64,000 nt of DNA, from NCBI RefSeq assembly GCF_012273655.1, contig NZ_JAAWWP010000010.1, positions 1-64,000 on the forward strand. The letters are read 5' to 3'. The position numbers were made by a program, and so were the translations under genes. Under the pieces are notes generated by a model that worked only from the letters and a program-made list of their open reading frames with translations, did no database searches and was not told where the DNA came from. This DNA is from Streptomyces physcomitrii. GTDB lineage: Bacteria; Actinomycetota; Actinomycetes; Streptomycetales; Streptomycetaceae. Of this stretch, positions 1 to 64,000 are shown piece by piece. Each line of letters begins with the position of its first letter. Position 1 is the stretch's first letter.

Positions 1-154
1 AGCACCACCCCCGAGGCGGTGGCCACGGCCCGTGCGCACCCGCTCCTGGCCAGCGAGACTGTTCCTGTCCCGGTGACGGGATGCGGCGGGCAGCGGCCCG
101 GCGCGGGTACGGGACGGACCGCCGCGGTGCGGGGCGAGTGGACGGAGCAGCGGG
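1..154. other. Window edge and region upstream of the two-component operon
   Basis: I cannot assign a gene here. One + frame is open from the window start until a TGA at 74-76 and could be the tail of an upstream gene, but nothing in it is recognisable. A GGAG at about 143-146 serves as ribosome binding site for the kinase start at 155. Confidence 0.3.
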
Positions 155-1426
155 ATGAAACTGGCGTACCGGCTGAGGGAGACGGGGGTCGCCGCGCTGC
201 GGGGTCTGGTCCTCTCGGTGGTCTCCCTCGGCGGCTCGATCGTGCTCCTCGTGGCCTGCGTGCTCTCGCTCGCCTTGATCCCGCTGGGGATCGGCGCCTT
301 CACCACGCCCTGGGCGGTACAGGGCCTGCGCCACTTCGCGAACTGGCGGCGGCTGTGGGCCGCCCAGTGGTGCGGGGTGCGCATCCCGCCGGGCCACCGG
401 CCCTTCCCCGAGGATCTGCGGCCGGGCGTGATCGGGCAGCTGGAGCGCTGCCGCCTGGTGCTGCGGGACCCCGCCACCTGGCGTGAACTGTGCTGGCTGC
501 CCTTCGACATGACGGTCGGCTTCCTCACCGCCGTCCTCACGGTGGGCCTCGCCGTCTACCCCCTTGAGGGCTTCGCCCTCGGTGCGGGTCTGTGGCGGGC
601 CTTCACCGACGGCACCCGCACCGGCTACTGGTACGGCTTCGTGCCCATCGACGGGCAGGTAGCGGGGATCGAGGCCGCGCTGCTCGGCCTCGCCCTGCTG
701 ACCGCCGCGCTCTTCCTCTCCCCGCGGCTGCTCCTGCTGCACTTCCGGCTGACCGGCGCGGTACTCGCCCCCGGCAAGGGCGAGTTGAGCGAGCGGGTAC
801 GGGTGCTCACCGAGACCCGGCGGGACGCGGTGGACACCTCCGCCGCCGAACTGCGCCGTATCGAGCGGGACTTGCACGACGGGGCACAGGCCAGGCTGGT
901 CGCCGTCGGCATGGACCTCGGCACCATCACGGCGCTGATGGACCACGACCCGGCGAAGGCCAAGCAACTCCTCCTGCAGGCCCGGCAGTCCTCCGCCGAG
1001 GCCCTCACCGAACTGCGCGACCTGGTACGCGGCATCCACCCCCCGGTGCTCGCCGAACGCGGACTCGGCGACGCGGTCCGCGCCCTGGCGCTGCGCCTCC
1101 CGGTGCCGAGCGAGGTGCACGTGCAGCTGCCGGGCCGCGCCCCCGAACCGGTCGAGTCCGCCGCCTACTTCGCGCTCAGCGAGGTCCTCACCAACGCGGT
1201 CAAGCACGCCGGGGCCGAGCGGATCTGGGTCGACCTCCACCACGAGGGGGGCGCCCTGCGGATGTCGGTCACCGACAACGGCGGCGGCGGGGCGGTCGTC
1301 GGCGCGGGCAGCGGGCTCAGCGGAGTGGAGCGGCGGCTCGGTACATTCGACGGCGTACTCGCCGTCAGCTCCCCCGCGGGCGGTCCGACCATGGTGACGA
1401 TGGAGATCCCGTGCGCGTTGTCCTAG
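155..1426 (+). CDS. Two-component sensor histidine kinase (HisKA_3 / NarL-type partner)
   Basis: Membrane sensor kinase of 423 residues. The N-terminal ~205 residues hold several hydrophobic segments (about 17-50, 120-145 and 178-200) in an arrangement like the Streptomyces putative sensor domain. The dimerisation/phosphoacceptor box reads ERDLHDGAQ with the phosphorylated His at about residue 241, typical of HisKA_3 kinases that pair with LuxR-type regulators. The ATPase domain shows the N box (LTNAVKHAG) and a G box (TDNGGGGA). The ATG at 155 has a GGAG upstream. The stop overlaps the start of the response regulator by 16 nt, so the pair is translationally coupled. The input signal is not deducible. 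Confidence 0.92.
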   Translation: MKLAYRLRETGVAALRGLVLSVVSLGGSIVLLVACVLSLALIPLGIGAFTTPWAVQGLRHFANWRRLWAAQWCGVRIPPGHRPFPEDLRPGVIGQLERCRLVLRDPATWRELCWLPFDMTVGFLTAVLTVGLAVYPLEGFALGAGLWRAFTDGTRTGYWYGFVPIDGQVAGIEAALLGLALLTAALFLSPRLLLLHFRLTGAVLAPGKGELSERVRVLTETRRDAVDTSAAELRRIERDLHDGAQARLVAVGMDLGTITALMDHDPAKAKQLLLQARQSSAEALTELRDLVRGIHPPVLAERGLGDAVRALALRLPVPSEVHVQLPGRAPEPVESAAYFALSEVLTNAVKHAGAERIWVDLHHEGGALRMSVTDNGGGGAVVGAGSGLSGVERRLGTFDGVLAVSSPAGGPTMVTMEIPCALS

Positions 1427-2061
1427 CCGAAGACCTCTTCCTGCTGCGGGACGGTCTGGTGCGGATGCTGGAGGCCTTCGGCTTCGAGGTGGCGGCGGCC
1501 GTCGAGTCCGGACCCGAACTGACGCGGGCGCTCGCCGAGTTGAAGCCGGACGTGGCCGTGGTCGACGTACGGCTGCCGCCCTCGCACACCGACGAGGGCC
1601 TGCAGTGCGCCCTCGCCGCCCGCCGCGCCCGGCCCGGGCTGCCGGTGCTCGTCCTGTCCCAGCACGTGGAGCAGCTCTACGCGCGCGAACTGCTCGCGGA
1701 CGGCAACGGCGGCGTGGGCTACCTGCTCAAGGACCGGGTCTTCGACGCCGAGCAGTTCATCGACGCGGTACGCCGGGTCGCGGACGGCGGCACCGCGATG
1801 GACCCGCAGGTCATCTCGCAGCTCCTCTCCCGGAGTTCGGCCCAGCGGCCGCTGGAGGCGCTCACCCCCCGCGAGCGCGAGGTCCTCGAACTCATGGCGG
1901 AGGGCCGCTCCAACGCGGCGATCGCACAGAAGCTGGTGGTCACCGAGCGCGCCATCGCCAAGCACACCTCCAACATCTTCCAGAAGCTGGACCTGCCGGT
2001 CTCCGACGACGACAACCGCCGGGTGCTCGCCGTCCTCGCCTTCCTGGACCAGGAGCGCTGA
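1411..2061 (+). CDS. LuxR/NarL-family response regulator
   Basis: DNA-binding response regulator of 216 residues, cognate to the overlapping kinase. The receiver domain starts VRVVLAED; the phosphoacceptor is Asp52 in VVDVRLPP and the conserved Lys lies in YLLKDR. The C-terminal GerE helix-turn-helix is clear (LTPREREVLELMAEG, then TERAIAKHTSNIFQKL). I chose the GTG at 1411, which lies inside the last codons of the kinase gene and puts the receiver acidic residues at the normal distance from the N terminus. Targets are unknown. Confidence 0.92.
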   Translation: MRVVLAEDLFLLRDGLVRMLEAFGFEVAAAVESGPELTRALAELKPDVAVVDVRLPPSHTDEGLQCALAARRARPGLPVLVLSQHVEQLYARELLADGNGGVGYLLKDRVFDAEQFIDAVRRVADGGTAMDPQVISQLLSRSSAQRPLEALTPREREVLELMAEGRSNAAIAQKLVVTERAIAKHTSNIFQKLDLPVSDDDNRRVLAVLAFLDQER

Positions 2062-2104
2062 GCGGCTCGTCAACTGGCCTGCCCGGCAATGGAGTTGACT
2101 TGCT

Positions 2105-2137
2105 GTCACCTTTCGTGACGGAAAGCGACAAGGTGAC
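2105..2137. promoter_or_regulatory. Nested inverted repeat upstream of the sigma-like gene
   Basis: Arms GTCACCTT (2105-2112) and AAGGTGAC (2130-2137) enclose a second pair, CTTTC and GAAAG. The element lies about 30 bp before the GTG of the next gene and after the response-regulator stop. It could be an operator, possibly of the upstream regulator, or an mRNA hairpin. Confidence 0.4.
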
Positions 2138-2166
2138 CCGCGCGGTATTCGCTCGTTCTGCTGAAC

Positions 2167-4116
2167 GTGCAGTCACAGGATGTCGCCCCCCGCCAGGAAG
2201 CAGCCGCGGTCGGCCAGCCGGTCGACGTCGAGCAGGCGCAGGCCGCCCTCGTCGAGCACTATCCGCGGCTGGTGCGGCTGGCCTATCTGGTGCTGCCGCC
2301 GGGCCTCGGCCGGGGCCGCCGGGTGCTGCTCGCGCACGGGCTCGCCCAGCGGGCGCTGCCGCGTGGCCGGGGGCGCGAGGGTGCCGCCCGGCAGGACCGG
2401 GTGCCGGACCAGCGCGGCCCCAAGGGCGCCGACCCCGGCTACGCCTTCGTCCGGCTCCGGGTGCTGCGCACCGCGCTGCGGGCCGCCGCCCCGCGCCGCC
2501 GCCTGGCCCCGCCCCGGCAGCTCAGGACCCTGCCTCTGGTGTGGGGGCTGCGGCTCTTCCCGCGCTCCGGCGGGCCCGAGGAGATCGCCCTCGACCAGCA
2601 GCTCGCCCAGCTCTCCGGGCCCGCCCGGGCCGCCTTCGCGCTGCGCGGCCTGGAGGAGCTGAGCGAGGCCGAGGCCGCCGGGCTGCTCGCCGCCGCGGGG
2701 GCCGAGGAGCCGGGCCGGGCCCTCGCCGAGGCCGCCCGGGTGACCGTGCCGGGCGTCCGGGGCGCCGCCGCCGTGCTCGGCTCCCCCGGCTTCGACCCCT
2801 GCTCGCTCCAGGCCAGGCCCACCGACGTACTGCGGCGCAGGCAGCACCTCAAGGCGGTGCTCGCGGGGGCGGCGGCCCTGCTCGCCTGCGGGGCGCTGCT
2901 CGGCCTGCCCGGCGAGGGCTGGGGCCCGGACGGGCCCGCCGCGCCCCCGTACGCGAAGAACCCGGCGGCCGAGGCCGCGCTCGACCCGGCGCGGCTGCTG
3001 CGGGCCGCCCCCGGGGCCTGGCGCACCTCCTCCCGCGAGGACTTCTCGGTGTGGCCGGCGCGCGGTGGACTCCGCGCGGACCAGGGGCTGTTGCGCCGGG
3101 CGCTGGCCGTCTGGGCGCGGCCCGGCGATTCCGTGCGGGTCTCCGCGACCCCGGGCACGCCCTCGGGGGCGCCGCCCGGACCGCCCCGGCTCCTGTTCGC
3201 CGCCGAGGTGGACGGCGCCCGGGTGGTCCTCTTCCACGACGGGCTGCGCATCGTGCGGTACGCGGAACCGGCGGACGGCAGCGGCGGCGCGGCGCTCGAC
3301 TTCGCGGCCGTGGGCGGGGCCGAGGGCGGGACGGCACTGGCCGTGGTGGCGGGCAGGTCCGACGGCAACGTCCGCTATCTGACGGCGCCTTGGGCGGACC
3401 GGGTACGGGTACGCGACCTGCGCACCCCGCAGGCCGCGCCCACCGCCCTGCCCCGCTCGGGCCAGGGAGTCACCGATCCGGTGCCGCAGGGCGCGGCCAC
3501 CCGCGACTGCGGCTCCTGGAACGCCCTCCAGGTGCGCGACCGGGCGGCCGGTGCGGACCGCCTCCTCACCGACCTCGGCGAACTGACCCCCGCCCGGCTG
3601 ACCTACGGCCCGCCCGGCGGCCCGGCGACGGCCGACGACGACCCGGAGGCGCTCGACTCCTGGGCGGCCGGGGCCTGTTCCCTCACCGAGGCGCGCTCGC
3701 ACGGGGTGCGGACGGTCAACTCCTGGCGGTACGCGGCCCAGGAGCTGCCCGAGGCCGGGGGCACCGCGCGCTGGCTGTGCGCCCGGGCCGAGACCTGGCG
3801 CGGGACGGGCAGCCGGACCTTCGCGCAGTTCTGGGCGCCGGGCCGGGAGTCGGTGGCGGTGACCGCGAAGGCCGAGGACACGGCGGCCTGCGGTCCGCGC
3901 CGGCCGCGGGTGCTCGCCGGGGTGCTCTGGAAGTCCGAGGCGGGCAACTGGTACCTGCTCGCCGCGGGCAGCGCGGACGTCACCTCGGTGCGCGCGGCGG
4001 GCGGGGTCACGGGCCGCGGCGCCGGCAACCTCCTCGCGCTGCCCGCGAGCCAGGGGGCGCGTGCGAAGATCACCGGCCGGCTCGCCGACGGCAGCAGCCT
4101 CGCTCCCCTCAAGTGA
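2167..4116 (+). CDS. Membrane-anchored protein with degenerate sigma-factor-like N terminus
   Basis: Protein of 649 residues of no named family that I recognise. Residues ~20-60 (VEHYPRLVRLAYLVLPP) look like ECF sigma region 2, and residues ~150-195 (ARAAFALRGLEELSEAEAAGLL) look like a worn region 4, but the recognition-helix signature of a working sigma factor is not evident. A single hydrophobic segment at ~237-257 (LAGAAALLACGALLG) is followed by a ~390-residue domain predicted to be outside the cell. The GTG at 2167 is the first start after the preceding stop. The topology suggests a membrane-tethered regulatory relic or sensor rather than an enzyme. Confidence 0.75.
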   Translation: MQSQDVAPRQEAAAVGQPVDVEQAQAALVEHYPRLVRLAYLVLPPGLGRGRRVLLAHGLAQRALPRGRGREGAARQDRVPDQRGPKGADPGYAFVRLRVLRTALRAAAPRRRLAPPRQLRTLPLVWGLRLFPRSGGPEEIALDQQLAQLSGPARAAFALRGLEELSEAEAAGLLAAAGAEEPGRALAEAARVTVPGVRGAAAVLGSPGFDPCSLQARPTDVLRRRQHLKAVLAGAAALLACGALLGLPGEGWGPDGPAAPPYAKNPAAEAALDPARLLRAAPGAWRTSSREDFSVWPARGGLRADQGLLRRALAVWARPGDSVRVSATPGTPSGAPPGPPRLLFAAEVDGARVVLFHDGLRIVRYAEPADGSGGAALDFAAVGGAEGGTALAVVAGRSDGNVRYLTAPWADRVRVRDLRTPQAAPTALPRSGQGVTDPVPQGAATRDCGSWNALQVRDRAAGADRLLTDLGELTPARLTYGPPGGPATADDDPEALDSWAAGACSLTEARSHGVRTVNSWRYAAQELPEAGGTARWLCARAETWRGTGSRTFAQFWAPGRESVAVTAKAEDTAACGPRRPRVLAGVLWKSEAGNWYLLAAGSADVTSVRAAGGVTGRGAGNLLALPASQGARAKITGRLADGSSLAPLK

Positions 4117-4148
4117 GCTGATTCCGGCGGGAGTTCAGCCGGGAAACC

Positions 4149-5828
4149 TCAGCGCTGGGTCCACCACACCGTGACGTCGGCGGGGATCTCGGCGAGGCCG
4201 TCCGCGACGTCGATCCCGCTGCCGTCACTGGTCAGCAGCACCTCGCCCTCGGCGGGCACCCGTACCGGCGCGCCGGTGGTGTTGGCCGTGCAGACGAAGG
4301 CCTCCCGCGGTCCGGCGAGACGGCGGAAGGCCAGCACGCCCGCGGGCGACTCCAGCCACTGCACGGAGTCGCCCGCGCCGAGCGCCGGGTGCTCCTTGCG
4401 GATCCTGAGGGCCGTCCGGTACAGCTCCAGGGTCGAGCCGGGCGCGCCGAGCTGCGCCTGGACGCTGAACTTCCCCCAGTCCGAGGGCTGCGGCAGCCAG
4501 CCCGCCCCGGCCCCGAATCCGTACGAGGGCCCGTCCACCGTCCAGGGCAGCGGGACCCGGCAGCCGTCGCGGAAGCCCTCCTGCCCGTCCGCCCGGAAGA
4601 AGGAGGGGTCCTGGCGGGCCTCGTCGGGCAGGTCCACCACATCGGGAAGCCCCAGCTCCTCGCCCTGGTAGACGTACGCCGAGCCGGGCAGCGCCAGCAT
4701 CAGGAGCGAGGCGGCGCGGGCCCGCCGGAAACCCAGCTCCACCTCGCCGGCGGTCCTCAACTGCACGCCGAGGCCCGGGGGGTTGGCGTAGCGGGTGGTG
4801 TGCCGGGTGACGTCGTGGTTGGAGAGCACCCAGGTGGTGGTGGCCCCGACCGGGCGCATCGAGCCGAGCGAGAGGTCGATGATCTCGCGCAGTTCGGCGG
4901 CGTCCCAATAGGTCGTCAGATACTGGAAGTTGAAGGCCTGGTGCATCTCGTCGGGCCGCACGTACAGGGCGGTCCTCTCCAGGGAGGGCGTCCAGGCCTC
5001 GGCGACCAGGACGCGGTCCCCCGAGTACTCCTCCAGGATCCGGCGCCAGCCCCGGTAGATCTCGTGCACGCCCTCCTGGTCGAAGAAGGGCATCGGCTTG
5101 TTGCCGAGCATCGACACCTGGTCCGTGCTGCCCACGTCGGGCAGTCCGTGCGCCTTGACGAGCCCGTGCGCGACATCGACCCGGAAGCCGTCCACGCCGA
5201 TGTCCAGCCAGAACCGCAGCACGGTGCGGAACTCGTCGGCCACGGCGGGGTGTTCCCAGTTGAAGTCGGGCTGCTCGGCGGCGAAGAGGTGCAGATACCA
5301 CTGCCCGTCGGGCACCCGGCTCCAGGCGGAGCCGCCGAAGACGGACTCCCAGTCGTTGGGCGGGAGTTCACCGTCGCGGCCGCGGCCGTCGCGGAACCAG
5401 TAGCGCTCCCGCATCGGGGATCCGGGCCCCTCCTCCAGGGCGCGGCGGAACCAGTCGTGCTTGTCGGAGGAGTGGTTGGGCACCAGGTCGACGATGACCC
5501 GCAGGCCCAGTTCGTGGGAGCGGCGCACCAGGGCGTCGGCGTCCCGCAGGCTGCCGAACATCGGGTCGACGGTGCGGTAGTCGGCGACGTCGTATCCGGC
5601 GTCGGCCTGCGGGGAGGCGTAGAAGGGGCTCAGCCACACGGCGTCCACCCCGAGATCGCGCAGATAGCCGAGGCGGGCGCGGATGCCTTCGAGGTCGCCC
5701 ATGCCGTCGGCGTTGCTGTCGGCGAAACTGCGCGGATAGATCTGGTAGATCACCGCGTCCCGCCACCAGCCGTGGCGGAGCGTGCTGTTCGTGGCGGACT
5801 GCGACCGGTCGGCTGAATGCTTGCTCAT
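4149..5828 (-). CDS. GH13 alpha-glucosidase / oligo-1,6-glucosidase
   Basis: Cytosolic alpha-glucosidase of 559 residues that would release glucose from malto- or isomalto-oligosaccharides. GH13 landmarks are in order: YQIYPRSFADSNADGMGDL near the N terminus, DLVPNHSSD (region I), GFRVDVAHG with the nucleophile Asp (region II), VAEAW with the acid/base Glu (region III) and LSNHDVTRH with the stabilising Asp (region IV). The frame stays open upstream to 6257, but that part is low-complexity Arg/Pro/Ala. The ATG at 5828 (MSKHSADRSQ) puts the TIM barrel at the usual distance. No signal peptide is visible. It converges with the preceding + strand gene. Confidence 0.92.
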   Translation of the reverse strand: MSKHSADRSQSATNSTLRHGWWRDAVIYQIYPRSFADSNADGMGDLEGIRARLGYLRDLGVDAVWLSPFYASPQADAGYDVADYRTVDPMFGSLRDADALVRRSHELGLRVIVDLVPNHSSDKHDWFRRALEEGPGSPMRERYWFRDGRGRDGELPPNDWESVFGGSAWSRVPDGQWYLHLFAAEQPDFNWEHPAVADEFRTVLRFWLDIGVDGFRVDVAHGLVKAHGLPDVGSTDQVSMLGNKPMPFFDQEGVHEIYRGWRRILEEYSGDRVLVAEAWTPSLERTALYVRPDEMHQAFNFQYLTTYWDAAELREIIDLSLGSMRPVGATTTWVLSNHDVTRHTTRYANPPGLGVQLRTAGEVELGFRRARAASLLMLALPGSAYVYQGEELGLPDVVDLPDEARQDPSFFRADGQEGFRDGCRVPLPWTVDGPSYGFGAGAGWLPQPSDWGKFSVQAQLGAPGSTLELYRTALRIRKEHPALGAGDSVQWLESPAGVLAFRRLAGPREAFVCTANTTGAPVRVPAEGEVLLTSDGSGIDVADGLAEIPADVTVWWTQR

Positions 5829-6107
5829 GACGTCCTTGAGTACGTAAGGGCGGGCAACAAGGCGATGCGGGCGCCGGGCCGGACTCTTCTCAGCCGCCGC
5901 GCCGGGGCGGGGCGGACCGGCTCTCAGGCCCCAGCATGCCGCGCCCGCCACGTCGGCACCACCGGACGCCCGCCCGGCGCCCGGCACCCCGGCGGCGGGC
6001 GCGGGGCGCGGCCGTGCCCGGGCGGCGGGATCCGGCTCGTCCCCGGGGTGCAGCGGATGCCCCGCAAACCCGACCAAGGGATGATCGTCCCCTGCTGGGG
6101 TTTCTGG

Positions 6108-6120
6108 CAGACTTTGTCCC
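6108..6120 (+). promoter_or_regulatory. Putative -10 element of a leaderless PAP2 transcript
   Basis: CAGACT at 6108-6113 is followed by 7 nt and then the GTG at 6121, so transcription would begin at or next to the start codon. There is no purine-rich ribosome binding site. A good -35 is not evident. Confidence 0.35.
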
Positions 6121-7227
6121 GTGGGTGTGAGGAGTGTGGACACACTGGAAGGCCGCCGCGGCGCCTCTGCTTCACCCCCCGCGGAGCCCTCGGGCCGCGC
6201 CGGGAGAGGCCGCGCCGAGCTGCCCGGCCTGCTGCGCCGGGCCCGTGCCCCGCGCACCCCCCGGCTCTGGTTCGAGGTCCTGCTGATCGGCGTCAGTTAC
6301 TGGACGTATTCCTTCATCCGCAACGCGGTACCCGAGCGGCGGGGCCGGGCGCTGGCCAACGCCGACTGGCTGTGGCGCCTGGAACAGGGCCTCGGCACCG
6401 GCTTCGAGCACGCCGCGAACCGGGCCGCGGACTCGGTGACCTGGCTGGTCGTGGGCATGAACTACTACTACGCGACCTTGCATTTCGTGGTCACGCTCGG
6501 TGTCCTCGTCTGGCTCTACCGGCGCCATCCGGGCCGCTACGCCGCCACCCGCCTGGTCCTGTTCTTCACCACCGCCGTGGCCCTGGTCGGTTACTACGTG
6601 TATCCGCTCGCCCCGCCCCGGCTGCTCCCCGGCGAGGGCTTCGTCGACACCGTCCTCGTGCACGACACCTGGGGTTCGATGGCCTCCGGCGATCTGAAGA
6701 CGGTCTCCAACCAGTACGCGGCGATGCCCTCCATGCACATCGGCTGGTCGCTCTGGTGCGGGCTGACGATCTTCGCGCTGGCCAGGGCGCCGTGGGCGAG
6801 GATCCTCGGGCTGCTCTACCCGGTGGCCACCCTGATCGTCATCGTGGCCACCGCCAACCACTTCTGGCTGGACGCGGTCGGCGGCGTCCTCTGCCTCGCC
6901 TTCGGCTTCGCCGTGGCCCGCCTCTGGTACGGGTCGCTGCCCTACGCCCTGCCGCGGCAGGTGGAGCGGGGCCGGGCGAGAACGCGGGCCGCACCGGTCC
7001 CGGGAGCCGTGGCGGCGTCGGCCTCCACCCCGCAGCAGGGCGCCTCCGCCCGGCACCCCCGGGGAGCCTCCACCCGGCGGACGAGCGGCACGGTGGAGCC
7101 CGTCCGGCGCCATGTGCCCGAGGACTGGACCGGGCGCCCGGCACCGCCCGAGGGGCCGGCCCCGCCGCCTGCGCCGGAGCGCTCGGCCGCGCCGCCGCCG
7201 ACCGGCGGGCCGCCTCAGGCCCCGTAG
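6121..7227 (+). CDS. PAP2-superfamily membrane phosphatase (AUR1/inositol-phosphoceramide-like)
   Basis: Integral membrane lipid phosphatase or phosphotransferase of 368 residues. It has about five to six membrane segments between residues ~45 and 275. Two of the three PAP2 motifs are clear: PSMHIGW (C2, with the acid/base His) and ANHFWLDAVGG (C3, with the nucleophile His and its Asp partner). The C1 Lys/Arg motif is weak, as in the AUR1-like subgroup. The last ~90 residues are a Pro/Ala/Arg-rich disordered cytosolic tail. The gene converges on glnE and their 3' ends overlap by 13 nt. The substrate is unknown. Confidence 0.85.
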   Translation: MGVRSVDTLEGRRGASASPPAEPSGRAGRGRAELPGLLRRARAPRTPRLWFEVLLIGVSYWTYSFIRNAVPERRGRALANADWLWRLEQGLGTGFEHAANRAADSVTWLVVGMNYYYATLHFVVTLGVLVWLYRRHPGRYAATRLVLFFTTAVALVGYYVYPLAPPRLLPGEGFVDTVLVHDTWGSMASGDLKTVSNQYAAMPSMHIGWSLWCGLTIFALARAPWARILGLLYPVATLIVIVATANHFWLDAVGGVLCLAFGFAVARLWYGSLPYALPRQVERGRARTRAAPVPGAVAASASTPQQGASARHPRGASTRRTSGTVEPVRRHVPEDWTGRPAPPEGPAPPPAPERSAAPPPTGGPPQAP

Positions 7228-10205
7228 AACCGCTCCTCCACCACCGCGCGGGCCCGGCGGGTGATCCGGCGGTAGTCCTCCAGGAGGTCGCCGACATGCC
7301 CGGGGCCGTAGCCGAAGTAGCGGCCGACCGCGGCCAGCTCCCGGCTGTCGGAGGGGAAGGTGTCGCCGGCCCGGCCGCGGACCAGCATCACGGCGTTGCG
7401 CACCCGGGCGGCGAGCACCCAGGCCTCGTCGAGGATCTGCGCCTCCTCGGTCGCGAGGAGCCCGGCGGCGTGCGCGGCGGCCAGCGCCTCGCGGGTACGG
7501 GTGGTGCGCAGCCCCGGTTCCTCCCAGGCGTGCTGGAGCTGGAGCAGCTGCACGGTCCACTCGACGTCGGAGAGCCCGCCCCGGCCGAGCTTGGTGTGCA
7601 GGGTCGGATCGGAGCCGCGCGGCATCCGCTCGGACTCCATCCGGGCCTTGAGCCGCCGGATCTCGCGTACCGCGTCGTCGCCGAGCCCCTCGACCGGGTA
7701 CCGCAGCGGGTCGATCAGCTCGACGAACCCGGCGGCCAGCTCCGGGTCGCCCGCGACCGGCTCGGCGCGCAGCAGTGCCTGCGCCTCCCAGACGAGGGAC
7801 CAGCGCCGGTAGTAGGCCGCGTAGGAGGCGAGGGTGCGCACCAGGGGACCGGAGCGGCCCTCCGGGCGCAGGTCGGCGTCGATCAGGAGCGGCGGGTCGG
7901 AGCTGGGCAGCTGGAGCAGCCTGCGCATCTCGGCGACGACCTGGTTCGCGGCCTGCGCGGCCTCGTGATCGTCCACGCCCTCGCGGGGCTCGTGCACGAA
8001 GAGCACGTCCGCGTCGGAGCCGTAGCCCAGCTCGTGGCCGCCGAAGCGGCCCATGCCGATGACGGCGAAACGGGTGGGCAGGGTGTCGCCCCAGCCCTCG
8101 CGGACCACGGCGCGCAGGGTCCCGGCGAGGGTGGCGGCGGTGATGTCGCTGACCGCGCCGCCGGTCCGGTCCATCAGGGCGCCGGGGTCGAGCTCGGCGG
8201 GGCTCTCCTCGGTGCGGTAGGAGGCGACGATGTCGGCGGCGGTGGTGCGGAAGAGTTCGCGGCGGCGCACGGCCCGGGCGGCGGCGACCGCCTGCTCGCC
8301 GTTCGCGGCGCGGGAGACGGCGGCGAGGACCTCCTGTTCGAGGGCGCCGTGCTCGCGGGGGTCGAGGGCCTCGGTACCGAGCAGGTTGACCGCCTCGGGG
8401 GCGCGCATCAGCAGGTCGGGGGCGAGCCGCCCGGCGGAGAGCACCCGGGCGAGGTTCTCGGCCACGGTGCCCTCGTCGCGCAGCAGCCGCAGGTACCAGG
8501 GGGTCTGGCCGAGGGCGTCGGAGACCTTGCGGAAGCCGAGGAGGCCCGCGTCCGGGTCGGCGGAGTCGGCGAACCAGCCGAGCAGCACCGGCAGCAGGGT
8601 GCGCTGGATGGCGGCCTTGCGGCTGACGCCGGAGGCGAGCGCCTCCAGGTGGCGCAGGGCGGAGGCGGGGTCGGCGTAGCCGAGGGCGACCAGGCGTTCG
8701 CGGGCCGCCTCCGCGCTCAACCGGGCCTCGGTGGGCGCGAGTTGGGCGACGGCGTCGAGCAGCGGCTGGTAGAAGAGCTTCTCGTGCAGTCGGCGCACCA
8801 CGGAGTTGTGGCGGCGCCAGGCGCGGTTCAGCTCGGTGATCGGCTCCCGGCGCAGGCCGAGGGAGCGCCCGATGCGGCGCAGGTCGGCGTCGTCCTCGGG
8901 CAGCAGGTGGGTGCGCCGCAACTTGTAGAGCTGGATGCGGTGTTCGAGGGTGCGCAGGAAGCGGTAGGCGTCGTCGAGCTGGGTGGCGTCGACCCGGCCC
9001 ACGTACCCCCCGGCGGCGAGTGCCCGCAGCGCGTCGAGGGTGGTGCCGCTGCGCAGCGAGCGGTCCGAGCGGCCGTGCACCAACTGCAGGAGCTGGACGG
9101 CGAATTCGACGTCCCGCAGCCCGCCGGGGCCGAGCTTGAGTTCGCGGTCGAGTTCGGCGGCGGGGATGTTGTCGACGACCCGGCGGCGCATCTTCTGCAC
9201 GTCGGGGACGAAGTTCTCGCGCTCGGCGGCCCCCCAGACCAGCGGGGCGAGGGTCTCGACGTACTCCGCGCCCAGCTCCGCGTCCCCGGCGACCGGGCGG
9301 GCCTTCAACAGGGCCTGGAACTCCCAGGTCTTGGCCCAGCGCTGGTAGTAGGCGAGGTGGCTGCTGAGGGTGCGGACCAGGGGGCCGTTGCGGCCCTCGG
9401 GGCGCAGGTTGGCGTCGACCGGCCAGATGCTGCCCTCGACGGTGGTCTCGGAGCAGATCCGCATCAGATGCGAGGCGAGCCGGGTGGCGGCCTGCACGGC
9501 CTTGCCCTCGTCGGCGCCCTCCCGGGGCTCGCCGACGAAGATGACGTCCACGTCGGAGACGTAGTTCAGTTCGTGGCCGCCGCACTTGCCCATCGCGACG
9601 ACCGCGAGCCGGCAGAGCCGGTCGTCCTCGGGGGCGGCCTGGCACGCCATCGCGAGGGCCGCGCGCAGGGTGGCGGTGGCCAGGTCGGCGAGTTCGGCGG
9701 CGGTCTGGTCGACCTGGGTGGTGCCGCAGACGTCGCGGGCGGCGATGGAGAGCAGGCAGCGCCGGTAGGCGACGCGCAGCGCGACCGGGTCGCGGGCCTC
9801 GGCGAGCCCGCGCTCGAACTCCTCCACCCCCGGGTGGAGATCCTGCGGCTCGTAGGTGACCAGGGCCTGCCAGTCGCCCGGGTGGCGGGCGAGGTGGTCG
9901 GCGAGCGCCTCGGAGGAGCCGAGCACCCCGAGCAGCCGGTCCCGCAGCGGCTTCGCGGCGATCAGGGTGTCGAGGAGTTCCCGGCGCGCGGTGTCCTCGG
10001 GCTGCGCCTCGACGAGGCGGACGAGGCCGAGCAGCGCGAGGTCGGGGTCGGCGGCCTGGCCGAGGGCGTCCAGCATCACCGGGTCGGTGCGTACGGCGTC
10101 CATGGCCTCGCCGGCGAGGAGGCGCTCGGCCGCCGAGGGGTCGGTGAACCCGTGCCGGAGCAGTCGCGTGAACAGACTGCTCCGTCGCCCCTGCGGCACC
10201 GACAT
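7215..10205 (-). CDS. glnE: Bifunctional glutamine synthetase adenylyltransferase/deadenylyltransferase
   Basis: Adds AMP to or removes it from a Tyr of glutamine synthetase in response to nitrogen status. At 996 residues it is full length. Two nucleotidyltransferase modules are present, each with the GxG(K/R)xGGxEL..YxSDxD signature: VVAMGKCGGHELNYVSDVD in the N-terminal deadenylylating half and VIGMGRFGGHELGYGSDAD in the C-terminal adenylylating half. Both Asp pairs are intact, so both activities should be functional. The ATG at 10205 (MSVPQGRRSS) is preceded by AGGAGG-like sequence at 10211-10216. It sits about 13 kb from a GlnA-type gene, as in the Streptomyces glnE-glnA2 neighbourhood. 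Confidence 0.96.
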   Translation of the reverse strand: MSVPQGRRSSLFTRLLRHGFTDPSAAERLLAGEAMDAVRTDPVMLDALGQAADPDLALLGLVRLVEAQPEDTARRELLDTLIAAKPLRDRLLGVLGSSEALADHLARHPGDWQALVTYEPQDLHPGVEEFERGLAEARDPVALRVAYRRCLLSIAARDVCGTTQVDQTAAELADLATATLRAALAMACQAAPEDDRLCRLAVVAMGKCGGHELNYVSDVDVIFVGEPREGADEGKAVQAATRLASHLMRICSETTVEGSIWPVDANLRPEGRNGPLVRTLSSHLAYYQRWAKTWEFQALLKARPVAGDAELGAEYVETLAPLVWGAAERENFVPDVQKMRRRVVDNIPAAELDRELKLGPGGLRDVEFAVQLLQLVHGRSDRSLRSGTTLDALRALAAGGYVGRVDATQLDDAYRFLRTLEHRIQLYKLRRTHLLPEDDADLRRIGRSLGLRREPITELNRAWRRHNSVVRRLHEKLFYQPLLDAVAQLAPTEARLSAEAARERLVALGYADPASALRHLEALASGVSRKAAIQRTLLPVLLGWFADSADPDAGLLGFRKVSDALGQTPWYLRLLRDEGTVAENLARVLSAGRLAPDLLMRAPEAVNLLGTEALDPREHGALEQEVLAAVSRAANGEQAVAAARAVRRRELFRTTAADIVASYRTEESPAELDPGALMDRTGGAVSDITAATLAGTLRAVVREGWGDTLPTRFAVIGMGRFGGHELGYGSDADVLFVHEPREGVDDHEAAQAANQVVAEMRRLLQLPSSDPPLLIDADLRPEGRSGPLVRTLASYAAYYRRWSLVWEAQALLRAEPVAGDPELAAGFVELIDPLRYPVEGLGDDAVREIRRLKARMESERMPRGSDPTLHTKLGRGGLSDVEWTVQLLQLQHAWEEPGLRTTRTREALAAAHAAGLLATEEAQILDEAWVLAARVRNAVMLVRGRAGDTFPSDSRELAAVGRYFGYGPGHVGDLLEDYRRITRRARAVVEERFYGA

Positions 10206-10400
10206 CCCACGGCCTCCTGTCCAGGCGGTTCTTCCTCCGGTGAGCTTAGAGCCTTTCGTCCGGACGGGTCCGGGCGGCGGGAGCGGCCCGGCACCGATGA
10301 GTTCCGCCGCCGCGCGCGGTCACCCCTGGAGAGGCAGCATGGCGCCCGGCAGGTCCGCCGCGTCACCCGCGCACGGAAGCGGAAGAGCAGGGAGCACCGT

Positions 10401-10931
10401 ATGTCCGGCATGGAAGCCGAGAGCCCCGAGGGCAGCATCGACCCCCGGTACAGCAGTCCCGGCGCCCGCGCGGCCGACTGGTCCGCGGCGAGGGAGCGGG
10501 TGGCGCGGGCGGAGCTGTTCTGGCTGTCCACGGTGCGCCCGGACGGACGCCCGCACGTCACCCCGCTGATCGCCGTCTGGTACGAGGGCGCCCTGCACTT
10601 CAGCACCGGCGTGGAGGAGCGCAAGGCGCACAATCTCGCCGCCAACCCCGAGGTGGTGCTGACCACCGGCACCAACACCTGGGCCGAGGGCTACGACGTG
10701 GTGATCGAGGGCACCGCGGTACGGGTGCGCGAGCCCGGGCGGCTGCGCGCGCTCGCCCGGGCCTGGGAGGAGAAGTACGGCCCCGTCTGGCACTTCGAGG
10801 TCCACGAGGACGGCGGCTTCCAGGCGCTGCACGGCATGGCCGAGGTCTACGCCGTCGCCCCGCGGACCGCGTTCGGCTTCGGCAAGGGCGAGACCTTCAG
10901 CCAGACCCGGTGGCGCTTCCCGGCGGGCTGA
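10401..10931 (+). CDS. Pyridoxamine 5'-phosphate oxidase-fold (PPOX/FDOR) protein
   Basis: Split-barrel flavin or F420-binding protein of 176 residues. Its core FWLSTVRPDGRPHVTPL, followed by WYEGALHFSTG and KAHNLAANPEVVL, is characteristic of the PPOX superfamily, which in actinomycetes includes many F420H2-dependent reductases. GGGAGC lies about 6 nt before the ATG at 10401. It diverges from glnE across 195 bp. Whether it uses FMN or F420, and on what substrate, cannot be read from the sequence. Confidence 0.85.
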   Translation: MSGMEAESPEGSIDPRYSSPGARAADWSAARERVARAELFWLSTVRPDGRPHVTPLIAVWYEGALHFSTGVEERKAHNLAANPEVVLTTGTNTWAEGYDVVIEGTAVRVREPGRLRALARAWEEKYGPVWHFEVHEDGGFQALHGMAEVYAVAPRTAFGFGKGETFSQTRWRFPAG

Positions 10932-11553
10932 GGAGCGGGCGGTCCGGCTCTCCCCGGCATCGCCCTGAGCGCCCTCCCGGCGTCCCTCGGGCGGAGCGGG
11001 CGCCACTCGGGCTCCCGATCCGCCGATGCGGGCAGCGGGCCGGGCGACCCCGGTACGGGCGGGGCGCGTACCCGATCCGGAAGCCGTCCGTCCACGCAGG
11101 TCACAGCAGGCCCGACTCGGGGCCGCGGAAATCGGCGGGGCCGCGCGAAAACCACACCGGGAAGCCCGCATCGAGTAGTAATTAAAAGGCAGACAAAAAC
11201 CGTGCAATCGGGGAACCGTCACTACGCGTTGTGAGCGAGTGTGGCCCTGGTCACGTTTTAAAGCGGACGCAGACCCTCACCTCTCGCAGCATTACACACG
11301 GAATAGTGCGCCATTTCCGTTTTCCGCCCCCGGGGCATGCGGGCACGCACCGTAAGGGGCGGTTGACCGTCCGGAGCGGCGCATTTAGCTTCGGTGCCAT
11401 ACGGAAAACGCAGTGAGAGTGCACGAATAGGCAGGCGGAGAAATTATTCCGCGCCGCCGCCGCGGCCCTTTTGGACGGGCCCGGACAGTGGGTCCCGCCC
11501 CGGCCAGTCCGGAAATTCGCCTCCTCCCCCCACCTGCGAAAGGGCTCTACCGC
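10932..11553. other. AT-rich leader region upstream of the RiPP cluster
   Basis: 622 bp without a convincing gene. The first ~230 bp have normal GC content. From about 11161 to 11480 the DNA is strikingly AT-rich for this genome, with runs such as TAATTAAAAGG, GTTTTAAAG, CATTACACACGGAATAG and GAAATTATTCC. This is the usual look of a regulated Streptomyces promoter region. It is the only long upstream region of the cluster and probably holds its main promoter. Confidence 0.6.
11363..11391 (+). promoter_or_regulatory. Candidate sigma-70-type promoter of the RiPP cluster
   Basis: TTGACC at 11363-11368 is followed by a 17-bp spacer and TAGCTT at 11386-11391. Transcription would start near 11398 and give a 5' leader of about 155 nt before the acyl-CoA dehydrogenase start. 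Confidence 0.45.
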
Positions 11554-12735
11554 ATGCCCGAAACGCATTTCCCCGCAAGCCAGGCCGAATGGGTCCGCAC
11601 CTGCCTCGACCTGTCCCCCGAGGGGGCGGCCTTCTGGCTGGCCTCCCTGGAGGAGGTCTGCGCGGCGGCGGTGGCCCCGGCCGCGGCCGCGGTGGACGAG
11701 GAAGGGGAACCTCCGTTCGCGGCGCTCAAGGCCCTCGCGGAGATCGGCGCCTTCGGGGTGCAGATCCCGCGTGAGCAGGGCGGGCTCGGCTTCGGGAACG
11801 CGCTGGCCGCCCTGGTGGTGGAGCGGACCGCGCGGTCCTGCGCCTCGACCGCGGCGATCCTGATGTTCCACTACCAGGTGGTGCACCGGACCCTCGGGCA
11901 CGCCCCGGCCGAGGTGCGCGAGCGGCAGCTGCCGCCGATGGCCAGCGGGGAACTGCTCGCCGCGAGCGCCTGGACCGAACCGGGCGCGCGGACCAAGACC
12001 GATGTACGCACCCGGCTCACCGAGCGGGCCGGCCGGTTCACCGTGACCGGCACCAAGACCTACTGCACCGGTCTCGGCACGGCCGGGGTGATCGACGTCC
12101 TCGCCGACGCCCGCACCGAGCAGGGCCAGGGGCCCACCTTCGTACGGGTGCCCGCCGACGCGCCCGGGGTCGCCCGGGACGAGGTCTACCGGATGCTCGG
12201 CCTGCGCGGCACCAGCACCGGCACCGTGGTGCTGCGCGAGGCCGAGGTGGCGGAGTCGGCGGTGCTCGGCGGGATCGGCAGCGCCCCGGCGCTGATGCGG
12301 GCCAACCACGAGACCCCGCTCAACCCCGGGCTGCTCGCCCTCGGCATCGCCTCGGCCGCGCTCGGCACCGTCACCCGGTCCGCGCTCCCGCCGCGAACGG
12401 AACACGAACCGGAGGCCAAGCCGCTCTCCCAGGCCAAGACCCTGCAACTCGCCCGGAGCACCCTCGCCCTGGACGCCGCCTACGCCTACGCCGGGCACCT
12501 CCTGAACCGGGCGGCGCGCTTTCCCGAGCAGGCGCATCTGGCGGCCAGCCAGCTGAAGGCCTCGGCGACCGGCACCGCGGAACAGGTCACCCGGGAACTC
12601 CTGCATGTCGCGGGTTCCCGCGGATTCCTCGCCGATTTCGCACTGGAACGCCATCTGCGGGACGCGCAGGCCACCGCGCTGATGGGACCGGGAAACGAAC
12701 TCTGCCTGCAACGCGTCGCCGACGCACTGGCCTGA
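11554..12735 (+). CDS. Acyl-CoA dehydrogenase-family flavoprotein (first gene of RiPP cluster)
   Basis: FAD enzyme of 393 residues with the acyl-CoA dehydrogenase order: N-terminal helical domain (FGVQIPREQGGLG), middle beta domain (ASAWTEPGARTKTDV, then GRFTVTGTKTYCTG), and C-terminal helical domain ending in HVAGSRGF and ALMGPGNEL, whose Glu is where many family members carry the catalytic base. No acyl carrier protein, ligase or electron-transfer flavoprotein gene is nearby, so it may act on a peptide or an amino-acid-derived substrate instead of an acyl-CoA. AAAGGG stands about 9 nt before the ATG. The next gene follows after 28 bp. Its role in the cluster is inferred only from position. 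Confidence 0.85.
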   Translation: MPETHFPASQAEWVRTCLDLSPEGAAFWLASLEEVCAAAVAPAAAAVDEEGEPPFAALKALAEIGAFGVQIPREQGGLGFGNALAALVVERTARSCASTAAILMFHYQVVHRTLGHAPAEVRERQLPPMASGELLAASAWTEPGARTKTDVRTRLTERAGRFTVTGTKTYCTGLGTAGVIDVLADARTEQGQGPTFVRVPADAPGVARDEVYRMLGLRGTSTGTVVLREAEVAESAVLGGIGSAPALMRANHETPLNPGLLALGIASAALGTVTRSALPPRTEHEPEAKPLSQAKTLQLARSTLALDAAYAYAGHLLNRAARFPEQAHLAASQLKASATGTAEQVTRELLHVAGSRGFLADFALERHLRDAQATALMGPGNELCLQRVADALA

Positions 12736-12763
12736 CGAGAGAAGCGGCAGCGGAAGGAAACGC

Positions 12764-13669
12764 ATGACGACAACCAGCGAGCACCCGGCACCCCCGCACC
12801 TCAAGCCGCCGACCATCGGCGCGGGCTTCCTCTACCACTGCTCCCCGGAATTCGCCCGGCTGTACCAAGAGCTCGTCGCCTGCGGCGGACGTATCGATTT
12901 CGTCGAATACCTCGCCACCCACTTCGGCTCCGATGTGGAGTACGTCGCCGAGGTCAACGCCGGGCTCGGGAACCCGCCCTCCACGCTGCACTGCTACGAG
13001 TACATGATCGGCAGCGTCGACCGCCCCGACGCGGCCACCGTCGCCAAGCTCCAGCGGATGGTCGAGGCCGCCAACTGCCAGTACATCGGCGAGCACGTGG
13101 GCATGATGGGCACCACCGAGCAGTATTCGGGGACCTTTCTGCAGCCCTTCGGCACCGACGAGCAGACCGAGACCTTCATCCGCAATCTGCGCGAGGTCAA
13201 GGAGCAGGCGGGCTGCGCGCTCACCATCGAGAACCAGTCCCAGGTCTACAACCGGATCGGCCCGCGCTCCATCTGCGAGCAGGTGCGCGACATCGCGGTC
13301 GGCGCCGATGTCGGCATCCTGCTCAGCCTGTCGAACTTCATCATCGCCGAGCGCTTCGTCCCGATGGACCGCGAGCGCGAGATCGCCGCGATCCCGCTGG
13401 AGTACGTCTGGCAGGTGCACCTGCCGCTGGGCAACGCCGCCCAGCTGAACGACCCGGACCTCGGCCTCGACTGGCGCCGCGCCGAGCAGCGCTGGGCCAA
13501 CGAGACGCTGGTGCAGCTCTTCAAGGAGCCCTCCTTCAAGCCGGTCTCGGTGGTCTTCGAGATCGAGGACGCCGGCACCCCCTCGCACGCCACCCCGGAG
13601 GAGCTGCGGGACGCCCTGGAGTGGGCGCGCGAACTCCTCGGCGAGGACACGAAGGTGGAGGTGCGCTAA
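12764..13669 (+). CDS. DUF692 / MNIO-type multinuclear non-haem iron oxidase (divergent)
   Basis: TIM-barrel protein of 301 residues resembling the MNIO (DUF692) enzymes that modify RiPP precursors, such as MbnB of methanobactin and TglH. Recognisable metal-site segments are E110-H111 (GEHVGMM, family SEH), E156-N157 (TIENQSQ, family LEN), N191 in LLSLSN (family LLDxNN), H219 (WQVHLPLG, family EIHLAGH) and E266/E268 (VVFEIED, family LIExD). The usual Asp of LLDxNN is Ser here, and I cannot find the family's DTHD segment, so this is a diverged branch. GGAAGG lies before the ATG. The stop overlaps the partner gene as TAATG. The nearby precursor lacks Cys, Asp and Glu, so its chemistry is probably not the known Cys or Asp reactions. 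Confidence 0.75.
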   Translation: MTTTSEHPAPPHLKPPTIGAGFLYHCSPEFARLYQELVACGGRIDFVEYLATHFGSDVEYVAEVNAGLGNPPSTLHCYEYMIGSVDRPDAATVAKLQRMVEAANCQYIGEHVGMMGTTEQYSGTFLQPFGTDEQTETFIRNLREVKEQAGCALTIENQSQVYNRIGPRSICEQVRDIAVGADVGILLSLSNFIIAERFVPMDREREIAAIPLEYVWQVHLPLGNAAQLNDPDLGLDWRRAEQRWANETLVQLFKEPSFKPVSVVFEIEDAGTPSHATPEELRDALEWARELLGEDTKVEVR

Positions 13670-14517
13670 TGGCACTGCGCGATGTGCAGGTCTTCCTCGC
13701 CGAGTACGTGCGCGACCGCGGGGTGCGCGAGCGCTGCCGCGAGGAGGGCGGGCTCGACGCGGTCCTCGGCCCCCGCGCCCTCACCGCCGAGGAGCGGCAG
13801 CTGATCACCACGATCGACCTGGACGACCTCAGCAAGGTCGCCGAGACGGTGCTGCGGGAGCGCTTCGACCGGCTCAGCTCGGTCTTCGCCCTGCTCTTCG
13901 AGCACCTCGCCCCGCACACCGACGTCTCCGCCCTCTACCGCCGCTTCGACGACGAGCACCGGCACGGCTGGTGGCAGCGGCGCCGCGAGATCCGGCGCTT
14001 CGAGGCCTATGTCTCGGACTTCATCATCCGCGAGCAACTGCCGCCGTACCTGCTTGACCTGGTCCGCCTCTGCGCCTACATCACCACCGTCGCGGAGTCC
14101 CCGAAGGCCGCGGCCCCCGACCACGCCGACCTGCCCGGGGCCGAGGCGGTGCGCGCCAACTACGCGGTGCGCCTGCGCCGCCCGTACGCCGTGCTGAGCA
14201 TGCGCTACGACGTGCTGCCGCTGCTCGACGAGTCGGACACCGTGCAGCTGGTCACCACGCCCACCCCGCGCCGGGTCCTGGTCCAGCGCAGCTGGCAGGA
14301 GCACAAGCGCTGCCAGGTCTTCGACCTCGGTGCGGAGCCGCTGGTCGAGGCGATCGGCGAAGAGCTGCTGACCGTCGGCGAACTCGCGGGCAGGCTCCCC
14401 CAGTTCGGCCATGCCGAGCTGTACGAGGAGGTCGCCGCCCTGCACCGGGACGGCATCGTGCACCTCGTCGTCCCCCCAGAACTCGCTGGTGACCTCGCCC
14501 TGCGGGGCGCGGGCTGA
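13669..14517 (+). CDS. MNIO partner protein with C-terminal winged-helix/RRE-like region
   Basis: Protein of 282 residues translationally coupled (TAATG) to the MNIO gene, the arrangement seen for MbnB-MbnC and TglH-TglI pairs. Residues 1-50 (LRDVQVFLAEYVRDRGVRERC, then LTAEERQLITTID) resemble the small helical module found in several RiPP-associated families. The middle is helical and rich in Arg, Trp and Tyr. Residues ~205-270 (RRVLVQRSW, VFDLGAEPLVEAIGEELLTVGELAG, ALHRDGIVHLV) have the pattern of a winged helix or PqqD-like recognition element that could bind the precursor. The RRE assignment is my inference; the partner role follows from gene order and coupling. Confidence 0.65.
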   Translation: MALRDVQVFLAEYVRDRGVRERCREEGGLDAVLGPRALTAEERQLITTIDLDDLSKVAETVLRERFDRLSSVFALLFEHLAPHTDVSALYRRFDDEHRHGWWQRRREIRRFEAYVSDFIIREQLPPYLLDLVRLCAYITTVAESPKAAAPDHADLPGAEAVRANYAVRLRRPYAVLSMRYDVLPLLDESDTVQLVTTPTPRRVLVQRSWQEHKRCQVFDLGAEPLVEAIGEELLTVGELAGRLPQFGHAELYEEVAALHRDGIVHLVVPPELAGDLALRGAG

Positions 14518-14615
14518 CCAGTGGGAGCGCCTGCCCCGGCCCGGGCCGAGGCGGAGCGCTGCTGTCGAAGAACCGGCGATTCCCGCCGGACCGCCCAAGG
14601 AATGAGGAGAACACC

Positions 14616-14777
14616 ATGCAGAAGCGTCGCAGCGCAGGCCCCGGCACCATCGTGGTCAAGTTCACCGGTTCCACCGGGACCGCCGCGGCTCCGGCCGCCG
14701 CCGTCACCACCGGCACCGGCCGCCGCACCAGCGGCCCCGGCACCATCGTGGTGAAGTTCACCGGCAACAACGCCTGA
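14616..14777 (+). CDS. RiPP precursor peptide with two repeated core segments
   Basis: 53-residue ORF starting MQKRRSAGPG, with GAGGAG 6 nt before the ATG. It contains two copies of GPGTIVVKFTG, at residues 8-18 and 40-50. Each is preceded by a dibasic RR-(S/T)-(A/S) segment (residues 4-7 and 36-39), and a Thr/Gly/Ala-rich linker joins them. The peptide ends NNA. At the DNA level the copies differ at synonymous positions (GTC/GTG, GGT/GGC, CGT/CGC), which indicates selection on the peptide. Nearly all codons end in G or C. There is no Cys, Asp or Glu and almost no leader before the first copy. It lies 98 bp after the MNIO partner gene. A two-core RiPP precursor is the best reading. Confidence 0.82.
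   Translation: MQKRRSAGPGTIVVKFTGSTGTAAAPAAAVTTGTGRRTSGPGTIVVKFTGNNA
14638..14764 (+). repeat. Direct repeat encoding the two core segments
   Basis: A ~31-bp unit beginning GGCCCCGGCACCATCGTGGT occurs at 14638-14668 and again at 14734-14764. The offset is 96 bp (32 codons) and only silent differences occur inside the shared part. It arises from duplication of the core-coding segment. Confidence 0.85.
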
Positions 14778-14849
14778 ACCAAGGCGACTTCGGCCCGGAG
14801 CACCACCGGGTGAGACCCTCCCGGCGGTGCCCTGAACGGCCCGAGGAGG

Positions 14850-14884
14850 CGGGCGGTCCGCGCCTTCAGCTCGCGGACCGCCCG
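14850..14884 (+). terminator. Perfect 13-bp stem-loop after the precursor gene
   Basis: Arms CGGGCGGTCCGCG (14850-14862) and CGCGGACCGCCCG (14872-14884) flank a 9-nt loop, 72 nt after the precursor stop. There is no U tract. As in other RiPP operons it may cause partial termination or protect the 3' end, so that precursor mRNA exceeds mRNA for the downstream enzymes. Confidence 0.7.
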
Positions 14885-15018
14885 TCCCGGCGGCACCGTA
14901 TGCCGCCCCCGCCTGCCACCACCAGGCCATAGGGCAACAGGCCTCGTCCCAGGCGGCATCGACACCCCCCGCCCCCCAACTCAGCATGCCCGCAGCCCAG
15001 TCAGAGGGAGCCTCAGCC

Positions 15019-15753
15019 ATGCCCGTCCCCGGAGCAGACGGCGGACCCGCACGGTCCAGCGTCCTGGACCTGCTGCGCGAGCGGTCCAGCGTACGGAAGT
15101 TCACCTCCGAGCCGGTGGACCCCGAGCTGCTCGACGCGGTGCTCGAAGCGGCGCTGCGGGCGCCGACCTCCTTCAACTTCCAGCCGTACTCCCTGATCGT
15201 GGTGACCGAGGAGCGCCGCAGAAAGGAGCTGGCGGACATCCTGCGCAAGGAGTTCGTCGGCGAGTGCGCCGCCTTCGTCCTGGTCTGCGGCGACCTCTCG
15301 GCACTGCCCCGCAAGGGCGAGACCTACGGGGTGCCGCTCGACGACCGGCTCGCCGACGCCAGCCTCTCCGCGACCATCGACGCCTCGATGGTCGGCATGT
15401 GCCTCTCGCTGGCCGCGAGTTCGGTGGGCCTCGGCTCCGTCATGGTCGGCGCGGTGCGCAACGCCCCGGCGGCGGTGGCCGAGTTGTGCGCCCTGCCCCC
15501 GTCGGTGACCCCGCTCTTCGGGATCTGCCTGGGCCGCCCCGCCGAGGTGCCGCCGCCGAGGCCCCGGCTCCGCAGCGACCTGGTGGTGCACCGGGAGCAC
15601 TACCGCGACGCCGCCCGCGAACGCGCCGCCCTGCCGAGCGCGGCCACCCTGCGCAAGCCCGGCGGCGACCTCTCCGCGGGCGACCTCGCCGAGTGGCGCG
15701 GCCAGGTCGTCAAGGGCCTGCGCCTCTCCCGCCGCCGGGACGAGCTGCCCTGA
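15019..15753 (+). CDS. Nitroreductase-family flavoprotein
   Basis: FMN oxidoreductase of 244 residues. The FMN-phosphate segment RERSSVRKFTSEPVD and the APTSFNFQPYSLIVV segment are typical of the nitroreductase fold, as are the later ASMVGMCLSLAASSVGLGSVMVG helix and LFGICLGRP. I prefer the ATG at 15019 because AGAGGGAG precedes it at good spacing; an in-frame ATG at 14986 would add 11 residues. It is the first gene after the stem-loop. In RiPP pathways this fold performs dehydrogenation (azoline oxidation) or ene-reduction, but the precursor has no Cys, and Ser/Thr heterocyclisation would need a cyclodehydratase that I do not see. Confidence 0.85.
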   Translation: MPVPGADGGPARSSVLDLLRERSSVRKFTSEPVDPELLDAVLEAALRAPTSFNFQPYSLIVVTEERRRKELADILRKEFVGECAAFVLVCGDLSALPRKGETYGVPLDDRLADASLSATIDASMVGMCLSLAASSVGLGSVMVGAVRNAPAAVAELCALPPSVTPLFGICLGRPAEVPPPRPRLRSDLVVHREHYRDAARERAALPSAATLRKPGGDLSAGDLAEWRGQVVKGLRLSRRRDELP

Positions 15754-15854
15754 GCGGCAGCGAACTCCCGTACACACAGGGGCCGTTGAGCCCCGGTACA
15801 CGGCGGCGCGGGCAGCACCAGACCAGCCAGACGGAGACGGAGGTGGACGGACGG

Positions 15855-17705
15855 ATGTGCCGCATCTACGGACACATGGGCGGCGGGGCCTTGCCCGAGG
15901 ACCTGCGGCTGACCGGCGCCGCGCTGCGCCACGGCGGCCCCGACGGGCACTACCTCGACGAGGGCGGCGGCTGGGCGCTCGGCGCGACCCGGCTCGCCGT
16001 GATGGCCCCCGACCAGGGCGCGCAGCCCTACCGTCACGGTCCGGTGCGGGTCGTCTTCAACGGCGAGATCTACAACCACCGTGCGCTGCGGGCCCAGTTG
16101 GCCCGGGACGGCTACCACATCGCCGACCGGTGCGACGGCGCCGTGCTCCCCGCGCTCTACCACCGCTACGGTCTCTCCTTCACCGAGCACCTGGACGGCA
16201 TGTACGCGCTGGCGGTCCTGGACCTGCGCGCGGAGCCGAAGCTGGTGCTCAGCGTCGACGAGAGCGGCGTCAAACCGCTCTACTACCACCGCGACCGGCA
16301 GGGCGGCCTCTCCTTCGCCTCCGAACCCGGCGCCCTCGGGATCCTGTGCGGCGCGGGCGCCCGGCTGCGGCCCGAGGCCCTGGACACCTACCTGACCACC
16401 AAGACGCCGCTCGGCCCGCGCACCGTCTTCACCGACATCACGGCGATGGAGCCCGCCGAGACCCTGGTCGTCACCCCCGGCCGCCCGCCGCGCCCCTACC
16501 GCCGCCGCGCGCCCGCCGTCCCCGCACTGCCCGCGGGGAGTCTGACCGAGGCCGCCGACGGGCTGCGGTCGCTGCTGCGCGCGGAGACCGGCCGGCTCGC
16601 GGTGGCCGACGCCCCGGTGGCCGCGGTGCTCAGCGGCGGCCTCGACTCCTCCCTGGTGACCGGGCTGCTCGCCCGGGAGATCCCCGGAGTGCACTGCTTC
16701 CACATCCGCTACCGGGGCTCCTGGCCCGCCGACGAGTCCGGCCACGCCCGCACCGCGGCCCGCGCCTTCGGCGCCCGGCTGCACGAGGTCGTCCTCGACC
16801 CCGCCCGGATACCCGAGGAACTCCCGCGCACCGTACGGGCCTTGGGGCAGCCCAACGCCGATCCGATCACCGTGAGCACGCTCGCCCTGTTCCGCGCGGT
16901 GCGCGAGGCCGGCTTCACCGTCGCGCTGACCGGAGACGCCGCGGACGAACTCTTCGGCGGCTACGACCGCACCCGCGCCGCCGTCACCGCCGAGGGCGAC
17001 TGGGCGGGCGATTACGTGCGCGCCCTCGCCGCGGTGCCGCCCGCGCTGCGCGCCGCGCTCTACCACCCGGAGTACCGGGCACTGCTGCGCGGCACCACCA
17101 CGGCCGAGCAGGAGCTGCTGCGGCGGCTGCGCGGCCGGGACGGCGACCGCCTCGCCGCGCTCACCGAGATCGAGACCGGCCTGCGGATGCCCGCCTACCA
17201 CCTGCGCCGGGTGGACCATCTGAGCATGGCCGGTGCCGTCGAGGTGCGGCCGCCGTTCTGCCAGCGCTCGGTCACCGGCGCCGCCCGGCAGCTGCCCGAT
17301 CATCTGAAGGTGCACGGCGGGGTCGGCAAGCGGGTGCTCCAGGAGGCCGCCCGCGGACTGGTCCCGGAGTCCGTGCGCACCCGCGTCAAACAGCCCTTCA
17401 CGCTCCCCGTCGCGGCGATGCTGACCCCCGGCACCCCGCTGTTCGACTATGCCCGCGAGGTGCTGGCGCCCTCCGAACTCCGCTTGTCAGCACCGGAGTT
17501 GGACCCCGCCGCCGTCGCCAGGCTGCTCGACCGGCAGGCCGCGGCGCCGGACGCGACCTCGGCGCTCGCCGTCTGGTCGCTCCTCGTCTTCGAACTCTGG
17601 CGGCGCGAGGCGGGCCGGCCCCTGCCCGGCCGGGCACCCGCCCGCCACGGCACGGCAATCCGCTACGGCACGTCCGGCGCCGTACGGGCGGAGCGTGCGG
17701 CATGA
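15855..17705 (+). CDS. AsnB-type glutamine-dependent amidotransferase (asparagine synthetase-like)
   Basis: 616-residue class II amidotransferase. The ATG at 15855 is followed at once by the catalytic Cys2 (MCRIYGHMGG), which fixes the start; the N-terminal glutaminase also shows RHGGPDG-like and NGEIYNH segments. The synthetase domain carries the pyrophosphate loop SGGLDSS at ~260-266 and the GDAADELFGGYDR motif, so both half-reactions look intact. The reaction would be ATP-dependent amidation (or another acyl-adenylate chemistry) of a carboxylate. It starts 101 bp after the nitroreductase and its stop overlaps the next start as ATGA. A lasso cyclase role is unlikely because no lasso B proteins accompany it. 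Confidence 0.88.
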   Translation: MCRIYGHMGGGALPEDLRLTGAALRHGGPDGHYLDEGGGWALGATRLAVMAPDQGAQPYRHGPVRVVFNGEIYNHRALRAQLARDGYHIADRCDGAVLPALYHRYGLSFTEHLDGMYALAVLDLRAEPKLVLSVDESGVKPLYYHRDRQGGLSFASEPGALGILCGAGARLRPEALDTYLTTKTPLGPRTVFTDITAMEPAETLVVTPGRPPRPYRRRAPAVPALPAGSLTEAADGLRSLLRAETGRLAVADAPVAAVLSGGLDSSLVTGLLAREIPGVHCFHIRYRGSWPADESGHARTAARAFGARLHEVVLDPARIPEELPRTVRALGQPNADPITVSTLALFRAVREAGFTVALTGDAADELFGGYDRTRAAVTAEGDWAGDYVRALAAVPPALRAALYHPEYRALLRGTTTAEQELLRRLRGRDGDRLAALTEIETGLRMPAYHLRRVDHLSMAGAVEVRPPFCQRSVTGAARQLPDHLKVHGGVGKRVLQEAARGLVPESVRTRVKQPFTLPVAAMLTPGTPLFDYAREVLAPSELRLSAPELDPAAVARLLDRQAAAPDATSALAVWSLLVFELWRREAGRPLPGRAPARHGTAIRYGTSGAVRAERAA

Positions 17706-18715
17706 CCCGCGGCTGGATCGCCTACGCCGCCGGCAGCCCCTGCCCCACCCTGGTCCTGCTGCGCGAGGACGGCTGGCCCACCCGGCGGAGCGCGCTGAGC
17801 GGACTGCTCCACGGGGTGTACGAGACCCTGTGCGCGCGGGGCGCGGGCCACGTACTGAAGATCGCCCTGGTCTCCCCGTCCACCGCCTCCGCCGTGGGCC
17901 TCGACTACCGCTTCGTGCAGGTGGTCCCGGGCGAGCCCAACCGCCTTGAGTTCGGCGGCAGTTGCGGCCACTCCATCCTCAGCGCGGTGCTCAGCGCGAG
18001 CCGCGCCGGGACGCCGGCGCCGCTGCGGGCGGGCGACCGGGTCCGGGTGCGGGTCCTCAACAACGAGGACATCGTCGTCTGCGAGGCCTTGGAGGTCGGC
18101 CCCGCGGGCGGCCACGCCACCTTCACCGTGCGCTTCCGCCGCACCTCGCCCACCCGGCTCGGCAGCACCCTGCTGCTCGGCGAACCGGTCAGCACCCTGC
18201 CGGACGGCGGCCCGCCCTTCTCCCTGGTCTCGCTCGGCAATCCGTATGTCTTCGCGGACGCCCGGGCCTTCGGCGTGCACACCGAGGCGGAGCTGTTCGG
18301 CGCCGGGGAGCCGCTGTTCCGCCGCCTGTCGGGGCTGCGCGAGGCGGTCGCCCGGCGCCTCGGCTGGACCTCGCCCTGCTTCCCCAAGATCGCCGCACTG
18401 CTGCCCGGCGCCCAGGGCGCGCTGAGCGCCCGGGCGATCTCGGTGCCCTCCTGGCACCCCTCGCTGGCACTGACCGGCGCCACCTGCCTGGCCGCCGCGA
18501 GCGCGGTGCCCGGCACGGTACCGGCCCGCCTCGGCGCGCTGCCCGGGGAGCGGCTGACGATCCGCACCCCCGGCGGGGACTCGGTGGTCCGGGTCACCGC
18601 GAGCGCCGACCGCCTCCTGGAGGTGAGCGTCTCGCCGAAGACGGTGCGCATGGTCGCGGTGCTCGACCTCCCGGACCTGGCGCCCGCCCCCGAGCCCACC
18701 CTCTCGGCACCCTGA
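17702..18715 (+). CDS. PrpF-family isomerase/tautomerase (DAP-epimerase fold)
   Basis: 337-residue protein with the PrpF layout: an N-terminal AAGSPCPTLVL segment, the first active-site region FGGSCGHS, SLGNPYVFADA, and the C-terminal HPSLALTGATCLAAASAVPGT, which matches the PrpF TGAxCxAxAxxxPG signature closely. Known members isomerise 2-methylaconitate or tautomerise 4-oxalomesaconate by proton transfer. Cys residues are present in both active-site regions. It is coupled to the AsnB-like gene by an ATGA overlap, suggesting successive steps on one substrate. The true substrate is unknown. Confidence 0.8.
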   Translation: MTRGWIAYAAGSPCPTLVLLREDGWPTRRSALSGLLHGVYETLCARGAGHVLKIALVSPSTASAVGLDYRFVQVVPGEPNRLEFGGSCGHSILSAVLSASRAGTPAPLRAGDRVRVRVLNNEDIVVCEALEVGPAGGHATFTVRFRRTSPTRLGSTLLLGEPVSTLPDGGPPFSLVSLGNPYVFADARAFGVHTEAELFGAGEPLFRRLSGLREAVARRLGWTSPCFPKIAALLPGAQGALSARAISVPSWHPSLALTGATCLAAASAVPGTVPARLGALPGERLTIRTPGGDSVVRVTASADRLLEVSVSPKTVRMVAVLDLPDLAPAPEPTLSAP

Positions 18716-18786
18716 ACAGCCCTCCCCCGCAGGCGAGTTCACCCCGCCCCAGGGCTCTCCCCCCACAACCCCGAACGGAGTGGACC

Positions 18787-20340
18787 GTGCACACCTCCCC
18801 CGGCCACGGCGGCCCGGCCGCCCCCGCCCCGTACGACCTCCTGGTCCGCGGCGGCACCGTCGTCACCCCGCGCGGCAGCGAGCGCGCGGACATCGCCGTC
18901 CGCGCGGGCCGGATCGCCGCGCTGCTGCCGCCGTCCGGGAACGGCAGCGGCGCGGGCCCGGCGGCGCGGGCCGCGCGGGTGCTGGACGCCTCCGGGCTGC
19001 ATGTACTGCCGGGGCTGATCGACTCCCATGTGCACTTCCGCACACCCGGGCTGACCCACAAGGAGGAGTGGAGCACCGGCTCCCGGGCGGCGGTCGCGGG
19101 CGGCGTCACCACCGTCATCGACATGCCCAACACGGTGCCGCCCCTGGTCGAACCCGCCGAACTGGACCGCCGCCGCGCCCTGATCGAGGGCCGCAGCCTG
19201 GTGGACTACCGCTTCCACGCGGGCATCGACACCACCCGTATCGAGGCGATGCGGGAGTGGCCGCGGGGCGCCGGGAGTTCCTTCAAGGTCTTCCTCAGCG
19301 GCCACCACACCGCGCCGACCGTGGTCCGCGAGGAGGCCGATCTGCGGCGGATCTTCGCCCTCGCCGCCGAGGGCGGCGCCACCCTGCTCTTCCACTCCGA
19401 GGACGACACCGTCTTCGCCCTCCTCGACCGCTGGCAGCCCGCCCCCACCCGGTACGCGGACTACGCGCGGCACCGGCCGCGCACCGGGGCGCTGGTCGCC
19501 ACCGCGAAGCTGGTGCGGCTCGCGGCGGAGTACCGGGTGGCCACCCATGTGGTGCACGTCGCCACCCGCGAGGAGGCCGACCTGCTCGCCGCCGCCGCGG
19601 CCGACGGCATCCCGGTCACCTTCGAGGTGACGGGTCATCACCTCACCTTCGTGGACGCGGACATCAGCAGGCTCGGCCCCCGGATCAGGCTCCGCCCCGC
19701 GATCCGCGACGACCCCGACCGGCGGCGGCTCTGGGAGGCGGTCCACGAGGGCGAGGCCGCCACCATCGGCAGCGACCACTCGCCGCACACCGTCGAGGAG
19801 AAGGCCCGCCCGGTGCCCGACGTGCCGCCGGGACTGCCCGGCGTCCAGGAGCTGTTCGGCACCGTCTGGCACGGGCTGCGCAGCCGCAGGCCCGAGGAGT
19901 CTCCGGACACCCTGCTGCCGCTGCTCGCCGCCCGACTCGCCCTGCGCCCGGCCCAGTTGTTCGGCCTGGCCTCCCGCAAGGGCAGCATCGAGGCGGGCAA
20001 GGACGCCGACCTCGTCCTGGTGGACGCGGCGGCGCCCTGGACGATGACCCCCGACCGGGTGCACGCCAAGTGCGGCTGGTCCGCGTACGAGGGGGCGCCG
20101 CTGCTCGGGGTGGTGCACACCACGGTGCGGCGGGGCCAGGTCGTCTACCAGGAGACGGGCGGGCGGGGCGAGTTCGGGGTCCCGGACGGGCAGTGGCTGG
20201 CCGCGCCGGAGATCCCGGCGGGGACGCCCGCGTACGGGGACACGGCGGCGGCGGACGGACGGACGGCGGGCAACGGGCACCCGGGGAAGCCGGGGCGCGG
20301 ACACGCGGCGGAGCCGGGAGACGCGTGCAGCCTGCACTAA
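18787..20340 (+). CDS. Dihydroorotase/hydantoinase-like amidohydrolase
   Basis: Cyclic-amide hydrolase of 517 residues. Metal-binding motifs run in order: DSHVHFR (HxH), SSFKVFLSG with the Lys expected to be carbamylated, HSEDD, HVVHVAT, and GSDHSPH with the catalytic Asp. It ends with the usual beta-sandwich strand (GSIEAGKDADLVLVD). The GTG at 18787 has GGAG 6 nt upstream. In this cluster it could open or, in reverse, close an imide or dihydropyrimidine-like ring formed after the amidation step. The final ~60 residues are low-complexity Gly/Ala and probably unstructured. A housekeeping pyrC role is unlikely given the context. Confidence 0.85.
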   Translation: MHTSPGHGGPAAPAPYDLLVRGGTVVTPRGSERADIAVRAGRIAALLPPSGNGSGAGPAARAARVLDASGLHVLPGLIDSHVHFRTPGLTHKEEWSTGSRAAVAGGVTTVIDMPNTVPPLVEPAELDRRRALIEGRSLVDYRFHAGIDTTRIEAMREWPRGAGSSFKVFLSGHHTAPTVVREEADLRRIFALAAEGGATLLFHSEDDTVFALLDRWQPAPTRYADYARHRPRTGALVATAKLVRLAAEYRVATHVVHVATREEADLLAAAAADGIPVTFEVTGHHLTFVDADISRLGPRIRLRPAIRDDPDRRRLWEAVHEGEAATIGSDHSPHTVEEKARPVPDVPPGLPGVQELFGTVWHGLRSRRPEESPDTLLPLLAARLALRPAQLFGLASRKGSIEAGKDADLVLVDAAAPWTMTPDRVHAKCGWSAYEGAPLLGVVHTTVRRGQVVYQETGGRGEFGVPDGQWLAAPEIPAGTPAYGDTAAADGRTAGNGHPGKPGRGHAAEPGDACSLH

Positions 20341-20383
20341 GGTCGTCCTTCCGTGCCCGCACACCCGGGGAGGTCGCCGCACG

Positions 20384-21787
20384 GTGACGCGTTCAGCCGG
20401 TTCACCCGTCCTCGCCTCGCGGGATGTCGCCCTGCTCTGGGGGACGACGATCTGCGACTCCGGGGCCACCTGGATCATCCGTATCGTCATCTTCGTCCAG
20501 GTCCTGGAACACCACTCGACCTCGGCACTCGCGGTGGTCGAACTCGTCGGCGTACTGCCCTCGTTGCTCTTCATGCCGCTGGCCGGGACGATCGCCGACC
20601 GTTACAGCGCCCGGGTCCTCTCGCTCATCGCGATGACCGCCCAGACCCTGTGCACCGGCGCCCTCTTCCTCGCCTTCGACCACGGCCCGGCCGCCATCGC
20701 CCCGGTCTACGCCCTGCTGACCCTCGCCAACTCCCTCTGGCCGCCCGCCCGGCAGACCTGGCTCTACCTGATGGTGGCCCCGCACCAGCGCACCGCCGCC
20801 AACGGCGCGATCGGCTCGGTGCAGGGCCTGATGACCGTGGTCGGCGGCGCCGCGGGCGGCGTGCTCACCGCCTGGCAGCCCGGCGGAACCATCCTGGTGG
20901 CACTGGGAGTTCAGACCGTCGCCGTACTCGCCGTCTCCTTCGTACGGACCCCGGGACGGACATCCGCGCACCGCACCGGCACCGACGGGCACCCGCGCCC
21001 GGAGACGGGCCGGCAGACGGCAGCCGCCCAGGCGACTCCGCAGCCGGAGTCAACTCCCGTCACCGGCAAGCAACATGACGGCCCCTCAACCAGGCTCCCC
21101 CGCCCACCGATCGACACGGAGGAAGCCGCCCGCCCCTCCCTGCGCCGGGAGGTGCGCGAGGGCGTCACGGTCGTGGGCCGCTACCCGCTCGCCCGCTCCC
21201 TGATCTGGGTGGGCCTCGCCTGGGGCTTCATCAGCGGCGGCTTCAACGTCCTGGTCGCGGGCCTCGCCCTGAACGTCCTGCACGGCGACAGCTCGGTACT
21301 GAGCCTGTTCTACGTGGTGGACGGCACCGCCGTGCTGGTCGGCAGCCTCCTCGCGGCCCGCATCCGCCGCACCCGGCATCTGCGCTACTACGCGCTCGCC
21401 TACGTCGGCCAAGGCGTCTTCTGGGCACTGATGTTCACCTCCGGGCACATCTGGCTCGGGGCCGCCCTCTTCGGCGCCATGCGCCTGGTCAGCGGCGTGA
21501 TCATCGCCCTGGACACCACGATCCTGCTCGACACCGTCCCGGAGGCCTTCCGGGGCCGGGTCACCAGCCTGCACATGACCAGCTACAACGCCGTCTCGCA
21601 GCTCTCCCTCGCGGTGATCAGCGGACTGCTCGCCGTGGTCGGCATCGAGCCGGTCGGCATCGCCACCGGCGTCCTGTCCGCCCTCGTCGGCCTCCTGTGG
21701 TGGACGACCACCGCCCGCCACAACCACGCGGCGTACCTGGGCGCGGCATCCCCGCAACCGACGGCGACGGCCTCGCTGCCGCGCTGA
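20384..21787 (+). CDS. MFS exporter (probable product efflux of the RiPP cluster)
   Basis: 467-residue major facilitator with about 10-12 membrane helices. The motif-A-like loop reads GTIADRYSARVLS, and a long hydrophilic central loop (~185-250, rich in Thr, Gln and Pro) separates the halves. It resembles EntS-like or macrolide-type exporters. The GTG at 20384 follows GGGGAGG at ~20367-20373. It is the last gene of the co-directional cluster and the only transporter in it, so export of the product is the natural inference. No ABC transporter or dedicated leader peptidase is present. Confidence 0.85.
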   Translation: MTRSAGSPVLASRDVALLWGTTICDSGATWIIRIVIFVQVLEHHSTSALAVVELVGVLPSLLFMPLAGTIADRYSARVLSLIAMTAQTLCTGALFLAFDHGPAAIAPVYALLTLANSLWPPARQTWLYLMVAPHQRTAANGAIGSVQGLMTVVGGAAGGVLTAWQPGGTILVALGVQTVAVLAVSFVRTPGRTSAHRTGTDGHPRPETGRQTAAAQATPQPESTPVTGKQHDGPSTRLPRPPIDTEEAARPSLRREVREGVTVVGRYPLARSLIWVGLAWGFISGGFNVLVAGLALNVLHGDSSVLSLFYVVDGTAVLVGSLLAARIRRTRHLRYYALAYVGQGVFWALMFTSGHIWLGAALFGAMRLVSGVIIALDTTILLDTVPEAFRGRVTSLHMTSYNAVSQLSLAVISGLLAVVGIEPVGIATGVLSALVGLLWWTTTARHNHAAYLGAASPQPTATASLPR

Positions 21788-21881
21788 ACGACGGGCCCGC
21801 CGCTCCGCAGGAGGGACTGCCGAGTGGCCCGCTCGCCTACAGTGACGCGGGCCGACCGCCGCCCCCGCGAAGGAGAAGCCG

Positions 21882-22235
21882 ATGCGCGTCACCGGAATCA
21901 TCGCCGACCTGAAGGTGGACGACCTCGACTCGGCCCGGGACTTCTACGCGAACTATCTCGGCCTGAGCGACGAGGAGTTCAACCTCGGCTGGGTGGCCCG
22001 CCACACCTCCCCGGAGACCGGCGCCCACCTGCAACTGCTCACCCGCGACGCCACCGCGCCGGAGGATCCGGTCGTCTCGGTCAAGGTCGACGACGTCGAG
22101 GCGGCCTTCACCGAGGCCGAGGAGCGCGGCTACGAGATCGTGCACCCGCTCACCACCGAGCCCTGGGGCGTACGCCGCTTCTGCGTCCGCGCCCCGGACG
22201 GAAACGTCCTCAACGTGGTGCAGGACCGGACCTGA
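21882..22235 (+). CDS. VOC-superfamily (glyoxalase-like) protein
   Basis: Single-domain VOC protein of 117 residues with the paired beta-alpha-beta-beta-beta layout: IIADLKVDDLDSARDFYANYLGL at the start and FCVRAPDGNVLNVVQ at the end. The conserved Glu of glyoxalase I is not obvious, so catalytic activity is uncertain. GAAGGAG precedes the ATG and TACAGT near 21838 could be its -10. It may bind a small hydrophobic or aromatic compound. It converges with glnA2. Confidence 0.85.
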   Translation: MRVTGIIADLKVDDLDSARDFYANYLGLSDEEFNLGWVARHTSPETGAHLQLLTRDATAPEDPVVSVKVDDVEAAFTEAEERGYEIVHPLTTEPWGVRRFCVRAPDGNVLNVVQDRT

Positions 22236-22265
22236 ACTCCGGCCCCGCCCCCGCCGTACCCGCCC

Positions 22266-23627
22266 CTACAACACCGGCAGCGACTTCCGCAGCTCGAAGG
22301 CCGTGACCTCGCTGCGGTACTCCTCCCACTCCTGCTTCTTGTTGCGGAGGAAGAAGTCGAAGACGTGCTCGCCGAGGGTTTCGGCGACGAGTTCGCTGCG
22401 TTCCATCAGGGCGATGGCCTCTCCGAGGTTCTGCGGGAGGGGTTCGATGCCCATGGCGCGGCGTTCGGCGTCGGAGAGGGCCCAGACGTCGTCGTCGGCG
22501 CCGGGGCCGAGTTCGTAGCCCTCCTCGATGCCCTTGAGGCCCGCGGCGAGCAGGACCGCGTAGGAGAGGTAGGGGTTGGCGCCCGAGTCCAGGGAGCGGA
22601 CCTCGACGCGGGCCGAGCCGGTCTTGCCGGGCTTGTACATCGGGACGCGGATCAGGGCGGAGCGGTTGTTGTGGCCCCAGCAGATGTACGAGGGGGCCTC
22701 GCCGCCCGCGCCCGCGGTGCGCTCGGAGCCGCCCCAGATCCGCTTGTAGGAGTTGACCCACTGGTTGGTGACCGCGGAGGTCTCGGCCGCGTGGCGAAGC
22801 AGGCCGGCGATGAAGGAGCGGCCGACCTTGGAGAGCTGGTACTCGGAGCCGGACTCGTAGAAGGCGTTGCGGTCGCCCTCGAAGAGGGAGAGGTGGGTGT
22901 GCATGCCGGAGCCGGGGTGCTCGGAGAAGGGCTTGGGCATGAAGGTGGCCTGGACGCCCTGTTCGAGGGCGACCTGCTTCATGACCAGGCGGAAGGTCAT
23001 GATGTTGTCGGCGGTGGAGAGGGCGTCGGCGTAGCGGAGGTCGATCTCCTGCTGGCCGGGGCCGCCCTCGTGGTGGGAGAACTCCACCGAGATGCCCATC
23101 GACTCCAGCATGGTGATCGCCTGGCGGCGGAAGTCCATGCCGATGTTCTGCGGGGTGTGGTCGAAGTAGCCGGAGTTGTCGGCGGGGGTGGGGCGGCTGC
23201 CGTCGAGGGGGCGGTCCTTGAGCAGGAAGAACTCGATCTCGGGGTGGGTGTAGAAGGTGAAGCCGAGGTCGGAGGTCCGCGCGAGGGCGCGCTTGAGCAC
23301 ATAGCGCGGGTCGGCGAAGGACGGGGAGCCGTCCGGCATCAGGATGTCGCAGAACATCCGGGCGGTGCCGGGGGCCTCGGCCCGCCAGGGCAGCACCTGG
23401 AAGGTGGCCGGGTCGGGCTTGGCGATCATGTCGGACTCGTAGACCCGGGCGAAGCCCTCGATGGCCGAGCCGTCGAAGCCGATGCCCTCGTCGAAGGCCT
23501 GCTCCAGCTCGGCCGGGGCCACCGCGACGGACTTGAGGAAGCCCAGCACGTCCGTGAACCACAGGCGTACGAACCGGATGTCGCGCTCCTCCAGGGTGCG
23601 GAGCACGAATTCCTGCTGCTTGTCCAT
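22266..23627 (-). CDS. glnA2: GlnA2-type glutamine synthetase-like ligase (gamma-glutamylpolyamine synthetase type)
   Basis: 453-residue GS-fold ATP ligase. The N-terminal MDKQQEFVLRTLEERD and the whole chain resemble what I remember of Streptomyces coelicolor GlnA2 (SCO2241), reported to gamma-glutamylate polyamines instead of ammonia. Catalytic segments are present: DGSAIEGF, HPEIEFFLL, SHHEGGPGQQEIDLRYADAL, the HTHLSLF loop and NRSALIRVP. I do not see the adenylylation Tyr motif (NLYDLP) of true GlnA, consistent with the GlnA2 group. A 362-bp region upstream separates it from the divergent DUF3105 gene. The symbol rests on remembered similarity. Confidence 0.88.
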   Translation of the reverse strand: MDKQQEFVLRTLEERDIRFVRLWFTDVLGFLKSVAVAPAELEQAFDEGIGFDGSAIEGFARVYESDMIAKPDPATFQVLPWRAEAPGTARMFCDILMPDGSPSFADPRYVLKRALARTSDLGFTFYTHPEIEFFLLKDRPLDGSRPTPADNSGYFDHTPQNIGMDFRRQAITMLESMGISVEFSHHEGGPGQQEIDLRYADALSTADNIMTFRLVMKQVALEQGVQATFMPKPFSEHPGSGMHTHLSLFEGDRNAFYESGSEYQLSKVGRSFIAGLLRHAAETSAVTNQWVNSYKRIWGGSERTAGAGGEAPSYICWGHNNRSALIRVPMYKPGKTGSARVEVRSLDSGANPYLSYAVLLAAGLKGIEEGYELGPGADDDVWALSDAERRAMGIEPLPQNLGEAIALMERSELVAETLGEHVFDFFLRNKKQEWEEYRSEVTAFELRKSLPVL

Positions 23628-23989
23628 TGTCGACTTCCACCCATCCTTGCTGGTCAGGCCGCCGCTCCGGGGCCACGGGGGCGCCTGGAGGGCACTGAAG
23701 CATCCCATCACAGAGTTTCGGCCGCGTTGCGGGCCGCCGCCCGTGCGGGCCTGGGCCCGCCGGTGCACGTCCACCGCCCATAGTGCCTGCTGATACGCCT
23801 CGCGGTGAGGCCAGGCCGCCGTCCGCTGCCGCGGGCGTCGCGGCGGGGGCGCCCTTGCCCCCGCGGGCCGCTCCTCATTGTGGGTCCCGGAGCCTGTTCC
23901 CGGCGAATTTCCCGCTCGCCTGGCCGTGGGCCGCCCCCTTCGCATTACGATCAGTAGACCCGCCCGTCCCGTTTCCCGAAGGACTCACC
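23628..23989. other. Divergent intergenic region between glnA2 and the DUF3105 gene
   Basis: 362 bp without a supported gene. It contains a GTTTC-N6-GTTGC motif at 23715-23730, which reads GCAAC-N6-GAAAC on the glnA2 strand, one mismatch from a GlnR-type gTnAc-n6-GaAAc unit, about 90 bp upstream of glnA2. It also contains TTACGAT near 23945 as a possible -10 for the + strand gene. Both are weak. Confidence 0.3.
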
Positions 23990-24655
23990 ATGGGTTCCGC
24001 CCGCAACAGCAACAACACGCGCAAGGCACGGATAGAGGAGATGCGCCGCGCCGAGCAGGCGCGTGAGCGCCGCAACCGCGCCCTCACCATCACCGGTGTC
24101 GCGGTGATCGTCGCCGCGCTGGTCGGCGGCGGATTCCTGCTGGTCGCGAAGTCCGGCGACGACGACTCCGGCAAGGACGACGCGAAGGCGGAGAAGATCC
24201 CCTTCACCGTGGGCAAGGACGGCGTGACCTCCTGGGACGCGAAGAAACTCAAGCGCGACCACGTCGGCGAGAAGGTCAGCTACCCGATGAACCCACCGGT
24301 GGGCGGCAAGCACAACCCGGTCTGGCTGAACTGCAACGGCGACGTGTACGGCAAGGAGGTCCCGAAGGAGAACGCGGTGCACGCCCTGGAGCACGGGGCC
24401 GTCTGGGTGACGTACACCAGCAAGGCGCCGAAGGCCGACCTGGCGAAGCTGGAGGCCAAGGTCAAGAAGACCCCGTACTCGCTGATGAGCCCGATCGAGG
24501 ACCAGAAGGACCCGATCATGCTGAGCGCCTGGGGCAAGCAGCGCACCGTGCAGGGCGCCGACGACCCGAACGTGAACAAGTTCTTCTCCGAGTTCGTGCA
24601 GGGCAAGCAGACACCGGAGCCGGGTGCGGCGTGCACCGGGGGCGTCTCGAAGTGA
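23990..24655 (+). CDS. DUF3105 membrane-anchored protein
   Basis: 221-residue protein: a basic, coiled cytosolic N terminus (~1-33, KARIEEMRRAEQARERRNRA), one membrane helix (~34-55) and an extracytoplasmic DUF3105 domain with the signature HALEHGAVWVTY and PPVGGKHNPVW. The several conserved His residues suggest metal binding, but no function is established. It is immediately followed by a DUF305 gene with a GTGA overlap, and this pairing argues for a joint extracellular, perhaps copper-related, role. GAAGGA precedes the ATG. Confidence 0.88.
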   Translation: MGSARNSNNTRKARIEEMRRAEQARERRNRALTITGVAVIVAALVGGGFLLVAKSGDDDSGKDDAKAEKIPFTVGKDGVTSWDAKKLKRDHVGEKVSYPMNPPVGGKHNPVWLNCNGDVYGKEVPKENAVHALEHGAVWVTYTSKAPKADLAKLEAKVKKTPYSLMSPIEDQKDPIMLSAWGKQRTVQGADDPNVNKFFSEFVQGKQTPEPGAACTGGVSK

Positions 24656-25281
24656 GGCGTGCGTCGTGGATCGCCGCGGGGAGCGCCGCCGTGCTGCTCG
24701 CCGCGGCGGGCGGTTTCGGCGTCGCGCTCGCCAGTGACGCCGGGGACGAGGGCTCCGGGACGCCGGGCGCCGAGTCGGCGGACGCGGGCTTCGCGCGCGA
24801 CATGGCGGTCCACCACCAGCAGGCCGTCGAGATGTCGTACCTGGTACGGGAGGGCACCGACGACCCGGAGGTGCGCCGCCTCGCGTACGACATCGCGCAG
24901 ACCCAGGCCAACCAGCGCGGCATGATGCTGGGCTGGCTCGACCTGTGGCAGCTGCCGAAGGTGTCCGCCGAGCCGCCGATGAGCTGGATGGACATGGGGG
25001 GCATGGCCTCCGGCAAGGACGGCGCGCTGATGCCGGGCATGGCCACCAACACGCAGATGGCCGCGCTGGACAAGGCCGAGGGCAAGCAGGCCGAGGTCCT
25101 CTATCTGCGGCTGATGACCGAGCACCACAAGGGCGGCGTGCACATGGCCGAGGGCTGCGTGGACCGGTGCGAGGTGGACGTGGAGAAGCGGCTCGCCCAG
25201 GGCATGGTCGAGTCGCAACAGTCGGAGATCCAGCTGATGGCGGAGATGCTGCGGAAGCGGGGGGCGAAGGCCGAGGGCTGA
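24652..25281 (+). CDS. DUF305 secreted/membrane protein
   Basis: 209 residues. An N-terminal hydrophobic segment (SWIAAGSAAVLLAAAGGFGVALA) acts as signal or anchor. The DUF305 four-helix domain shows FARDMAVHHQQAVEM, RGMMLGW and MTEHHKGGVHMAE, with paired His and many Met residues typical of this ferritin-like, often metal-linked family. The GTG at 24652 overlaps the stop of the DUF3105 gene by 4 nt and is preferred over the ATG at 24631 because it starts at the basic residues of the signal peptide. It converges with the dehydrogenase gene 8 bp downstream. Confidence 0.88.
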   Translation: MRRASWIAAGSAAVLLAAAGGFGVALASDAGDEGSGTPGAESADAGFARDMAVHHQQAVEMSYLVREGTDDPEVRRLAYDIAQTQANQRGMMLGWLDLWQLPKVSAEPPMSWMDMGGMASGKDGALMPGMATNTQMAALDKAEGKQAEVLYLRLMTEHHKGGVHMAEGCVDRCEVDVEKRLAQGMVESQQSEIQLMAEMLRKRGAKAEG

Positions 25282-25289
25282 GGGCGCCC

Positions 25290-26282
25290 TCAGGCCAGCC
25301 GCGCGAGCTCCTCGCGCCGTACCGCGCCGCTCAGCGGCTCCCCCGCGAGGAAGCGCTCCACCTCGGCCGCCGCGAAGGCGCCGAGCCGCCGGGCCTCGCT
25401 GCCCTGGGCGCCCGCGATGTGCGGGGTGACCTGGACGTTGGGCAGCGCGAGCAGGGGGTGGCCGGGCGGCAGCGGCTCCGGCTCGGTGACGTCGAGGTAG
25501 GCGTCCAGGCGGCCCTTGGCGCACTCCCGGGTCAGCGCCTCGGTGTCGACGAGGCTGCCGCGGGCGGTGTTGACCAGGACCCCGCCGTCCGGGATCAGGG
25601 CGAGCATCCCGGCGTCGAGCAGCCCGCGGGTCTCCGGCAGCTCGGGGGCGTGCACGCTCACCACGGAGCTGCGGCGGCACAGCTCGGGCAGCGTGACGAG
25701 TTCGGCGCCGAGCGAGGCCGCCTCCGCCAGGGAGACGTACGGGTCGGCGAGCAGCAGGCGGTACCCGGCGGCGGAGCCGCGCAGCGCGCGCAGCACCCGG
25801 CGGCCGATGCGGGAGGCGCCGATGACGCCGATGGTGCGAGCGTCGGTGCCGGTGCGGGCGGCGAAGGCGGGCGGGCCCTCGGGGTAGCGGGCGGCGGTGC
25901 GCAGGGCGCCCTTGGCGGCGAAGGTCACCGCGGCGAGGGTGAAGTCGACGACCGGGCCCGCGTTGGCCTCGGCGGCCGAGGAGACCAGGATGCCGCGCTC
26001 CCACAGGGCGTCGCCGACCAGGGCCTTCACCGAGCCCGCCGCGTGCACCACGGCGGCGAGCCGGGGCGCCGCGGCGAGCACCTCGCCGGTCAGCGGCGGG
26101 CAGCCCCAGCTGGTGAGCAGGATCTCGGTCTCGGCGAGCACCCCCGGTGCGGGGAGGCTCCCGTCGCCGGAGGGCGGTACGAGGGTCACGCTGCGTGCGA
26201 GCCGGCGGCGCAGGTCACCGGGGAGCACCTGCTCGGCCACCTCCGCGTCCATCACCATCGCGGCGCACGGCCGGTACGTCAC
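25290..26282 (-). CDS. D-2-hydroxyacid dehydrogenase family protein
   Basis: 330-residue NAD-dependent oxidoreductase. The nucleotide-binding segment IGVIGASRIGRRVLRAL (GxGxxG-like), VSVHAPELPETRGLLD, LVNTARGSLVDTEAL with the catalytic Arg, the Glu in DVTEPEPLP and the proton donor His in TPHIAG are all present. The likely reaction is reversible reduction of a 2-keto acid. It starts with GTG at 26282. A long perfect palindrome lies 79-111 bp upstream and probably regulates it. The substrate is not predictable. Confidence 0.88.
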   Translation of the reverse strand: MTYRPCAAMVMDAEVAEQVLPGDLRRRLARSVTLVPPSGDGSLPAPGVLAETEILLTSWGCPPLTGEVLAAAPRLAAVVHAAGSVKALVGDALWERGILVSSAAEANAGPVVDFTLAAVTFAAKGALRTAARYPEGPPAFAARTGTDARTIGVIGASRIGRRVLRALRGSAAGYRLLLADPYVSLAEAASLGAELVTLPELCRRSSVVSVHAPELPETRGLLDAGMLALIPDGGVLVNTARGSLVDTEALTRECAKGRLDAYLDVTEPEPLPPGHPLLALPNVQVTPHIAGAQGSEARRLGAFAAAEVERFLAGEPLSGAVRREELARLA

Positions 26283-26360
26283 TTACGCCCCTCTCACCTG
26301 GCGTGCACGGGCCCGGACGGGTCGCGCGCGGACGCGGGCCGTGAAATCCGGGCGCCCATG

Positions 26361-26393
26361 GTAAACGGTTTCTCCGGCGGAGAAACCGTTTAC
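26361..26393. promoter_or_regulatory. 33-bp perfect palindrome, probable operator
   Basis: Arms GTAAACGGTTTCTCC (26361-26375) and GGAGAAACCGTTTAC (26379-26393) with a 3-bp centre. It lies between the divergent dehydrogenase and NAD+ synthetase genes, where a terminator is not needed. The AAACGGTTTC half-site resembles LacI-family operators. Confidence 0.6.
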
Positions 26394-26556
26394 TACGGGG
26401 TTCACCGGGTGCGCGGAGGGGTTCGGGGGGCGCCCGGTCCGGGCCGTGCGTACCGTCGGCGCACGCCCGCGCTCACCGCGCTCGGCGCGCGGGCGCGAGG
26501 CCCGGCGTGAAGACGGCCACAGCGCCCCGCTCGCGACATCGCGTCGCTCTGACGAT

Positions 26557-26569
26557 TACACTGGGCCGC
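26557..26569 (+). promoter_or_regulatory. Putative -10 element of a leaderless nadE transcript
   Basis: TACACT at 26557-26562 is followed by exactly 7 nt and the GTG at 26570, without a ribosome binding site. This predicts transcription starting at the start codon. The methionine aminopeptidase gene has the same arrangement. Confidence 0.5.
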
Positions 26570-28324
26570 GTGCCTCAACTACGCCTCGCCCTGAATCAGA
26601 TCGACACCTCGGTCGGCGACCTCGCCCACAACGCCGAGGCGATCGTCCGCTGGACCCGGCACTGCGCCGAACAGGGAGCGCACCTCGTCGCCTTCCCCGA
26701 GATGGCGCTGACCGGGTACCCCGTGGAGGACCTCGCGCTGCGCTCCTCCTTCGTCGAGGCCTCGCGCACCGCCCTGGTGGAGCTGGCCGCCCGCCTCGCC
26801 GAGGAGGGCTTCGGGCAGCTGCCGGTCCTGGTCGGCTACCTCGACCGCTCGGAGGCGGCCCAGCCCCGGTACGGGCAGCCCGCGGGCTCCCCGCAGAACG
26901 CGGCGGCGGTCCTGCACGGCGGCCGGGTGGTCCTCACCTTCGCCAAGCACCACCTGCCGAACTACGGCGTCTTCGACGAGTTCCGCTACTTCGTGCCCGG
27001 CGACACCATGCCCGTACTGCGGGTGCACGGGGTGGACGTGGCGCTCGCGATCTGCGAGGACCTGTGGCAGGACGGCGGCCGGGTGCCCGCGGCCCGCAGC
27101 GCCGGGGCCGGGCTGCTGCTCTCGATCAACGCCTCGCCGTACGAGCGCGACAAGGACGACACCCGCCTGGAGCTGGTGCGCAAGCGCGCCCAGGAGGCCG
27201 GCTGCACCACCGCCTACCTCGCCATGATCGGCGGGCAGGACGAGCTGGTCTTCGACGGCGACTCGATCGTGGTCGCCGCGGACGGCGAGGTCGTCGCGCG
27301 CGCCCCGCAGTTCTCCGAGGGCTGCGTGGTCCTCGACCTCGACCTGCCCGCCGCGAGCCCCGAGCCCCGTACCGGGATCGTCGACGACGGGCTGCGCATC
27401 GACCGGCTGGTGCTGTCCGAGGACCCGCTGCCCGCCTACGAGGCCGAGCTGACCGGCGGCTACGCGGACCGGCTCGACGACGACGAGGAGGTCTACTCGG
27501 CGCTGGTGGTCGGGCTGCGCGCCTACGCCGCGAAGAACGGCTTCCGCTCGGTGCTCATCGGGCTCTCCGGCGGCATCGACTCGGCGCTGACCGCCGCGCT
27601 CGCCTGCGACGCCCTCGGCGCCCAGAACGTCTACGGCGTCGCCATGCCCTCGAAGTACTCCTCCGAGCACTCCAAGGGCGACGCGGCCGAGCTGGCCCGG
27701 CGCACCGGACTCGACTTCCGCACGATCCCGATCGAGCCGATGTTCGACACCTATATGGAGTCGCTCGGCCTGACCGGGCTCGCCGAGGAGAACCTGCAGT
27801 CCCGGCTGCGCGGCACGCTGCTGATGGCGCTGTCCAACCAGGAGGGGCACATCGTGCTCGCCCCGGGCAACAAGTCCGAGCTGGCGGTGGGCTATTCGAC
27901 GCTCTACGGCGACTCGGTGGGCGCGTACGGCCCCATCAAGGACCTCTACAAGACGGGCGTCTTCCGGCTCGCCGAGTGGCGCAACCGGGCGGCCGCCGAG
28001 CGCGGCCAGACCCCGCCGATCCCGGAGAACTCGATCACCAAGCCGCCGAGCGCCGAGCTGCGCCCGGACCAGGTGGACACCGACTCGCTGCCCGACTACC
28101 CGGTCCTGGACGCGATCCTGGACCGCTACGTCGACCACGACCAGGGCGCCGACGAGATCGTGGCCGCCGGTTTCGACCCGGAGCTCGTGACGAAGACGCT
28201 GCGGATGGTGGACGGCGCGGAGTACAAGCGGCGCCAGTACCCGCCGGGCACCAAGATCTCCGCGAAGGGCTTCGGCAAGGACCGCAGGCTGCCGATCACC
28301 AACCGGTGGCGGGAGTCGGGCTGA
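26570..28324 (+). CDS. nadE: Glutamine-dependent NAD+ synthetase
   Basis: 584-residue two-domain enzyme making NAD+ from nicotinate adenine dinucleotide, ATP and glutamine. The N-terminal nitrilase-type glutaminase has Glu (AFPEMALTGYP), Lys (FAKHHLPNY) and Cys (LAICEDLW). The C-terminal synthetase carries the P-loop IGLSGGIDSAL and the LAPGNKSELAVGYSTLYGD segment. The frame is open from an ATG at 26507, but the GTG at 26570 (VPQLRLALNQID) begins at the family's normal N terminus and fits a leaderless promoter. A strong terminator follows at 28347. Confidence 0.95.
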   Translation: MPQLRLALNQIDTSVGDLAHNAEAIVRWTRHCAEQGAHLVAFPEMALTGYPVEDLALRSSFVEASRTALVELAARLAEEGFGQLPVLVGYLDRSEAAQPRYGQPAGSPQNAAAVLHGGRVVLTFAKHHLPNYGVFDEFRYFVPGDTMPVLRVHGVDVALAICEDLWQDGGRVPAARSAGAGLLLSINASPYERDKDDTRLELVRKRAQEAGCTTAYLAMIGGQDELVFDGDSIVVAADGEVVARAPQFSEGCVVLDLDLPAASPEPRTGIVDDGLRIDRLVLSEDPLPAYEAELTGGYADRLDDDEEVYSALVVGLRAYAAKNGFRSVLIGLSGGIDSALTAALACDALGAQNVYGVAMPSKYSSEHSKGDAAELARRTGLDFRTIPIEPMFDTYMESLGLTGLAEENLQSRLRGTLLMALSNQEGHIVLAPGNKSELAVGYSTLYGDSVGAYGPIKDLYKTGVFRLAEWRNRAAAERGQTPPIPENSITKPPSAELRPDQVDTDSLPDYPVLDAILDRYVDHDQGADEIVAAGFDPELVTKTLRMVDGAEYKRRQYPPGTKISAKGFGKDRRLPITNRWRESG

Positions 28325-28346
28325 CCGCCCGGCCGCCGAGCCGCAC

Positions 28347-28388
28347 GGCCACCGGCCGCTGAGGGGCATCCTTCAGCGGCCGGTGGCC
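28347..28388. terminator. Bidirectional terminator hairpin between nadE and an MFS gene
   Basis: Perfect 16-bp arms (starting GGCCACCGGCCGCTGA at 28347 and ending at 28388) with a 10-nt loop, followed by TTTCAGTT. It separates convergent genes. Confidence 0.85.
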
Positions 28389-28456
28389 TTTCAGTTCGGC
28401 GGTCCGGCGGTCCGGCGGGATCCGGGCCGATCGGCCGCTGCGCGCGGCCGGCCGGT

Positions 28457-29680
28457 TCAGCGTTCCGCCCGCTCCCGCCGCTTCGGGGCGTACGAGGCGA
28501 CCAGGCGCCCGCCGAGCACCGGGCCCGCGGCGCCCCGGCGGCGGTCGACCGCGTAGGCCGCGGCCGCCACGCCGAGTCCGGCCACCGCGAGGACCGCGCC
28601 CACCACGGCGGGCGAGGTGGTGCCGAGACCCGCGGCGAGGGCGAGGCCGCCGATCCAGGCGCCGCCCGCGTTGGCCAGGTTGAAGGCGGCCTGGTTGGCG
28701 GAGGAGGCGAGGGAGGGCGCCGCGTGGGCCTTCTCCATCACCATCAGCTGGAGCGGGGAGGAGGTGGTGAAGGCGACCGCGCCGAGCAGGGTGACGCCGA
28801 GGGCCGCGCTCCACTCGCTGCGCATCAGCAGCGGGAAGGCCGCGAGGACCGCGGCGAGGGCGAGCAGCCCGCCGAAGAGGGTGCGGCGCATGGCCCGGTC
28901 GGCGAGCCTGCCGCCGAGCAGATTGCCGATGGTGGCGCCGACCCCGAAGAGCGCGAGCAGCAGGGTCACGGTCGAGTCGGCGAAGCCCGCGGAGTCGGTG
29001 AGCATCGGCGTGATGTAGCTGTACGCGGCGAACAGCGCGGCGAAACCGGCGACCGTGGTGCCGAGGGCCAGCCAGACCGGCAGCGAGCCGAGGGCGGCGA
29101 GTTCGCTGCGCAGCCCCGAGGACTCGCCGTGGGTGTGGTCGTGCGGGATGAGCAGCAGCAGCGCGGCGATGGCGGCGACGCCGATCCCGCTGACCGCGAG
29201 GAAGGTGGCGCGCCAGCCGAGGTGCTGGCCCATCAGGGTCGCGAGGGGGACGCCGATCACATTGGCCACCGTCAGGCCGAGGAACATCAGCGAGACGGAC
29301 TGCGCCTTGCGTTCGGCCGGGACGAGTCCGGTCGCCACCACCGCGCCGACGCCGAAGAAGGCACCGTGCGGCAGCCCGCTGAGGAAGCGGGCGGCGAGCA
29401 GCCACTCGCTGCCGGGGGCGAGGGCGGACAGCGCGTTGCCCGCGACGAAGAGCGCCATCAGGCCGATCAGCACCTGCCGCCGGGAGAAGCGGGCGGTGAC
29501 GGCGGCGAGCAGCGGGGCGCCGATGACGACCCCGAGCGCGTACGCGGAGACGAGGTGCCCGGCGGAGGGGATCGAGATGCCCAGGTCGTCCGCGACCTCG
29601 GGCAGCAGCCCCATCATCACGAACTCGGTGGTACCGATGCCGAAGGCGCCCACGGCGAGGGCGAGCAGGGCCAAGGGCAT
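28457..29680 (-). CDS. MFS drug/sugar exporter (DHA1, AraJ/Cmx-like)
   Basis: 407-residue transporter with about 12 membrane helices. It begins directly with helix 1 (LALLALAVGAFGIGTTEFVMMGLLP), a hallmark of the DHA1 12-TM subgroup that includes chloramphenicol and arabinose/IPTG efflux proteins. Helix 5 holds the motif-C-like GLPHGAFFGVGAVVATGLVP. The substrate is unknown. Two short palindromes lie upstream (29783-29795 and 29851-29864) and could be operator sites. Confidence 0.9.
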   Translation of the reverse strand: MPLALLALAVGAFGIGTTEFVMMGLLPEVADDLGISIPSAGHLVSAYALGVVIGAPLLAAVTARFSRRQVLIGLMALFVAGNALSALAPGSEWLLAARFLSGLPHGAFFGVGAVVATGLVPAERKAQSVSLMFLGLTVANVIGVPLATLMGQHLGWRATFLAVSGIGVAAIAALLLLIPHDHTHGESSGLRSELAALGSLPVWLALGTTVAGFAALFAAYSYITPMLTDSAGFADSTVTLLLALFGVGATIGNLLGGRLADRAMRRTLFGGLLALAAVLAAFPLLMRSEWSAALGVTLLGAVAFTTSSPLQLMVMEKAHAAPSLASSANQAAFNLANAGGAWIGGLALAAGLGTTSPAVVGAVLAVAGLGVAAAAYAVDRRRGAAGPVLGGRLVASYAPKRRERAER

Positions 29681-30181
29681 GAAGCTGAACCTTTCGGGGT
29701 GGGATAAACGGGGCGGACGGGCGGCGGCGCTGCCGGGTGGTGGGGCGGAGCGGTGTGCGGGACGGAGCGGTGCACGGGTTCAGGAACCGGGTTCCGTTTT
29801 CCCTGTCCGACTGGCAGTGCGGCGGGAGCACGGCCCGGGCGGGACAGTGGTGTCATCGTTGACAAGGAGTGAACAACCGCGCCCCGTACGGGTATTCCGC
29901 TTTTTCCGGGAGGGACGGAGATTTTCCGGGGCGTGACATTCCGGGAGGAGCGAGAAGCCGGGAGGTTCGGAAGGCCCGGGAGGACCGGAAGGACGGTCAC
30001 CCGGCGGCGCTCCGGCGACCGTACGTCTTCGTCACGGCCGAGACTCCCATGCTCCCCCGCCACCCGGGCCGGTGGCAAACGTGGGGGCCGGGCCAGGAGC
30101 GCGTACGAGGTCGCGTACGAGATGAAACGCTCCCAGCCCGGCCCTGGTTCGGGTTCGACCCCGTTCCGGTGGGCCCGCCGC
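29681..30181. other. Intergenic region upstream of the MFS gene
   Basis: About 500 bp with no convincing coding region; open frames here lack Streptomyces third-position bias. It contains GGAACC-G-GGTTCC at 29783-29795 and TGTCA-N4-TGACA at 29851-29864, both possible regulator sites for the MFS gene transcribed leftwards. The 3' side abuts the stop of the subtilisin gene. Confidence 0.4.
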
Positions 30182-31396
30182 CTACCGCTCTTCCACGCGC
30201 AGCAGCCGGTTCGGGGTGCCCTCCCCCGGGTCGCCGATCCTGTCCGGGGTGGCGCCCTCGGTCAGGGCGGCCGCGACCTCGGCCGGGGTGGCGTCCGGGT
30301 GGGCGGCGAGATGGAGGGCGGCGGCGCCGACGACGTGCGGGGTCGCCATGGACGTACCGGAGAGGGTGGCGCTCGCCCCGTCGTCGGTGTTCCAGTCGGA
30401 GACGATCTCCTCGCCGGGGGCGAACAGGTCCACCGAGGGGCCGTGATTGGAGGAGGGGCGGCGCCGGTCCGCCTTGGTGGAGGAGGCCACGGTGAGGGCC
30501 TCGGCGACCCGGGCCGGGGAGTTGGCCCCCGCGTCGGTGTCCTCGTTGCCCGCGGCGACGCCGAAGGTGATCCCGGCGGCGATCGAGGCGCGCACCGCGG
30601 CGTCCAGGGCCTCGTCGGCGCCCCCGCCGAGGCTCATATTGGCGACCGAGGGGCCCTGGTGGTGGGCGGTGATCCAGTCGATGCCCGCGATGACCTGCTC
30701 GGTGCTGCCCGCGCCGTTGTCGTCGAGGACGCGCACCGCGACCAGCTCCGCCTTCTTCGCGACCCCGTGCAGGGCCCCCGCGAGCGTCCCGGCGACATGG
30801 GTGCCGTGGCCGTTGCCGTCGTCCGCGCTCGTGTCGCCGTCGACGGCGTCGTAGCCGTAGGAGGCGCGGCCCTCGAAGTCGCGGTGGCTGATACGGATTC
30901 CGGTGTCGAGCACATAGGCGGTGACGCCCTCGCCCGCCGTGTCCGGGTAGCGGTACGCGCCGTCCGGTGCCGTCTCGCTCTGGTCGATGCGGTCCAGGCC
31001 CCAGGAGGGCGGGTCCTGCTGGGTGGCGGTGGCGTGCATCCGCTGGTTGTGGACGACCTTGTCGACGGCCGGGTCGGCGGCCAGGCGGCGGGCCTCGGAT
31101 CCGCTGAGGCCGCCCGCGGAGAAGCCGTTGACCGCGGAGTCGAAGCCGCGCCGGAAGGTGCCGCCGTACCGCTCGGCGAGCGTCCTGCCCCGGTCGGCGG
31201 CCCGGATCCGTTCGTCCCCCTTGAGCAGGACCAGGTAGCTGTCCCGGAGGGCGCCCGCGGCCGGTGTCCCGTGGACCCGCCCCTCGGCCGGTGGGGAAGC
31301 ACTGGCGGGCAGGGCGAGCAGCGAGCCGGTGACGGCGGCCGCGGCGAGGGCCGCGAGCAGGGTGCGGCGCCCGGCCGGGCGGGGGTGAGCGGACAT
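30182..31396 (-). CDS. Secreted S8 (subtilisin-like) serine protease
   Basis: 404-residue prepro-protease. A signal peptide ([24 protein letters not shown]) is followed by an I9 inhibitor propeptide (~45-125, [17 protein letters not shown] to [10 protein letters not shown]) and a proteinase-K-like catalytic domain. The catalytic triad is visible: Asp in [16 protein letters not shown], His in [14 protein letters not shown] and Ser in [11 protein letters not shown]. There is no C-terminal extension, so the mature enzyme should be freely secreted. GGAGG stands 10 nt before the ATG at 31396. Confidence 0.95.
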
Positions 31397-31645
31397 GTGC
31401 GGAGTCCTCCGGGGTGGGGACGGAGGAGCACGGGGAACCGGTCGACTCGCCCCGCCGGGCGCCCTGTTGGGGCTCCGGCGGCCGGTTCGGGCTCCAGTGC
31501 TACGGAACCCTGGACGAAGGGGCGGATCCGCGCAAGGGGGCCCGGTGTGCACGCCGGTACGTGCGGGGGCGGACCGGCGCCGGGCCGGAAAGCCCGCCCG
31601 CGAGCACTCCAACTGCTCGCGTCGGGGCCGCCGCCGGCGCCACTC

Positions 31646-32671
31646 CTACTCGCCGAGCTTGATGCCCGCCGCGACCGGGAGGTGGTCGCTGCCGGTGTCG
31701 GGCAGGGTCCAGGAGGTGGTGGGCTCCACGCCCTTGACCATGATCTGGTCGATACGCGCCATCGGGAAGGAGGCGGGCCAGCTGAAGCCGAAGCCCGCGC
31801 CCGCCGCGCCCTGGGTGGAGCGCATCTGGGAGGTGACGGCGTGCAGGGCGCGGTCGTTCATGGTGCCGTTGAGGTCGCCGAGCAGGACGACGCGGCGCTC
31901 GGGCTCGTCGCTGATCGCCTCGCCGAGCGCGTTGGCGCTCTGGTCGCGCCGGCTCGCGGTGAAGCCGCTGTCCACCTTCACGCGCACCGAGGGCAGATGG
32001 GCGGCGTAGACGGCGACCGCGCCCTCGGGGGCGGTGACCACGGTCCGCATCGCCCGGGTCCAGCCGAGCTTGATGTCCACCGACCTGGTGCCGGAGAGCG
32101 GGTACTTGCTCCACACGCCCACGGTGCCCTCGACGGCGTGGTACTTGTACGTGCCGCCCAGCGCCTTCGCGTACACCGGCCGGGCCGACTCGGTGAGTTC
32201 CTCCAGGGCGATCACGTCCGCGCCGGAGGCGGCGACGTCGCGGGCGGTGTCCGCCGGGTCGGGGTTCTCGGCGTTGACGTTGTGGGTGACCAGGGTGAGG
32301 TCGGCGCCGCCGCCGGTCTTGTCCGTGATCAGCCCGCCGAAGAGGTCGCACCAGACCGCCACCGGCAGGATCAGGGCGATCAGCGCGGTGGCCGAGCGGC
32401 GCAGCAGGCCGAGCAGGAGCAGCAGCAGGACGGGGATGCCCAGCCAGGGCAGGAAGGTCTCGGTCAGACTCCCCAGGTTGCCGACGCTGTTGGGGATCTG
32501 TGCGTGCACCAGCATGATCAGAGCCAGCACCACGGCACACCCGGCGAGGACGAGGCCGCGGCGCCAGATCCCGGGCCTGCTCCAGTCCCCCACCAGGCGG
32601 CGGAAGCGGCCGTGGTCCTGCTCGGAACCCGAGCCGGCGTTGTCCGTTTCCGTCATATATGCCTGCGCCAT
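31646..32671 (-). CDS. Membrane-anchored endonuclease/exonuclease/phosphatase-family protein
   Basis: 341-residue protein. After a short cytosolic start, three hydrophobic segments (~38-58, ~72-92 and ~94-112) place a C-terminal EEP domain outside the membrane. The domain shows THNVNAENPD, the metal Glu in ALEELTESA, VVLLGDLNGTMND and GSDHLPV, the normal order of EEP catalytic motifs. It could be an extracellular nuclease or a phosphodiesterase/sphingomyelinase-like enzyme. GAGG precedes the ATG at 32671; an ATG at 32656 is an alternative. Confidence 0.88.
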   Translation of the reverse strand: MAQAYMTETDNAGSGSEQDHGRFRRLVGDWSRPGIWRRGLVLAGCAVVLALIMLVHAQIPNSVGNLGSLTETFLPWLGIPVLLLLLLGLLRRSATALIALILPVAVWCDLFGGLITDKTGGGADLTLVTHNVNAENPDPADTARDVAASGADVIALEELTESARPVYAKALGGTYKYHAVEGTVGVWSKYPLSGTRSVDIKLGWTRAMRTVVTAPEGAVAVYAAHLPSVRVKVDSGFTASRRDQSANALGEAISDEPERRVVLLGDLNGTMNDRALHAVTSQMRSTQGAAGAGFGFSWPASFPMARIDQIMVKGVEPTTSWTLPDTGSDHLPVAAGIKLGE

Positions 32672-33121
32672 CTGCTCGCCTCACCGCCTGCCGTGCACAC
32701 CGTCCCCGCCTGCCCGAAACACTAGGCGATATCCGGTGCTGCTCCTGCCGTCCGACAACGGCCTTACGAGGCGGAGGACGAGCGGGCCTCCCGGCCGAGT
32801 TCCTGCCCGGCGGCGGGTGCCCGGGGCTGTGACACAAGCGACCGGAGGCTGTGACACAACCGGCACACCGGACGCCCGGGAGAGCGTCGGCGGTGGAGCC
32901 GGGCCCGGGTCCCGAGCGGCACCCCGTGCCCATCGCCGCAGGCGGCGCCGTCCGCCGTGCGGAGGGCCGGCCCCGCTGCCGCGGAGGGTCGGCCCCGCTC
33001 CGGGAGCGTGACGCGTACCGCTCCCCGAGGGGTCTGGCCCCGACCGGCATCCGGTGCCACCATGGAACCGGTCCGGGGACGCCGTCAGGGCGCCTCGAGA
33101 TGACATGAAGGAGCCGTTGCG
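32672..33121. other. Intergenic region upstream of panB with a paired direct repeat
   Basis: 450 bp without a credible gene. The 13-mer GGCTGTGACACAA occurs at 32825-32837 and again at 32847-32859, a 22-bp pitch or about two helical turns, which would put two protein-binding sites on one DNA face. An AAGGAG Shine-Dalgarno lies just before panB. Confidence 0.45.
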
Positions 33122-33991
33122 ATGACGCAGCTTTCGGCTGCCCCCAAGCCCGGTGAGAAATCCGGCGCCCCCGCGCTGTACGGAGGCAAGGGCACACGAC
33201 GTATCACGGTCCGCGACATCGGCCTCGCCAAGGAGCGCGGCGAGAAGTGGCCGATGCTCACCGCCTATGACGCGATGACCGCCTCCGTGCTCGACGAGGC
33301 TGGCATACCGGTCCTGCTCGTCGGCGACTCGGCGGGCAACGTCCACCTCGGGTACGAGACCACGGTCCCGGTCACCCTCGACGAGATCGCCGTACTGTCC
33401 GCCGCCGTCGTCCGGGGCAGCAAGCGCGCCCTGGTCGTCGCCGACCTGCCCTTCGGCACCTACCAGGAGGGCCCGGTGCAGGCGCTGCGCTCGGCGACCC
33501 GCCTGGTCAAGGAGGCCGGGGTCGGCGCGGTGAAGCTGGAGGGCGGCAAGCGCTCGCTGCCGCAGATCGAGCTGCTGGTGGAGTCCGGCATCCCGGTCAT
33601 GGCCCACCTGGGCCTGACCCCGCAGTCGGTGAACACCATGGGCTACCGGGTCCAGGGCCGCGGCGAGGAGGCGGCCCACCGGCTGCTCCAGGACGCCAAG
33701 GCCGCCCAGGACGCGGGCGCCTTCGCGGTGGTCCTCGAACTGGTCCCGGCCGAGCTGGCCGCCGAGGTCACCCGGAGCCTGCACATCCCGACCGTCGGCA
33801 TCGGCGCGGGCGCGGAGTGCGACGCCCAGGTCCTGGTGACCACGGACATGCTGGGCCTGACCGGCGGCCGGATGCCGCGCTTCGTCAAGCAGTACGCCGA
33901 CCTGCGCGCCTCCGTCGGCGAGGCGGCGAAGGCCTACGCCGAGGACGTGGTCGGCGGCTCCTTCCCGGCCGCGGAGCACTCGGTGCACTGA
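33122..33991 (+). CDS. panB: 3-methyl-2-oxobutanoate hydroxymethyltransferase (ketopantoate synthesis)
   Basis: 289 residues. Transfers a one-carbon unit from methylene-tetrahydrofolate to 2-oxoisovalerate, the first committed pantothenate/CoA step, with Mg2+. The TIM-barrel motifs are complete: MLTAYDAMTASVLDEAG, LVGDSAGNV with the metal Asp, KLEGG, MAHLGLTPQSVN, VLELVP with the catalytic Glu, and IPTVGIGAGAECDAQVLV. AAGGAG is at good distance from the ATG. It stands alone, with panC and panD not in the window. Its N-terminal ~25 residues are a Streptomyces-type extension. Confidence 0.96.
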   Translation: MTQLSAAPKPGEKSGAPALYGGKGTRRITVRDIGLAKERGEKWPMLTAYDAMTASVLDEAGIPVLLVGDSAGNVHLGYETTVPVTLDEIAVLSAAVVRGSKRALVVADLPFGTYQEGPVQALRSATRLVKEAGVGAVKLEGGKRSLPQIELLVESGIPVMAHLGLTPQSVNTMGYRVQGRGEEAAHRLLQDAKAAQDAGAFAVVLELVPAELAAEVTRSLHIPTVGIGAGAECDAQVLVTTDMLGLTGGRMPRFVKQYADLRASVGEAAKAYAEDVVGGSFPAAEHSVH

Positions 33992-34550
33992 CACCGGCCG
34001 CCTGAGGCTGCCTTCCGCGCGGAGGCCCGGAGGCCGCAGGGCCACCGCCCCGCGGCCCCGCGCCCCACCACGCGGAAGGCACGTCCTCGTGCGCGTACGG
34101 GCGCGACCACGCGTACGCGCGCCCCTGGTCCACGCCCGCGCGAGCCCGGGACTTCCGCGCCCGCGTGCGCGCATCCTCCGCACCCCCGCGCACGCGCCCT
34201 CCGCAGACCGCGGACCTTCGCGTACGCGCCCCTGAACCACTGCGGCACCACGACAGCCCGCCGTCCTTCCCCCGTCGGCGGGCTGTCGCCGTTCCCGGTT
34301 CCGGGTGCGGTAAGCACCTCCGGGGCGAGAAGTGGCGCATGTCACAGAATGAGGACTCCGGCGCCTCCTCCGGGAAGGTAGGCGGCTCTCAACTCTCCGC
34401 CGTATCGGGCGATTTCCCCTCCATTCCGGCAAGCGCCGACTCCCCGCGGACACCTCCCCGACCCCTCGCCGACCAGGCACCGATACTCCGGGCGCCCGCT
34501 GTAGGCGGCTTGTCGGAGGATTGTCGGTGGCGGCTGGCACCTTGGTGGCC
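33992..34550. other. Intergenic region between panB and the ABC exporter
   Basis: 559 bp without a supported gene. The 34088-34230 part is extremely GC-rich with repeated alternating purine-pyrimidine tracts (CGCGTACGCGC-type). A stem-loop follows at 34251-34288. A short frame beginning at 34339 lacks the expected codon bias. GGAGGA at 34515-34520 could serve an alternative GTG start (34527) of the ABC gene. Confidence 0.4.
34251..34288. terminator. Stem-loop downstream of panB
   Basis: Perfect 13-bp arms CGACAGCCCGCCG and CGGCGGGCTGTCG around a 12-nt loop, no U tract. It is a probable terminator for panB. Confidence 0.6.
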
Positions 34551-35582
34551 ATGACGCGAATCGACAAGAACTCCCGAGCGACGGCGAGCGGCTCCCCGCA
34601 CGCCGTCTCCGTGCGGGGGCTGGTCAAGCACTACGGCGAGACCAAAGCACTGGACGGCGTCGACCTCGACGTGCGCGAGGGCACCGTCCTCGGCGTGCTC
34701 GGGCCGAACGGCGCCGGCAAGACCACTCTCGTACGCTGCCTCTCCACCCTGATCACCCCGGACTCCGGTTCCGCCGTGGTCGCCGGGTACGACGTACTGC
34801 GCCAGCCCCGGCAGCTGCGCCGGGTCATCGGGCTCACCGGGCAGTACGCCTCGGTGGACGAGAAGCTCTCCGGGCGCGAGAACCTCTACCTCATCGGGCG
34901 GCTGCTCGACCTCTCCCGTGCCGAGGCGCGGTCGCGGGCCGAGGGCCTCCTGGAGCGGTTCTCGCTCACCGAGGCGGCCAAGCGCCCCGCGAACACCTAC
35001 TCCGGCGGCATGCGGCGGCGGCTCGACCTCGCCGCCTCGATGATCGGCAGCCCCGAGGTCCTCTACCTGGACGAGCCGACCACCGGCCTCGACCCCCGCA
35101 CCCGCAACGAGGTCTGGGCCGAGGTCAAGCGGATGGTCACCGACGGTGTGACCGTGCTGCTCACCACCCAGTACATGGAGGAGGCCGAGCAGCTGGCGAG
35201 CGAGCTGACGGTCATCGACCGCGGCAAGGTCATCGCGGGCGGCCGCATCGACGAGCTGAAGGCGAAGGTCGGCGGACGCACCCTGCGCATCCGCCCCGCC
35301 GACCCGGCCGAGCTGACCGCCACCGCCGCGGCCCTGGACGAGGCCGGTCTGACCGGTCCCGGCAACGCCCTCGTGGACGCCGAGACCGCGACCGTGCTGG
35401 TGCCGATCCTCTCCGACGAGCAGCTCACCGCGGTCGTCGGCGCGGTCTCGGCCCGCGGTATCCCGCTGGCCGCGATCACCACCGAACTGCCCAGCCTGGA
35501 CGAGGTGTTCCTCTCCCTCACCGGCCACAAGGCCAGTGCCCCGCAGGACCCCGCTCCCGCCCTCGAGGAGGCCGCCGCATGA
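34551..35582 (+). CDS. Daunorubicin-resistance-type ABC transporter, ATP-binding subunit
   Basis: 343-residue DrrA-like ATPase. Walker A is GPNGAGKTT, the signature is YSGGMRRRLDLAASM, Walker B is VLYLDEPTTGLD, and the C-terminal ~100-residue DrrA extension ends in LDEVFLSLTGH. It pairs with the permease through an ATGA overlap to form an efflux pump of two plus two subunits. I used the ATG at 34551; a GTG at 34527 has the better Shine-Dalgarno (GGAGGA, 6 nt) and would add 8 residues. The exported compound is unknown. Confidence 0.93.
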   Translation: MTRIDKNSRATASGSPHAVSVRGLVKHYGETKALDGVDLDVREGTVLGVLGPNGAGKTTLVRCLSTLITPDSGSAVVAGYDVLRQPRQLRRVIGLTGQYASVDEKLSGRENLYLIGRLLDLSRAEARSRAEGLLERFSLTEAAKRPANTYSGGMRRRLDLAASMIGSPEVLYLDEPTTGLDPRTRNEVWAEVKRMVTDGVTVLLTTQYMEEAEQLASELTVIDRGKVIAGGRIDELKAKVGGRTLRIRPADPAELTATAAALDEAGLTGPGNALVDAETATVLVPILSDEQLTAVVGAVSARGIPLAAITTELPSLDEVFLSLTGHKASAPQDPAPALEEAAA

Positions 35583-36451
35583 GCGCCCAGTCGACCACCG
35601 CCGCTCCCCCCGAGGAGCCGGTGCGCACCGCCGGGCCCGGGCCCGACCCGTCCCCGGCGGCCGATCGCGGCGACGCGCGCATCGGGCTCCGGGCGCATCT
35701 GCGGCACACCGGCGCGCTGGTGCGGCGGAATCTGCTGTGGATCCGGCAGGACCCGGAGTCCATGATGGACGCCGTCCTGATGCCGATCATCTTCACCGTC
35801 CTGTTCGTCTTCGTCTTCGGCGGAGCCATCTCCGGCAAGGGCAACCAGGACGCCTACGTCAACTACGTGGTCCCCGGGCTGATGGCGATGATGGGCATGA
35901 ACATCGCCATGGGTGTCGGCACCGGCTTCAACCAGGACTTCCAGACCGGTGTCATGGACCGCTTCCGCTCGCTGCCCATCGCGCGCTCCTCGGTCCTGGT
36001 GGCCAAGATCGTGGTCGAGATCGGGCGGATGATGGTCGCCACCGCGATCCTGCTCGCGGTCGGCTTCCTGCTCGGCCTCTCGATCTCGAACGTCCCCGGG
36101 ATGTTCGCGGCCATCGCGCTCGCCATGGTCTTCGGCTCCGCGATCATGTGGATCTTCCTCACCATGGGTGTGGTGATGAAGAGCGCCCAGGCCATCCAGG
36201 GAATGGGGTTCCTCGTGCTGATGCCCCTGCAGTTCGGTTCCTCCATCTTCGCCCCGACGAAGGACATGCCGGACTGGCTGCAGACCTTCACCGACTACAA
36301 CCCGCTGTCCTCGCTGGCCGACGCCGCGCGCGGACTGTTCAACGACGCGGGCCCGGTCGCGCACGACGTCTGGGTCACGCTCATCTGGTCCGTGGTCATC
36401 ACCGCGGTGATGGCACCGGTCGCGATCCACAAGTTCCGTACGAAGACCTGA
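35579..36451 (+). CDS. ABC-2 type exporter permease (DrrB-like)
   Basis: 290-residue membrane subunit with six predicted helices after a ~45-residue Pro/Ala-rich cytosolic start. It shows the ABC-2 pattern NLLWIRQDPESMMDAVLMPIIF, then VNYVVPGLMAMMGMN, a helix pair around VMDRFRSLPIARSSV, and the terminal FTDYNPLSSLADAARGLF motif. Its start overlaps the ATPase gene. Its stop lies inside the first copy of a 17-bp tandem duplication. Confidence 0.93.
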   Translation: MSAQSTTAAPPEEPVRTAGPGPDPSPAADRGDARIGLRAHLRHTGALVRRNLLWIRQDPESMMDAVLMPIIFTVLFVFVFGGAISGKGNQDAYVNYVVPGLMAMMGMNIAMGVGTGFNQDFQTGVMDRFRSLPIARSSVLVAKIVVEIGRMMVATAILLAVGFLLGLSISNVPGMFAAIALAMVFGSAIMWIFLTMGVVMKSAQAIQGMGFLVLMPLQFGSSIFAPTKDMPDWLQTFTDYNPLSSLADAARGLFNDAGPVAHDVWVTLIWSVVITAVMAPVAIHKFRTKT

Positions 36452-36468
36452 TCCGTACGAAGAGCTGA
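36435..36468. repeat. 17-bp tandem duplication across the permease stop codon
   Basis: TCCGTACGAAGACCTGA (36435-36451) is followed directly by TCCGTACGAAGAGCTGA (36452-36468), one mismatch. Each copy ends in TGA; the first is the real stop. Confidence 0.85.
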
Positions 36469-36477
36469 TCCCGGCCC

Positions 36478-36510
36478 CGGTGGGCGGATGCGGTATGCGC
36501 CCGCCCACCG
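36478..36510. terminator. Hairpin between convergent permease and SARP genes
   Basis: Arms CGGTGGGCG (36478-36486) and CGCCCACCG (36502-36510) around a 15-nt loop. It is placed to end both transcription units. Confidence 0.6.
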
Positions 36511-36513
36511 CCG

Positions 36514-36558
36514 GTTCGCGTCGGACCGGTTCCTGTCGGACCCGTTCGCGTCAGACCA
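36514..36558. repeat. Three imperfect 15-bp tandem repeats at the end of the SARP gene
   Basis: GTTCGCGTCGGACCG, GTTCCTGTCGGACCC and GTTCGCGTCAGACCA in direct succession. The last copy overlaps the SARP stop codon (complement of 36551-36553). Confidence 0.75.
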
Positions 36559-39500
36559 GGGCGACGGCCTCATCGAGAGAGAGGCCGTCGCCCTCGGCAC
36601 GGGCGGCGGCGTACCGCGCCTCGCCGAGTGCCGCCCGCCCCTCGCGCTCGACCCGCTCGGCGGTCTCGCGCTCCACGGCCGTGCGCACATGCCCGCTCGG
36701 CAGATGGCGCTCGGCCGCGCCGTGGAGGCGGACGCCCTCGTAGGCCCGGCCGCCCTGCTCGTCGCGGACCAGGGCGAGGGCCGCGGTGGTCAGATGCACG
36801 GAGACCATCTGCGGCATGATCGCCAGCGAGAGGGCGTCGCGGGAGTGCGCCAGCGCGCTCCGTACCAGGGCGAGCGCGCTCTCGTGCCTCCCGTCCAGAA
36901 CCTCCAGCCAGGCCTCGGTGCCGAGCAGGAAGCCCTCGAAGGCGACGAAGCCCAGCACGTTCACCTCCTCGCGCAGCAGCCGCAGTTGCTCGCGCGCCTC
37001 CGCCCCGCGGCCGGTGCGGCCGAGCCCGATCGCCAGGAAGAGCCGGGCGACGGTCAGCGCCTCCCCGATGCGGTGGGCGCCCCGGTCCACCACCTCCCGG
37101 AGCATCCGCTCGCCGCGGTCGAAGTCGCCCGACTCCAGGTGGATATGGGCCAGCCGGGTCGTCAGCACCGCGACCTGCGTCTGGGCGCCGAGTTCCTCCG
37201 CGTGGGCCAGGGCCTGGCCGAAGTCCTCGGCGGCGCGGGCGAGTTCACCCCGGCGCTCATGGGCCTCGCCGCGCGCGGACAGCGCCTCGGCGGCTCCCCA
37301 CGGATCGCCGATCCGGCGGAAGTGGGCCAGCGACTCCTCGGCGTCCCGGCTCGCGTCGCCCGCCCAGTCGGACCGGTTGGCCAGCATATTGGCGCGCAGC
37401 AGGAGGGCGGCGGCCAGCTCCCAGTCGTAGCCGAGGCGGCGGCAGGCCGCCACCGTCTCGTCGACGACGGCCCGCATCCGCTCCACGTCCCCGGTGAGCA
37501 GGATCGCGTAGATCCACATGCTGCCCGGGGCGCGGCAGGTCTGCGGCAGCCCGGGCCGGTAGACGCGGGCGACGGCCCGCAGCCGCTCCTGGGTCTCGGG
37601 GACGTTCCACCCCTCGATGTCCTGGCCCACGGAGGCCAGATGGACCAGGTGGACGCCGCGCCAGGCCTCGGCGAGGATCTCGGGGCGCATCGGCGGCGGC
37701 GCGTCGGTACAGCGCTCGGTGAGCGGTTCGGCCTCAGGCGAGCCGGGGCCGAAGGGGTCCGGGCCGAGGGCCATGACCTCCCCCGACCAGTTGCGGGCGT
37801 CCAGCCGCAGGTCCCGGATCTGCCAGTACCAGCTCAGCGAGAGCACCAGGCTGAGCGCCTCCTGCTCCTCGCGGGCGGCCACCGCGTGCCGCAGCGCGGT
37901 CCGCAGGTTCTCGTACTCCACCTGGAGCCGGGCGACCGCCGCGCCCTGCCCGGGCCCGCGCAGCGCGGGATCGGTGGTACGGGCCAGCTCGCGGTAGTAC
38001 GTGAGGTGGGCGCGCTCCGCGGCGGCCCGCTCGCCCGCCTCGTCGAGCCGCTCGGCGGCGTACTCGCCGACGGTCTCCAGGAGCCGGTAGCGCATCGGGC
38101 CCTCGGGCCCCGGCGCCGCGACGACCAGCGACTTGTCGACGAGCGAGCCGAGGTGCTCCAGGGCGGCCGGTCCCGAGACCGCCTCGACGGCGGCCAGTTC
38201 GCAGCCGCCCGCGAAGACCGACAGCCGCCGCAGGACGGTGCGTTCGGCCTCGTCGAGCAGTTCCCAGGACCAGTCGACCACCGCGCGCAGGGTCTGCTGG
38301 CGCGGCAGCACGGTCCGGCTGCCGCCGGTCAGCAGCCGGAACCTGTCGTCCAGCCGGTCGGCGATCTGGCGGGGAGTGAGCATCCGCAGCCGGGCGGCGG
38401 CGAGTTCGATGGCGAGCGGCAGACCGTCGAGGCGCCGGCAGATCTCGGCGGCCGCCTCCTCCTCGATCCGCAGTCCCGGCCGGGCGCTCGCCCCGCGCTC
38501 GGCGAGCAGCCGCAGCGCCACCGGCTCCGGCAGCGGCTCCACCGGCCGCAGCAACTCCCCCGGTACGCCGAGGGGTTCACGGCTGGTCGCCAGCACGGTG
38601 AGCCGCGGGCAGTGCTCCAGGAGGCCCTGGGCGAGGCCGGCGGCGCCGCCGATCACGTGCTCGCAGTTGTCCAGGAGCAACACCATCCGGCGCGGGGCGC
38701 AGAACTCCACCAGGCGGGAGAAGGCCTCGTCCCCGTGCCGCTCGGCGAGGGCCCGCAGCTCCTGGGCGCCCGCGCCGGCGAGCACCGTCTCGCGGGCGCC
38801 GAGCGCGGTGAGCACGGCGCCCGGTACGGCCGCCGGGTCCTCCACGGGGGCGAGTTCGGCGAGCCAGATCCCGTCGGGCACCGAGTCCGCCACCGCCTCC
38901 GCCGCCTCCTGGGAGAGCCGGGTCTTGCCCGCGCCCCCGGGCCCGAGCAGCGTGACCAGGCGGGCCCGCCCGAGATCGGCGCGGATGGCCTCGATATCGG
39001 CCTCCCGGCCGACGAAGGAGGTGAGGCGGGCACGGAGGTTGCCGGGGCGGGGGTTTCCCGAGCGGAGGGTGGCGGGGGCCGGGTCCGGGGGCGGGGTGGG
39101 GGCCGCCTCGGAGAGCAACTCCGCGTGCAGTGCGCGCAGTTCGGGTCCGGGGTCGGTACCGAGCCGGTCGGCGAGTGCGCGGCGGGTGTGCTCGTAGGCG
39201 GCGAGCGCCTCGGCGGGGCGTCCGGCCTCGCGCAGGGCGCGCAGCCGCAGTGCCTGGAGCGGTTCGTCCAGGGGGTGGGCCCCGGCCAGCTCCGAGAGTT
39301 CGGGCAGGACGGACTCGGCCCGGCCGAGGGCGAGGGCGGCGGTGAGGCGGGCCCGTACGGCGTCGAGTCTCCGGCTCGCCCAGCGCGCCGACTCGGCGGC
39401 GGCGTCCGGCAGGTCCGTCAGCGCCTCCCCGCCCTGCCACAGGGCGAGCGCCTCCCCGAGGACCTCGGCGGCGCGCGCGTAGTCCTCCTCGGCCAGCGCG

Positions 39501-39826
39501 CGCTGCCCCTCGGCGGTCAGCCGGTCGAAGCGGTGCAGATCCACGTCCTCGGGCCCGGCGCCGAGCCGGTACCCCCCGTCGACGGAACGCACCTGCTCGG
39601 CGCCGAGCACCCGCCGCAGCCGTCCGACCAGGGCCTGCAGCGCGCCCGGCGCGTCGGCGGGCGGCTCCCCCGCCCAGACCTCGTCGACCAGGACCCGCAC
39701 CGGCACCGTCCGCCCGGCCCGCAGCGCGAGCACCGCCAGCAGGGCGCGCAGCCGCGGGCCGCCGACCGCGAGGGTGCTGCCGTCGGGGCGCAGGGCCTGG
39801 GTGGTGCCGAGGATGCGGTAGCGCAC
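36551..39826 (-). CDS. AfsR/SARP-family regulator with NB-ARC and TPR-like domains
   Basis: 1091-residue regulator. Residues 1-95 form the winged-helix OmpR-type DNA-binding domain (VRYRILGTTQALRPDG, LRALLAVLALRAGRTVPVRVLVDEVWAG). Residues ~97-240 are the bacterial transcriptional activation domain. An NB-ARC ATPase follows with Walker A LLGPGGAGKTRLS near residue 290, VLLLDNCEHV as Walker B, and TSREPLGVPGE. The remaining ~450 residues are helical repeats of TPR type. The GTG at 39826 starts exactly at the DNA-binding domain. Such proteins usually activate secondary-metabolite or morphogenesis genes, but no cluster is adjacent and the RiPP cluster is 15 kb away. Confidence 0.92.
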   Translation of the reverse strand: MRYRILGTTQALRPDGSTLAVGGPRLRALLAVLALRAGRTVPVRVLVDEVWAGEPPADAPGALQALVGRLRRVLGAEQVRSVDGGYRLGAGPEDVDLHRFDRLTAEGQRALAEEDYARAAEVLGEALALWQGGEALTDLPDAAAESARWASRRLDAVRARLTAALALGRAESVLPELSELAGAHPLDEPLQALRLRALREAGRPAEALAAYEHTRRALADRLGTDPGPELRALHAELLSEAAPTPPPDPAPATLRSGNPRPGNLRARLTSFVGREADIEAIRADLGRARLVTLLGPGGAGKTRLSQEAAEAVADSVPDGIWLAELAPVEDPAAVPGAVLTALGARETVLAGAGAQELRALAERHGDEAFSRLVEFCAPRRMVLLLDNCEHVIGGAAGLAQGLLEHCPRLTVLATSREPLGVPGELLRPVEPLPEPVALRLLAERGASARPGLRIEEEAAAEICRRLDGLPLAIELAAARLRMLTPRQIADRLDDRFRLLTGGSRTVLPRQQTLRAVVDWSWELLDEAERTVLRRLSVFAGGCELAAVEAVSGPAALEHLGSLVDKSLVVAAPGPEGPMRYRLLETVGEYAAERLDEAGERAAAERAHLTYYRELARTTDPALRGPGQGAAVARLQVEYENLRTALRHAVAAREEQEALSLVLSLSWYWQIRDLRLDARNWSGEVMALGPDPFGPGSPEAEPLTERCTDAPPPMRPEILAEAWRGVHLVHLASVGQDIEGWNVPETQERLRAVARVYRPGLPQTCRAPGSMWIYAILLTGDVERMRAVVDETVAACRRLGYDWELAAALLLRANMLANRSDWAGDASRDAEESLAHFRRIGDPWGAAEALSARGEAHERRGELARAAEDFGQALAHAEELGAQTQVAVLTTRLAHIHLESGDFDRGERMLREVVDRGAHRIGEALTVARLFLAIGLGRTGRGAEAREQLRLLREEVNVLGFVAFEGFLLGTEAWLEVLDGRHESALALVRSALAHSRDALSLAIMPQMVSVHLTTAALALVRDEQGGRAYEGVRLHGAAERHLPSGHVRTAVERETAERVEREGRAALGEARYAAARAEGDGLSLDEAVALV

Positions 39827-40148
39827 GGGGACATTGTCCCTGGTGGACGGGGAGCGGGGGCGCGCGGGCCGCGGCTTCCCCGGAGCGGCGCTCCCTGGCA
39901 GGATCCCCGGCGACCCGCCGACCCGGCGACCCGACAGCCCGGTCAACCGGGATCCCGGCCGCTGCCCGATTGAGTGAAGGCAGAGCGGGCAGGAACCCGG
40001 GTCCGGAGCTGTCCGTTTGCCTGTTCGAGAGGATCGGCCCGCCGGACGGGCCGACCTGCTCACCGCCTTGTCCGCCCCACCTGTCCCCTCCGCCTTCGCG
40101 CCTTGCCCGCTTTCACGCCTTGCCCGCCCCAGCACAGGGAGTTGCCCC
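39827..40148. other. Divergent region between SARP and site-2 protease genes
   Basis: 322 bp without a gene. It includes three 8-bp units CGACCCG(C/G/A) in tandem at 39911-39934, which resemble the short direct repeats that SARP proteins bind, though SARP repeats usually have an 11-bp pitch. AGGGAG near 40136 is the ribosome binding site of the protease gene. Confidence 0.35.
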
Positions 40149-40949
40149 ATGACCCTCGCCGGAATCCGTCGCAGCGACCGGAGGATCAGTCCGGTCTTCC
40201 TCGGCATCGTCGCCGTGACGGCCGTCGCCGGGTGGGCGGTGTGGGCGGGCTTCGGCGGCAGCACCGGCTTCGCCGTCTTCCTGTTCGTGACGGGCGCCTG
40301 GGTCGTCTCCCTCTGCCTGCACGAGTACGCGCACGCGCGCACCGCCCTGCACAGCGGGGACATCTCGATCGGCGCGAAGGGCTATCTGACGCTCAACCCG
40401 CTGAAGTACACCCACGCCCTGCTCTCGATCGTGCTGCCGCTGCTCTTCGTGATCATGGGCGGCATCGGCCTGCCCGGCGGGGCCGTCTTCATCGAGCGCG
40501 GCCGGATCAGGGGCCGCTGGCGGCACAGCCTGATCTCCGCCGCCGGACCGCTCACCAACCTGCTCTTCGCCCTGGTCTGCACGGCGCCCTTCTGGCTCGA
40601 CGCCCTCGACGGCGTCCCCGACCCCTTCCGGTACGCCCTGGGCTTCCTCGCCCTGCTCCAGGTCACGGCGGCGCTGCTCAACTCCCTGCCGGTGCCGGGC
40701 CTCGACGGGTACGGGGTCATCGAGCCCTGGCTCTCCCGCGAGATACGGCGGCAGCTGGAGCCCTTCGCGCAGTTCGGCCTGATCGCCGTCTTCGGCCTGC
40801 TCTGGGTGCCGGAGATCAACGACGCCTTCTTCGACCTGGTGGACACGATCCTGCGCGCCCTCGGGGTCGAGGAGTGGGACTCGTACTGGGGCCGTGAGCT
40901 GTACCGCTTCTGGCAGGGCGAGCCCGACATCCCGCAGTTGGCCGGGTAG
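40149..40949 (+). CDS. Site-2 protease-family (M50) membrane metalloprotease
   Basis: 266-residue integral membrane protein with about five to six helices. The zinc site HEYAHA lies in the second helix (~residues 59-64), and the third ligand motif appears as LPVPGLDGYG in a later helix, a variant of the usual NPxPPLDG. Such enzymes cut membrane-embedded regulators or anti-sigma factors. It has no PDZ domain. The ATG at 40149 follows AGGGAG by ~8 nt. The substrate is unknown. Confidence 0.88.
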   Translation: MTLAGIRRSDRRISPVFLGIVAVTAVAGWAVWAGFGGSTGFAVFLFVTGAWVVSLCLHEYAHARTALHSGDISIGAKGYLTLNPLKYTHALLSIVLPLLFVIMGGIGLPGGAVFIERGRIRGRWRHSLISAAGPLTNLLFALVCTAPFWLDALDGVPDPFRYALGFLALLQVTAALLNSLPVPGLDGYGVIEPWLSREIRRQLEPFAQFGLIAVFGLLWVPEINDAFFDLVDTILRALGVEEWDSYWGRELYRFWQGEPDIPQLAG

Positions 40950-40982
40950 CCCCCGGTCCGCGGGCGGGAGCGGCGCGGCGGC

Positions 40983-41201
40983 TCAGGCGGTCGGCGTCCG
41001 CCCGGCGTCCGCGCTCGTCGCCTCCGCCGCCGCGGCCTTAGCGGCCTTCGCGCGGCGGATGTAGTACAGCGCCATGTTCGAGGTGAGCCCGGCGAGCAGC
41101 ACCCATACGACGCCGAGCCAGCTGCCGCGGGCGAAGGAGACCACCGCCGCGGCGACGGCGAGGGCACAGACGACAAGGGCGTACAGCGCGAGGCGGGGCA
41201 T
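40983..41201 (-). CDS. Small two-helix membrane protein, hypothetical
   Basis: 72 residues: two hydrophobic segments (LALYALVVCALAVAAAVVSF and WLGVVWVLLAGLTSNMALYY) and a basic, Ala/Lys-rich C-terminal tail that would face the cytosol. GGAG lies ~9 nt upstream of the ATG at 41201. It is codirectional with the F420 reductase gene but separated by 250 bp of hairpins and repeats, so it is probably a separate unit. I do not recognise the family. Confidence 0.7.
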   Translation of the reverse strand: MPRLALYALVVCALAVAAAVVSFARGSWLGVVWVLLAGLTSNMALYYIRRAKAAKAAAAEATSADAGRTPTA

Positions 41202-41273
41202 GGGGGAAGGGCTCCTGTCGGACACGGGCGGGTGCTGCCTGCACCAGTGTCCCCCATCCCCTGCCCGTCGTCT

Positions 41274-41308
41274 CCGGGCGTCCCCGGGGCGCCGCCGGGG
41301 ACGCCCGG
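41274..41308. terminator. Perfect 14-bp stem-loop
   Basis: Arms CCGGGCGTCCCCGG (41274-41287) and CCGGGGACGCCCGG (41295-41308) with a 7-nt loop, downstream of the F420 reductase gene on the minus strand. It is a likely terminator or insulator. Confidence 0.7.
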
Positions 41309-41322
41309 CGCGGGCGTACGGT

Positions 41323-41364
41323 GCGGGCGTACGGACCCCGGTCTCCCGGTGGCCGTACGCCCGC
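41323..41364. terminator. Second stem-loop (12-bp arms)
   Basis: GCGGGCGTACGG (41323-41334) pairs with CCGTACGCCCGC (41353-41364) around an 18-nt loop. It stands between the 16-bp repeat array and the 14-bp hairpin. Confidence 0.65.
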
Positions 41365-41374
41365 GCCGCCCAGC

Positions 41375-41454
41375 TGTACCGCAACGCGCCTGTACCGCAG
41401 GACGCCCGTACCGCAGCGCGCCCGTACCGCGACGCGCCCGTATCGCAGCGCGCC
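41375..41454. repeat. Five tandem 16-bp repeats abutting the F420 reductase stop codon
   Basis: Units at 41375, 41391, 41407, 41423 and 41439, consensus CGTACCGCAGCGCGCC with one to three changes each. The array ends one base before the stop codon (complement of 41455-41457). There are no spacers, so it is not CRISPR. Confidence 0.9.
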
Positions 41455-42180
41455 TCAGATGTCGGTGACCCGCAGTCCCGCGTGGGCCTTGTAGCGGCGG
41501 TTGACCGAGATCAGGTTCGCCACCAGGGACTCGACCTGGTGGGCGTTGCGCAGGCGGCCCGCGAAGACGCCCCGCATGCCGGGGATGCGGGCGGCGAGCG
41601 CCTGGACGAGGTCGGTGTCGGCGCGGTTCTCGCCGAGGACCATCACATCGGTGTCGATCTCCTCGATGGACTCGTCCTGGAGCAGTACCGCCGAGAGGTG
41701 GTGGAAGGCCGCGGCGACCCGGGAGTCGGGCAGCAGGGCGGCGGCCTGCTCGGCGGCGCTGCCCTCCTCGGGCTTGAGCGCGAAGGCGCCCTTCTTGTCG
41801 AAGCCGAGCGGGTTGACGCAGTCGACGACGAGCTTGCCCGCCAGTTCCGCGCGCAGCGATTCGAGGGTCTTGGCGTGGCCGTCCCAGGGCACCGCGACGA
41901 TCACCACATCGCTGCGGCGCGCGCACTCCGCGTTCTCCGCGCCATCGATCCCGAGACCGAGTTCCCGGGCGGCGCCCTCGGCGCGCTCGGCCGCCCGGGA
42001 GCCGATGATCACCTTCTGACCGGCCCGGGCGAGCCGGTAGGCGAGGCCCCGGCCCTGGTCGCCGGTGCCGCCGAGGACGCCGACCACCAGGCCGGACACA
42101 TCCGGCAGCTCCCAGGGGTCCTTGGCCGGTGCCTTCTTCGTCTCGGACGTCGGGTGCGCGGGCTCAGCAGGAGTAGTCAT
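41455..42180 (-). CDS. npdG: F420-dependent NADP reductase (F420H2:NADP oxidoreductase)
   Basis: 241-residue Rossmann protein that exchanges hydride between F420 and NADP. After a disordered ~28-residue start, the nucleotide motif VGVLGGTGDQGRGLAYRLA and the IIGSRAAERAE segment (choosing NADP by its basic residues) match the family. VVIVAVPWDG, VDCVNPLGF and AAFHHLSAVLL follow in the expected order. It fits with the F420/PPOX-type enzymes common in this genus. It is codirectional with, and 55 bp after, the sialidase gene. Its 3' end runs straight into a five-copy repeat. Confidence 0.9.
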   Translation of the reverse strand: MTTPAEPAHPTSETKKAPAKDPWELPDVSGLVVGVLGGTGDQGRGLAYRLARAGQKVIIGSRAAERAEGAARELGLGIDGAENAECARRSDVVIVAVPWDGHAKTLESLRAELAGKLVVDCVNPLGFDKKGAFALKPEEGSAAEQAAALLPDSRVAAAFHHLSAVLLQDESIEEIDTDVMVLGENRADTDLVQALAARIPGMRGVFAGRLRNAHQVESLVANLISVNRRYKAHAGLRVTDI

Positions 42181-42235
42181 GGGGCCGATTTTGTCACTGC
42201 CGGCCCCTCCGTGGTCACTGCCTGCCCCCGTGCGG

Positions 42236-43339
42236 TCATCCGGCCGCATCGAGCAGCGCGGCGAGCGGGATCCGGCGGAAGGCGAGGGTCTCGTACGCGC
42301 TGGAGCGGCCCGTCTCGTAGAGCAGTCCGACGGTGCCGGCGTCGAGGAGGACGAGATCGCAGTAGGCGGCCGGATCCTCGCCGAGGGTGAGGGCGGTGCG
42401 CCAGCTCGCGCCGGAGTCGGTGCTGGTCCGTACGCTCATCCGGGCCCGCCGCTCGGGGTGCGCGGGACCGGCGTACAGCAGCGGGCCCGGCGCCGGGAGC
42501 TGGAGCAGGCTGCCCTGGACGACCGGCCCGGCGAGGGCGGGCTGCGGCCGGTAGGGGGCGGTGAGTCCGGTGCCGTCGGCCGAGTAGGCGTCGGCGCGGC
42601 TGCCGGGGGCCGCGGAGTCGTTGCGGGTGTTGAAGTAGACGCGCCCGTCGGGGAGTTCGGCGGCGGTGGTCTCGTTGGCGTTGATCCGGTCGGGGCGCCC
42701 GGCGAGCCCGTCCGGGTTGTTGTGGACGTAGCCGATCCGCCAGCTCTCGCCCTCGTCGTCGCTGAGCAGGCAGTGCCCGCCGTTGTACGCGCCCTCGGTG
42801 CCGTCGCCGCCGCCCACCGGGGCGAGCGAGTGGTTGGCGGGCACCAGCACCCGGCCGCTGCTCAGCTGGAGGGCGTGGCCCGGGGTGGTCGCGTACCAGC
42901 GCCAGGCGGGGTCCTTGGCCTCGGCGGTGATCTCGCGGGCCGCGGACCAGGTGACCCCGTCGTCGTCGCTGTGCTGCACCCACACCCGCCGGGCCTGCTC
43001 CGCCGGGACCTCACCGCGCCGGATGCCCGCCTCCGAGGCCCCGGCGGCGTTGCGGACATGGACGAGCAGCAGGCGCCCGGAGGCGAGGACCACCGGGGCC
43101 GGGTTCCCGGCGAGGTCCGCGCCGTTCTCGGCGACCCGCTCAAGGGGCGCCCAGCTGCGGCCCCCGTCGTGCGAGCGCTTGAGCACCAGGTCGATGTCCC
43201 CGTGGTCGGCGCCGGAGCCGACACGCCCCTCGCAGAAGGCGAGCACGGTGTCCTCCCCGGTCGCCACCACGGCGGGGATGCGGAAGCTCGCGTACCCCTC
43301 GGTCCCGGCGCGGAAGGGCACCGACTGCTCGCTGGTCAT
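42236..43339 (-). CDS. Exo-alpha-sialidase-like BNR/Asp-box hydrolase
   Basis: 367-residue six-bladed beta-propeller of GH33 type. The RIP motif is FRIPAVV (residues 19-25). Four Asp boxes are visible: SHDGGRSW (56-63), SDDDGVTW (124-131), SDDEGESW (193-200) and STDSGASW (306-313). The nucleophile region LLYETG, with Tyr and Glu, precedes the C-terminal Arg. There is no signal peptide, so it appears cytosolic, unusual for a sialidase and suggesting an internal glycan or another sugar acid as substrate. The ATG at 43339 has GGAGC upstream. Confidence 0.88.
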   Translation of the reverse strand: MTSEQSVPFRAGTEGYASFRIPAVVATGEDTVLAFCEGRVGSGADHGDIDLVLKRSHDGGRSWAPLERVAENGADLAGNPAPVVLASGRLLLVHVRNAAGASEAGIRRGEVPAEQARRVWVQHSDDDGVTWSAAREITAEAKDPAWRWYATTPGHALQLSSGRVLVPANHSLAPVGGGDGTEGAYNGGHCLLSDDEGESWRIGYVHNNPDGLAGRPDRINANETTAAELPDGRVYFNTRNDSAAPGSRADAYSADGTGLTAPYRPQPALAGPVVQGSLLQLPAPGPLLYAGPAHPERRARMSVRTSTDSGASWRTALTLGEDPAAYCDLVLLDAGTVGLLYETGRSSAYETLAFRRIPLAALLDAAG

Positions 43340-43665
43340 GGCTGCTCCGTCACGGGTGCGGCGCCCACCGGACGGCGTCCCGGCCGGGGCGGCACCGCTC
43401 GGCGGCACGCTCCGGCCCGGGGCACCACCGGACATGGGATGTCACGCGACCCTAGAAAGCCGCCGCGAACGAGGTCAAGGAGGCCGGGCTCCGAGCCGGG
43501 GCCGCGGCTGCCGGTGGGCCTGGAGCCTTACCGACCCGCCGGGTGACGTACCGGCCGGGAACGGGCCCGCCCGCGTGCGCGAAGCCGTGCCCCGCGGTTC
43601 CCTTTCGGGTGAAGCGGACCGAACAGCCCTCCACCGCGGGCCGGCCGGGGGCAGGGTCCCAGCCC

Positions 43666-44274
43666 ATGGACGCCGTACGTGTCGCGCTGCTGCGCGAGGT
43701 GCTCGCCGGGACCGAGTGGCTCGGGGCCACCCGCCGCTTCGCCGGGACCCTGCGCTCCTCGGTGGTCCCGCACGGCGGCGGACTCCTCCTGGTCGGCACC
43801 CGGGAGTACGAGCCCTGGCACCTCGCGGCCCATCTGGTCGACGAGGCCGCCTGGTCCGGCACCCCCGAGCTGAGCCCCACCCTGGTCCGGCACCGGGTGC
43901 GCGACGGCGCCCCGGCCCATCTGGCGGTCGGCCTGGGCCGGCTTGAGGCCGCCCGGCGCGGCGAGACCCTCCTCGTGGTCGCCCCGGACGCCCCGGGCGC
44001 CCCGCTGCTCGAACGCGTCCAGGACGCCCGCCGCTCCGGCGCCACCGTGCTCGCCCTGGACTCCGGCGACCGGGAGCTGCACGCCCTCGCTCATGAGGCG
44101 CTCGCGGTGCCGCCGACCCCCGAACTCGACCTGGACACCGTGCAGCACCTGGTCAGCGCGGCCACCGGCGAGAACTCCCTGCCGGCACCGGTACCCCGCG
44201 GCCGGCGCCACTTCCGGGACCGCCTCTCCCGCCTCGCCGACCAGCTGACGTCGCCCCCGCCGGAGCGGTGGTGA
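43666..44274 (+). CDS. Conserved hypothetical protein
   Basis: 202 residues, soluble, with alternating strands and helices (LLLVGTREYEPWHLAAHLVDEA, ETLLVVAPDAPGAPLLERVQDARRSGATVLALD) that look like a Rossmann-like or SIS-type alpha/beta fold, but no catalytic motif is recognisable. The C terminus is basic. The frame is open from 43543, but the ATG at 43666 (MDAVRVALLREV) begins where structured sequence and codon bias begin, with AGGG upstream. It lies between the sialidase and an MFS gene, 66 bp before the latter. Confidence 0.7.
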   Translation: MDAVRVALLREVLAGTEWLGATRRFAGTLRSSVVPHGGGLLLVGTREYEPWHLAAHLVDEAAWSGTPELSPTLVRHRVRDGAPAHLAVGLGRLEAARRGETLLVVAPDAPGAPLLERVQDARRSGATVLALDSGDRELHALAHEALAVPPTPELDLDTVQHLVSAATGENSLPAPVPRGRRHFRDRLSRLADQLTSPPPERW

Positions 44275-44329
44275 GGCCGTAGGGACCCGGCGGGAAAACC
44301 GTTTGCCCGGCCCGGCGGACCTCGCCGAC

Positions 44330-44340
44330 TATGATCCCTC
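44330..44340 (+). promoter_or_regulatory. Putative -10 element of a leaderless MFS transcript
   Basis: TATGAT at 44330-44335 lies only 5 nt before the GTG at 44341, and no ribosome binding site is present. Confidence 0.45.
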
Positions 44341-45681
44341 GTGACCTCGCAACCCCCGCCGCCCTCCCGGCTGCGCGCCCTGCTGCCCGACCTCGCGCCC
44401 TGGCGGGCCTCGGCGGACTTCCGCCGCCTGTGGGTGGCCGGGCTCATCACCAACTTCGGCAGCTTCCTCACCTTCGTGGCGCTGCCGGTGCAGCTGAAGG
44501 AGCTGACCGGTTCGGCGGCCGCGGTGGGCGCGATCGGCGCCGCGGAGCTGATCCCGCTGATCGTCTTCGGGCTCTACGGCGGCGCGATGGCCGACGCCAT
44601 GGACAAGCGGAAGCTGATCCTGTGGACCGAGACCGGCCAGGGCGTGCTCTGCGCGGTGCTCCTGGTCAACTCGCTGCTCGCCGAGCCGCTGGTGTGGCCG
44701 CTGTACCTGGTCGCCGCGGCCTCGGCCGCGCTGGTCGCGGTGCAGCGCCCGGCACTCGACTCGCTCACCCCGCGCATCGTCGCCCACGCGCACCTGCCCG
44801 CGGCCGCCGCGCTCAACTCGCTGCGCTGGCAGGTCGGCGGGGTCGCCGGGCCCGCGCTCGCCGGGGTGGTCGTCGCCTACGCCGGTCTCGGCTGGGCCTA
44901 CGCCGCGGACCTGGCCACCTTCGCGGCCTCGGCCGGCCTCGCGCTCGGGCTCGCCGCCTCCCCGGCCGCGCACGAGGCGGCGCGGCCCTCGCTGCGCTCC
45001 ATCGCCGAGGGCGCCCGCTACGCCTGGAGCCGCAAGGAGCTCCTCGGCACCTACGCCGTCGACCTGGTGGCCATGCTGTTCGCCTTCCCGCTCGCCGTAC
45101 TGCCCTTCCTCGCCGACGAGTTGGACGCCCGGTGGTCGCTCGGCCTGATGTACGCGGCGCTGCCCGCGGGCTCCCTCCTGGTGAGCCTGACCAGCGGCTG
45201 GACCTCCCGGATCCACCGGCACGGGCTGATGGTGGTGCTGGCCGCCGGGTGCTGGGGGCTGAGCGTGGCGCTGGCGGGGGTGATGGACGAGGTCTGGCTG
45301 GTGCTGCTCTTCCTCACCCTCGGCGGCTGCTGCGACATGGTCAGCGGCATCTTCCGCTCCGCGATGTGGAACCAGACCATCCCGGACGCCCTGCGCGGCC
45401 GCCTCGCGGGAATCGAACTGCTCTCCTACTCGGCGGGCCCGCAGCTGGGCCAGGTCCGCTCCGGCGGGGTGGCCGCGCTGGCCGGGGTGCGCGCCTCGGT
45501 CTGGTCCGGCGGTCTCGCCTGCCTGGGCGCGGTGGCCCTGCTCGCCACCTGCCTGCCCCGGCTGATGAGCTACGACGTACGGACCGATCCGCACGCGGTG
45601 CGGCTCAGGGAGAGCCGGACGGCGGACGGCCCCGGCGAGAAGGCCGGGGCCGCCGGGAGCGCGGAGACCGCGCCGTCCTGA
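44341..45681 (+). CDS. MFS transporter (EntS-like)
   Basis: 446 residues with about 11-12 membrane helices. It begins FRRLWVAGLITNFGSFLTFVALPVQ and has motif A as GLYGGAMADAMDKRKLI, the pattern of the EntS/enterobactin-exporter-like MFS group. The second half contains the matching QPxIPxxLRGR-type loop (NQTIPDALRGRLAGIELL). The ~45-residue C-terminal tail is hydrophilic. It might export a siderophore, given the iron genes 2 kb downstream, but other substrates are equally possible. It converges on the next gene with 1 nt between stops. Confidence 0.88.
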   Translation: MTSQPPPPSRLRALLPDLAPWRASADFRRLWVAGLITNFGSFLTFVALPVQLKELTGSAAAVGAIGAAELIPLIVFGLYGGAMADAMDKRKLILWTETGQGVLCAVLLVNSLLAEPLVWPLYLVAAASAALVAVQRPALDSLTPRIVAHAHLPAAAALNSLRWQVGGVAGPALAGVVVAYAGLGWAYAADLATFAASAGLALGLAASPAAHEAARPSLRSIAEGARYAWSRKELLGTYAVDLVAMLFAFPLAVLPFLADELDARWSLGLMYAALPAGSLLVSLTSGWTSRIHRHGLMVVLAAGCWGLSVALAGVMDEVWLVLLFLTLGGCCDMVSGIFRSAMWNQTIPDALRGRLAGIELLSYSAGPQLGQVRSGGVAALAGVRASVWSGGLACLGAVALLATCLPRLMSYDVRTDPHAVRLRESRTADGPGEKAGAAGSAETAPS

Positions 45682-45682
45682 C

Positions 45683-45910
45683 TCAGCCGCTCTCGCCGCC
45701 GCGGCCGCCGTCCTGCCAGCGCGGGTCGTTGTCCCACTCGGCGTTGCGCTCGGCGGAGATGTCCATGGCGTGCTGGGCGGCCTCGGGGCTCGGGTAGGGG
45801 CCCATGCGGTCCTGCGCCGGACACTCCGGGCCCTCCTCGACCTTGCCGTGCTGGAGGCAGTAGTACCACTCGCCGGGCTTGCCGGTGGTGCGCTTCTTGA
45901 ACAGGGCCAT
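45683..45910 (-). CDS. Small conserved actinobacterial protein, function unknown
   Basis: 75 residues, acidic, with the motif [17 protein letters not shown] followed by [16 protein letters not shown]. The two Cys and one His could bind a metal, and the aromatic-rich start suggests a small beta domain that displays the PSPEEA-type helix. The ATG at 45910 ([10 protein letters not shown]) is the only sensible start. It diverges from the methionine aminopeptidase gene. Confidence 0.75.
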
Positions 45911-46037
45911 CGCGGTCCCCTCACTTCACTCGCGTCCTCGGCCCGGGCGGCGGCTCGCCCCCGGACCGCGGGGCCGGCCGGTCCGCCTGCCGGCGCCCGC
46001 CCCCGTACAGCGGCCATGGTGCCCCATCGCCGGTAGT

Positions 46038-46050
46038 TACACTCGTCGAC
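46038..46050 (+). promoter_or_regulatory. Putative -10 element of a leaderless map transcript
   Basis: TACACT at 46038-46043, 7 nt, then the ATG at 46051, with no Shine-Dalgarno. The spacing is identical to that before nadE. Confidence 0.5.
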
Positions 46051-46908
46051 ATGTCTGGCCAGTCACTGCTCGTACCAGGGGAGCTCTCCCCCACCCGCTC
46101 CGTCCCGGGCGCCATCGCCCGTCCCGAGTACGTGGGCAAGCCCGCGCCCACGCCCTACACCGGGCCCGAGGTCCAGGACGCCGAGACGATCGAGCGGATG
46201 CGGATCGCCGGGGGCATCGCCGCCCGGGCGATGGCCGAGGCCGCGAAGCTGATCGCGCCCGGGGTGACCACCGACGAGCTGGACCGGGTCGCGCACACTT
46301 ATATGTGCGACCACGGCGCCTACCCGTCCACCCTCGGCTACCGCGGCTTCCCGAAGTCCCTGTGCACCTCGGTCAACGAGGTCATCTGCCACGGCATCCC
46401 GGACTCCACGGTGCTGCACGACGGCGACATCGTGAACCTCGACGTCACCGCCTACATCGGCGGGGTGCACGGCGACAACAACGCCACCTACCTGGTCGGC
46501 GAGGTCGACGAGGAGAGCAGGCTGCTGGTCGAGCGCACCGAGGAGTCCCTGGCCCGGGCCATCAAGGCGGTCAAGCCGGGCCGCCAGATCAACGTCATCG
46601 GCCGGGTCATCGAGTCGTACGCGAAACGGTTCGGCTACGGAGTGGTGCGCGACTTCACCGGGCACGGCATCAACACCTCCTTCCACTCCGGCCTGATCGT
46701 GCCGCACTACGACAGCCCGCACGCCACCACGCTGATCCAGCCCGGCATGACCTTCACCATCGAGCCGATGCTGACCCTCGGCACCCACGAGTACGACATG
46801 TGGGACGACGGATGGACCGTGGTCACCAAGGACCGCAGGCGGACAGCCCAGTTCGAGCACACGCTGGTGGTCACCGAGAGCGGCGCGGAGATCCTCACGC
46901 TGCCGTGA
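46051..46908 (+). CDS. map: Methionine aminopeptidase, type I
   Basis: 285 residues. Removes the N-terminal Met from new proteins. The di-metal site is intact: the first Asp in [17 protein letters not shown] (with the second Asp in GDNN), His in FTGHGIN, Glu in FTIEPML and Glu in QFEHTLVV; the substrate-contact His lies in ICHGIP. A ~40-residue N-terminal extension with a Pro-rich segment is typical of actinobacterial MapB-type enzymes. It appears to be transcribed without a leader. A hairpin follows at 46974. Confidence 0.95.
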
Positions 46909-46973
46909 CCCGGCACGCGGCACCCTGGGCACCGCGCCCGGCGGCGGCAGGAGCCGCAGCGACGGAGGACACG

Positions 46974-47011
46974 GGAGCCCCCGACCGGCGGACAGCCGGG
47001 CCGGGGGCTCC
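46974..47011. terminator. Compound hairpin between map and a VOC gene
   Basis: Outer arms GGAGCCCCCG (46974-46983) and CGGGGGCTCC (47002-47011) enclose an inner CCGGC/GCCGG stem. It is a bidirectional terminator for convergent genes. Confidence 0.75.
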
Positions 47012-47041
47012 GCCGCGCGCGGGCCGGGCCCGGGGCAGCGG

Positions 47042-47518
47042 CTACTCCCCGTCGGCCGCGGCCCTGATCGCCGCGATGTCGAGCTTGACCTGCCCGAGCA
47101 TGGCCGTCATCGCGCGCTGGGCGCGGCCCCGGTCCGGGTCGGCGATCAGCTTTCCCAGCTCCTCGGGGACGACCTGCCAGGACACCCCGAAGCGGTCCTT
47201 GAGCCAGCCGCACTGGCCGGGCTCGCCGCCGCCCGCCATCAGCGCCTCCCAGTAGTAGTCGACCTCCTCCTGGTCCTTGCAGTCGATGGTGAAGGAGACG
47301 GCCTCGTCGAAGGTGAACTCCGGGCCGCCGTTGAGGACCATGTAGGGCTGGCCGTCGAGTTCGAAGTCGACGGTGAGCACGGTGCCGGACCGCCGCGGGC
47401 CCGCCTCTCCGTAGTAGCTGACGTCGACGATCTTCGAGTTCGGGAAGACCGAGACCCAGAAGTCGGCGGCCTCCTTGCCTTGGGTGTCGAACCAGAGGGT
47501 GGGGGTGATCCTGGGCAT
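47042..47518 (-). CDS. VOC-family protein (PhnB / 3-demethylubiquinone methyltransferase-like)
   Basis: 158 residues. The sequence PRITPTLWFDTQGKEAADFWVSVFPNSKI, a central PYMVLNGGPEFTFDEAVSFTIDCKDQEEVDYYWEAL-type segment, and GWLKDRFGVSWQVVPEEL follow the PhnB-like VOC pattern widespread in actinomycetes. It probably forms a dimer. No catalytic metal triad is obvious, and the function is unknown. Confidence 0.88.
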   Translation of the reverse strand: MPRITPTLWFDTQGKEAADFWVSVFPNSKIVDVSYYGEAGPRRSGTVLTVDFELDGQPYMVLNGGPEFTFDEAVSFTIDCKDQEEVDYYWEALMAGGGEPGQCGWLKDRFGVSWQVVPEELGKLIADPDRGRAQRAMTAMLGQVKLDIAAIRAAADGE

Positions 47519-47841
47519 GGTCTGCTCCTGCTCTCGCCGGGTGCGGTTCCCCTGCCGTCGCGCCGTCGTCGGCGGGTGGGCGGGGCTCCTGCTCGTTCGG
47601 CAGTCTTCTGCCTCTTGTGCAGTAGGGACCGGGGCGCGCGCGGAAAGTCATCGGTACGGGCGCGGGTCCCCGGGGCGGGCGGGCGCGGAAAGGCCGGGCG
47701 GAGGCCGTCGGCGGGACGTTTTCCGGCGTGGGCGATCGGGGTAGCGTGGTTCCCGACAGACCGTCGGCAAAGCTGTTGACTTAGGCAAGCCTAACCTTAG
47801 ATGATGGGGCTGTTCCCGTCCCCGGGCCCTGGAGGAACTCC
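47519..47841. other. Divergent region upstream of haem oxygenase
   Basis: 323 bp without a gene. It carries the iron-box promoter described separately at 47776-47803, then GGAGGA as ribosome binding site of the haem oxygenase. The part nearer the VOC gene shows nothing else I can support. Confidence 0.5.
47781..47799 (+). promoter_or_regulatory. Iron box (DmdR/IdeR-type) in the haem oxygenase promoter
   Basis: TTAGGCAAGCCTAACCTTA is close to the actinobacterial iron-box consensus TTAGGTTAGGCTCACCTAA. It fills the spacer between TTGACT (47776-47781, -35) and TAGATG (47798-47803, -10), so bound Fe-repressor would block RNA polymerase. Confidence 0.8.
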
Positions 47842-48492
47842 GTGAGCACGTCGTTCTCGACGCTCATCCGCACCGCCTCGCACGAGCAGCACACGCAGGC
47901 CGAGACCTCGTCCTTCATGAGCCACCTGCTCGGCGGAGAGCTCGGCGTGGAGGCCTACCGGCGCTACACCGAGCAGCTCTGGTTCGTCTACGAGGCCCTG
48001 GAGTCCGCGGTCCCCCGCCTCGCCGAGGACCCGGTGGCCGGCCCCTTCCTCCGCCCCGAGCTGCTGCGCAGGGCCGAGCTGGAGCGCGACCTGGAGCACC
48101 TGCACGGGCCGGAGTGGCGCACCGCCGTCACCGCCCTGCCCGCGACCGCGCGGTACGCGGACCGGGTCGCCGCCTGCGCGGCCGACTGGCCCGGCGGCTA
48201 TGTCGCCCACCACTACACCCGCTACCTGGGCGACCTCTCCGGCGGCCAGATCATCCGGGACAAGGCCGAGCGCACCTGGGGCTTCACGCGCAAGGGCGAC
48301 GGCGTGCGCTTCTACGTCTTCGAGCAGATCGGCAACCCGGCGGCCTTCAAGCGGGAGTACCGCGAGCTGCTCGACGCGCTCCCGGCGGACGACCTGGAGA
48401 AGCAGCGCATCGTCGACGAGTGCAAGCGCGCCTTCGAGCTGAACACCGCGGTCTTCCGCGAGCTGGGCGAGGAGTTCCCGCTCAGCGCCTGA
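47842..48492 (+). CDS. hmuO: Haem oxygenase (biliverdin-producing)
   Basis: 216 residues, all helical. Opens haem to biliverdin, CO and Fe2+ with an external electron donor. The proximal His lies in the N-terminal EQHTQAE segment and the distal-helix glycines in YLGDLSGGQI, the HmuO/HO-1 signature. The GTG at 47842 is preceded by GGAGGA. Repressible promoter elements in front and the haem uptake genes 1-8 kb downstream place it as the last step of iron recovery from imported haem. The symbol is given by analogy with corynebacterial HmuO. Confidence 0.93.
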   Translation: MSTSFSTLIRTASHEQHTQAETSSFMSHLLGGELGVEAYRRYTEQLWFVYEALESAVPRLAEDPVAGPFLRPELLRRAELERDLEHLHGPEWRTAVTALPATARYADRVAACAADWPGGYVAHHYTRYLGDLSGGQIIRDKAERTWGFTRKGDGVRFYVFEQIGNPAAFKREYRELLDALPADDLEKQRIVDECKRAFELNTAVFRELGEEFPLSA

Positions 48493-48522
48493 GCGGGAGC
48501 CGGGCCCGGGCCGCTCGGCCGC

Positions 48523-49236
48523 TCACCGCTCCAGCCTCACCCGGCCGCCGATCTCGACGAGGCCGCCCGGCTGCGGGGCGGTGAGCAGCTGGGAGCCGCG
48601 GCCCTGGGTGATGTTGAGTGCCCGGCCGAGCTGCGCGGTCAGGAGCAGGGCCGCCGCCCCGGTGGCCTCGTCCTCCTCGATGCCGTCGCCCCGGCCGGGG
48701 AAGGCGCGCGCCCGCACCCGGCCCGCGGGCTCGTCCTCCCAGGCCCAGGCGTAGATCCACTCCCCCGCGGGCGGTACCTCGAGGGCCGCCACCTCGGCCG
48801 GCGTCCCGTACTGGCGCAGGGTGCGCGGCGGCGCCCAGCCGGGCTCGGCCTCGATCCAGCTGAACTCCCCGTCGAGCCGGGTGCCCACGGCGCCCGCCTC
48901 GGTGAGGAGTTCGGGTACGTCGAGCAGCCAGGCGGCGCCGACACAGGGATGCCCGGCGAAGGGCAGCCGGTCGCCGGGGGTGTAGATATCCAGGGCGCCG
49001 CGCTCGGGGTCGTCGACGAACACCGTCTCGCTGTAGCCCAGCCGCCCGGCGAGCTGCTGCCGCGCGGCCACCGAGGGGACCTGGCTGCCTTCGCGCACCA
49101 CACCGAGCCGGTTGCCGTGACCGCCGTCGGGGGCGCAGAAGACGCGCAGCACATCGACCAGGACGGGGCGGCGGCCCGGGGCGAGCCCGGAGGAGTGGCA
49201 CTGGGCGAGCAGGGAGGTGCCTTCGGGTGCGGTCAT
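48523..49236 (-). CDS. PhzF-family isomerase-like protein
   Basis: 237 residues with the duplicated DAP-epimerase fold of PhzF proteins. Visible are the catalytic Glu in GYSETVFVD, AGHPCVGAAW (family GHPTVG) and EDEATGAAALLLTAQLG (family DPVTGSA). The sequence begins with ~25 residues before the usual start of the fold, VDVLRVFCAPDGGHGNRLGVV. Substrates of this family are diverse and phenazine synthesis is not implied, since no other phz gene is present. It lies between haem oxygenase and HtaA genes without an iron box of its own. Confidence 0.88.
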   Translation of the reverse strand: MTAPEGTSLLAQCHSSGLAPGRRPVLVDVLRVFCAPDGGHGNRLGVVREGSQVPSVAARQQLAGRLGYSETVFVDDPERGALDIYTPGDRLPFAGHPCVGAAWLLDVPELLTEAGAVGTRLDGEFSWIEAEPGWAPPRTLRQYGTPAEVAALEVPPAGEWIYAWAWEDEPAGRVRARAFPGRGDGIEEDEATGAAALLLTAQLGRALNITQGRGSQLLTAPQPGGLVEIGGRVRLER

Positions 49237-49305
49237 CCGGGCATTGAAGCATCGCGCGGACGGGGCCGGTGCCGGGGGTCCCCCGGTACGGCCCCGTCCA
49301 CTTTT

Positions 49306-49338
49306 CGTCAACGGCCTTGACCAGTACGGCCGTTGACG
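49306..49338. terminator. 11-bp stem-loop between htaA-like and phzF-like genes
   Basis: CGTCAACGGCC (49306-49316) pairs with GGCCGTTGACG (49328-49338) around an 11-nt loop. No U tract follows on the minus strand. It is either the terminator of the HtaA gene or an operator of the PhzF-like gene. Confidence 0.5.
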
Positions 49339-49418
49339 CCCCGTACCGCCGCCGTGAGGCCCTGTTCGCGGGGAGGTGAGCAGGAGCCGCGGGCGGCGGC
49401 CGAGGGGTCGGGCAGGGT

Positions 49419-50921
49419 TCAGGCCCGGCCGGCGCCCGGGCGGCGGCGGGCCAGGAAGACGGCGCCCGCACCGGCCGCCGCGAGCGCCCCCGCACCGGCG
49501 ACCAGGGCCCCGGCGGGCACCGAGGAGCCGGTGGTGGCGAGCGCGCCGCCCCCGCCGACCGAACCGCCGCCCACCGAACCGCCGGCGGCCGCCGCACCGC
49601 CGCCGGTGCCGCCGCCGTCGGAACCGCCGCTGCCGCCCGGCAGTTGGGCATCGTCGGAGACCGCGAGGGCGACCGTCAGGGGGTCGAGGACGGTGCCCGC
49701 GGGGTAGGGCGAACCGGTGGTCTCGTTCTCGAACTGCTCGGCGCCCGCGGCGGTGAGCTTGGCGGGGATCCTGTCGAGCAGGACCACGTCGTCCTCGGGG
49801 CTCCAGTCGACCTTGCCGAGGTCGAGGGTGGCGAACTCCACGTCCTTGTCGGTGCCCTGGGGGGTCGTCACATCGGCGACCAGGGTGCCCTTGTCGCCCT
49901 CGGCCTCGATGGCGAGGCCGCCGAAGCTCATGTCGATGCCGTGGCCCGGGTACAGGAACCGCACGCTGCCCTCGAAGGAGGCGCTCAACTTCTTCGCGTC
50001 GGAGTCGAGTTCGGCCTTGGCGTAGGGGAAGTCCCAGCCGTTGCCGTTGTCCTCGGCGCCGCCCGCCGCCTTGATCTCGCCGCCGGTGAGGATGTACCTG
50101 CGGAAGGACTCCTTCAGACCCCAGGAGAGGGTGGCGTCAAAGACCTCGCCGGCCGGGGCCGGGGTGCTGGTGGAGGGCGTGGCGGTCGGGGTGCCGGAGG
50201 GCTCGGCGGTGGGGGTGCCGCTCGGGGTGGTGGTGGGCTTCCCGGTGGGCTCGGCGGTCGGTTCGCCGGTGGGCGCGGCGGCGGGGGTCACCGTCAGCGT
50301 CGCCGGGTCGAGGGCGGTGCCCTCCTGGTAGAAGCCCTGGAAGGCGGCGGCGCCCTCCTTGGTCAGCTCGGCCGGGATGTCCTCGAAGACCATCGCGCCG
50401 CCCTCGCCCTGCCCCGGCCGGACCTCGCTCAGGTCGAGTCCGGCGAGCGGGACGTCCTGGTCGGTGGCGGGCTTCTCGCCCTCCTTGCCGGTGGTGACAT
50501 CGGCGGTGATCGATCCCGCGGTGCCGGTGGTGGCGAGCTTCAGGTCGGAGAGGGTGATGTCGAGGGTGCCGTTGTGGCCCCAGAAGTGGACGCTGCCCCG
50601 GAAGTCGGTGTCCACGGCGTGGGTGCCGGTGTCGTAGCTGCCGGTGCCGCCGGTGAAGGTGAACGGGCCGTTGTCCGGGGCCTGTTCGGCGCCGTCGGCC
50701 ACCTCGATACGGCCCTGGGCTATCGGCGAGAGCAGGTACTTGCGGAAGGACTCCTTGAAGCCCCAGTCCAGCGTCCCGTCCTTGAGCTCGATCGCCTTCG
50801 CGGCCGGGGCACCCTCGCCGGGCGCGGCCACCGCGGGCAGGGCGACGAAACTGGCGGCACCGAGGGTGAGCGCGGCGGCGACCGAGGCCGCGAAGGCGGT
50901 ACGGCGGCGGATGACTGCCAT
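49419..50921 (-). CDS. htaA: HtaA-domain haem-binding surface protein with sortase signal
   Basis: 500-residue cell-wall protein. Signal peptide (residues 1-33), then two HtaA domains (~43-210, starting TLDWGFKESFRKYL, and ~262-435, starting TLSWGLKESFRRYI) joined by a Pro/Thr-rich linker of repeated GxPTxEPS-like units. After a Gly/Ser-rich stretch come LATTG (461-465), a hydrophobic segment and RRR, the sorting signal recognised by class E sortases of Streptomyces. HtaA domains capture haem and pass it to HmuT. It is codirectional with and 104 bp after the second HtaA gene, so it probably shares that gene's iron-controlled promoter. Confidence 0.9.
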   Translation of the reverse strand: MAVIRRRTAFAASVAAALTLGAASFVALPAVAAPGEGAPAAKAIELKDGTLDWGFKESFRKYLLSPIAQGRIEVADGAEQAPDNGPFTFTGGTGSYDTGTHAVDTDFRGSVHFWGHNGTLDITLSDLKLATTGTAGSITADVTTGKEGEKPATDQDVPLAGLDLSEVRPGQGEGGAMVFEDIPAELTKEGAAAFQGFYQEGTALDPATLTVTPAAAPTGEPTAEPTGKPTTTPSGTPTAEPSGTPTATPSTSTPAPAGEVFDATLSWGLKESFRRYILTGGEIKAAGGAEDNGNGWDFPYAKAELDSDAKKLSASFEGSVRFLYPGHGIDMSFGGLAIEAEGDKGTLVADVTTPQGTDKDVEFATLDLGKVDWSPEDDVVLLDRIPAKLTAAGAEQFENETTGSPYPAGTVLDPLTVALAVSDDAQLPGGSGGSDGGGTGGGAAAAGGSVGGGSVGGGGALATTGSSVPAGALVAGAGALAAAGAGAVFLARRRPGAGRA

Positions 50922-51025
50922 GATCGTGGTTCTCCTTGGGGTCGGGGTACGTAGGGGGACGGCGCGCGGGCGGCGCCGCCGGAACTACCGGGCGGGGACG
51001 GAGGGCGCCGGGCGCGCGGGACGCT

Positions 51026-52492
51026 TCAGTCCCGGGAGGTGTCGGGGGCCTCGGCCGGGTCCGCGCTCCCGCCATCGGCCGAACTCGCCGCCGCCGTACG
51101 GCGTTTGCGTACGAGGAAGAGGGCGAGGGCGGCGAGCAGCAGCGCGGTGGCGGCGAGGCCGACGGGCAGCGCGGGGAAGGCGTGGGAGGAGGACGAGGCC
51201 TTCCCGGTGGAGCCGGTGTCCCCGGCCGCGGTCTTCGGGGAGGCGCTGGGCGAGAGGGTGGCCCGGTCGGAGCCGAGGTCGGGCAGGGCCGGGAGCCGGG
51301 CGTTCTTGTCGAGGGCGACGGCGAGCGAGAGCGGGTCCATGGCGGTGCCCGCGCGGTAGACGCCGCCGAAGGCCTTCGCGCCCTCGGCGGTGAGCTTCGT
51401 GGGCACCTCGGTGAGGGTGGCGAGCCCGTCCTTCGCGGCGAGTTCCCCGGCGGCGAAGGTGACCAGCGGCTGCTGCTTCTCCGCCTTGCCGGCGTCCTCG
51501 GTGTCCGCGTAGAGGGTGCCCTTGCCGTCCTCGACGCGCACCGCGAGATGACGGAGCGTCAGGTCGAGTCCGTGGCGGCCGGTGAAGCGCAGGGATCCCT
51601 CGAAGTCGGCGTCCAGGTACGGGCCTTGGGCCTTTCCGCTCTCGGCGCGGTACGTGCCCTTTCCGGAGGGGAAGCGGAAGAGGGCGCCGCCGTCCTGGGC
51701 ACCGCCGGAGAGGGTCCACCTGCCCTTGGTCACCTCGCCGGTGACGTACTCCCGGAAGGTGCGGCGCACCCCCCAGTCCACGGCGGCGTCCGCGATGCGC
51801 CCCTCGCTCTTCTTCTTGCCGCCCGCGGTGGGCTTCGGCTCCGCGCTCGGCTTCCGGGAGGCGGCGGGGCCCGCGACGTCGACCGAGAGGCTGACCGGGT
51901 CGAGGGCGGTGCCCGCGGTGTAGTACCCGGCGAAGGCCTTGGCGCCCTGGGCGGTCAGCGTGGCGGGGACGCGCCGGAGGGCGATGGGGCTGGTGCCGCC
52001 CCTCATGTCGATGCCGGAGAGGTCGAGCGAGGCGAAGGGGACCTGGCGGGTGGTGGTGACCTTCCCGCTGCCGCGCTCCTTGCTGACCAGGTCCACCGAG
52101 AGGGTGCCGCTGCCGCCCGAAATCCGCACGCTGGGGCGGGAGACGGTGAGGTCCAGCTGGTACGAGCCGCCGCTCTCCCGGTGCCCGGTGAAGTGCACGC
52201 CGCCCGAGAAGGCGGAGCGGAAGGCGCCGCTTCGGGGGTCGTAGCCGCCGGTGGCGGAGTGGAAGCGGAAGTCGCTGCCGCCGACCGTGGCCGCCCCCTG
52301 GACCAGGGACCAGCTGCCCTGGGCGATGGGCCCGGTGACATAGCTCTGGAAGGAGGCCTTGATGCCCCAGTCCAGCCTGCCGCCGCCGACCGGGCGCTCC
52401 TCGGCGCGGGCGGTGGCCACCGGCAGCAGGGCGGCGAGCAGCGCGCTGAAGACCGCGACCACGACCGCTCGCAGCGTGTTTCTCGGCAGCAT
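51026..52492 (-). CDS. HtaA-domain haem-binding protein, membrane-anchored
   Basis: 488 residues. Signal peptide (LRAVVVAVFSALLAALLPVATARA), two HtaA domains (starting RLDWGIKASFQSYV and AVDWGVRRTFREYV), a Ser/Thr-rich stalk and a C-terminal membrane helix with RKRR (~450-475), but no LAxTG motif. It is thus tethered to the membrane, unlike its sortase-processed neighbour; together they could relay haem inwards through the wall. GGAGGGG precedes the ATG at 52492. The start is ~40 bp from a near-consensus iron box shared with the divergent hmuT. Confidence 0.9.
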   Translation of the reverse strand: MLPRNTLRAVVVAVFSALLAALLPVATARAEERPVGGGRLDWGIKASFQSYVTGPIAQGSWSLVQGAATVGGSDFRFHSATGGYDPRSGAFRSAFSGGVHFTGHRESGGSYQLDLTVSRPSVRISGGSGTLSVDLVSKERGSGKVTTTRQVPFASLDLSGIDMRGGTSPIALRRVPATLTAQGAKAFAGYYTAGTALDPVSLSVDVAGPAASRKPSAEPKPTAGGKKKSEGRIADAAVDWGVRRTFREYVTGEVTKGRWTLSGGAQDGGALFRFPSGKGTYRAESGKAQGPYLDADFEGSLRFTGRHGLDLTLRHLAVRVEDGKGTLYADTEDAGKAEKQQPLVTFAAGELAAKDGLATLTEVPTKLTAEGAKAFGGVYRAGTAMDPLSLAVALDKNARLPALPDLGSDRATLSPSASPKTAAGDTGSTGKASSSSHAFPALPVGLAATALLLAALALFLVRKRRTAAASSADGGSADPAEAPDTSRD

Positions 52493-52529
52493 GAATCCCC
52501 CTCCGGGCCGGATCGGACCCACTGGCAAG

Positions 52530-52548
52530 TAAAGTTAGCCTAACCTAA
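52530..52548. promoter_or_regulatory. Iron box between htaA-like and hmuT genes
   Basis: On the minus strand TTAGGTTAGGCTAACTTTA, differing from the iron-box consensus at only a few positions. Being central in a divergent promoter, it should control both the HtaA genes and hmuTUV. Confidence 0.87.
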
Positions 52549-52619
52549 GCTCACCGGGGAGTAGGGCGGTACCCCGATCGCTCGATCCGCGGACCGCTCA
52601 CGCCCAACTCACGTACGGG

Positions 52620-53654
52620 ATGGTGGATTTGCTGCGCATACCGCGACTGGCCGGGGCCTTGGCCGCCGTCCTCGCCCTCACCCTGACCGGCTGCGGCGGC
52701 TCCTCCGGGGACGGCGGTGGCGGCTCGCCCGCGGCCTCGTCCACGGCACGGGGGCAGCGCGCGGCGGACCGGGTGGAGCCGCTCGCCCGGACCCCGGAGC
52801 CGAAGCTGCCGGTCACCGTCGACTCGGCCGACGGCCGCGAGGTGAAGGTGACCGACACCCGCCGGATCGTCCCGCTCTCCGGCAGCCTCAGCGAGATCGT
52901 CTTCACCCTCGGCCTCGGCGAGCGGGTCGTCGCCCGCGACATCACCGCCACCTTCGAGCAGGCGGAGAAGCTGCCGGTGGTCACCCGCGCGCACGATGTC
53001 TCGGCGGAGAGCGTGCTCTCGCTGAAGCCGAGCCTCGTCCTCGCCGACTCCACCACCGGCCCGGCCGAGTCCCTGGACCAGATCCGCGACGCCGGGGTCC
53101 CGCTGGTCGTCCTCGACCCGCCGAAGGGACTCGACGACGTCGGCCCGCGTATCGAGGCGGTCGCGAGGATCCTCGGAGTCCCGGACGCGGGACGGGAGTT
53201 GACCACCCGCACCGAGCGGCGGCTGGACAAGGTGCGGGCGGGCATCCCCGGCCATGCCGACCACCCCAAGGTCGCCTTCCTCTATCTGCGCGGACAGGCC
53301 TCGGTCTATCTGCTCGGCGGCGCCGATTCCGGCGCGGGCTCCCTGCTCAAGGCGGCGGGCGCGGTGGACGCGGGCACCGCCTCGGGGCTGCGGAAGGACT
53401 TCACCGCGCTCACCAGCGAGGCGCTGGTGAAGGCCGCACCGGACGCGATTCTCGTGATGACCAAGGGACTTGAGTCGGTGGGCGGCGTGGACGGCCTGGT
53501 CGAGATCCCCGGTGTGGCCGAGACCCCGGCGGGCATGGACCGCCGGATCGTCTCCGTCGACGACGGCGTCCTGCTCAACTACGGCCCGCGCACCGACCGC
53601 GTACTCGCCTCCCTGGTCGCGCAGTTGTACCGGGACAAGGGCGAGCGGTCGTGA
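52620..53654 (+). CDS. hmuT: Haem ABC transporter, substrate-binding lipoprotein
   Basis: 344 residues. Lipoprotein signal with lipobox LTGC (Cys at ~25) and a helical-backbone type III binding protein (ChuT/HmuT): ARDITATFEQAEKLPVVTRAHDVSAESVLSLKPSLVLAD, then GAGSLLKAAGAVDAGTASGL. It hands haem from the HtaA proteins to the HmuUV pump. The ATG at 52620 has only a weak ribosome binding site, but the signal peptide begins there. The stop overlaps the permease start as GTGA. Confidence 0.92.
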   Translation: MVDLLRIPRLAGALAAVLALTLTGCGGSSGDGGGGSPAASSTARGQRAADRVEPLARTPEPKLPVTVDSADGREVKVTDTRRIVPLSGSLSEIVFTLGLGERVVARDITATFEQAEKLPVVTRAHDVSAESVLSLKPSLVLADSTTGPAESLDQIRDAGVPLVVLDPPKGLDDVGPRIEAVARILGVPDAGRELTTRTERRLDKVRAGIPGHADHPKVAFLYLRGQASVYLLGGADSGAGSLLKAAGAVDAGTASGLRKDFTALTSEALVKAAPDAILVMTKGLESVGGVDGLVEIPGVAETPAGMDRRIVSVDDGVLLNYGPRTDRVLASLVAQLYRDKGERS

Positions 53655-54850
53655 GCGTCCGGCCCCGCGGCACCCCGCCCGCGCCGGAGGCCGAAGGGAC
53701 CCCGGTGGCCAAAGGCGGCCCGATCGCCGAAGACGGCCCGGTGGCGACCGGCGCCCCGCTCAACGAGCCCGCGCCGGACGGGACTTGGGCCTCCGCGAAG
53801 GAAGCTGACGCCGCCGGAGCCCGCCGCGGCATCGTCCCCCTGCTCACCCTCGGGCTCACCGCGGCCCTGCTGCTCGCGGCGCTCACCTCCGCGGCGACGG
53901 GCGCGTACGAGATCCCCTTCGGTGACGTACTCGGCTCCGTGCAGCACCGGTTGGGGCTCGGCGGGCGGCCGCTCGACCGGGTCGCGGAGAGCGTGCTGTG
54001 GAATGTGCGGCTGCCGCGGGTGGTGCTCGGGCTGCTCGTCGGCGCCTCGCTCGGCTGCGCCGGGGCGCTGATGCAGGGCGTATTCGGCAATCCGCTGGCG
54101 GAGCCCGGGGTGATCGGCGTCTCCTCGGGGGCGGCGGTGGGCGCGGTCGCCGCGATCACCTTCGGGCTCGACTTCCTCGGCACCTGGACGCTGCCCGCCG
54201 CCGCCTTCGTGCTCGGCCTGGGGACGGTCCTGCTCGTCTACAGCCTCTCCCGGGAGGGCGGGCGGACCGAGGTGGTCACGCTCATCCTGACCGGTATCGC
54301 GGTGACCGCCTTCGCCGGGGCGCTGATCGGCCTGTTCCTCTTCTTCGCCGACAACGCGCAGCTCTCCCAGATCACCTTCTGGCAGCTCGGCTCGCTCTCC
54401 GCGGCGACCTGGTCCAAGGTCCTCGCGGTGCTCCCCTGCGCCGCCGTCGGTCTCCTCGTCGCGCCTTTGTGCGCACGGCAGTTGGACCTCCTAGCGCTCG
54501 GCGAACGCCCCGCCCGGCACCTGGGGGTGGACGTGGAGCGGCTGCGGCTCACCCTGATCCTGGTGATCGCCCTGCTGACCTCGGCGGCGGTCTCGGTCTC
54601 CGGGGTGATCTCCTTCGTGGGGCTGCTCGTCCCCCATCTGCTGCGGATGGCGGCGGGTCCGGGGCACCGCTTCCTGGTGCCGGGCAGCGCTCTCGCCGGG
54701 GCCCTGGTCCTGGTGGTCGCCGACCTCGCGGCCCGTACCGTCGCCGAGCCCGCGGAGCTGCCGCTCGGGGTGCTCACGGCGCTGATCGGCAGCCCCTTCT
54801 TCTTCTGGCTGCTGCGCAGGACCCGTCGCAGGCAAGGAGGCTGGGCCTGA
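53651..54850 (+). CDS. hmuU: Haem ABC transporter permease (FecCD/BtuC family)
   Basis: 399 residues with about nine to ten membrane helices following a hydrophilic ~55-residue N terminus. FecCD motifs are clear: VLWNVRLPRVVLGLLVGASLGCAGALMQG in two parts, the GVSSGAAVGA turn, and the ATPase-contact region GERPARHLGVDVERLRL near the end. The GTG at 53651 overlaps hmuT, and the stop overlaps hmuV (TGATG). It imports haem as a dimer. Confidence 0.93.
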   Translation: MSVRPRGTPPAPEAEGTPVAKGGPIAEDGPVATGAPLNEPAPDGTWASAKEADAAGARRGIVPLLTLGLTAALLLAALTSAATGAYEIPFGDVLGSVQHRLGLGGRPLDRVAESVLWNVRLPRVVLGLLVGASLGCAGALMQGVFGNPLAEPGVIGVSSGAAVGAVAAITFGLDFLGTWTLPAAAFVLGLGTVLLVYSLSREGGRTEVVTLILTGIAVTAFAGALIGLFLFFADNAQLSQITFWQLGSLSAATWSKVLAVLPCAAVGLLVAPLCARQLDLLALGERPARHLGVDVERLRLTLILVIALLTSAAVSVSGVISFVGLLVPHLLRMAAGPGHRFLVPGSALAGALVLVVADLAARTVAEPAELPLGVLTALIGSPFFFWLLRRTRRRQGGWA

Positions 54851-55749
54851 TGAGACGTGCACGCTTCGCGCTGCGGGAGCGGGCGCTGCCCCCGCCGCAC
54901 GCGCCGGGTGAGGTGCTCGCCGAGGCGCGGGGGCTGTCCGTCGGCCTCGGCGGGCGGCGCGTCCTCGCTTCGGTGGACCTGCTCGCGCGCGCCGGTGAGG
55001 TGCTCGCCCTGGTCGGCCCGAACGGCGCCGGGAAGTCGACCCTGCTCTCCGCGCTCGCCGCCGACCTGACGCCCGACGAGGGGACCGTACTGCTCTCCGG
55101 ACGCCCCGCCGCTGCCTGGCCGAGCCGTGAACTCGCCCTGCGCCGCGCGGTGTTGCCGCAGTCGGCCGCCCTCTCCTTCCCCTTCCCGGTGACCGAGGTG
55201 GTCCGGATGGGCCGCGCGCCCTGGGCCGGCACCCCGCGCGAGGACGAGGACGAGCCGGCGGTACGGGAGGCCATGGCCGCCACCGAGGTGACCGCGCTCG
55301 GCGCCCGGAGCTTCCCCTCGCTGAGCGGCGGCGAGCGGGCCCGGGTGGCTCTCGCCCGGGTCCTGGCGCAGCGCACCGGGCTGCTGCTGCTCGACGAGCC
55401 GACCGCCGCGCTCGACCTGCGCCACCAGGAGCTGGTGCTGCGGATCGCCCGGGAGCGCGCTGCGGCGGGGGACGCGGTGGTCGTCGTCCTGCACGACCTC
55501 AACCTCGCGGCGGCCCACGCGGACCGGGTCGCGGTACTGCACCGCGGACGGCTCGCCGCCGAGGGCTCCCCGGGGAAGGTCCTGCGGGCGCCGCTGCTCT
55601 CACAGGTGTACCGGCAGCCGGTGGAGGTCGTCCCCCACCCGGGCACCGGCACCCCGCTCGTCCTGCCGCTGCGCGGGAGCCGAGCGCCGGCCGGGCCGCC
55701 AACCGCGCCCCGGCGGCCCGGTTTTGACCACCCCTTGACCGATTCATGA
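54850..55749 (+). CDS. hmuV: Haem ABC transporter ATP-binding protein
   Basis: 299 residues. Walker A GPNGAGKST, Q-loop region VLPQSAALSFPF, signature LSGGERARVALARVL, Walker B LLLLDEPTAALD and switch His in VLHDLNLAAAHADR are all intact. It powers HmuU. The start is fixed by the TGATG overlap at 54850. The C-terminal ~25 residues are Pro/Arg-rich and outside the fold. Confidence 0.94.
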   Translation: MRRARFALRERALPPPHAPGEVLAEARGLSVGLGGRRVLASVDLLARAGEVLALVGPNGAGKSTLLSALAADLTPDEGTVLLSGRPAAAWPSRELALRRAVLPQSAALSFPFPVTEVVRMGRAPWAGTPREDEDEPAVREAMAATEVTALGARSFPSLSGGERARVALARVLAQRTGLLLLDEPTAALDLRHQELVLRIARERAAAGDAVVVVLHDLNLAAAHADRVAVLHRGRLAAEGSPGKVLRAPLLSQVYRQPVEVVPHPGTGTPLVLPLRGSRAPAGPPTAPRRPGFDHPLTDS

Positions 55750-55816
55750 GCAAACCAAGGCACAGCACCGGGGGTTCACCACGAAAGAGAGGTGAATCAC
55801 CGACCCGGCCTGTGTC

Positions 55817-55835
55817 ACTGAGGTAAGCCTCAGAT
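55817..55835 (+). promoter_or_regulatory. Iron box upstream of efeO
   Basis: ACTGAGGTAAGCCTCAGAT, an imperfect iron box with a symmetric CTGAGG-TAAG-CCTCAG core, 64 bp before the efeO start. Confidence 0.68.
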
Positions 55836-55898
55836 AAGTTGTCCCGCCACAGCCTCCCACTCTCCGGCTGACCTCGACCGAACCCTCCTGGAGTCCGC

Positions 55899-57056
55899 AT
55901 GCGTCCCGTCCGCCTCTCCGTCGTCACCGCCGCCGCCACCGCGGCGGCTCTGGCCGCCGTCACGGGCTGCACCGAGAAGAGCGATGCCAAGGGCGGCGAG
56001 CACACCGTCGAGGTGGCCGCGAGCGACTCCGCCTGCGAGCTGTCGAAGAAGGAGTTCCCGGCCGGACACGTCGAACTCGACGTGGAGAACAAGGGCTCCA
56101 AGGTCACCGAGGTCTACCTGCTCTTCCCCGACGACCGGATCGTGACCGAGCGCGAGAACATCGGCCCCGGCACCCGGCAGAAGGTCACCGCCGAGGTGAA
56201 GGCCGGTTCGTACACCATCGCCTGCAAGCCGGGCATGAAGGGCGAGGGCATCCGGCAGAAGGTCACCGCCACCGGCGAGGGCGCCGCCAAGCGCGACCCG
56301 CGCCTGGACAAGGCGGTCGCCGCCTACCGCACCTACGCGCAGGAGCAGGCCGACCAGACCCTGCCGAAGGTGAAGGTCTTCACCGACGCGGTGCGCGCGG
56401 GCGACCTGGACGCCGCGAAGAAGGCGTACGCCGCCTCCCGTATCGGCTGGGAGCGCACCGAGCCGGTGGCCGAGTCCTTCGGCGACATCGACCCCAAGGT
56501 GGACGTCCGCGAAGACGGTCTGGAGAAGGGCCAGGACCCGGAGAAGGACTGGACCGGCTGGCACCGCCTGGAGCGCGCGCTGTGGCAGGACAAGAAGATC
56601 GGCGCCCGCGAGAAGCAGCTCGCCACCCAGCTGGACAAGGACCTCGCCGACTGGCAGCAGCGCGTCGGCAAGGCCGTGATCACGCCCTCCTCGATGGCCA
56701 ACGGCGCCAAGGAACTCCTCGACGAGGTCGCCACCGGCAAGGTCACCGGCGAGGAGGAGCGCTACTCGCACACCGACCTGGTCGACTTCAAGGCCAACGT
56801 CGAGGGCGCGGAGACCTCGTACGTGCTGCTCAAGCCGGTCGCCTCGGAGAACGACCCGAAGCTGACGAAGGAGCTGGACAAGCAGTTCGCCGCCCTGGAC
56901 ACACTGCTCGACAAGTACCGCTCGGAGCAGGGCGGTTACGCGTTCACCGCCTACGACAAGGTGGGCAAGGCCGACCGCAAGGAGCTCTCGGACGCGGTCA
57001 ACGCGCTCGCCGAGCCGCTCTCCAAGCTGGCCGCGGCCGTCGTCACCAAGAAGTAG
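55899..57056 (+). CDS. efeO: EfeO-type iron-uptake lipoprotein (cupredoxin + imelysin)
   Basis: 385 residues. Lipobox AVTGC (Cys at ~24), an N-terminal cupredoxin-like domain (~35-130) and a C-terminal M75 imelysin domain with the hallmark GWHRLERALW (HxxE). It binds iron outside the membrane and supplies EfeU. It heads the efeO-efeB-efeU group behind its own iron box. The stop codon lies in the first of two 15-bp direct repeats, and a hairpin separates it from efeB. Confidence 0.93.
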   Translation: MRPVRLSVVTAAATAAALAAVTGCTEKSDAKGGEHTVEVAASDSACELSKKEFPAGHVELDVENKGSKVTEVYLLFPDDRIVTERENIGPGTRQKVTAEVKAGSYTIACKPGMKGEGIRQKVTATGEGAAKRDPRLDKAVAAYRTYAQEQADQTLPKVKVFTDAVRAGDLDAAKKAYAASRIGWERTEPVAESFGDIDPKVDVREDGLEKGQDPEKDWTGWHRLERALWQDKKIGAREKQLATQLDKDLADWQQRVGKAVITPSSMANGAKELLDEVATGKVTGEEERYSHTDLVDFKANVEGAETSYVLLKPVASENDPKLTKELDKQFAALDTLLDKYRSEQGGYAFTAYDKVGKADRKELSDAVNALAEPLSKLAAAVVTKK

Positions 57057-57085
57057 CAGTCCGCACAAGCAGCAGTCCGCACAAG
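57055..57085. repeat. Duplicated 15-mer across the efeO stop codon
   Basis: AGCAGTCCGCACAAG at 57055-57069 and again at 57071-57085 (16-bp period). The first copy begins with the last two bases of the TAG stop. Confidence 0.85.
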
Positions 57086-57093
57086 GCAGTAGT

Positions 57094-57128
57094 GGGCGCC
57101 GCCACCCCCGCAGCGGGCGGCGGCGCCC
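57094..57128 (+). terminator. Intra-operon stem-loop between efeO and efeB
   Basis: GGGCGCCGCC (57094-57103) and GGCGGCGCCC (57119-57128), 15-nt loop. It may reduce efeB/efeU expression relative to efeO. Confidence 0.6.
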
Positions 57129-57179
57129 GGGAGGCAGAGGGGCGGCCGCGTCCTTCGCAGGGAGCAGGAAGAGAGCACC

Positions 57180-58475
57180 ATGACCGGCAGCAACTCCGCC
57201 GCGGGGCAGGGCCCGGAGGCCGAGGAGACGGGCAACTCCGGTAAGCCGTCCCGGCGTTCGCTGCTGGGCTGGAGCGGGGCCGGCCTCGCGCTCGGTGCCG
57301 CGGCGGGCGGCGGCGCGGTGGCCCTGGTCCAGGACGGCGAACAGGCGGCCCCGGCCGCCGAGTCGGGCGCGGCGGTGGACTTCCACGGACCGCACCAGGC
57401 CGGGATCGCCACCCCCGTGCAGGACCGGCTGCACTTCGCCGCCTTCGATGTGAAGACCGGGGACCGGGCCGAGTTCGTCCAGCTGCTCAAGGACTGGACG
57501 GCCGCCGCGGCCCGGATGACCGCCGGGCACGCGGTGGGCGAGGGCGCCTACGGCGGGCTCGCCGAGGCCCCGCCCGACGACACCGGCGAGGCGCTCGGCC
57601 TCCCGCCCTCCCGGCTGACCCTCACCCTCGGCTTCGGCCCGTCCCTCTTCGCGAAGTTCGGCCTCACCGACCGGCGTCCGAAGGCCCTGGTGGACCTGCC
57701 GAAGTTCCCCGGCGACAACCTGGACCCGGCCCGCGGCGGCGGCGATCTGTGCGTCCAGGCCTGCGCCGACGACCCGCAGGTGGCGGTGCACGCGGTGCGC
57801 AACCTCGCCCGGATCGGCTTCGGCAAGGTCGCGGTGCGCTGGTCGCAGCTCGGCTTCGGCAAGACCTCCTCGACCACGCCGAGCGCCCAGACCCCGCGCA
57901 ATCTGATGGGCTTCAAGGACGGCACCCGCAATATCGCGGGCACCGACACCGCCCGGCTCGCCGAGCACGTCTGGGCCCGGGCGGGCGACGGCGCCCCCTG
58001 GATGGCCGGGGGCTCCTACCTCGTCGCCCGCCGGATCCGGATGAACATCGAGACCTGGGACCGGACTTCGCTCCAGGAGCAGGAGGACGTCTTCGGGCGG
58101 GACAAGGGCGAGGGCGCCGCGGTCGGCAAGGCGCGCGAACACGAGGAGCCCTTCCTCAAGGCGATGAAACCCGACGCCCATGTACGGCTCGCGCACCCCG
58201 ACTCCAACGACGGCGCCACCCTGCTGCGGCGCGGCTACTCCTTCACCGACGGCACGGACGGCCTCGGGCGCCTGGAGGCGGGGCTGTTCTTCCTCGCCTA
58301 CCAGCGCGACGTACGGACCGGGTTCATCCCGGTGCAGCGCCGCCTGGCGCGGGCCGACGCGCTCAACGAGTACATCCAGCACGTCTCCTCCGCGGTGTTC
58401 GCGGTGCCGCCCGGGGTGCGGGAGCCGGGCGACTGGTGGGGCAGGACGCTGTTCACCGCGGACCGGCGGGACTGA
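57180..58475 (+). CDS. efeB: EfeB deferrochelatase / dye-decolourising peroxidase
   Basis: 431 residues. A twin-arginine signal (SRRSLLGWSGAGLALGAAAG) exports the folded haem enzyme. The DyP motif GFKDGTRN with the catalytic Asp (~247) is present, followed by the proximal His region (RLAHPDSNDGATLLRRGYSF) and the distal Arg. It is reported in other bacteria to release iron from haem or to oxidise Fe2+ for EfeU. Next to haem uptake genes, this offers a second, extracytoplasmic route to haem iron. Confidence 0.94.
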   Translation: MTGSNSAAGQGPEAEETGNSGKPSRRSLLGWSGAGLALGAAAGGGAVALVQDGEQAAPAAESGAAVDFHGPHQAGIATPVQDRLHFAAFDVKTGDRAEFVQLLKDWTAAAARMTAGHAVGEGAYGGLAEAPPDDTGEALGLPPSRLTLTLGFGPSLFAKFGLTDRRPKALVDLPKFPGDNLDPARGGGDLCVQACADDPQVAVHAVRNLARIGFGKVAVRWSQLGFGKTSSTTPSAQTPRNLMGFKDGTRNIAGTDTARLAEHVWARAGDGAPWMAGGSYLVARRIRMNIETWDRTSLQEQEDVFGRDKGEGAAVGKAREHEEPFLKAMKPDAHVRLAHPDSNDGATLLRRGYSFTDGTDGLGRLEAGLFFLAYQRDVRTGFIPVQRRLARADALNEYIQHVSSAVFAVPPGVREPGDWWGRTLFTADRRD

Positions 58476-58564
58476 CAACGGATGCCGGAGCAGAGGGAGT
58501 TCAGGGCCCGGCGGGACGAGATGAGCGGAGGCCGGCGACAGGGCCGGCGACACAGGGAGCACGC

Positions 58565-59521
58565 ATGTTCGCCAACTATCTGATCGGCCTGCGCGAGGGA
58601 CTCGAAGCCAGCCTGGTCGTCTGCATCCTCATCGCCTACCTGGTGAAGACCGAGCGGCGGGACGCCCTGCGGCCGGTCTGGGCCGGGATCGCGGTCGCCG
58701 TGCTGCTCGCGCTCGGCTTCGGCTGCGCGCTCACCTTCGGCTCCCAGGAGCTGACCTTCGAGGCGCAGGAGGCGCTCGGCGGTTCGCTCTCCGTCGTGGC
58801 GGTGGTCCTGGTGACCTGGATGGTCTTCTGGATGCGGCGCACCGCCCGGCATCTCAAGGCCGAGCTGCACGGAAAGCTGGACGCGGCCCTGCAGATGGGC
58901 ACCGGCGCCCTGGTGCTCACCGCCTTCCTCGCGGTGGGCCGCGAGGGCCTGGAGACCGCGCTCTTCGTCTGGGCCTCGGTGCGCGCCTCGGGCGACGGCA
59001 CCCACGCCCCGCTGCTCGGCGTGCTGCTCGGGCTGCTCAGCGCGGTGGTCCTCGGCTGGCTCTTCTACCGGGGCGCCGTCCGCATCAATCTGGCCCGCTT
59101 CTTCACCTGGACCGGCGCGATGCTGGTGGTGGTCGCCGCGGGTGTGCTCGCCTACGGCTTCCACGACCTCCAGGAGGCCCGCTTCCTCGGCGGTCTTCAG
59201 AACAAGGCCTTCGACATCAGCGGGACCCTGCCGCCGGACAGCTGGTACGGCACCCTCCTCAAGGGCGTCTTCAACTTCCAGCCCGACCCGACCGTCCTCC
59301 AGGTCACGGTGTGGACGCTGTACCTGGTCCCGACGCTCGCCCTGTTCTTCGCCCCGGTAGGGTTCGGGCCCGGGAAGGGGAAGGTGACGGGAGTCGATGA
59401 GCAAGGTGCGCAGGGTGGGCCGGGTCGCGGCGGCAGCGGCGACGGTGACGGCGCTGGCCATGACGGCGAGCGCGTGCGTGACGGTGCACGGGGAACGGGA
59501 GATCATCCCGTCGGCGACTGA
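58565..59521 (+). CDS. efeU: EfeU iron permease (FTR1 family)
   Basis: 318 residues with seven membrane helices. The two iron-binding REGLE motifs are at residues 10-14 (helix 1) and 126-130 (helix 4). The membrane part ends near residue 275 (LYLVPTLALFFAPVGF). The last ~45 residues (Gly/Asp-rich) are read from DNA that also encodes the signal peptide of the next gene, a 125-nt overlap. I would expect the natural end near 59400, where a TGA in another frame makes an ATGA junction with the next start. Confidence 0.88.
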   Translation: MFANYLIGLREGLEASLVVCILIAYLVKTERRDALRPVWAGIAVAVLLALGFGCALTFGSQELTFEAQEALGGSLSVVAVVLVTWMVFWMRRTARHLKAELHGKLDAALQMGTGALVLTAFLAVGREGLETALFVWASVRASGDGTHAPLLGVLLGLLSAVVLGWLFYRGAVRINLARFFTWTGAMLVVVAAGVLAYGFHDLQEARFLGGLQNKAFDISGTLPPDSWYGTLLKGVFNFQPDPTVLQVTVWTLYLVPTLALFFAPVGFGPGKGKVTGVDEQGAQGGPGRGGSGDGDGAGHDGERVRDGARGTGDHPVGD

Positions 59522-60398
59522 GGGCGAGGCCGCGGCCGCGCTCGAGGAGTTCACCGCCGCCTACAACAAGGCGGACAAGGAGTTCGACCCCTCCCTGGAC
59601 GCGGGGTACGTCACGGGACCGCTCGGCGCGATCAACCAGGCGGGGCTGAAGGCGAAGCACAAGAACCACCCCGACGGCAACGAGCGGCACGCCCCGCTGA
59701 AGCTGACGGACGCGAAGTTCACCATCCCCAAGCAGGCGGGCTGGCCGAAGTTCTTCCTCGCCGACACCGACTCCAACCGGGACCGCGACGACAAGTCGGC
59801 CTACGACAACCGCTGGTTGCTGGTCTTCACCCGTACCGGCGCCGACGCCACCTGGAAGGGCACCTATCTCTCCCTGGTCGGCCTGGACGAGGTGCCCCGG
59901 CTGAAGAAGGACTCCGAGGGGCTCGCCGAACCGGTGAAGCCCGCGGATGCCGCCCTGCTCGCCCAGCCGCGCCGACTCAGCGGCGCCTACACGGAGTTCC
60001 TCGGCAAGAAAGGCGCCGAGGAGACCTTCGCCCCCGGCTCGCACACCACCCGCTGGCGCGAGAACCGGGCCAAGTCCGCGTCCAGGATGGGCTATTCACG
60101 CCAGTACATCGACCAGCCGATGACCGAAGGCGCCTTCGCCCCGCTCGGCCTGCGGACCGTGGACGGCGGCGCCCTGGTCTTCTTCTCCACCCACCACTAC
60201 GAGAAGACCACCGCCGCCAAGGGCCTGGACCTGCGGCTCACCGAGGACCAGAAGGCGATGATGACCGGCGAGGCGAAGCAGTCGGTCACCCTGGAGCGCG
60301 TCTCCAACCAGTCGGCCGTGGACCCCGCCAAGGGCGGCAAGGGCAAAGTGGACATCCTCGGCCGCATCGAGGGCCTGACCGGCGCCCGCGGCGAGTAG
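59397..60398 (+). CDS. Putative secreted lipoprotein, function unknown
   Basis: 333 residues. Signal sequence RRVGRVAAAAATVTALAMTASAC with a probable lipobox Cys at ~27, then a soluble domain rich in charged residues with AAYNKADKEFDPSLDAGYVTG and SYDxRW-like segments (KSAYDNRWLLVFTR). No known domain is recognised. ACGGGAG precedes the ATG. It starts inside the 3' end of efeU and so belongs to the Efe transcription unit; an accessory role at the cell surface in iron uptake is only a guess. Confidence 0.78.
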   Translation: MSKVRRVGRVAAAAATVTALAMTASACVTVHGEREIIPSATEGEAAAALEEFTAAYNKADKEFDPSLDAGYVTGPLGAINQAGLKAKHKNHPDGNERHAPLKLTDAKFTIPKQAGWPKFFLADTDSNRDRDDKSAYDNRWLLVFTRTGADATWKGTYLSLVGLDEVPRLKKDSEGLAEPVKPADAALLAQPRRLSGAYTEFLGKKGAEETFAPGSHTTRWRENRAKSASRMGYSRQYIDQPMTEGAFAPLGLRTVDGGALVFFSTHHYEKTTAAKGLDLRLTEDQKAMMTGEAKQSVTLERVSNQSAVDPAKGGKGKVDILGRIEGLTGARGE

Positions 60399-60431
60399 CG
60401 GGGCGCCGCCGCGGGCCGGGAGCGGTCGCGC

Positions 60432-61160
60432 TCAGCGGCGCGAGGGCCAGGGCGCGGCGTCCTCCGCGTAGGAGTCGCCCACATGCCGGGCGCAGGCGTC
60501 GGTGAGCGCTTCGAGCAGGGTCAGCGGGTCGGGGAGCGGATGCTCGGGGCCGCGCAGCCACCGTACGTCCCGCTCGCCGGGCAGCCGCGCGGGCGGCAGC
60601 AGGACGTAGGAGCCCCGGCAGTGCCAGCGCAGTCCGGGGTGCTCGTCCATGGTCTCGGGGTGGCAGTCCAGGGCGCAGGGCCACCACTCGTCCTCGTCCT
60701 CGGGGGTGCCGCGGGTGGCGGTGAAGAAGAGCATGCGGTCACCGCCTGACTCGGCGACCGGGCCGACGTCGATCCCCTCGGAGAGCAGGCGCTCCAGGGC
60801 TTCGGCGCCCGCGGCGAGGGGCACGTCGAGGACGTCGTGGACCATGCCCGTCGCGGTGATGAAGTTGGCCTCGGGGTCGGCCAGGGCCCAGCGCTCGATC
60901 TGCGCCCGGTCGGTGGTCGACTGGGTCTGCCAGGCGAAGGAGACGGGGTGCTGGCCCGGGGTGGGACAGCCGATGCGCTCGCAGGAACATCGGAATCCGG
61001 CGGGATGCGCCGCGGGGGCTATCGGCATCCCGGCGGCGGCCACGGCGAGCAGCAGCGCCTCGCGCTCCTCACCCGGTACCGCCTCGTCCTCCTTGGGGCG
61101 GCGGCCTCGTAGCCACTGGGAGATCCTGCTCTGCCCTCGGCGGCCGAACTCAGCGCCCAT
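60432..61160 (-). CDS. Bifunctional DNA primase/polymerase (Prim-Pol) N-terminal domain protein
   Basis: 242 residues. After a ~45-residue basic lead (RRGQSRISQWLRGRRPKED), the sequence PAAHPAGFRCSCERIGCPTPGQHP with Cys residues, then ANFITATGMVHDVLDVPLAAG (the Prim-Pol DxD reads DVLD here) and GDRMLFFTATRGTPEDEDEW follow the pattern of chromosomal Streptomyces proteins annotated with this domain. It lacks helicase or primase C-terminal parts, so it is not a plasmid replicase. The start at 61160 (MGAEFGRRG) is preferred over open frame up to 61286. Confidence 0.8.
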   Translation of the reverse strand: MGAEFGRRGQSRISQWLRGRRPKEDEAVPGEEREALLLAVAAAGMPIAPAAHPAGFRCSCERIGCPTPGQHPVSFAWQTQSTTDRAQIERWALADPEANFITATGMVHDVLDVPLAAGAEALERLLSEGIDVGPVAESGGDRMLFFTATRGTPEDEDEWWPCALDCHPETMDEHPGLRWHCRGSYVLLPPARLPGERDVRWLRGPEHPLPDPLTLLEALTDACARHVGDSYAEDAAPWPSRR

Positions 61161-61531
61161 GCATCCCCTCGCCTCGTCGTGGAAGCCCACAGATACCTCC
61201 CATGGTCGCACCATCCGATGCCTGGGGTGGCCACAGTCCGCTTCCGGTCCGTACGGGAAGAAGTACACCCCGGGGAGTTGGCGCACTATGACAGGAATCG
61301 CCCGCTATCGCTGTCATCGGGGTCACATCTGTGCACCGGCCGCCGGTCCGCCGGCCGGGTCCCCACGTCAGGACCCCGGGGTGACGGCGTCCCGACAAGG
61401 AGGAGGGCCCGGAGCGGGGCGGGGTTGCCCGGCGAGGCGGCCGGGTTCTTACGATTCCCTGACGGCTCGCCGCCCGCCGCGCGCAGGGGGCGGGGCGGAC
61501 CGGGCCGCCGGGAGTCGGCGGCCGCCGGGGG
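61161..61531. other. Gap between the TetR gene and the Prim-Pol gene
   Basis: 371 bp, both flanking genes on the minus strand. I see no gene. GC-rich short inverted repeats (CCGGCCG and CGGCCGG near 61336-61360) could end the tetR transcript; the part next to 61160 should hold the Prim-Pol promoter. Confidence 0.35.
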
Positions 61532-62215
61532 TCAGCGGGGCGAGAGGCCGCCGAGGGCGTAGTCGACCAAGGTGTCCGTGTACTCGTGGGTCAGCGGCCC
61601 CGACCGCTGGAGCCACCGCTGGGCGAGCGGCGAGACGAAGAGCTCCAGGGCGATACGGGGATCGACGTCCCTCCGTACCTGCCCTTGCTCCTGCGCCGAC
61701 TTGAGCCGCTCCACGTACAACTGCAGCTGCGGTTCGAGGAGTTGGGTCACGAAGGTACGGCCGAGCTGCTCGTCCACCACGCCCTGGGCGGCCAAGGCCC
61801 GTGCGGGCGCCTCGAATCGGGGATCGAGCATCTCGTCCACCGTGGCACGCAGCACCAGCTTGAGGTCCGCCGCCAGGTCGCCGGTGTCCGGGAAGACCCA
61901 CTCCTCGCCCAGTTCCTCGGCGGCCCGCTGGGACAGATCGAGGAAGGCCTCAAGGAGCACCTCGCCCTTCGACGTCCACCAGCGGTAGATCGTCTGCTTG
62001 CCCACCCCGGCCCGCGAGGCGATCGCCTCGATCGTGGTCCGCGGATAGCCGACCTCTCCCACCAGCGCCAGCGCGGCATCGTAGATGGCGCGGCGCGAGC
62101 GCTCGCTGCGCCGGGTCGAGTCGGGCGCCGGCCGGCCCGGAGCCTGGTTGCCGGGCGTGGTCCGCGGCGGGGTGGCGGGCTGGTCGGGCACGGGGGCGGA
62201 GGAAGTCGGGGACAT
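61532..62215 (-). CDS. TetR/AcrR-family transcriptional regulator
   Basis: 227 residues. A disordered Pro/Thr-rich N terminus (~1-35) precedes the helix-turn-helix (SRRAIYDAALALVGEVGYPRTTIEAIASRAGVGKQTIYRWW at ~40-80), then an all-helical ligand domain of the TetR_C type. The promoter region carries two identical-core palindromes (GAGACG-N3-CGTCTC), one over the probable -35 of this gene, so self-repression and control of the divergent DUF6243 gene are likely. TAGATT followed by 6 nt and the ATG suggests a leaderless mRNA. Confidence 0.92.
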   Translation of the reverse strand: MSPTSSAPVPDQPATPPRTTPGNQAPGRPAPDSTRRSERSRRAIYDAALALVGEVGYPRTTIEAIASRAGVGKQTIYRWWTSKGEVLLEAFLDLSQRAAEELGEEWVFPDTGDLAADLKLVLRATVDEMLDPRFEAPARALAAQGVVDEQLGRTFVTQLLEPQLQLYVERLKSAQEQGQVRRDVDPRIALELFVSPLAQRWLQRSGPLTHEYTDTLVDYALGGLSPR

Positions 62216-62245
62216 ACCGCGAATCTACCCCCCACCGAGCCCGGC

Positions 62246-62260
62246 GAGACGCACCGTCTC
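62246..62260. promoter_or_regulatory. TetR operator candidate 1 (GAGACG-CAC-CGTCTC)
   Basis: Perfect 6-bp arms with a 3-bp centre, 31 bp upstream of the TetR start and over its likely -35 position. Confidence 0.65.
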
Positions 62261-62304
62261 AATTCACTGGACAGGACACCGCCGCCGCGCGCACAGTGGA
62301 GGCC

Positions 62305-62385
62305 ATGGAGAACGAGACGATACGTCTCGACTCCCCTGCCACCCCGCGCTCGCGGCCGTGGCCCGCAGTCCACCAGTGGAGGTGA
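62305..62385 (+). CDS. Putative 26-residue upstream ORF (leader peptide)
   Basis: MENETIRLDSPATPR... 26 residues, ending PWPAVHQWR. GGAGG stands just 2 nt before the ATG, which is close. Its TGA stop (62383-62385) is embedded in the GGAGGTGA Shine-Dalgarno of the DUF6243 gene, so terminating ribosomes could re-initiate there. Codons 4-8 coincide with operator palindrome 2. It is a small candidate without homologue support from me. Confidence 0.4.
   Translation: MENETIRLDSPATPRSRPWPAVHQWR
62314..62328. promoter_or_regulatory. TetR operator candidate 2 (GAGACG-ATA-CGTCTC)
   Basis: Same 6-bp arms and 3-bp spacing as the first site, 68 bp away, 64 bp before the DUF6243 start. Confidence 0.65.
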
Positions 62386-62391
62386 GACCCC

Positions 62392-62604
62392 ATGGCCCGC
62401 AAGGGAAACATGCTGGGCGTCGGAGGCACCCGCAACAAGCTCTCCCGAGGCGCCCTGCGCGGAAACGGCCGCGGCCCCGGCTTCTCCGGTCAGGACCCCC
62501 AGACCCAGAAGCGCGAACTGCTGCGGAAACTCCAGGAGCAGCGGGGCGAGGGACGGCAGACCGGCGAAGCCGAGTCGGCCCCGGAGACCGAGACGGAAGG
62601 CTAG
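62392..62604 (+). CDS. DUF6243-family small protein
   Basis: 70 residues, basic first half (MARKGNMLGVGGTRNKLSRGALRG) and a Gln/Glu-rich helix (PQTQKRELLRKLQEQ), matching what I recall of the Streptomyces DUF6243 proteins. It has no enzymatic motif; the Gly/Arg-rich start suggests nucleic acid or ribosome binding, which is speculative. A strong GGAGGTGA lies 6 nt before the ATG. It is probably controlled by the divergent TetR regulator. Confidence 0.85.
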   Translation: MARKGNMLGVGGTRNKLSRGALRGNGRGPGFSGQDPQTQKRELLRKLQEQRGEGRQTGEAESAPETETEG

Positions 62605-62650
62605 GTGGACGGCCTCGGCCCCGGCCCGGGGGCCTGGGCCGGATGAACCC

Positions 62651-63667
62651 TCACTCCTCGCCCGGCTGCTCCCCCGGCGGCCAGCCGTCACCCCAGTCGA
62701 TGTCGCGGGCGGCGCGGTAGAGCGGCCCCTGCCGCTTGGTCACCGTCCTGCGGCGCAGCCCCGGCTCGCGCTCGCACAGGTCGAGCAGGACCTGCCCCTT
62801 GCGGATCTGCGGCTTGCGCACCACCCGCGCCCCGACCGGGTCCACCGGGAAGCGGGTGGCCGCGACATAGCTGAACTTCTCGTCCTCGTACGCGAGGGTG
62901 CCGCCCTTGACCTGCCGGTGCAGGGAGGTGCGGCTCAGCCGTACCGAGAAGTGGCACCAGTCGGTGCCCGGCACGATCGGGCAGTCGGCGGCGTGCGGAC
63001 AGGGCGCGGCGAGGTGGAACCCGGCGCCGATCAGCTGCTCGCGCGCCTGGAGGATCCGGGCGTACCCCTCCGGCGTGCCCGGCTCGACGACGACCACGGC
63101 CTGCCCCGCCCCGGCCGCCGCGCGCACCGCCGACTCCCGGTCGGCGTCGGTGAGTTCACCCAGTACATAGGAGAGGGTGACCAGCTCGGCGGGCGGGACC
63201 TCCAGGCCCGTGCCGATCCGGGCCCGCCGCCAGGCGGTCTCCGCCAGCGGCGCGAAGTGCCCGGCGAGTTCGCGGCCGAGCGCGAGCGCGGGCTCCGCCC
63301 AGTCGAGCACGGTGACGGGCCGCCGCCCCTCCCAGGTGGCGTTGACCGCCCAGGTGGCGGCGCCGGTACCGCCACCGAGGTCGGTGTGCGAGGCGGGCCG
63401 CCACTCGGGCGCCACCGCGGCCAGCGCCGCCAGCGCGGAACGCACCGCCTCGAAGGTCGCGGGCATCCGGTACGCGGCATAGGCGGCGACATCCGCCCGG
63501 TCCCGCAGCACCGGGGCACCGGTCGGGGTCCGCCCCCGATAGCTGGCGATGAGCCGGTCGACCGCCTGCGCCGCCTGCCGGGGCGGCAGCCCGTCGAGCA
63601 GACCGGCGAGGGCGACGCGCAGCGCGTCGGCGGGGGCGCCGTCGGTGGCGGCGAGAGCGGCGTTCAC
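62651..63667 (-). CDS. Rsm22-family (small ribosomal subunit) methyltransferase-like protein
   Basis: 338 residues. The S-adenosylmethionine fold shows ASHTDLGGGTGAATWAV (motif I) and VVVVEPGTPEGY. A Cys cluster, CPHAADCPIVPGTDWC, with the following conserved SVRLSRTSLHRQVKGG and FSYVAATR, identifies the Rsm22 group, whose eukaryotic members bind Fe-S and assist mitoribosome assembly. It starts with GTG at 63667. It probably modifies or helps assemble the ribosomal small subunit. Confidence 0.9.
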   Translation of the reverse strand: MNAALAATDGAPADALRVALAGLLDGLPPRQAAQAVDRLIASYRGRTPTGAPVLRDRADVAAYAAYRMPATFEAVRSALAALAAVAPEWRPASHTDLGGGTGAATWAVNATWEGRRPVTVLDWAEPALALGRELAGHFAPLAETAWRRARIGTGLEVPPAELVTLSYVLGELTDADRESAVRAAAGAGQAVVVVEPGTPEGYARILQAREQLIGAGFHLAAPCPHAADCPIVPGTDWCHFSVRLSRTSLHRQVKGGTLAYEDEKFSYVAATRFPVDPVGARVVRKPQIRKGQVLLDLCEREPGLRRRTVTKRQGPLYRAARDIDWGDGWPPGEQPGEE

Positions 63668-63891
63668 CTGGGAGATCTTAGGGGGCCGCGCGGGGTGGGC
63701 GGTCCCCCGGTGGCACAGGGGGCCGCCCGCGTGCCCGTACCCGCTCCGGAGCGGCGGGGCGGGCCCGGGTGAGCCCGCGAGGGGTACCCGCCCGACGTTC
63801 TCCTCCGTGGGCCAGAACCGTTGTCCCCTCCCTCCTCGTCCTCCACGGCAGAGGCCGGAGGAACGGCCCGAGGGAACGGAACGGGAGACCA

Positions 63892-64000
63892 GTGGACCGG
63901 TCGCGCAGCGATATGTTCTCCGCGCTCAAGGCGGCTCTCCCCGGCTGCTTCCGGCGCGGCCGGGTGCTCGCCGTCCTCGCTGTACTGACCGCCGGGCTGC
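63892..64000 (+). CDS. Partial gene, start of a probable secreted or membrane protein
   Basis: Open from the GTG at 63892 to the window end (36 residues). ACGGGAG precedes it. The sequence has a basic stretch (FRRGR) followed by a hydrophobic run (VLAVLAVLTAGL), the look of a signal peptide. The remainder lies outside the window, so no function can be given. A 224-bp region before it diverges from the Rsm22 gene. Confidence 0.55.
   Translation, partial: MDRSRSDMFSALKAALPGCFRRGRVLAVLAVLTAGL

Follow-up and report, generated by a model that had tools for sequence, protein, structure and literature searches.

The locus raises the question of what a reading frame for 53 residues, which encodes the same short peptide twice beside the genes of an MNIO enzyme and its partner protein, is there to make. 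In this report the window means the whole 64,000-nt stretch of Streptomyces physcomitrii DNA that was analysed. Judged from its sequence and that of its relatives, the frame very probably serves as template for a natural product whose synthesis depends on iron enzymes of an unusual branch. The features of the window are collected in the table.

Features of the cluster in the window, in order of position
Feature	Position	Strand	Basis
Acyl-CoA dehydrogenase (ACAD)-like flavoenzyme; usual C-terminal catalytic Glu appears missing	11488..12735	+	profile matches, alignment
MNIO (PF05114), divergent branch	12764..13669	+	Pfam 64.9 bits, cut-off 25; predicted fold nearest TglH
MNIO partner, TglI type, possible RRE-like C-terminal domain	13669..14517	+	model nearest TglI and 3dee
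Shine-Dalgarno GAGGAG of precursor gene, 6 nt 5' of ATG	14604..14609	+	sequence
Precursor peptide gene, 53 aa, two cores, no leader	14616..14777	+	translation; orthologues L005, L006, L014; array relatives L007-L010
Core 1, GPGTIVVKFTG	14637..14669	+	translation
Core 2, GPGTIVVKFTG	14733..14765	+	translation
15-bp hairpin 3' of precursor stop	14848..14886	+	fold z -4.2
Nitroreductase-family flavoenzyme	15019..15753	+	PF00881; conserved in all clusters
AsnB-type glutamine-dependent amidotransferase	15855..17705	+	TIGR01536 312 bits, cut-off 267; N-terminal Cys2 conserved
PrpF-type isomerase-like protein	17702..18715	+	PF04303; conserved in all clusters
Dihydroorotase/allantoinase-like amidohydrolase (start approximate)	18820..20340	+	profile matches
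MFS exporter-like protein	20384..21787	+	PF07690; conserved in all clusters

The precursor gene and its repeated core

The precursor gene translates to MQKRRSAGPGTIVVKFTGSTGTAAAPAAAVTTGTGRRTSGPGTIVVKFTGNNA, followed by the stop codon. Its two cores are spaced 96 bp apart and differ in 2 of 33 bases, both at third codon positions and both synonymous. This 31/33 match is the top 33-nt self-match of the gene, the maxima being 24 in 1000 dinucleotide shuffles and 26 in 1000 codon shuffles, and the repeat is far beyond chance. A self-match of at least 28/33 was found in none of 789 window pieces (162 nt, on a grid with 81-nt steps), not one of which contains both cores entire. The degenerate motif GPxT[IV]VxK has only two sites in the 7.6-Mb genome, and these are the two cores.

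The original prediction described two GPGTIVVKFTG cores with almost no leader and a precursor free of Cys, Asp and Glu, and translation, a check of the start and the orthologues agree with it. Seven residues stand ahead of the first core. The window precursor is genuinely leaderless, because no in-frame start lies upstream in the window, the ATG at 14616 being the first start of the frame, and because similarity to the two-core orthologues begins at M1. A longer leader from an upstream start was considered and rejected, as the window has no such start and the orthologues no similarity upstream.

A search with the MNIO gave seven independent relatives, six from Streptomyces and one from Streptacidiphilus. 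The two-core clade comprises Streptomyces sp. S465 (L005), Streptomyces NBRC 110028 (L006) and another Streptomyces (L014, genome G1030), each with two GPGTIVVKFTG cores as in the window. The tandem clade comprises three Streptomyces (L008, genome G018; L009, genome G012; L010, genome G209) and Streptacidiphilus sp. 4-A2 (L007); matches listed under G358 come from the same genome as L007, which was counted once. The array of L010 has three FGPSTVVAKNKANFADDD units and that of L009 seven FGPSTVVAKDKGGFTDAD units. L008 has FGPGTVVAKNKANFADDD units, at least 10 of them, a lower bound due to an N gap inside the array, and L007 has twelve copies of FGPGTVVMKGE[PT]G(G), counted in an assembly that contains frameshifts. 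Conservation of the repeat in related clusters, set beforehand as the check on the original prediction, was thus found, the repeat being kept and multiplied in all seven. About 7 to 10 residues precede the first GP in each precursor and none of the seven relatives has an N-terminal leader; on these sequences, the missing leader is a family trait.

The two silent sites between the window cores had been taken as a sign of selection on the peptide. By themselves they are weak evidence, and the real evidence comes from the relatives, whose core differences are synonymous only and bear the claim out. Between the window and L005, L006 and L014, the 22 core codons hold 5-6 synonymous and no non-synonymous differences, and the 29 other codons 4-5 synonymous and 8-10 non-synonymous ones, the amino acids of the linker changing. 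Among copies within one precursor, in pairwise counts that are not independent events and that point in a uniform direction throughout, L007 gives a synonymous to non-synonymous ratio of 56:0 when its 8-codon motif is compared, and L005, L006 and L014 give 5:0 each. For the 18-codon unit of L008 the ratio is 152:16, and every one of the 16 lies outside the motif and stems from the divergent last copy. Selection on the repeated core is supported by these comparisons.

The same relatives redraw the limits of the core. Eleven residues proved too long for the family: elsewhere NKA, DKG or GE[PT] takes the place of FTG after the Lys, and the probable core is therefore the stretch common to all copies, GP[GS]T[IV]V[VAM]K. 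Proteolytic release at an RR-(S/T)-(A/S) site before each core had also been proposed. The two-core clade retains KRRSA at the first site and shows GRKS or GRKT at the second; in the tandem clade no basic site precedes any core. The C-terminal NNA, suggested earlier as a recognition element, does not hold up either, as the orthologues have NA and the tandem clade has a longer tail ending in ELxAA or similar.

The family is rare, with eight genomes known as carriers. It occurs in 4 of 296 and 4 of 393 sampled Streptomyces (the samples overlap) and in 2 of 395 genomes sampled within the taxonomic family. Among 395 genomes sampled from 137 genera of the class, the window's own was the only one with a close MNIO, and none was found in plasmid records. 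A two-copy motif pattern, which covers short spacings only and would miss the 96 bp of the window, matched nothing in 396 genomes of the phylum. In the literature, no published description of the GPGT-repeat precursor family and no fitting match for the gene combination of the cluster were found.

The enzymes and genes around the precursor

The MNIO model (pLDDT 65, modest confidence) is closest in fold to TglH, with Z 21.2 and rmsd 4.0 over 260 aligned residues; DUF692 3bww follows at Z 18.9, MbnB at Z 17-18, and other TIM barrels at 15 or less. The partner model (pLDDT 82) is closest to TglI (8hi7/8hci; Z 14.3, rmsd 5.2, 247 aligned), and NGO1945 (3dee) comes next with Z 14.0 and rmsd 3.6 over 190 aligned residues, the following matches being about 8. 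Residues 154-275 of the partner match PqqD (Z 5.2) and TbtB (Z 6.6) weakly. TglH and TglI, the two nearest folds, are the two halves of one holoenzyme. These matches came from fold comparison alone, as sequence profiles found no solved structure for the MNIO or the partner, and neither partner nor precursor has a match in Pfam, NCBIfam or PHROGs.

The iron ligands of TglH are His71, His107, Glu151, Asp184, His216 and Glu258, and Fe3 is also bound by Asn187, Asp229 and His231 (PMC10880893). In an alignment-based mapping, which leads from the family through the canonical MNIO of the same genome (G000:C11) to TglH, five of the six Fe1/Fe2 ligands are kept as His76, His111, Glu156, His219 and Glu266, and Asn191 aligns as well. 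The bridging Asp184 between Fe2 and Fe3 corresponds to Ser188 in all members of the branch, the MNIO of L007 showing the same LLSLSN as the rest, and the alignment of members contains no conserved DxH motif for Fe3. Membership in the MNIO family stands by profile and predicted TIM-barrel fold; possession of the full trinuclear site does not. Because Ser replaces the bridging Asp and a conserved DxH motif is lacking, the branch is predicted to have a two-iron or otherwise altered centre, and MNIO activity cannot be assumed from family membership since conserved iron ligands are missing from the branch. The canonical MNIO of the same genome lies elsewhere, at G000:C11:50168-50962 (L016).

The nine genes of the cluster lie on one strand in the order ACAD-like, MNIO, partner, precursor, nitroreductase, AsnB, PrpF, dihydroorotase-like and MFS, and the ATG of the partner gene overlaps the MNIO stop. 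The precursor beside an MNIO, noted originally in the window, recurs with the partner gene adjoining in all eight loci. The ACAD-like, MNIO, partner, precursor, nitroreductase, PrpF and MFS genes share one transcriptional direction in 8/8, and the AsnB and dihydroorotase-like genes are present in six, not being found in the 20 kb read at L009 and L010. The MFS gene is last in the two-core clade and immediately 3' of the precursor in the tandem clade. No protease gene occurs among the cluster genes of the window, and neither a protease nor an ABC peptide exporter is conserved across the clusters.

Ordinary acyl-CoA dehydrogenation by the ACAD-like protein is doubtful, because all aligned members carry LMGP[GS]N at the place where the catalytic Glu of the ACAD family usually sits. 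The dihydroorotase-like enzyme has conserved HxH, Lys, His, His and Asp metal motifs. Identity of the AsnB protein with a lasso-type cyclase was rejected, its score being 91 bits against a cut-off of 525.

A strong hairpin follows the precursor stop in all eight loci (z -2.3 to -5.5), without a clear T-run. Its sequence is unlike between the clades, and the recurrence of the structure while the sequence differs suggests a role, possibly as an attenuator or 3' stabiliser, and perhaps in setting the level of precursor mRNA against that of the tailoring mRNA.

Several neighbouring genes are confined to some of the loci. A JmjC-type oxygenase gene is added in two tandem-clade clusters (L008, 19104-20000; L010, about 15494-16762), and a TfuA-like gene on the opposite strand follows the cluster in only two relatives (L009, about 15770-17467; L010, 16857-18560). 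A SARP-type regulator lies upstream in L005 (6144-8537), L006 (6097-8535) and L014 (5999-8392), and is absent directly beside the window cluster. The latter is flanked by glnE-like (7215-10205) and glutamine synthetase-like (22266-23945) genes, both on the minus strand and named from reading the proteins, as if inserted in a housekeeping region.

Possible products of the cluster

It is highly likely that the gene encodes a RiPP precursor with several cores and neither leader nor Cys, and that the MNIO-partner pair oxidises its motif before host peptidases cleave it and tailoring turns it into a small exported product. The partner, probably through its RRE-like domain, would present each repeat to the MNIO. 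Next to nothing precedes the repeat, which means that recognition must depend on it or on sequence further downstream. The MNIO would oxidise a residue within the repeat, the candidates being Thr, the Val residues or Lys. The belief that MNIOs modify only Cys, Asp and Glu is outdated, since Phe and Asn residues (PMC12257519) and homocitrulline (PMC13174530) are also published substrates. As the cluster has no conserved protease gene, cleavage of the array into units probably falls to host peptidases. The fragments could then be tailored by the ACAD-like, nitroreductase and PrpF proteins, with AsnB and the dihydroorotase-like enzyme where present, and exported by the MFS protein. With many cores, one transcript would yield many product molecules, and the hairpin may raise the precursor mRNA over the tailoring mRNA. 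The product of the cluster is not known to match any described compound.

A possible, though rather doubtful, alternative is that the final product is not a small metabolite, and that the cluster makes the released cores themselves, as a set of peptides, modified and about 8 to 11 residues long. The conserved stretch of 8 residues is more than is needed to supply one residue, and RR or RK stands ahead of both cores in the two-core clade. On the other hand, sequence on either side of the 8-residue motif is variable, basic sites are absent from the tandem clade, the tailoring genes are of kinds usual in small-molecule metabolism, and a conserved protease and ABC peptide exporter are both lacking. 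The abundance of small-molecule enzymes would also suit a scaffold or carrier role for the repeat protein, in which a product would be assembled on it or transferred as happens in pearlin biosynthesis, its repeats acting as docking sites; TglH and TglI, the best fold matches, belong to such a carrier-peptide pathway. This is unlikely, as the scanned cluster proteins include no peptide aminoacyl-tRNA ligase-type (PEARL) protein, and the cores are internal rather than at a conserved C-terminus and contain no Cys. Least probable is a small structural or regulatory protein that lies in the cluster by chance and is no enzyme substrate, given that its gene adjoins that of the MNIO partner in 8/8 loci and that a motif present nowhere else in the genome stays fixed while its copy number varies.

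The preferred reading, a RiPP precursor processed to a small metabolite, places the cluster among the MNIO RiPPs, a known kind, with a fair chance of a new class. We propose tentatively, at somewhat less than even confidence, that in such a class the ribosomal template of a small metabolite would be an array with neither leader nor Cys, in which GP[GS]T[IV]VxK cores number up to about twelve. Its oxidation would fall to an MNIO branch that has lost both the bridging Asp and the third iron site, and the finishing steps to flavin, isomerase, amidotransferase and cyclic-amidohydrolase enzymes whose families normally serve primary metabolism. The cluster product may be a new metabolite. The natural leaderless series of 2 to 12 cores offers an approach to leader-independent substrate recognition by an MNIO-partner pair, and with the cluster one can ask if two irons are enough and which residue is oxidised in a core free of Cys. 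The chemistry of distant MNIO members is not predictable from sequence (PMC12257519). A large MNIO survey was restricted to precursors that contain Cys and whose genes precede that of the MNIO (PMC12452194), so that the GPGT-repeat family lies outside it by construction.

Comparison with known systems

Buf_EGKCG/oxazolin precursors: These MNIO substrates likewise carry a variable number of a repeated motif, but their EGKCG motifs are Cys-based, and they have a signal peptide and metal or redox-related genes (PMC12452194). The window precursor has no Cys, the 7 residues ahead of its first core leave no space for a signal peptide, and its gene comes after that of the partner rather than before the MNIO, which sets it apart from the bufferin type.

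TglHI: The 3-thiaglutamate (pearlin) pathway offers the nearest folds for the MNIO and its partner, and it also ends in a small molecule. In contrast, TglHI modifies a Cys that has been added to a carrier peptide, has a trinuclear site with Asp184 and DxH, and involves no core repeats (PMC10880893). The nine cluster proteins of the window include no PEARL ligase, and the cores are internal.

Streptomyces thermodiastaticus std cluster: Here too a Streptomyces MNIO-partner pair acts on a non-Cys residue, namely in the bis-hydroxylation of Lys-derived homocitrulline. It differs in its motif, which is SNKEWQE and not a GPGT repeat, in the presence of YcaO-TfuA and a carbamoyltransferase-peptidase, and in its other genes (PMC13174530).

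Biphenomycin-like pbs cluster: An MNIO with an RRE-bearing partner and a non-Cys substrate, Phe, is shared. Unlike the window cluster, it has a conserved leader region, an FHAFRF motif, B12 radical SAM cross-linking and a dedicated protease (PMC12257519).

Thiovarsolin: The var cluster of Streptomyces varsoviensis, which produces tripeptides from precursor repeats and encodes no protease (PMC6511847), is the nearest working analogue, although its chemistry is different. There YcaO-TfuA thioamidation takes place on APR with no MNIO, and the repeat and tailoring enzymes are unrelated; neither YcaO nor TfuA stands beside the precursor among the nine cluster proteins of the window. What the two would have in common is a repeating Streptomyces precursor with a copy number that varies among relatives, an MFS gene, no dedicated protease, and a short product from each repeat (PMC6511847).
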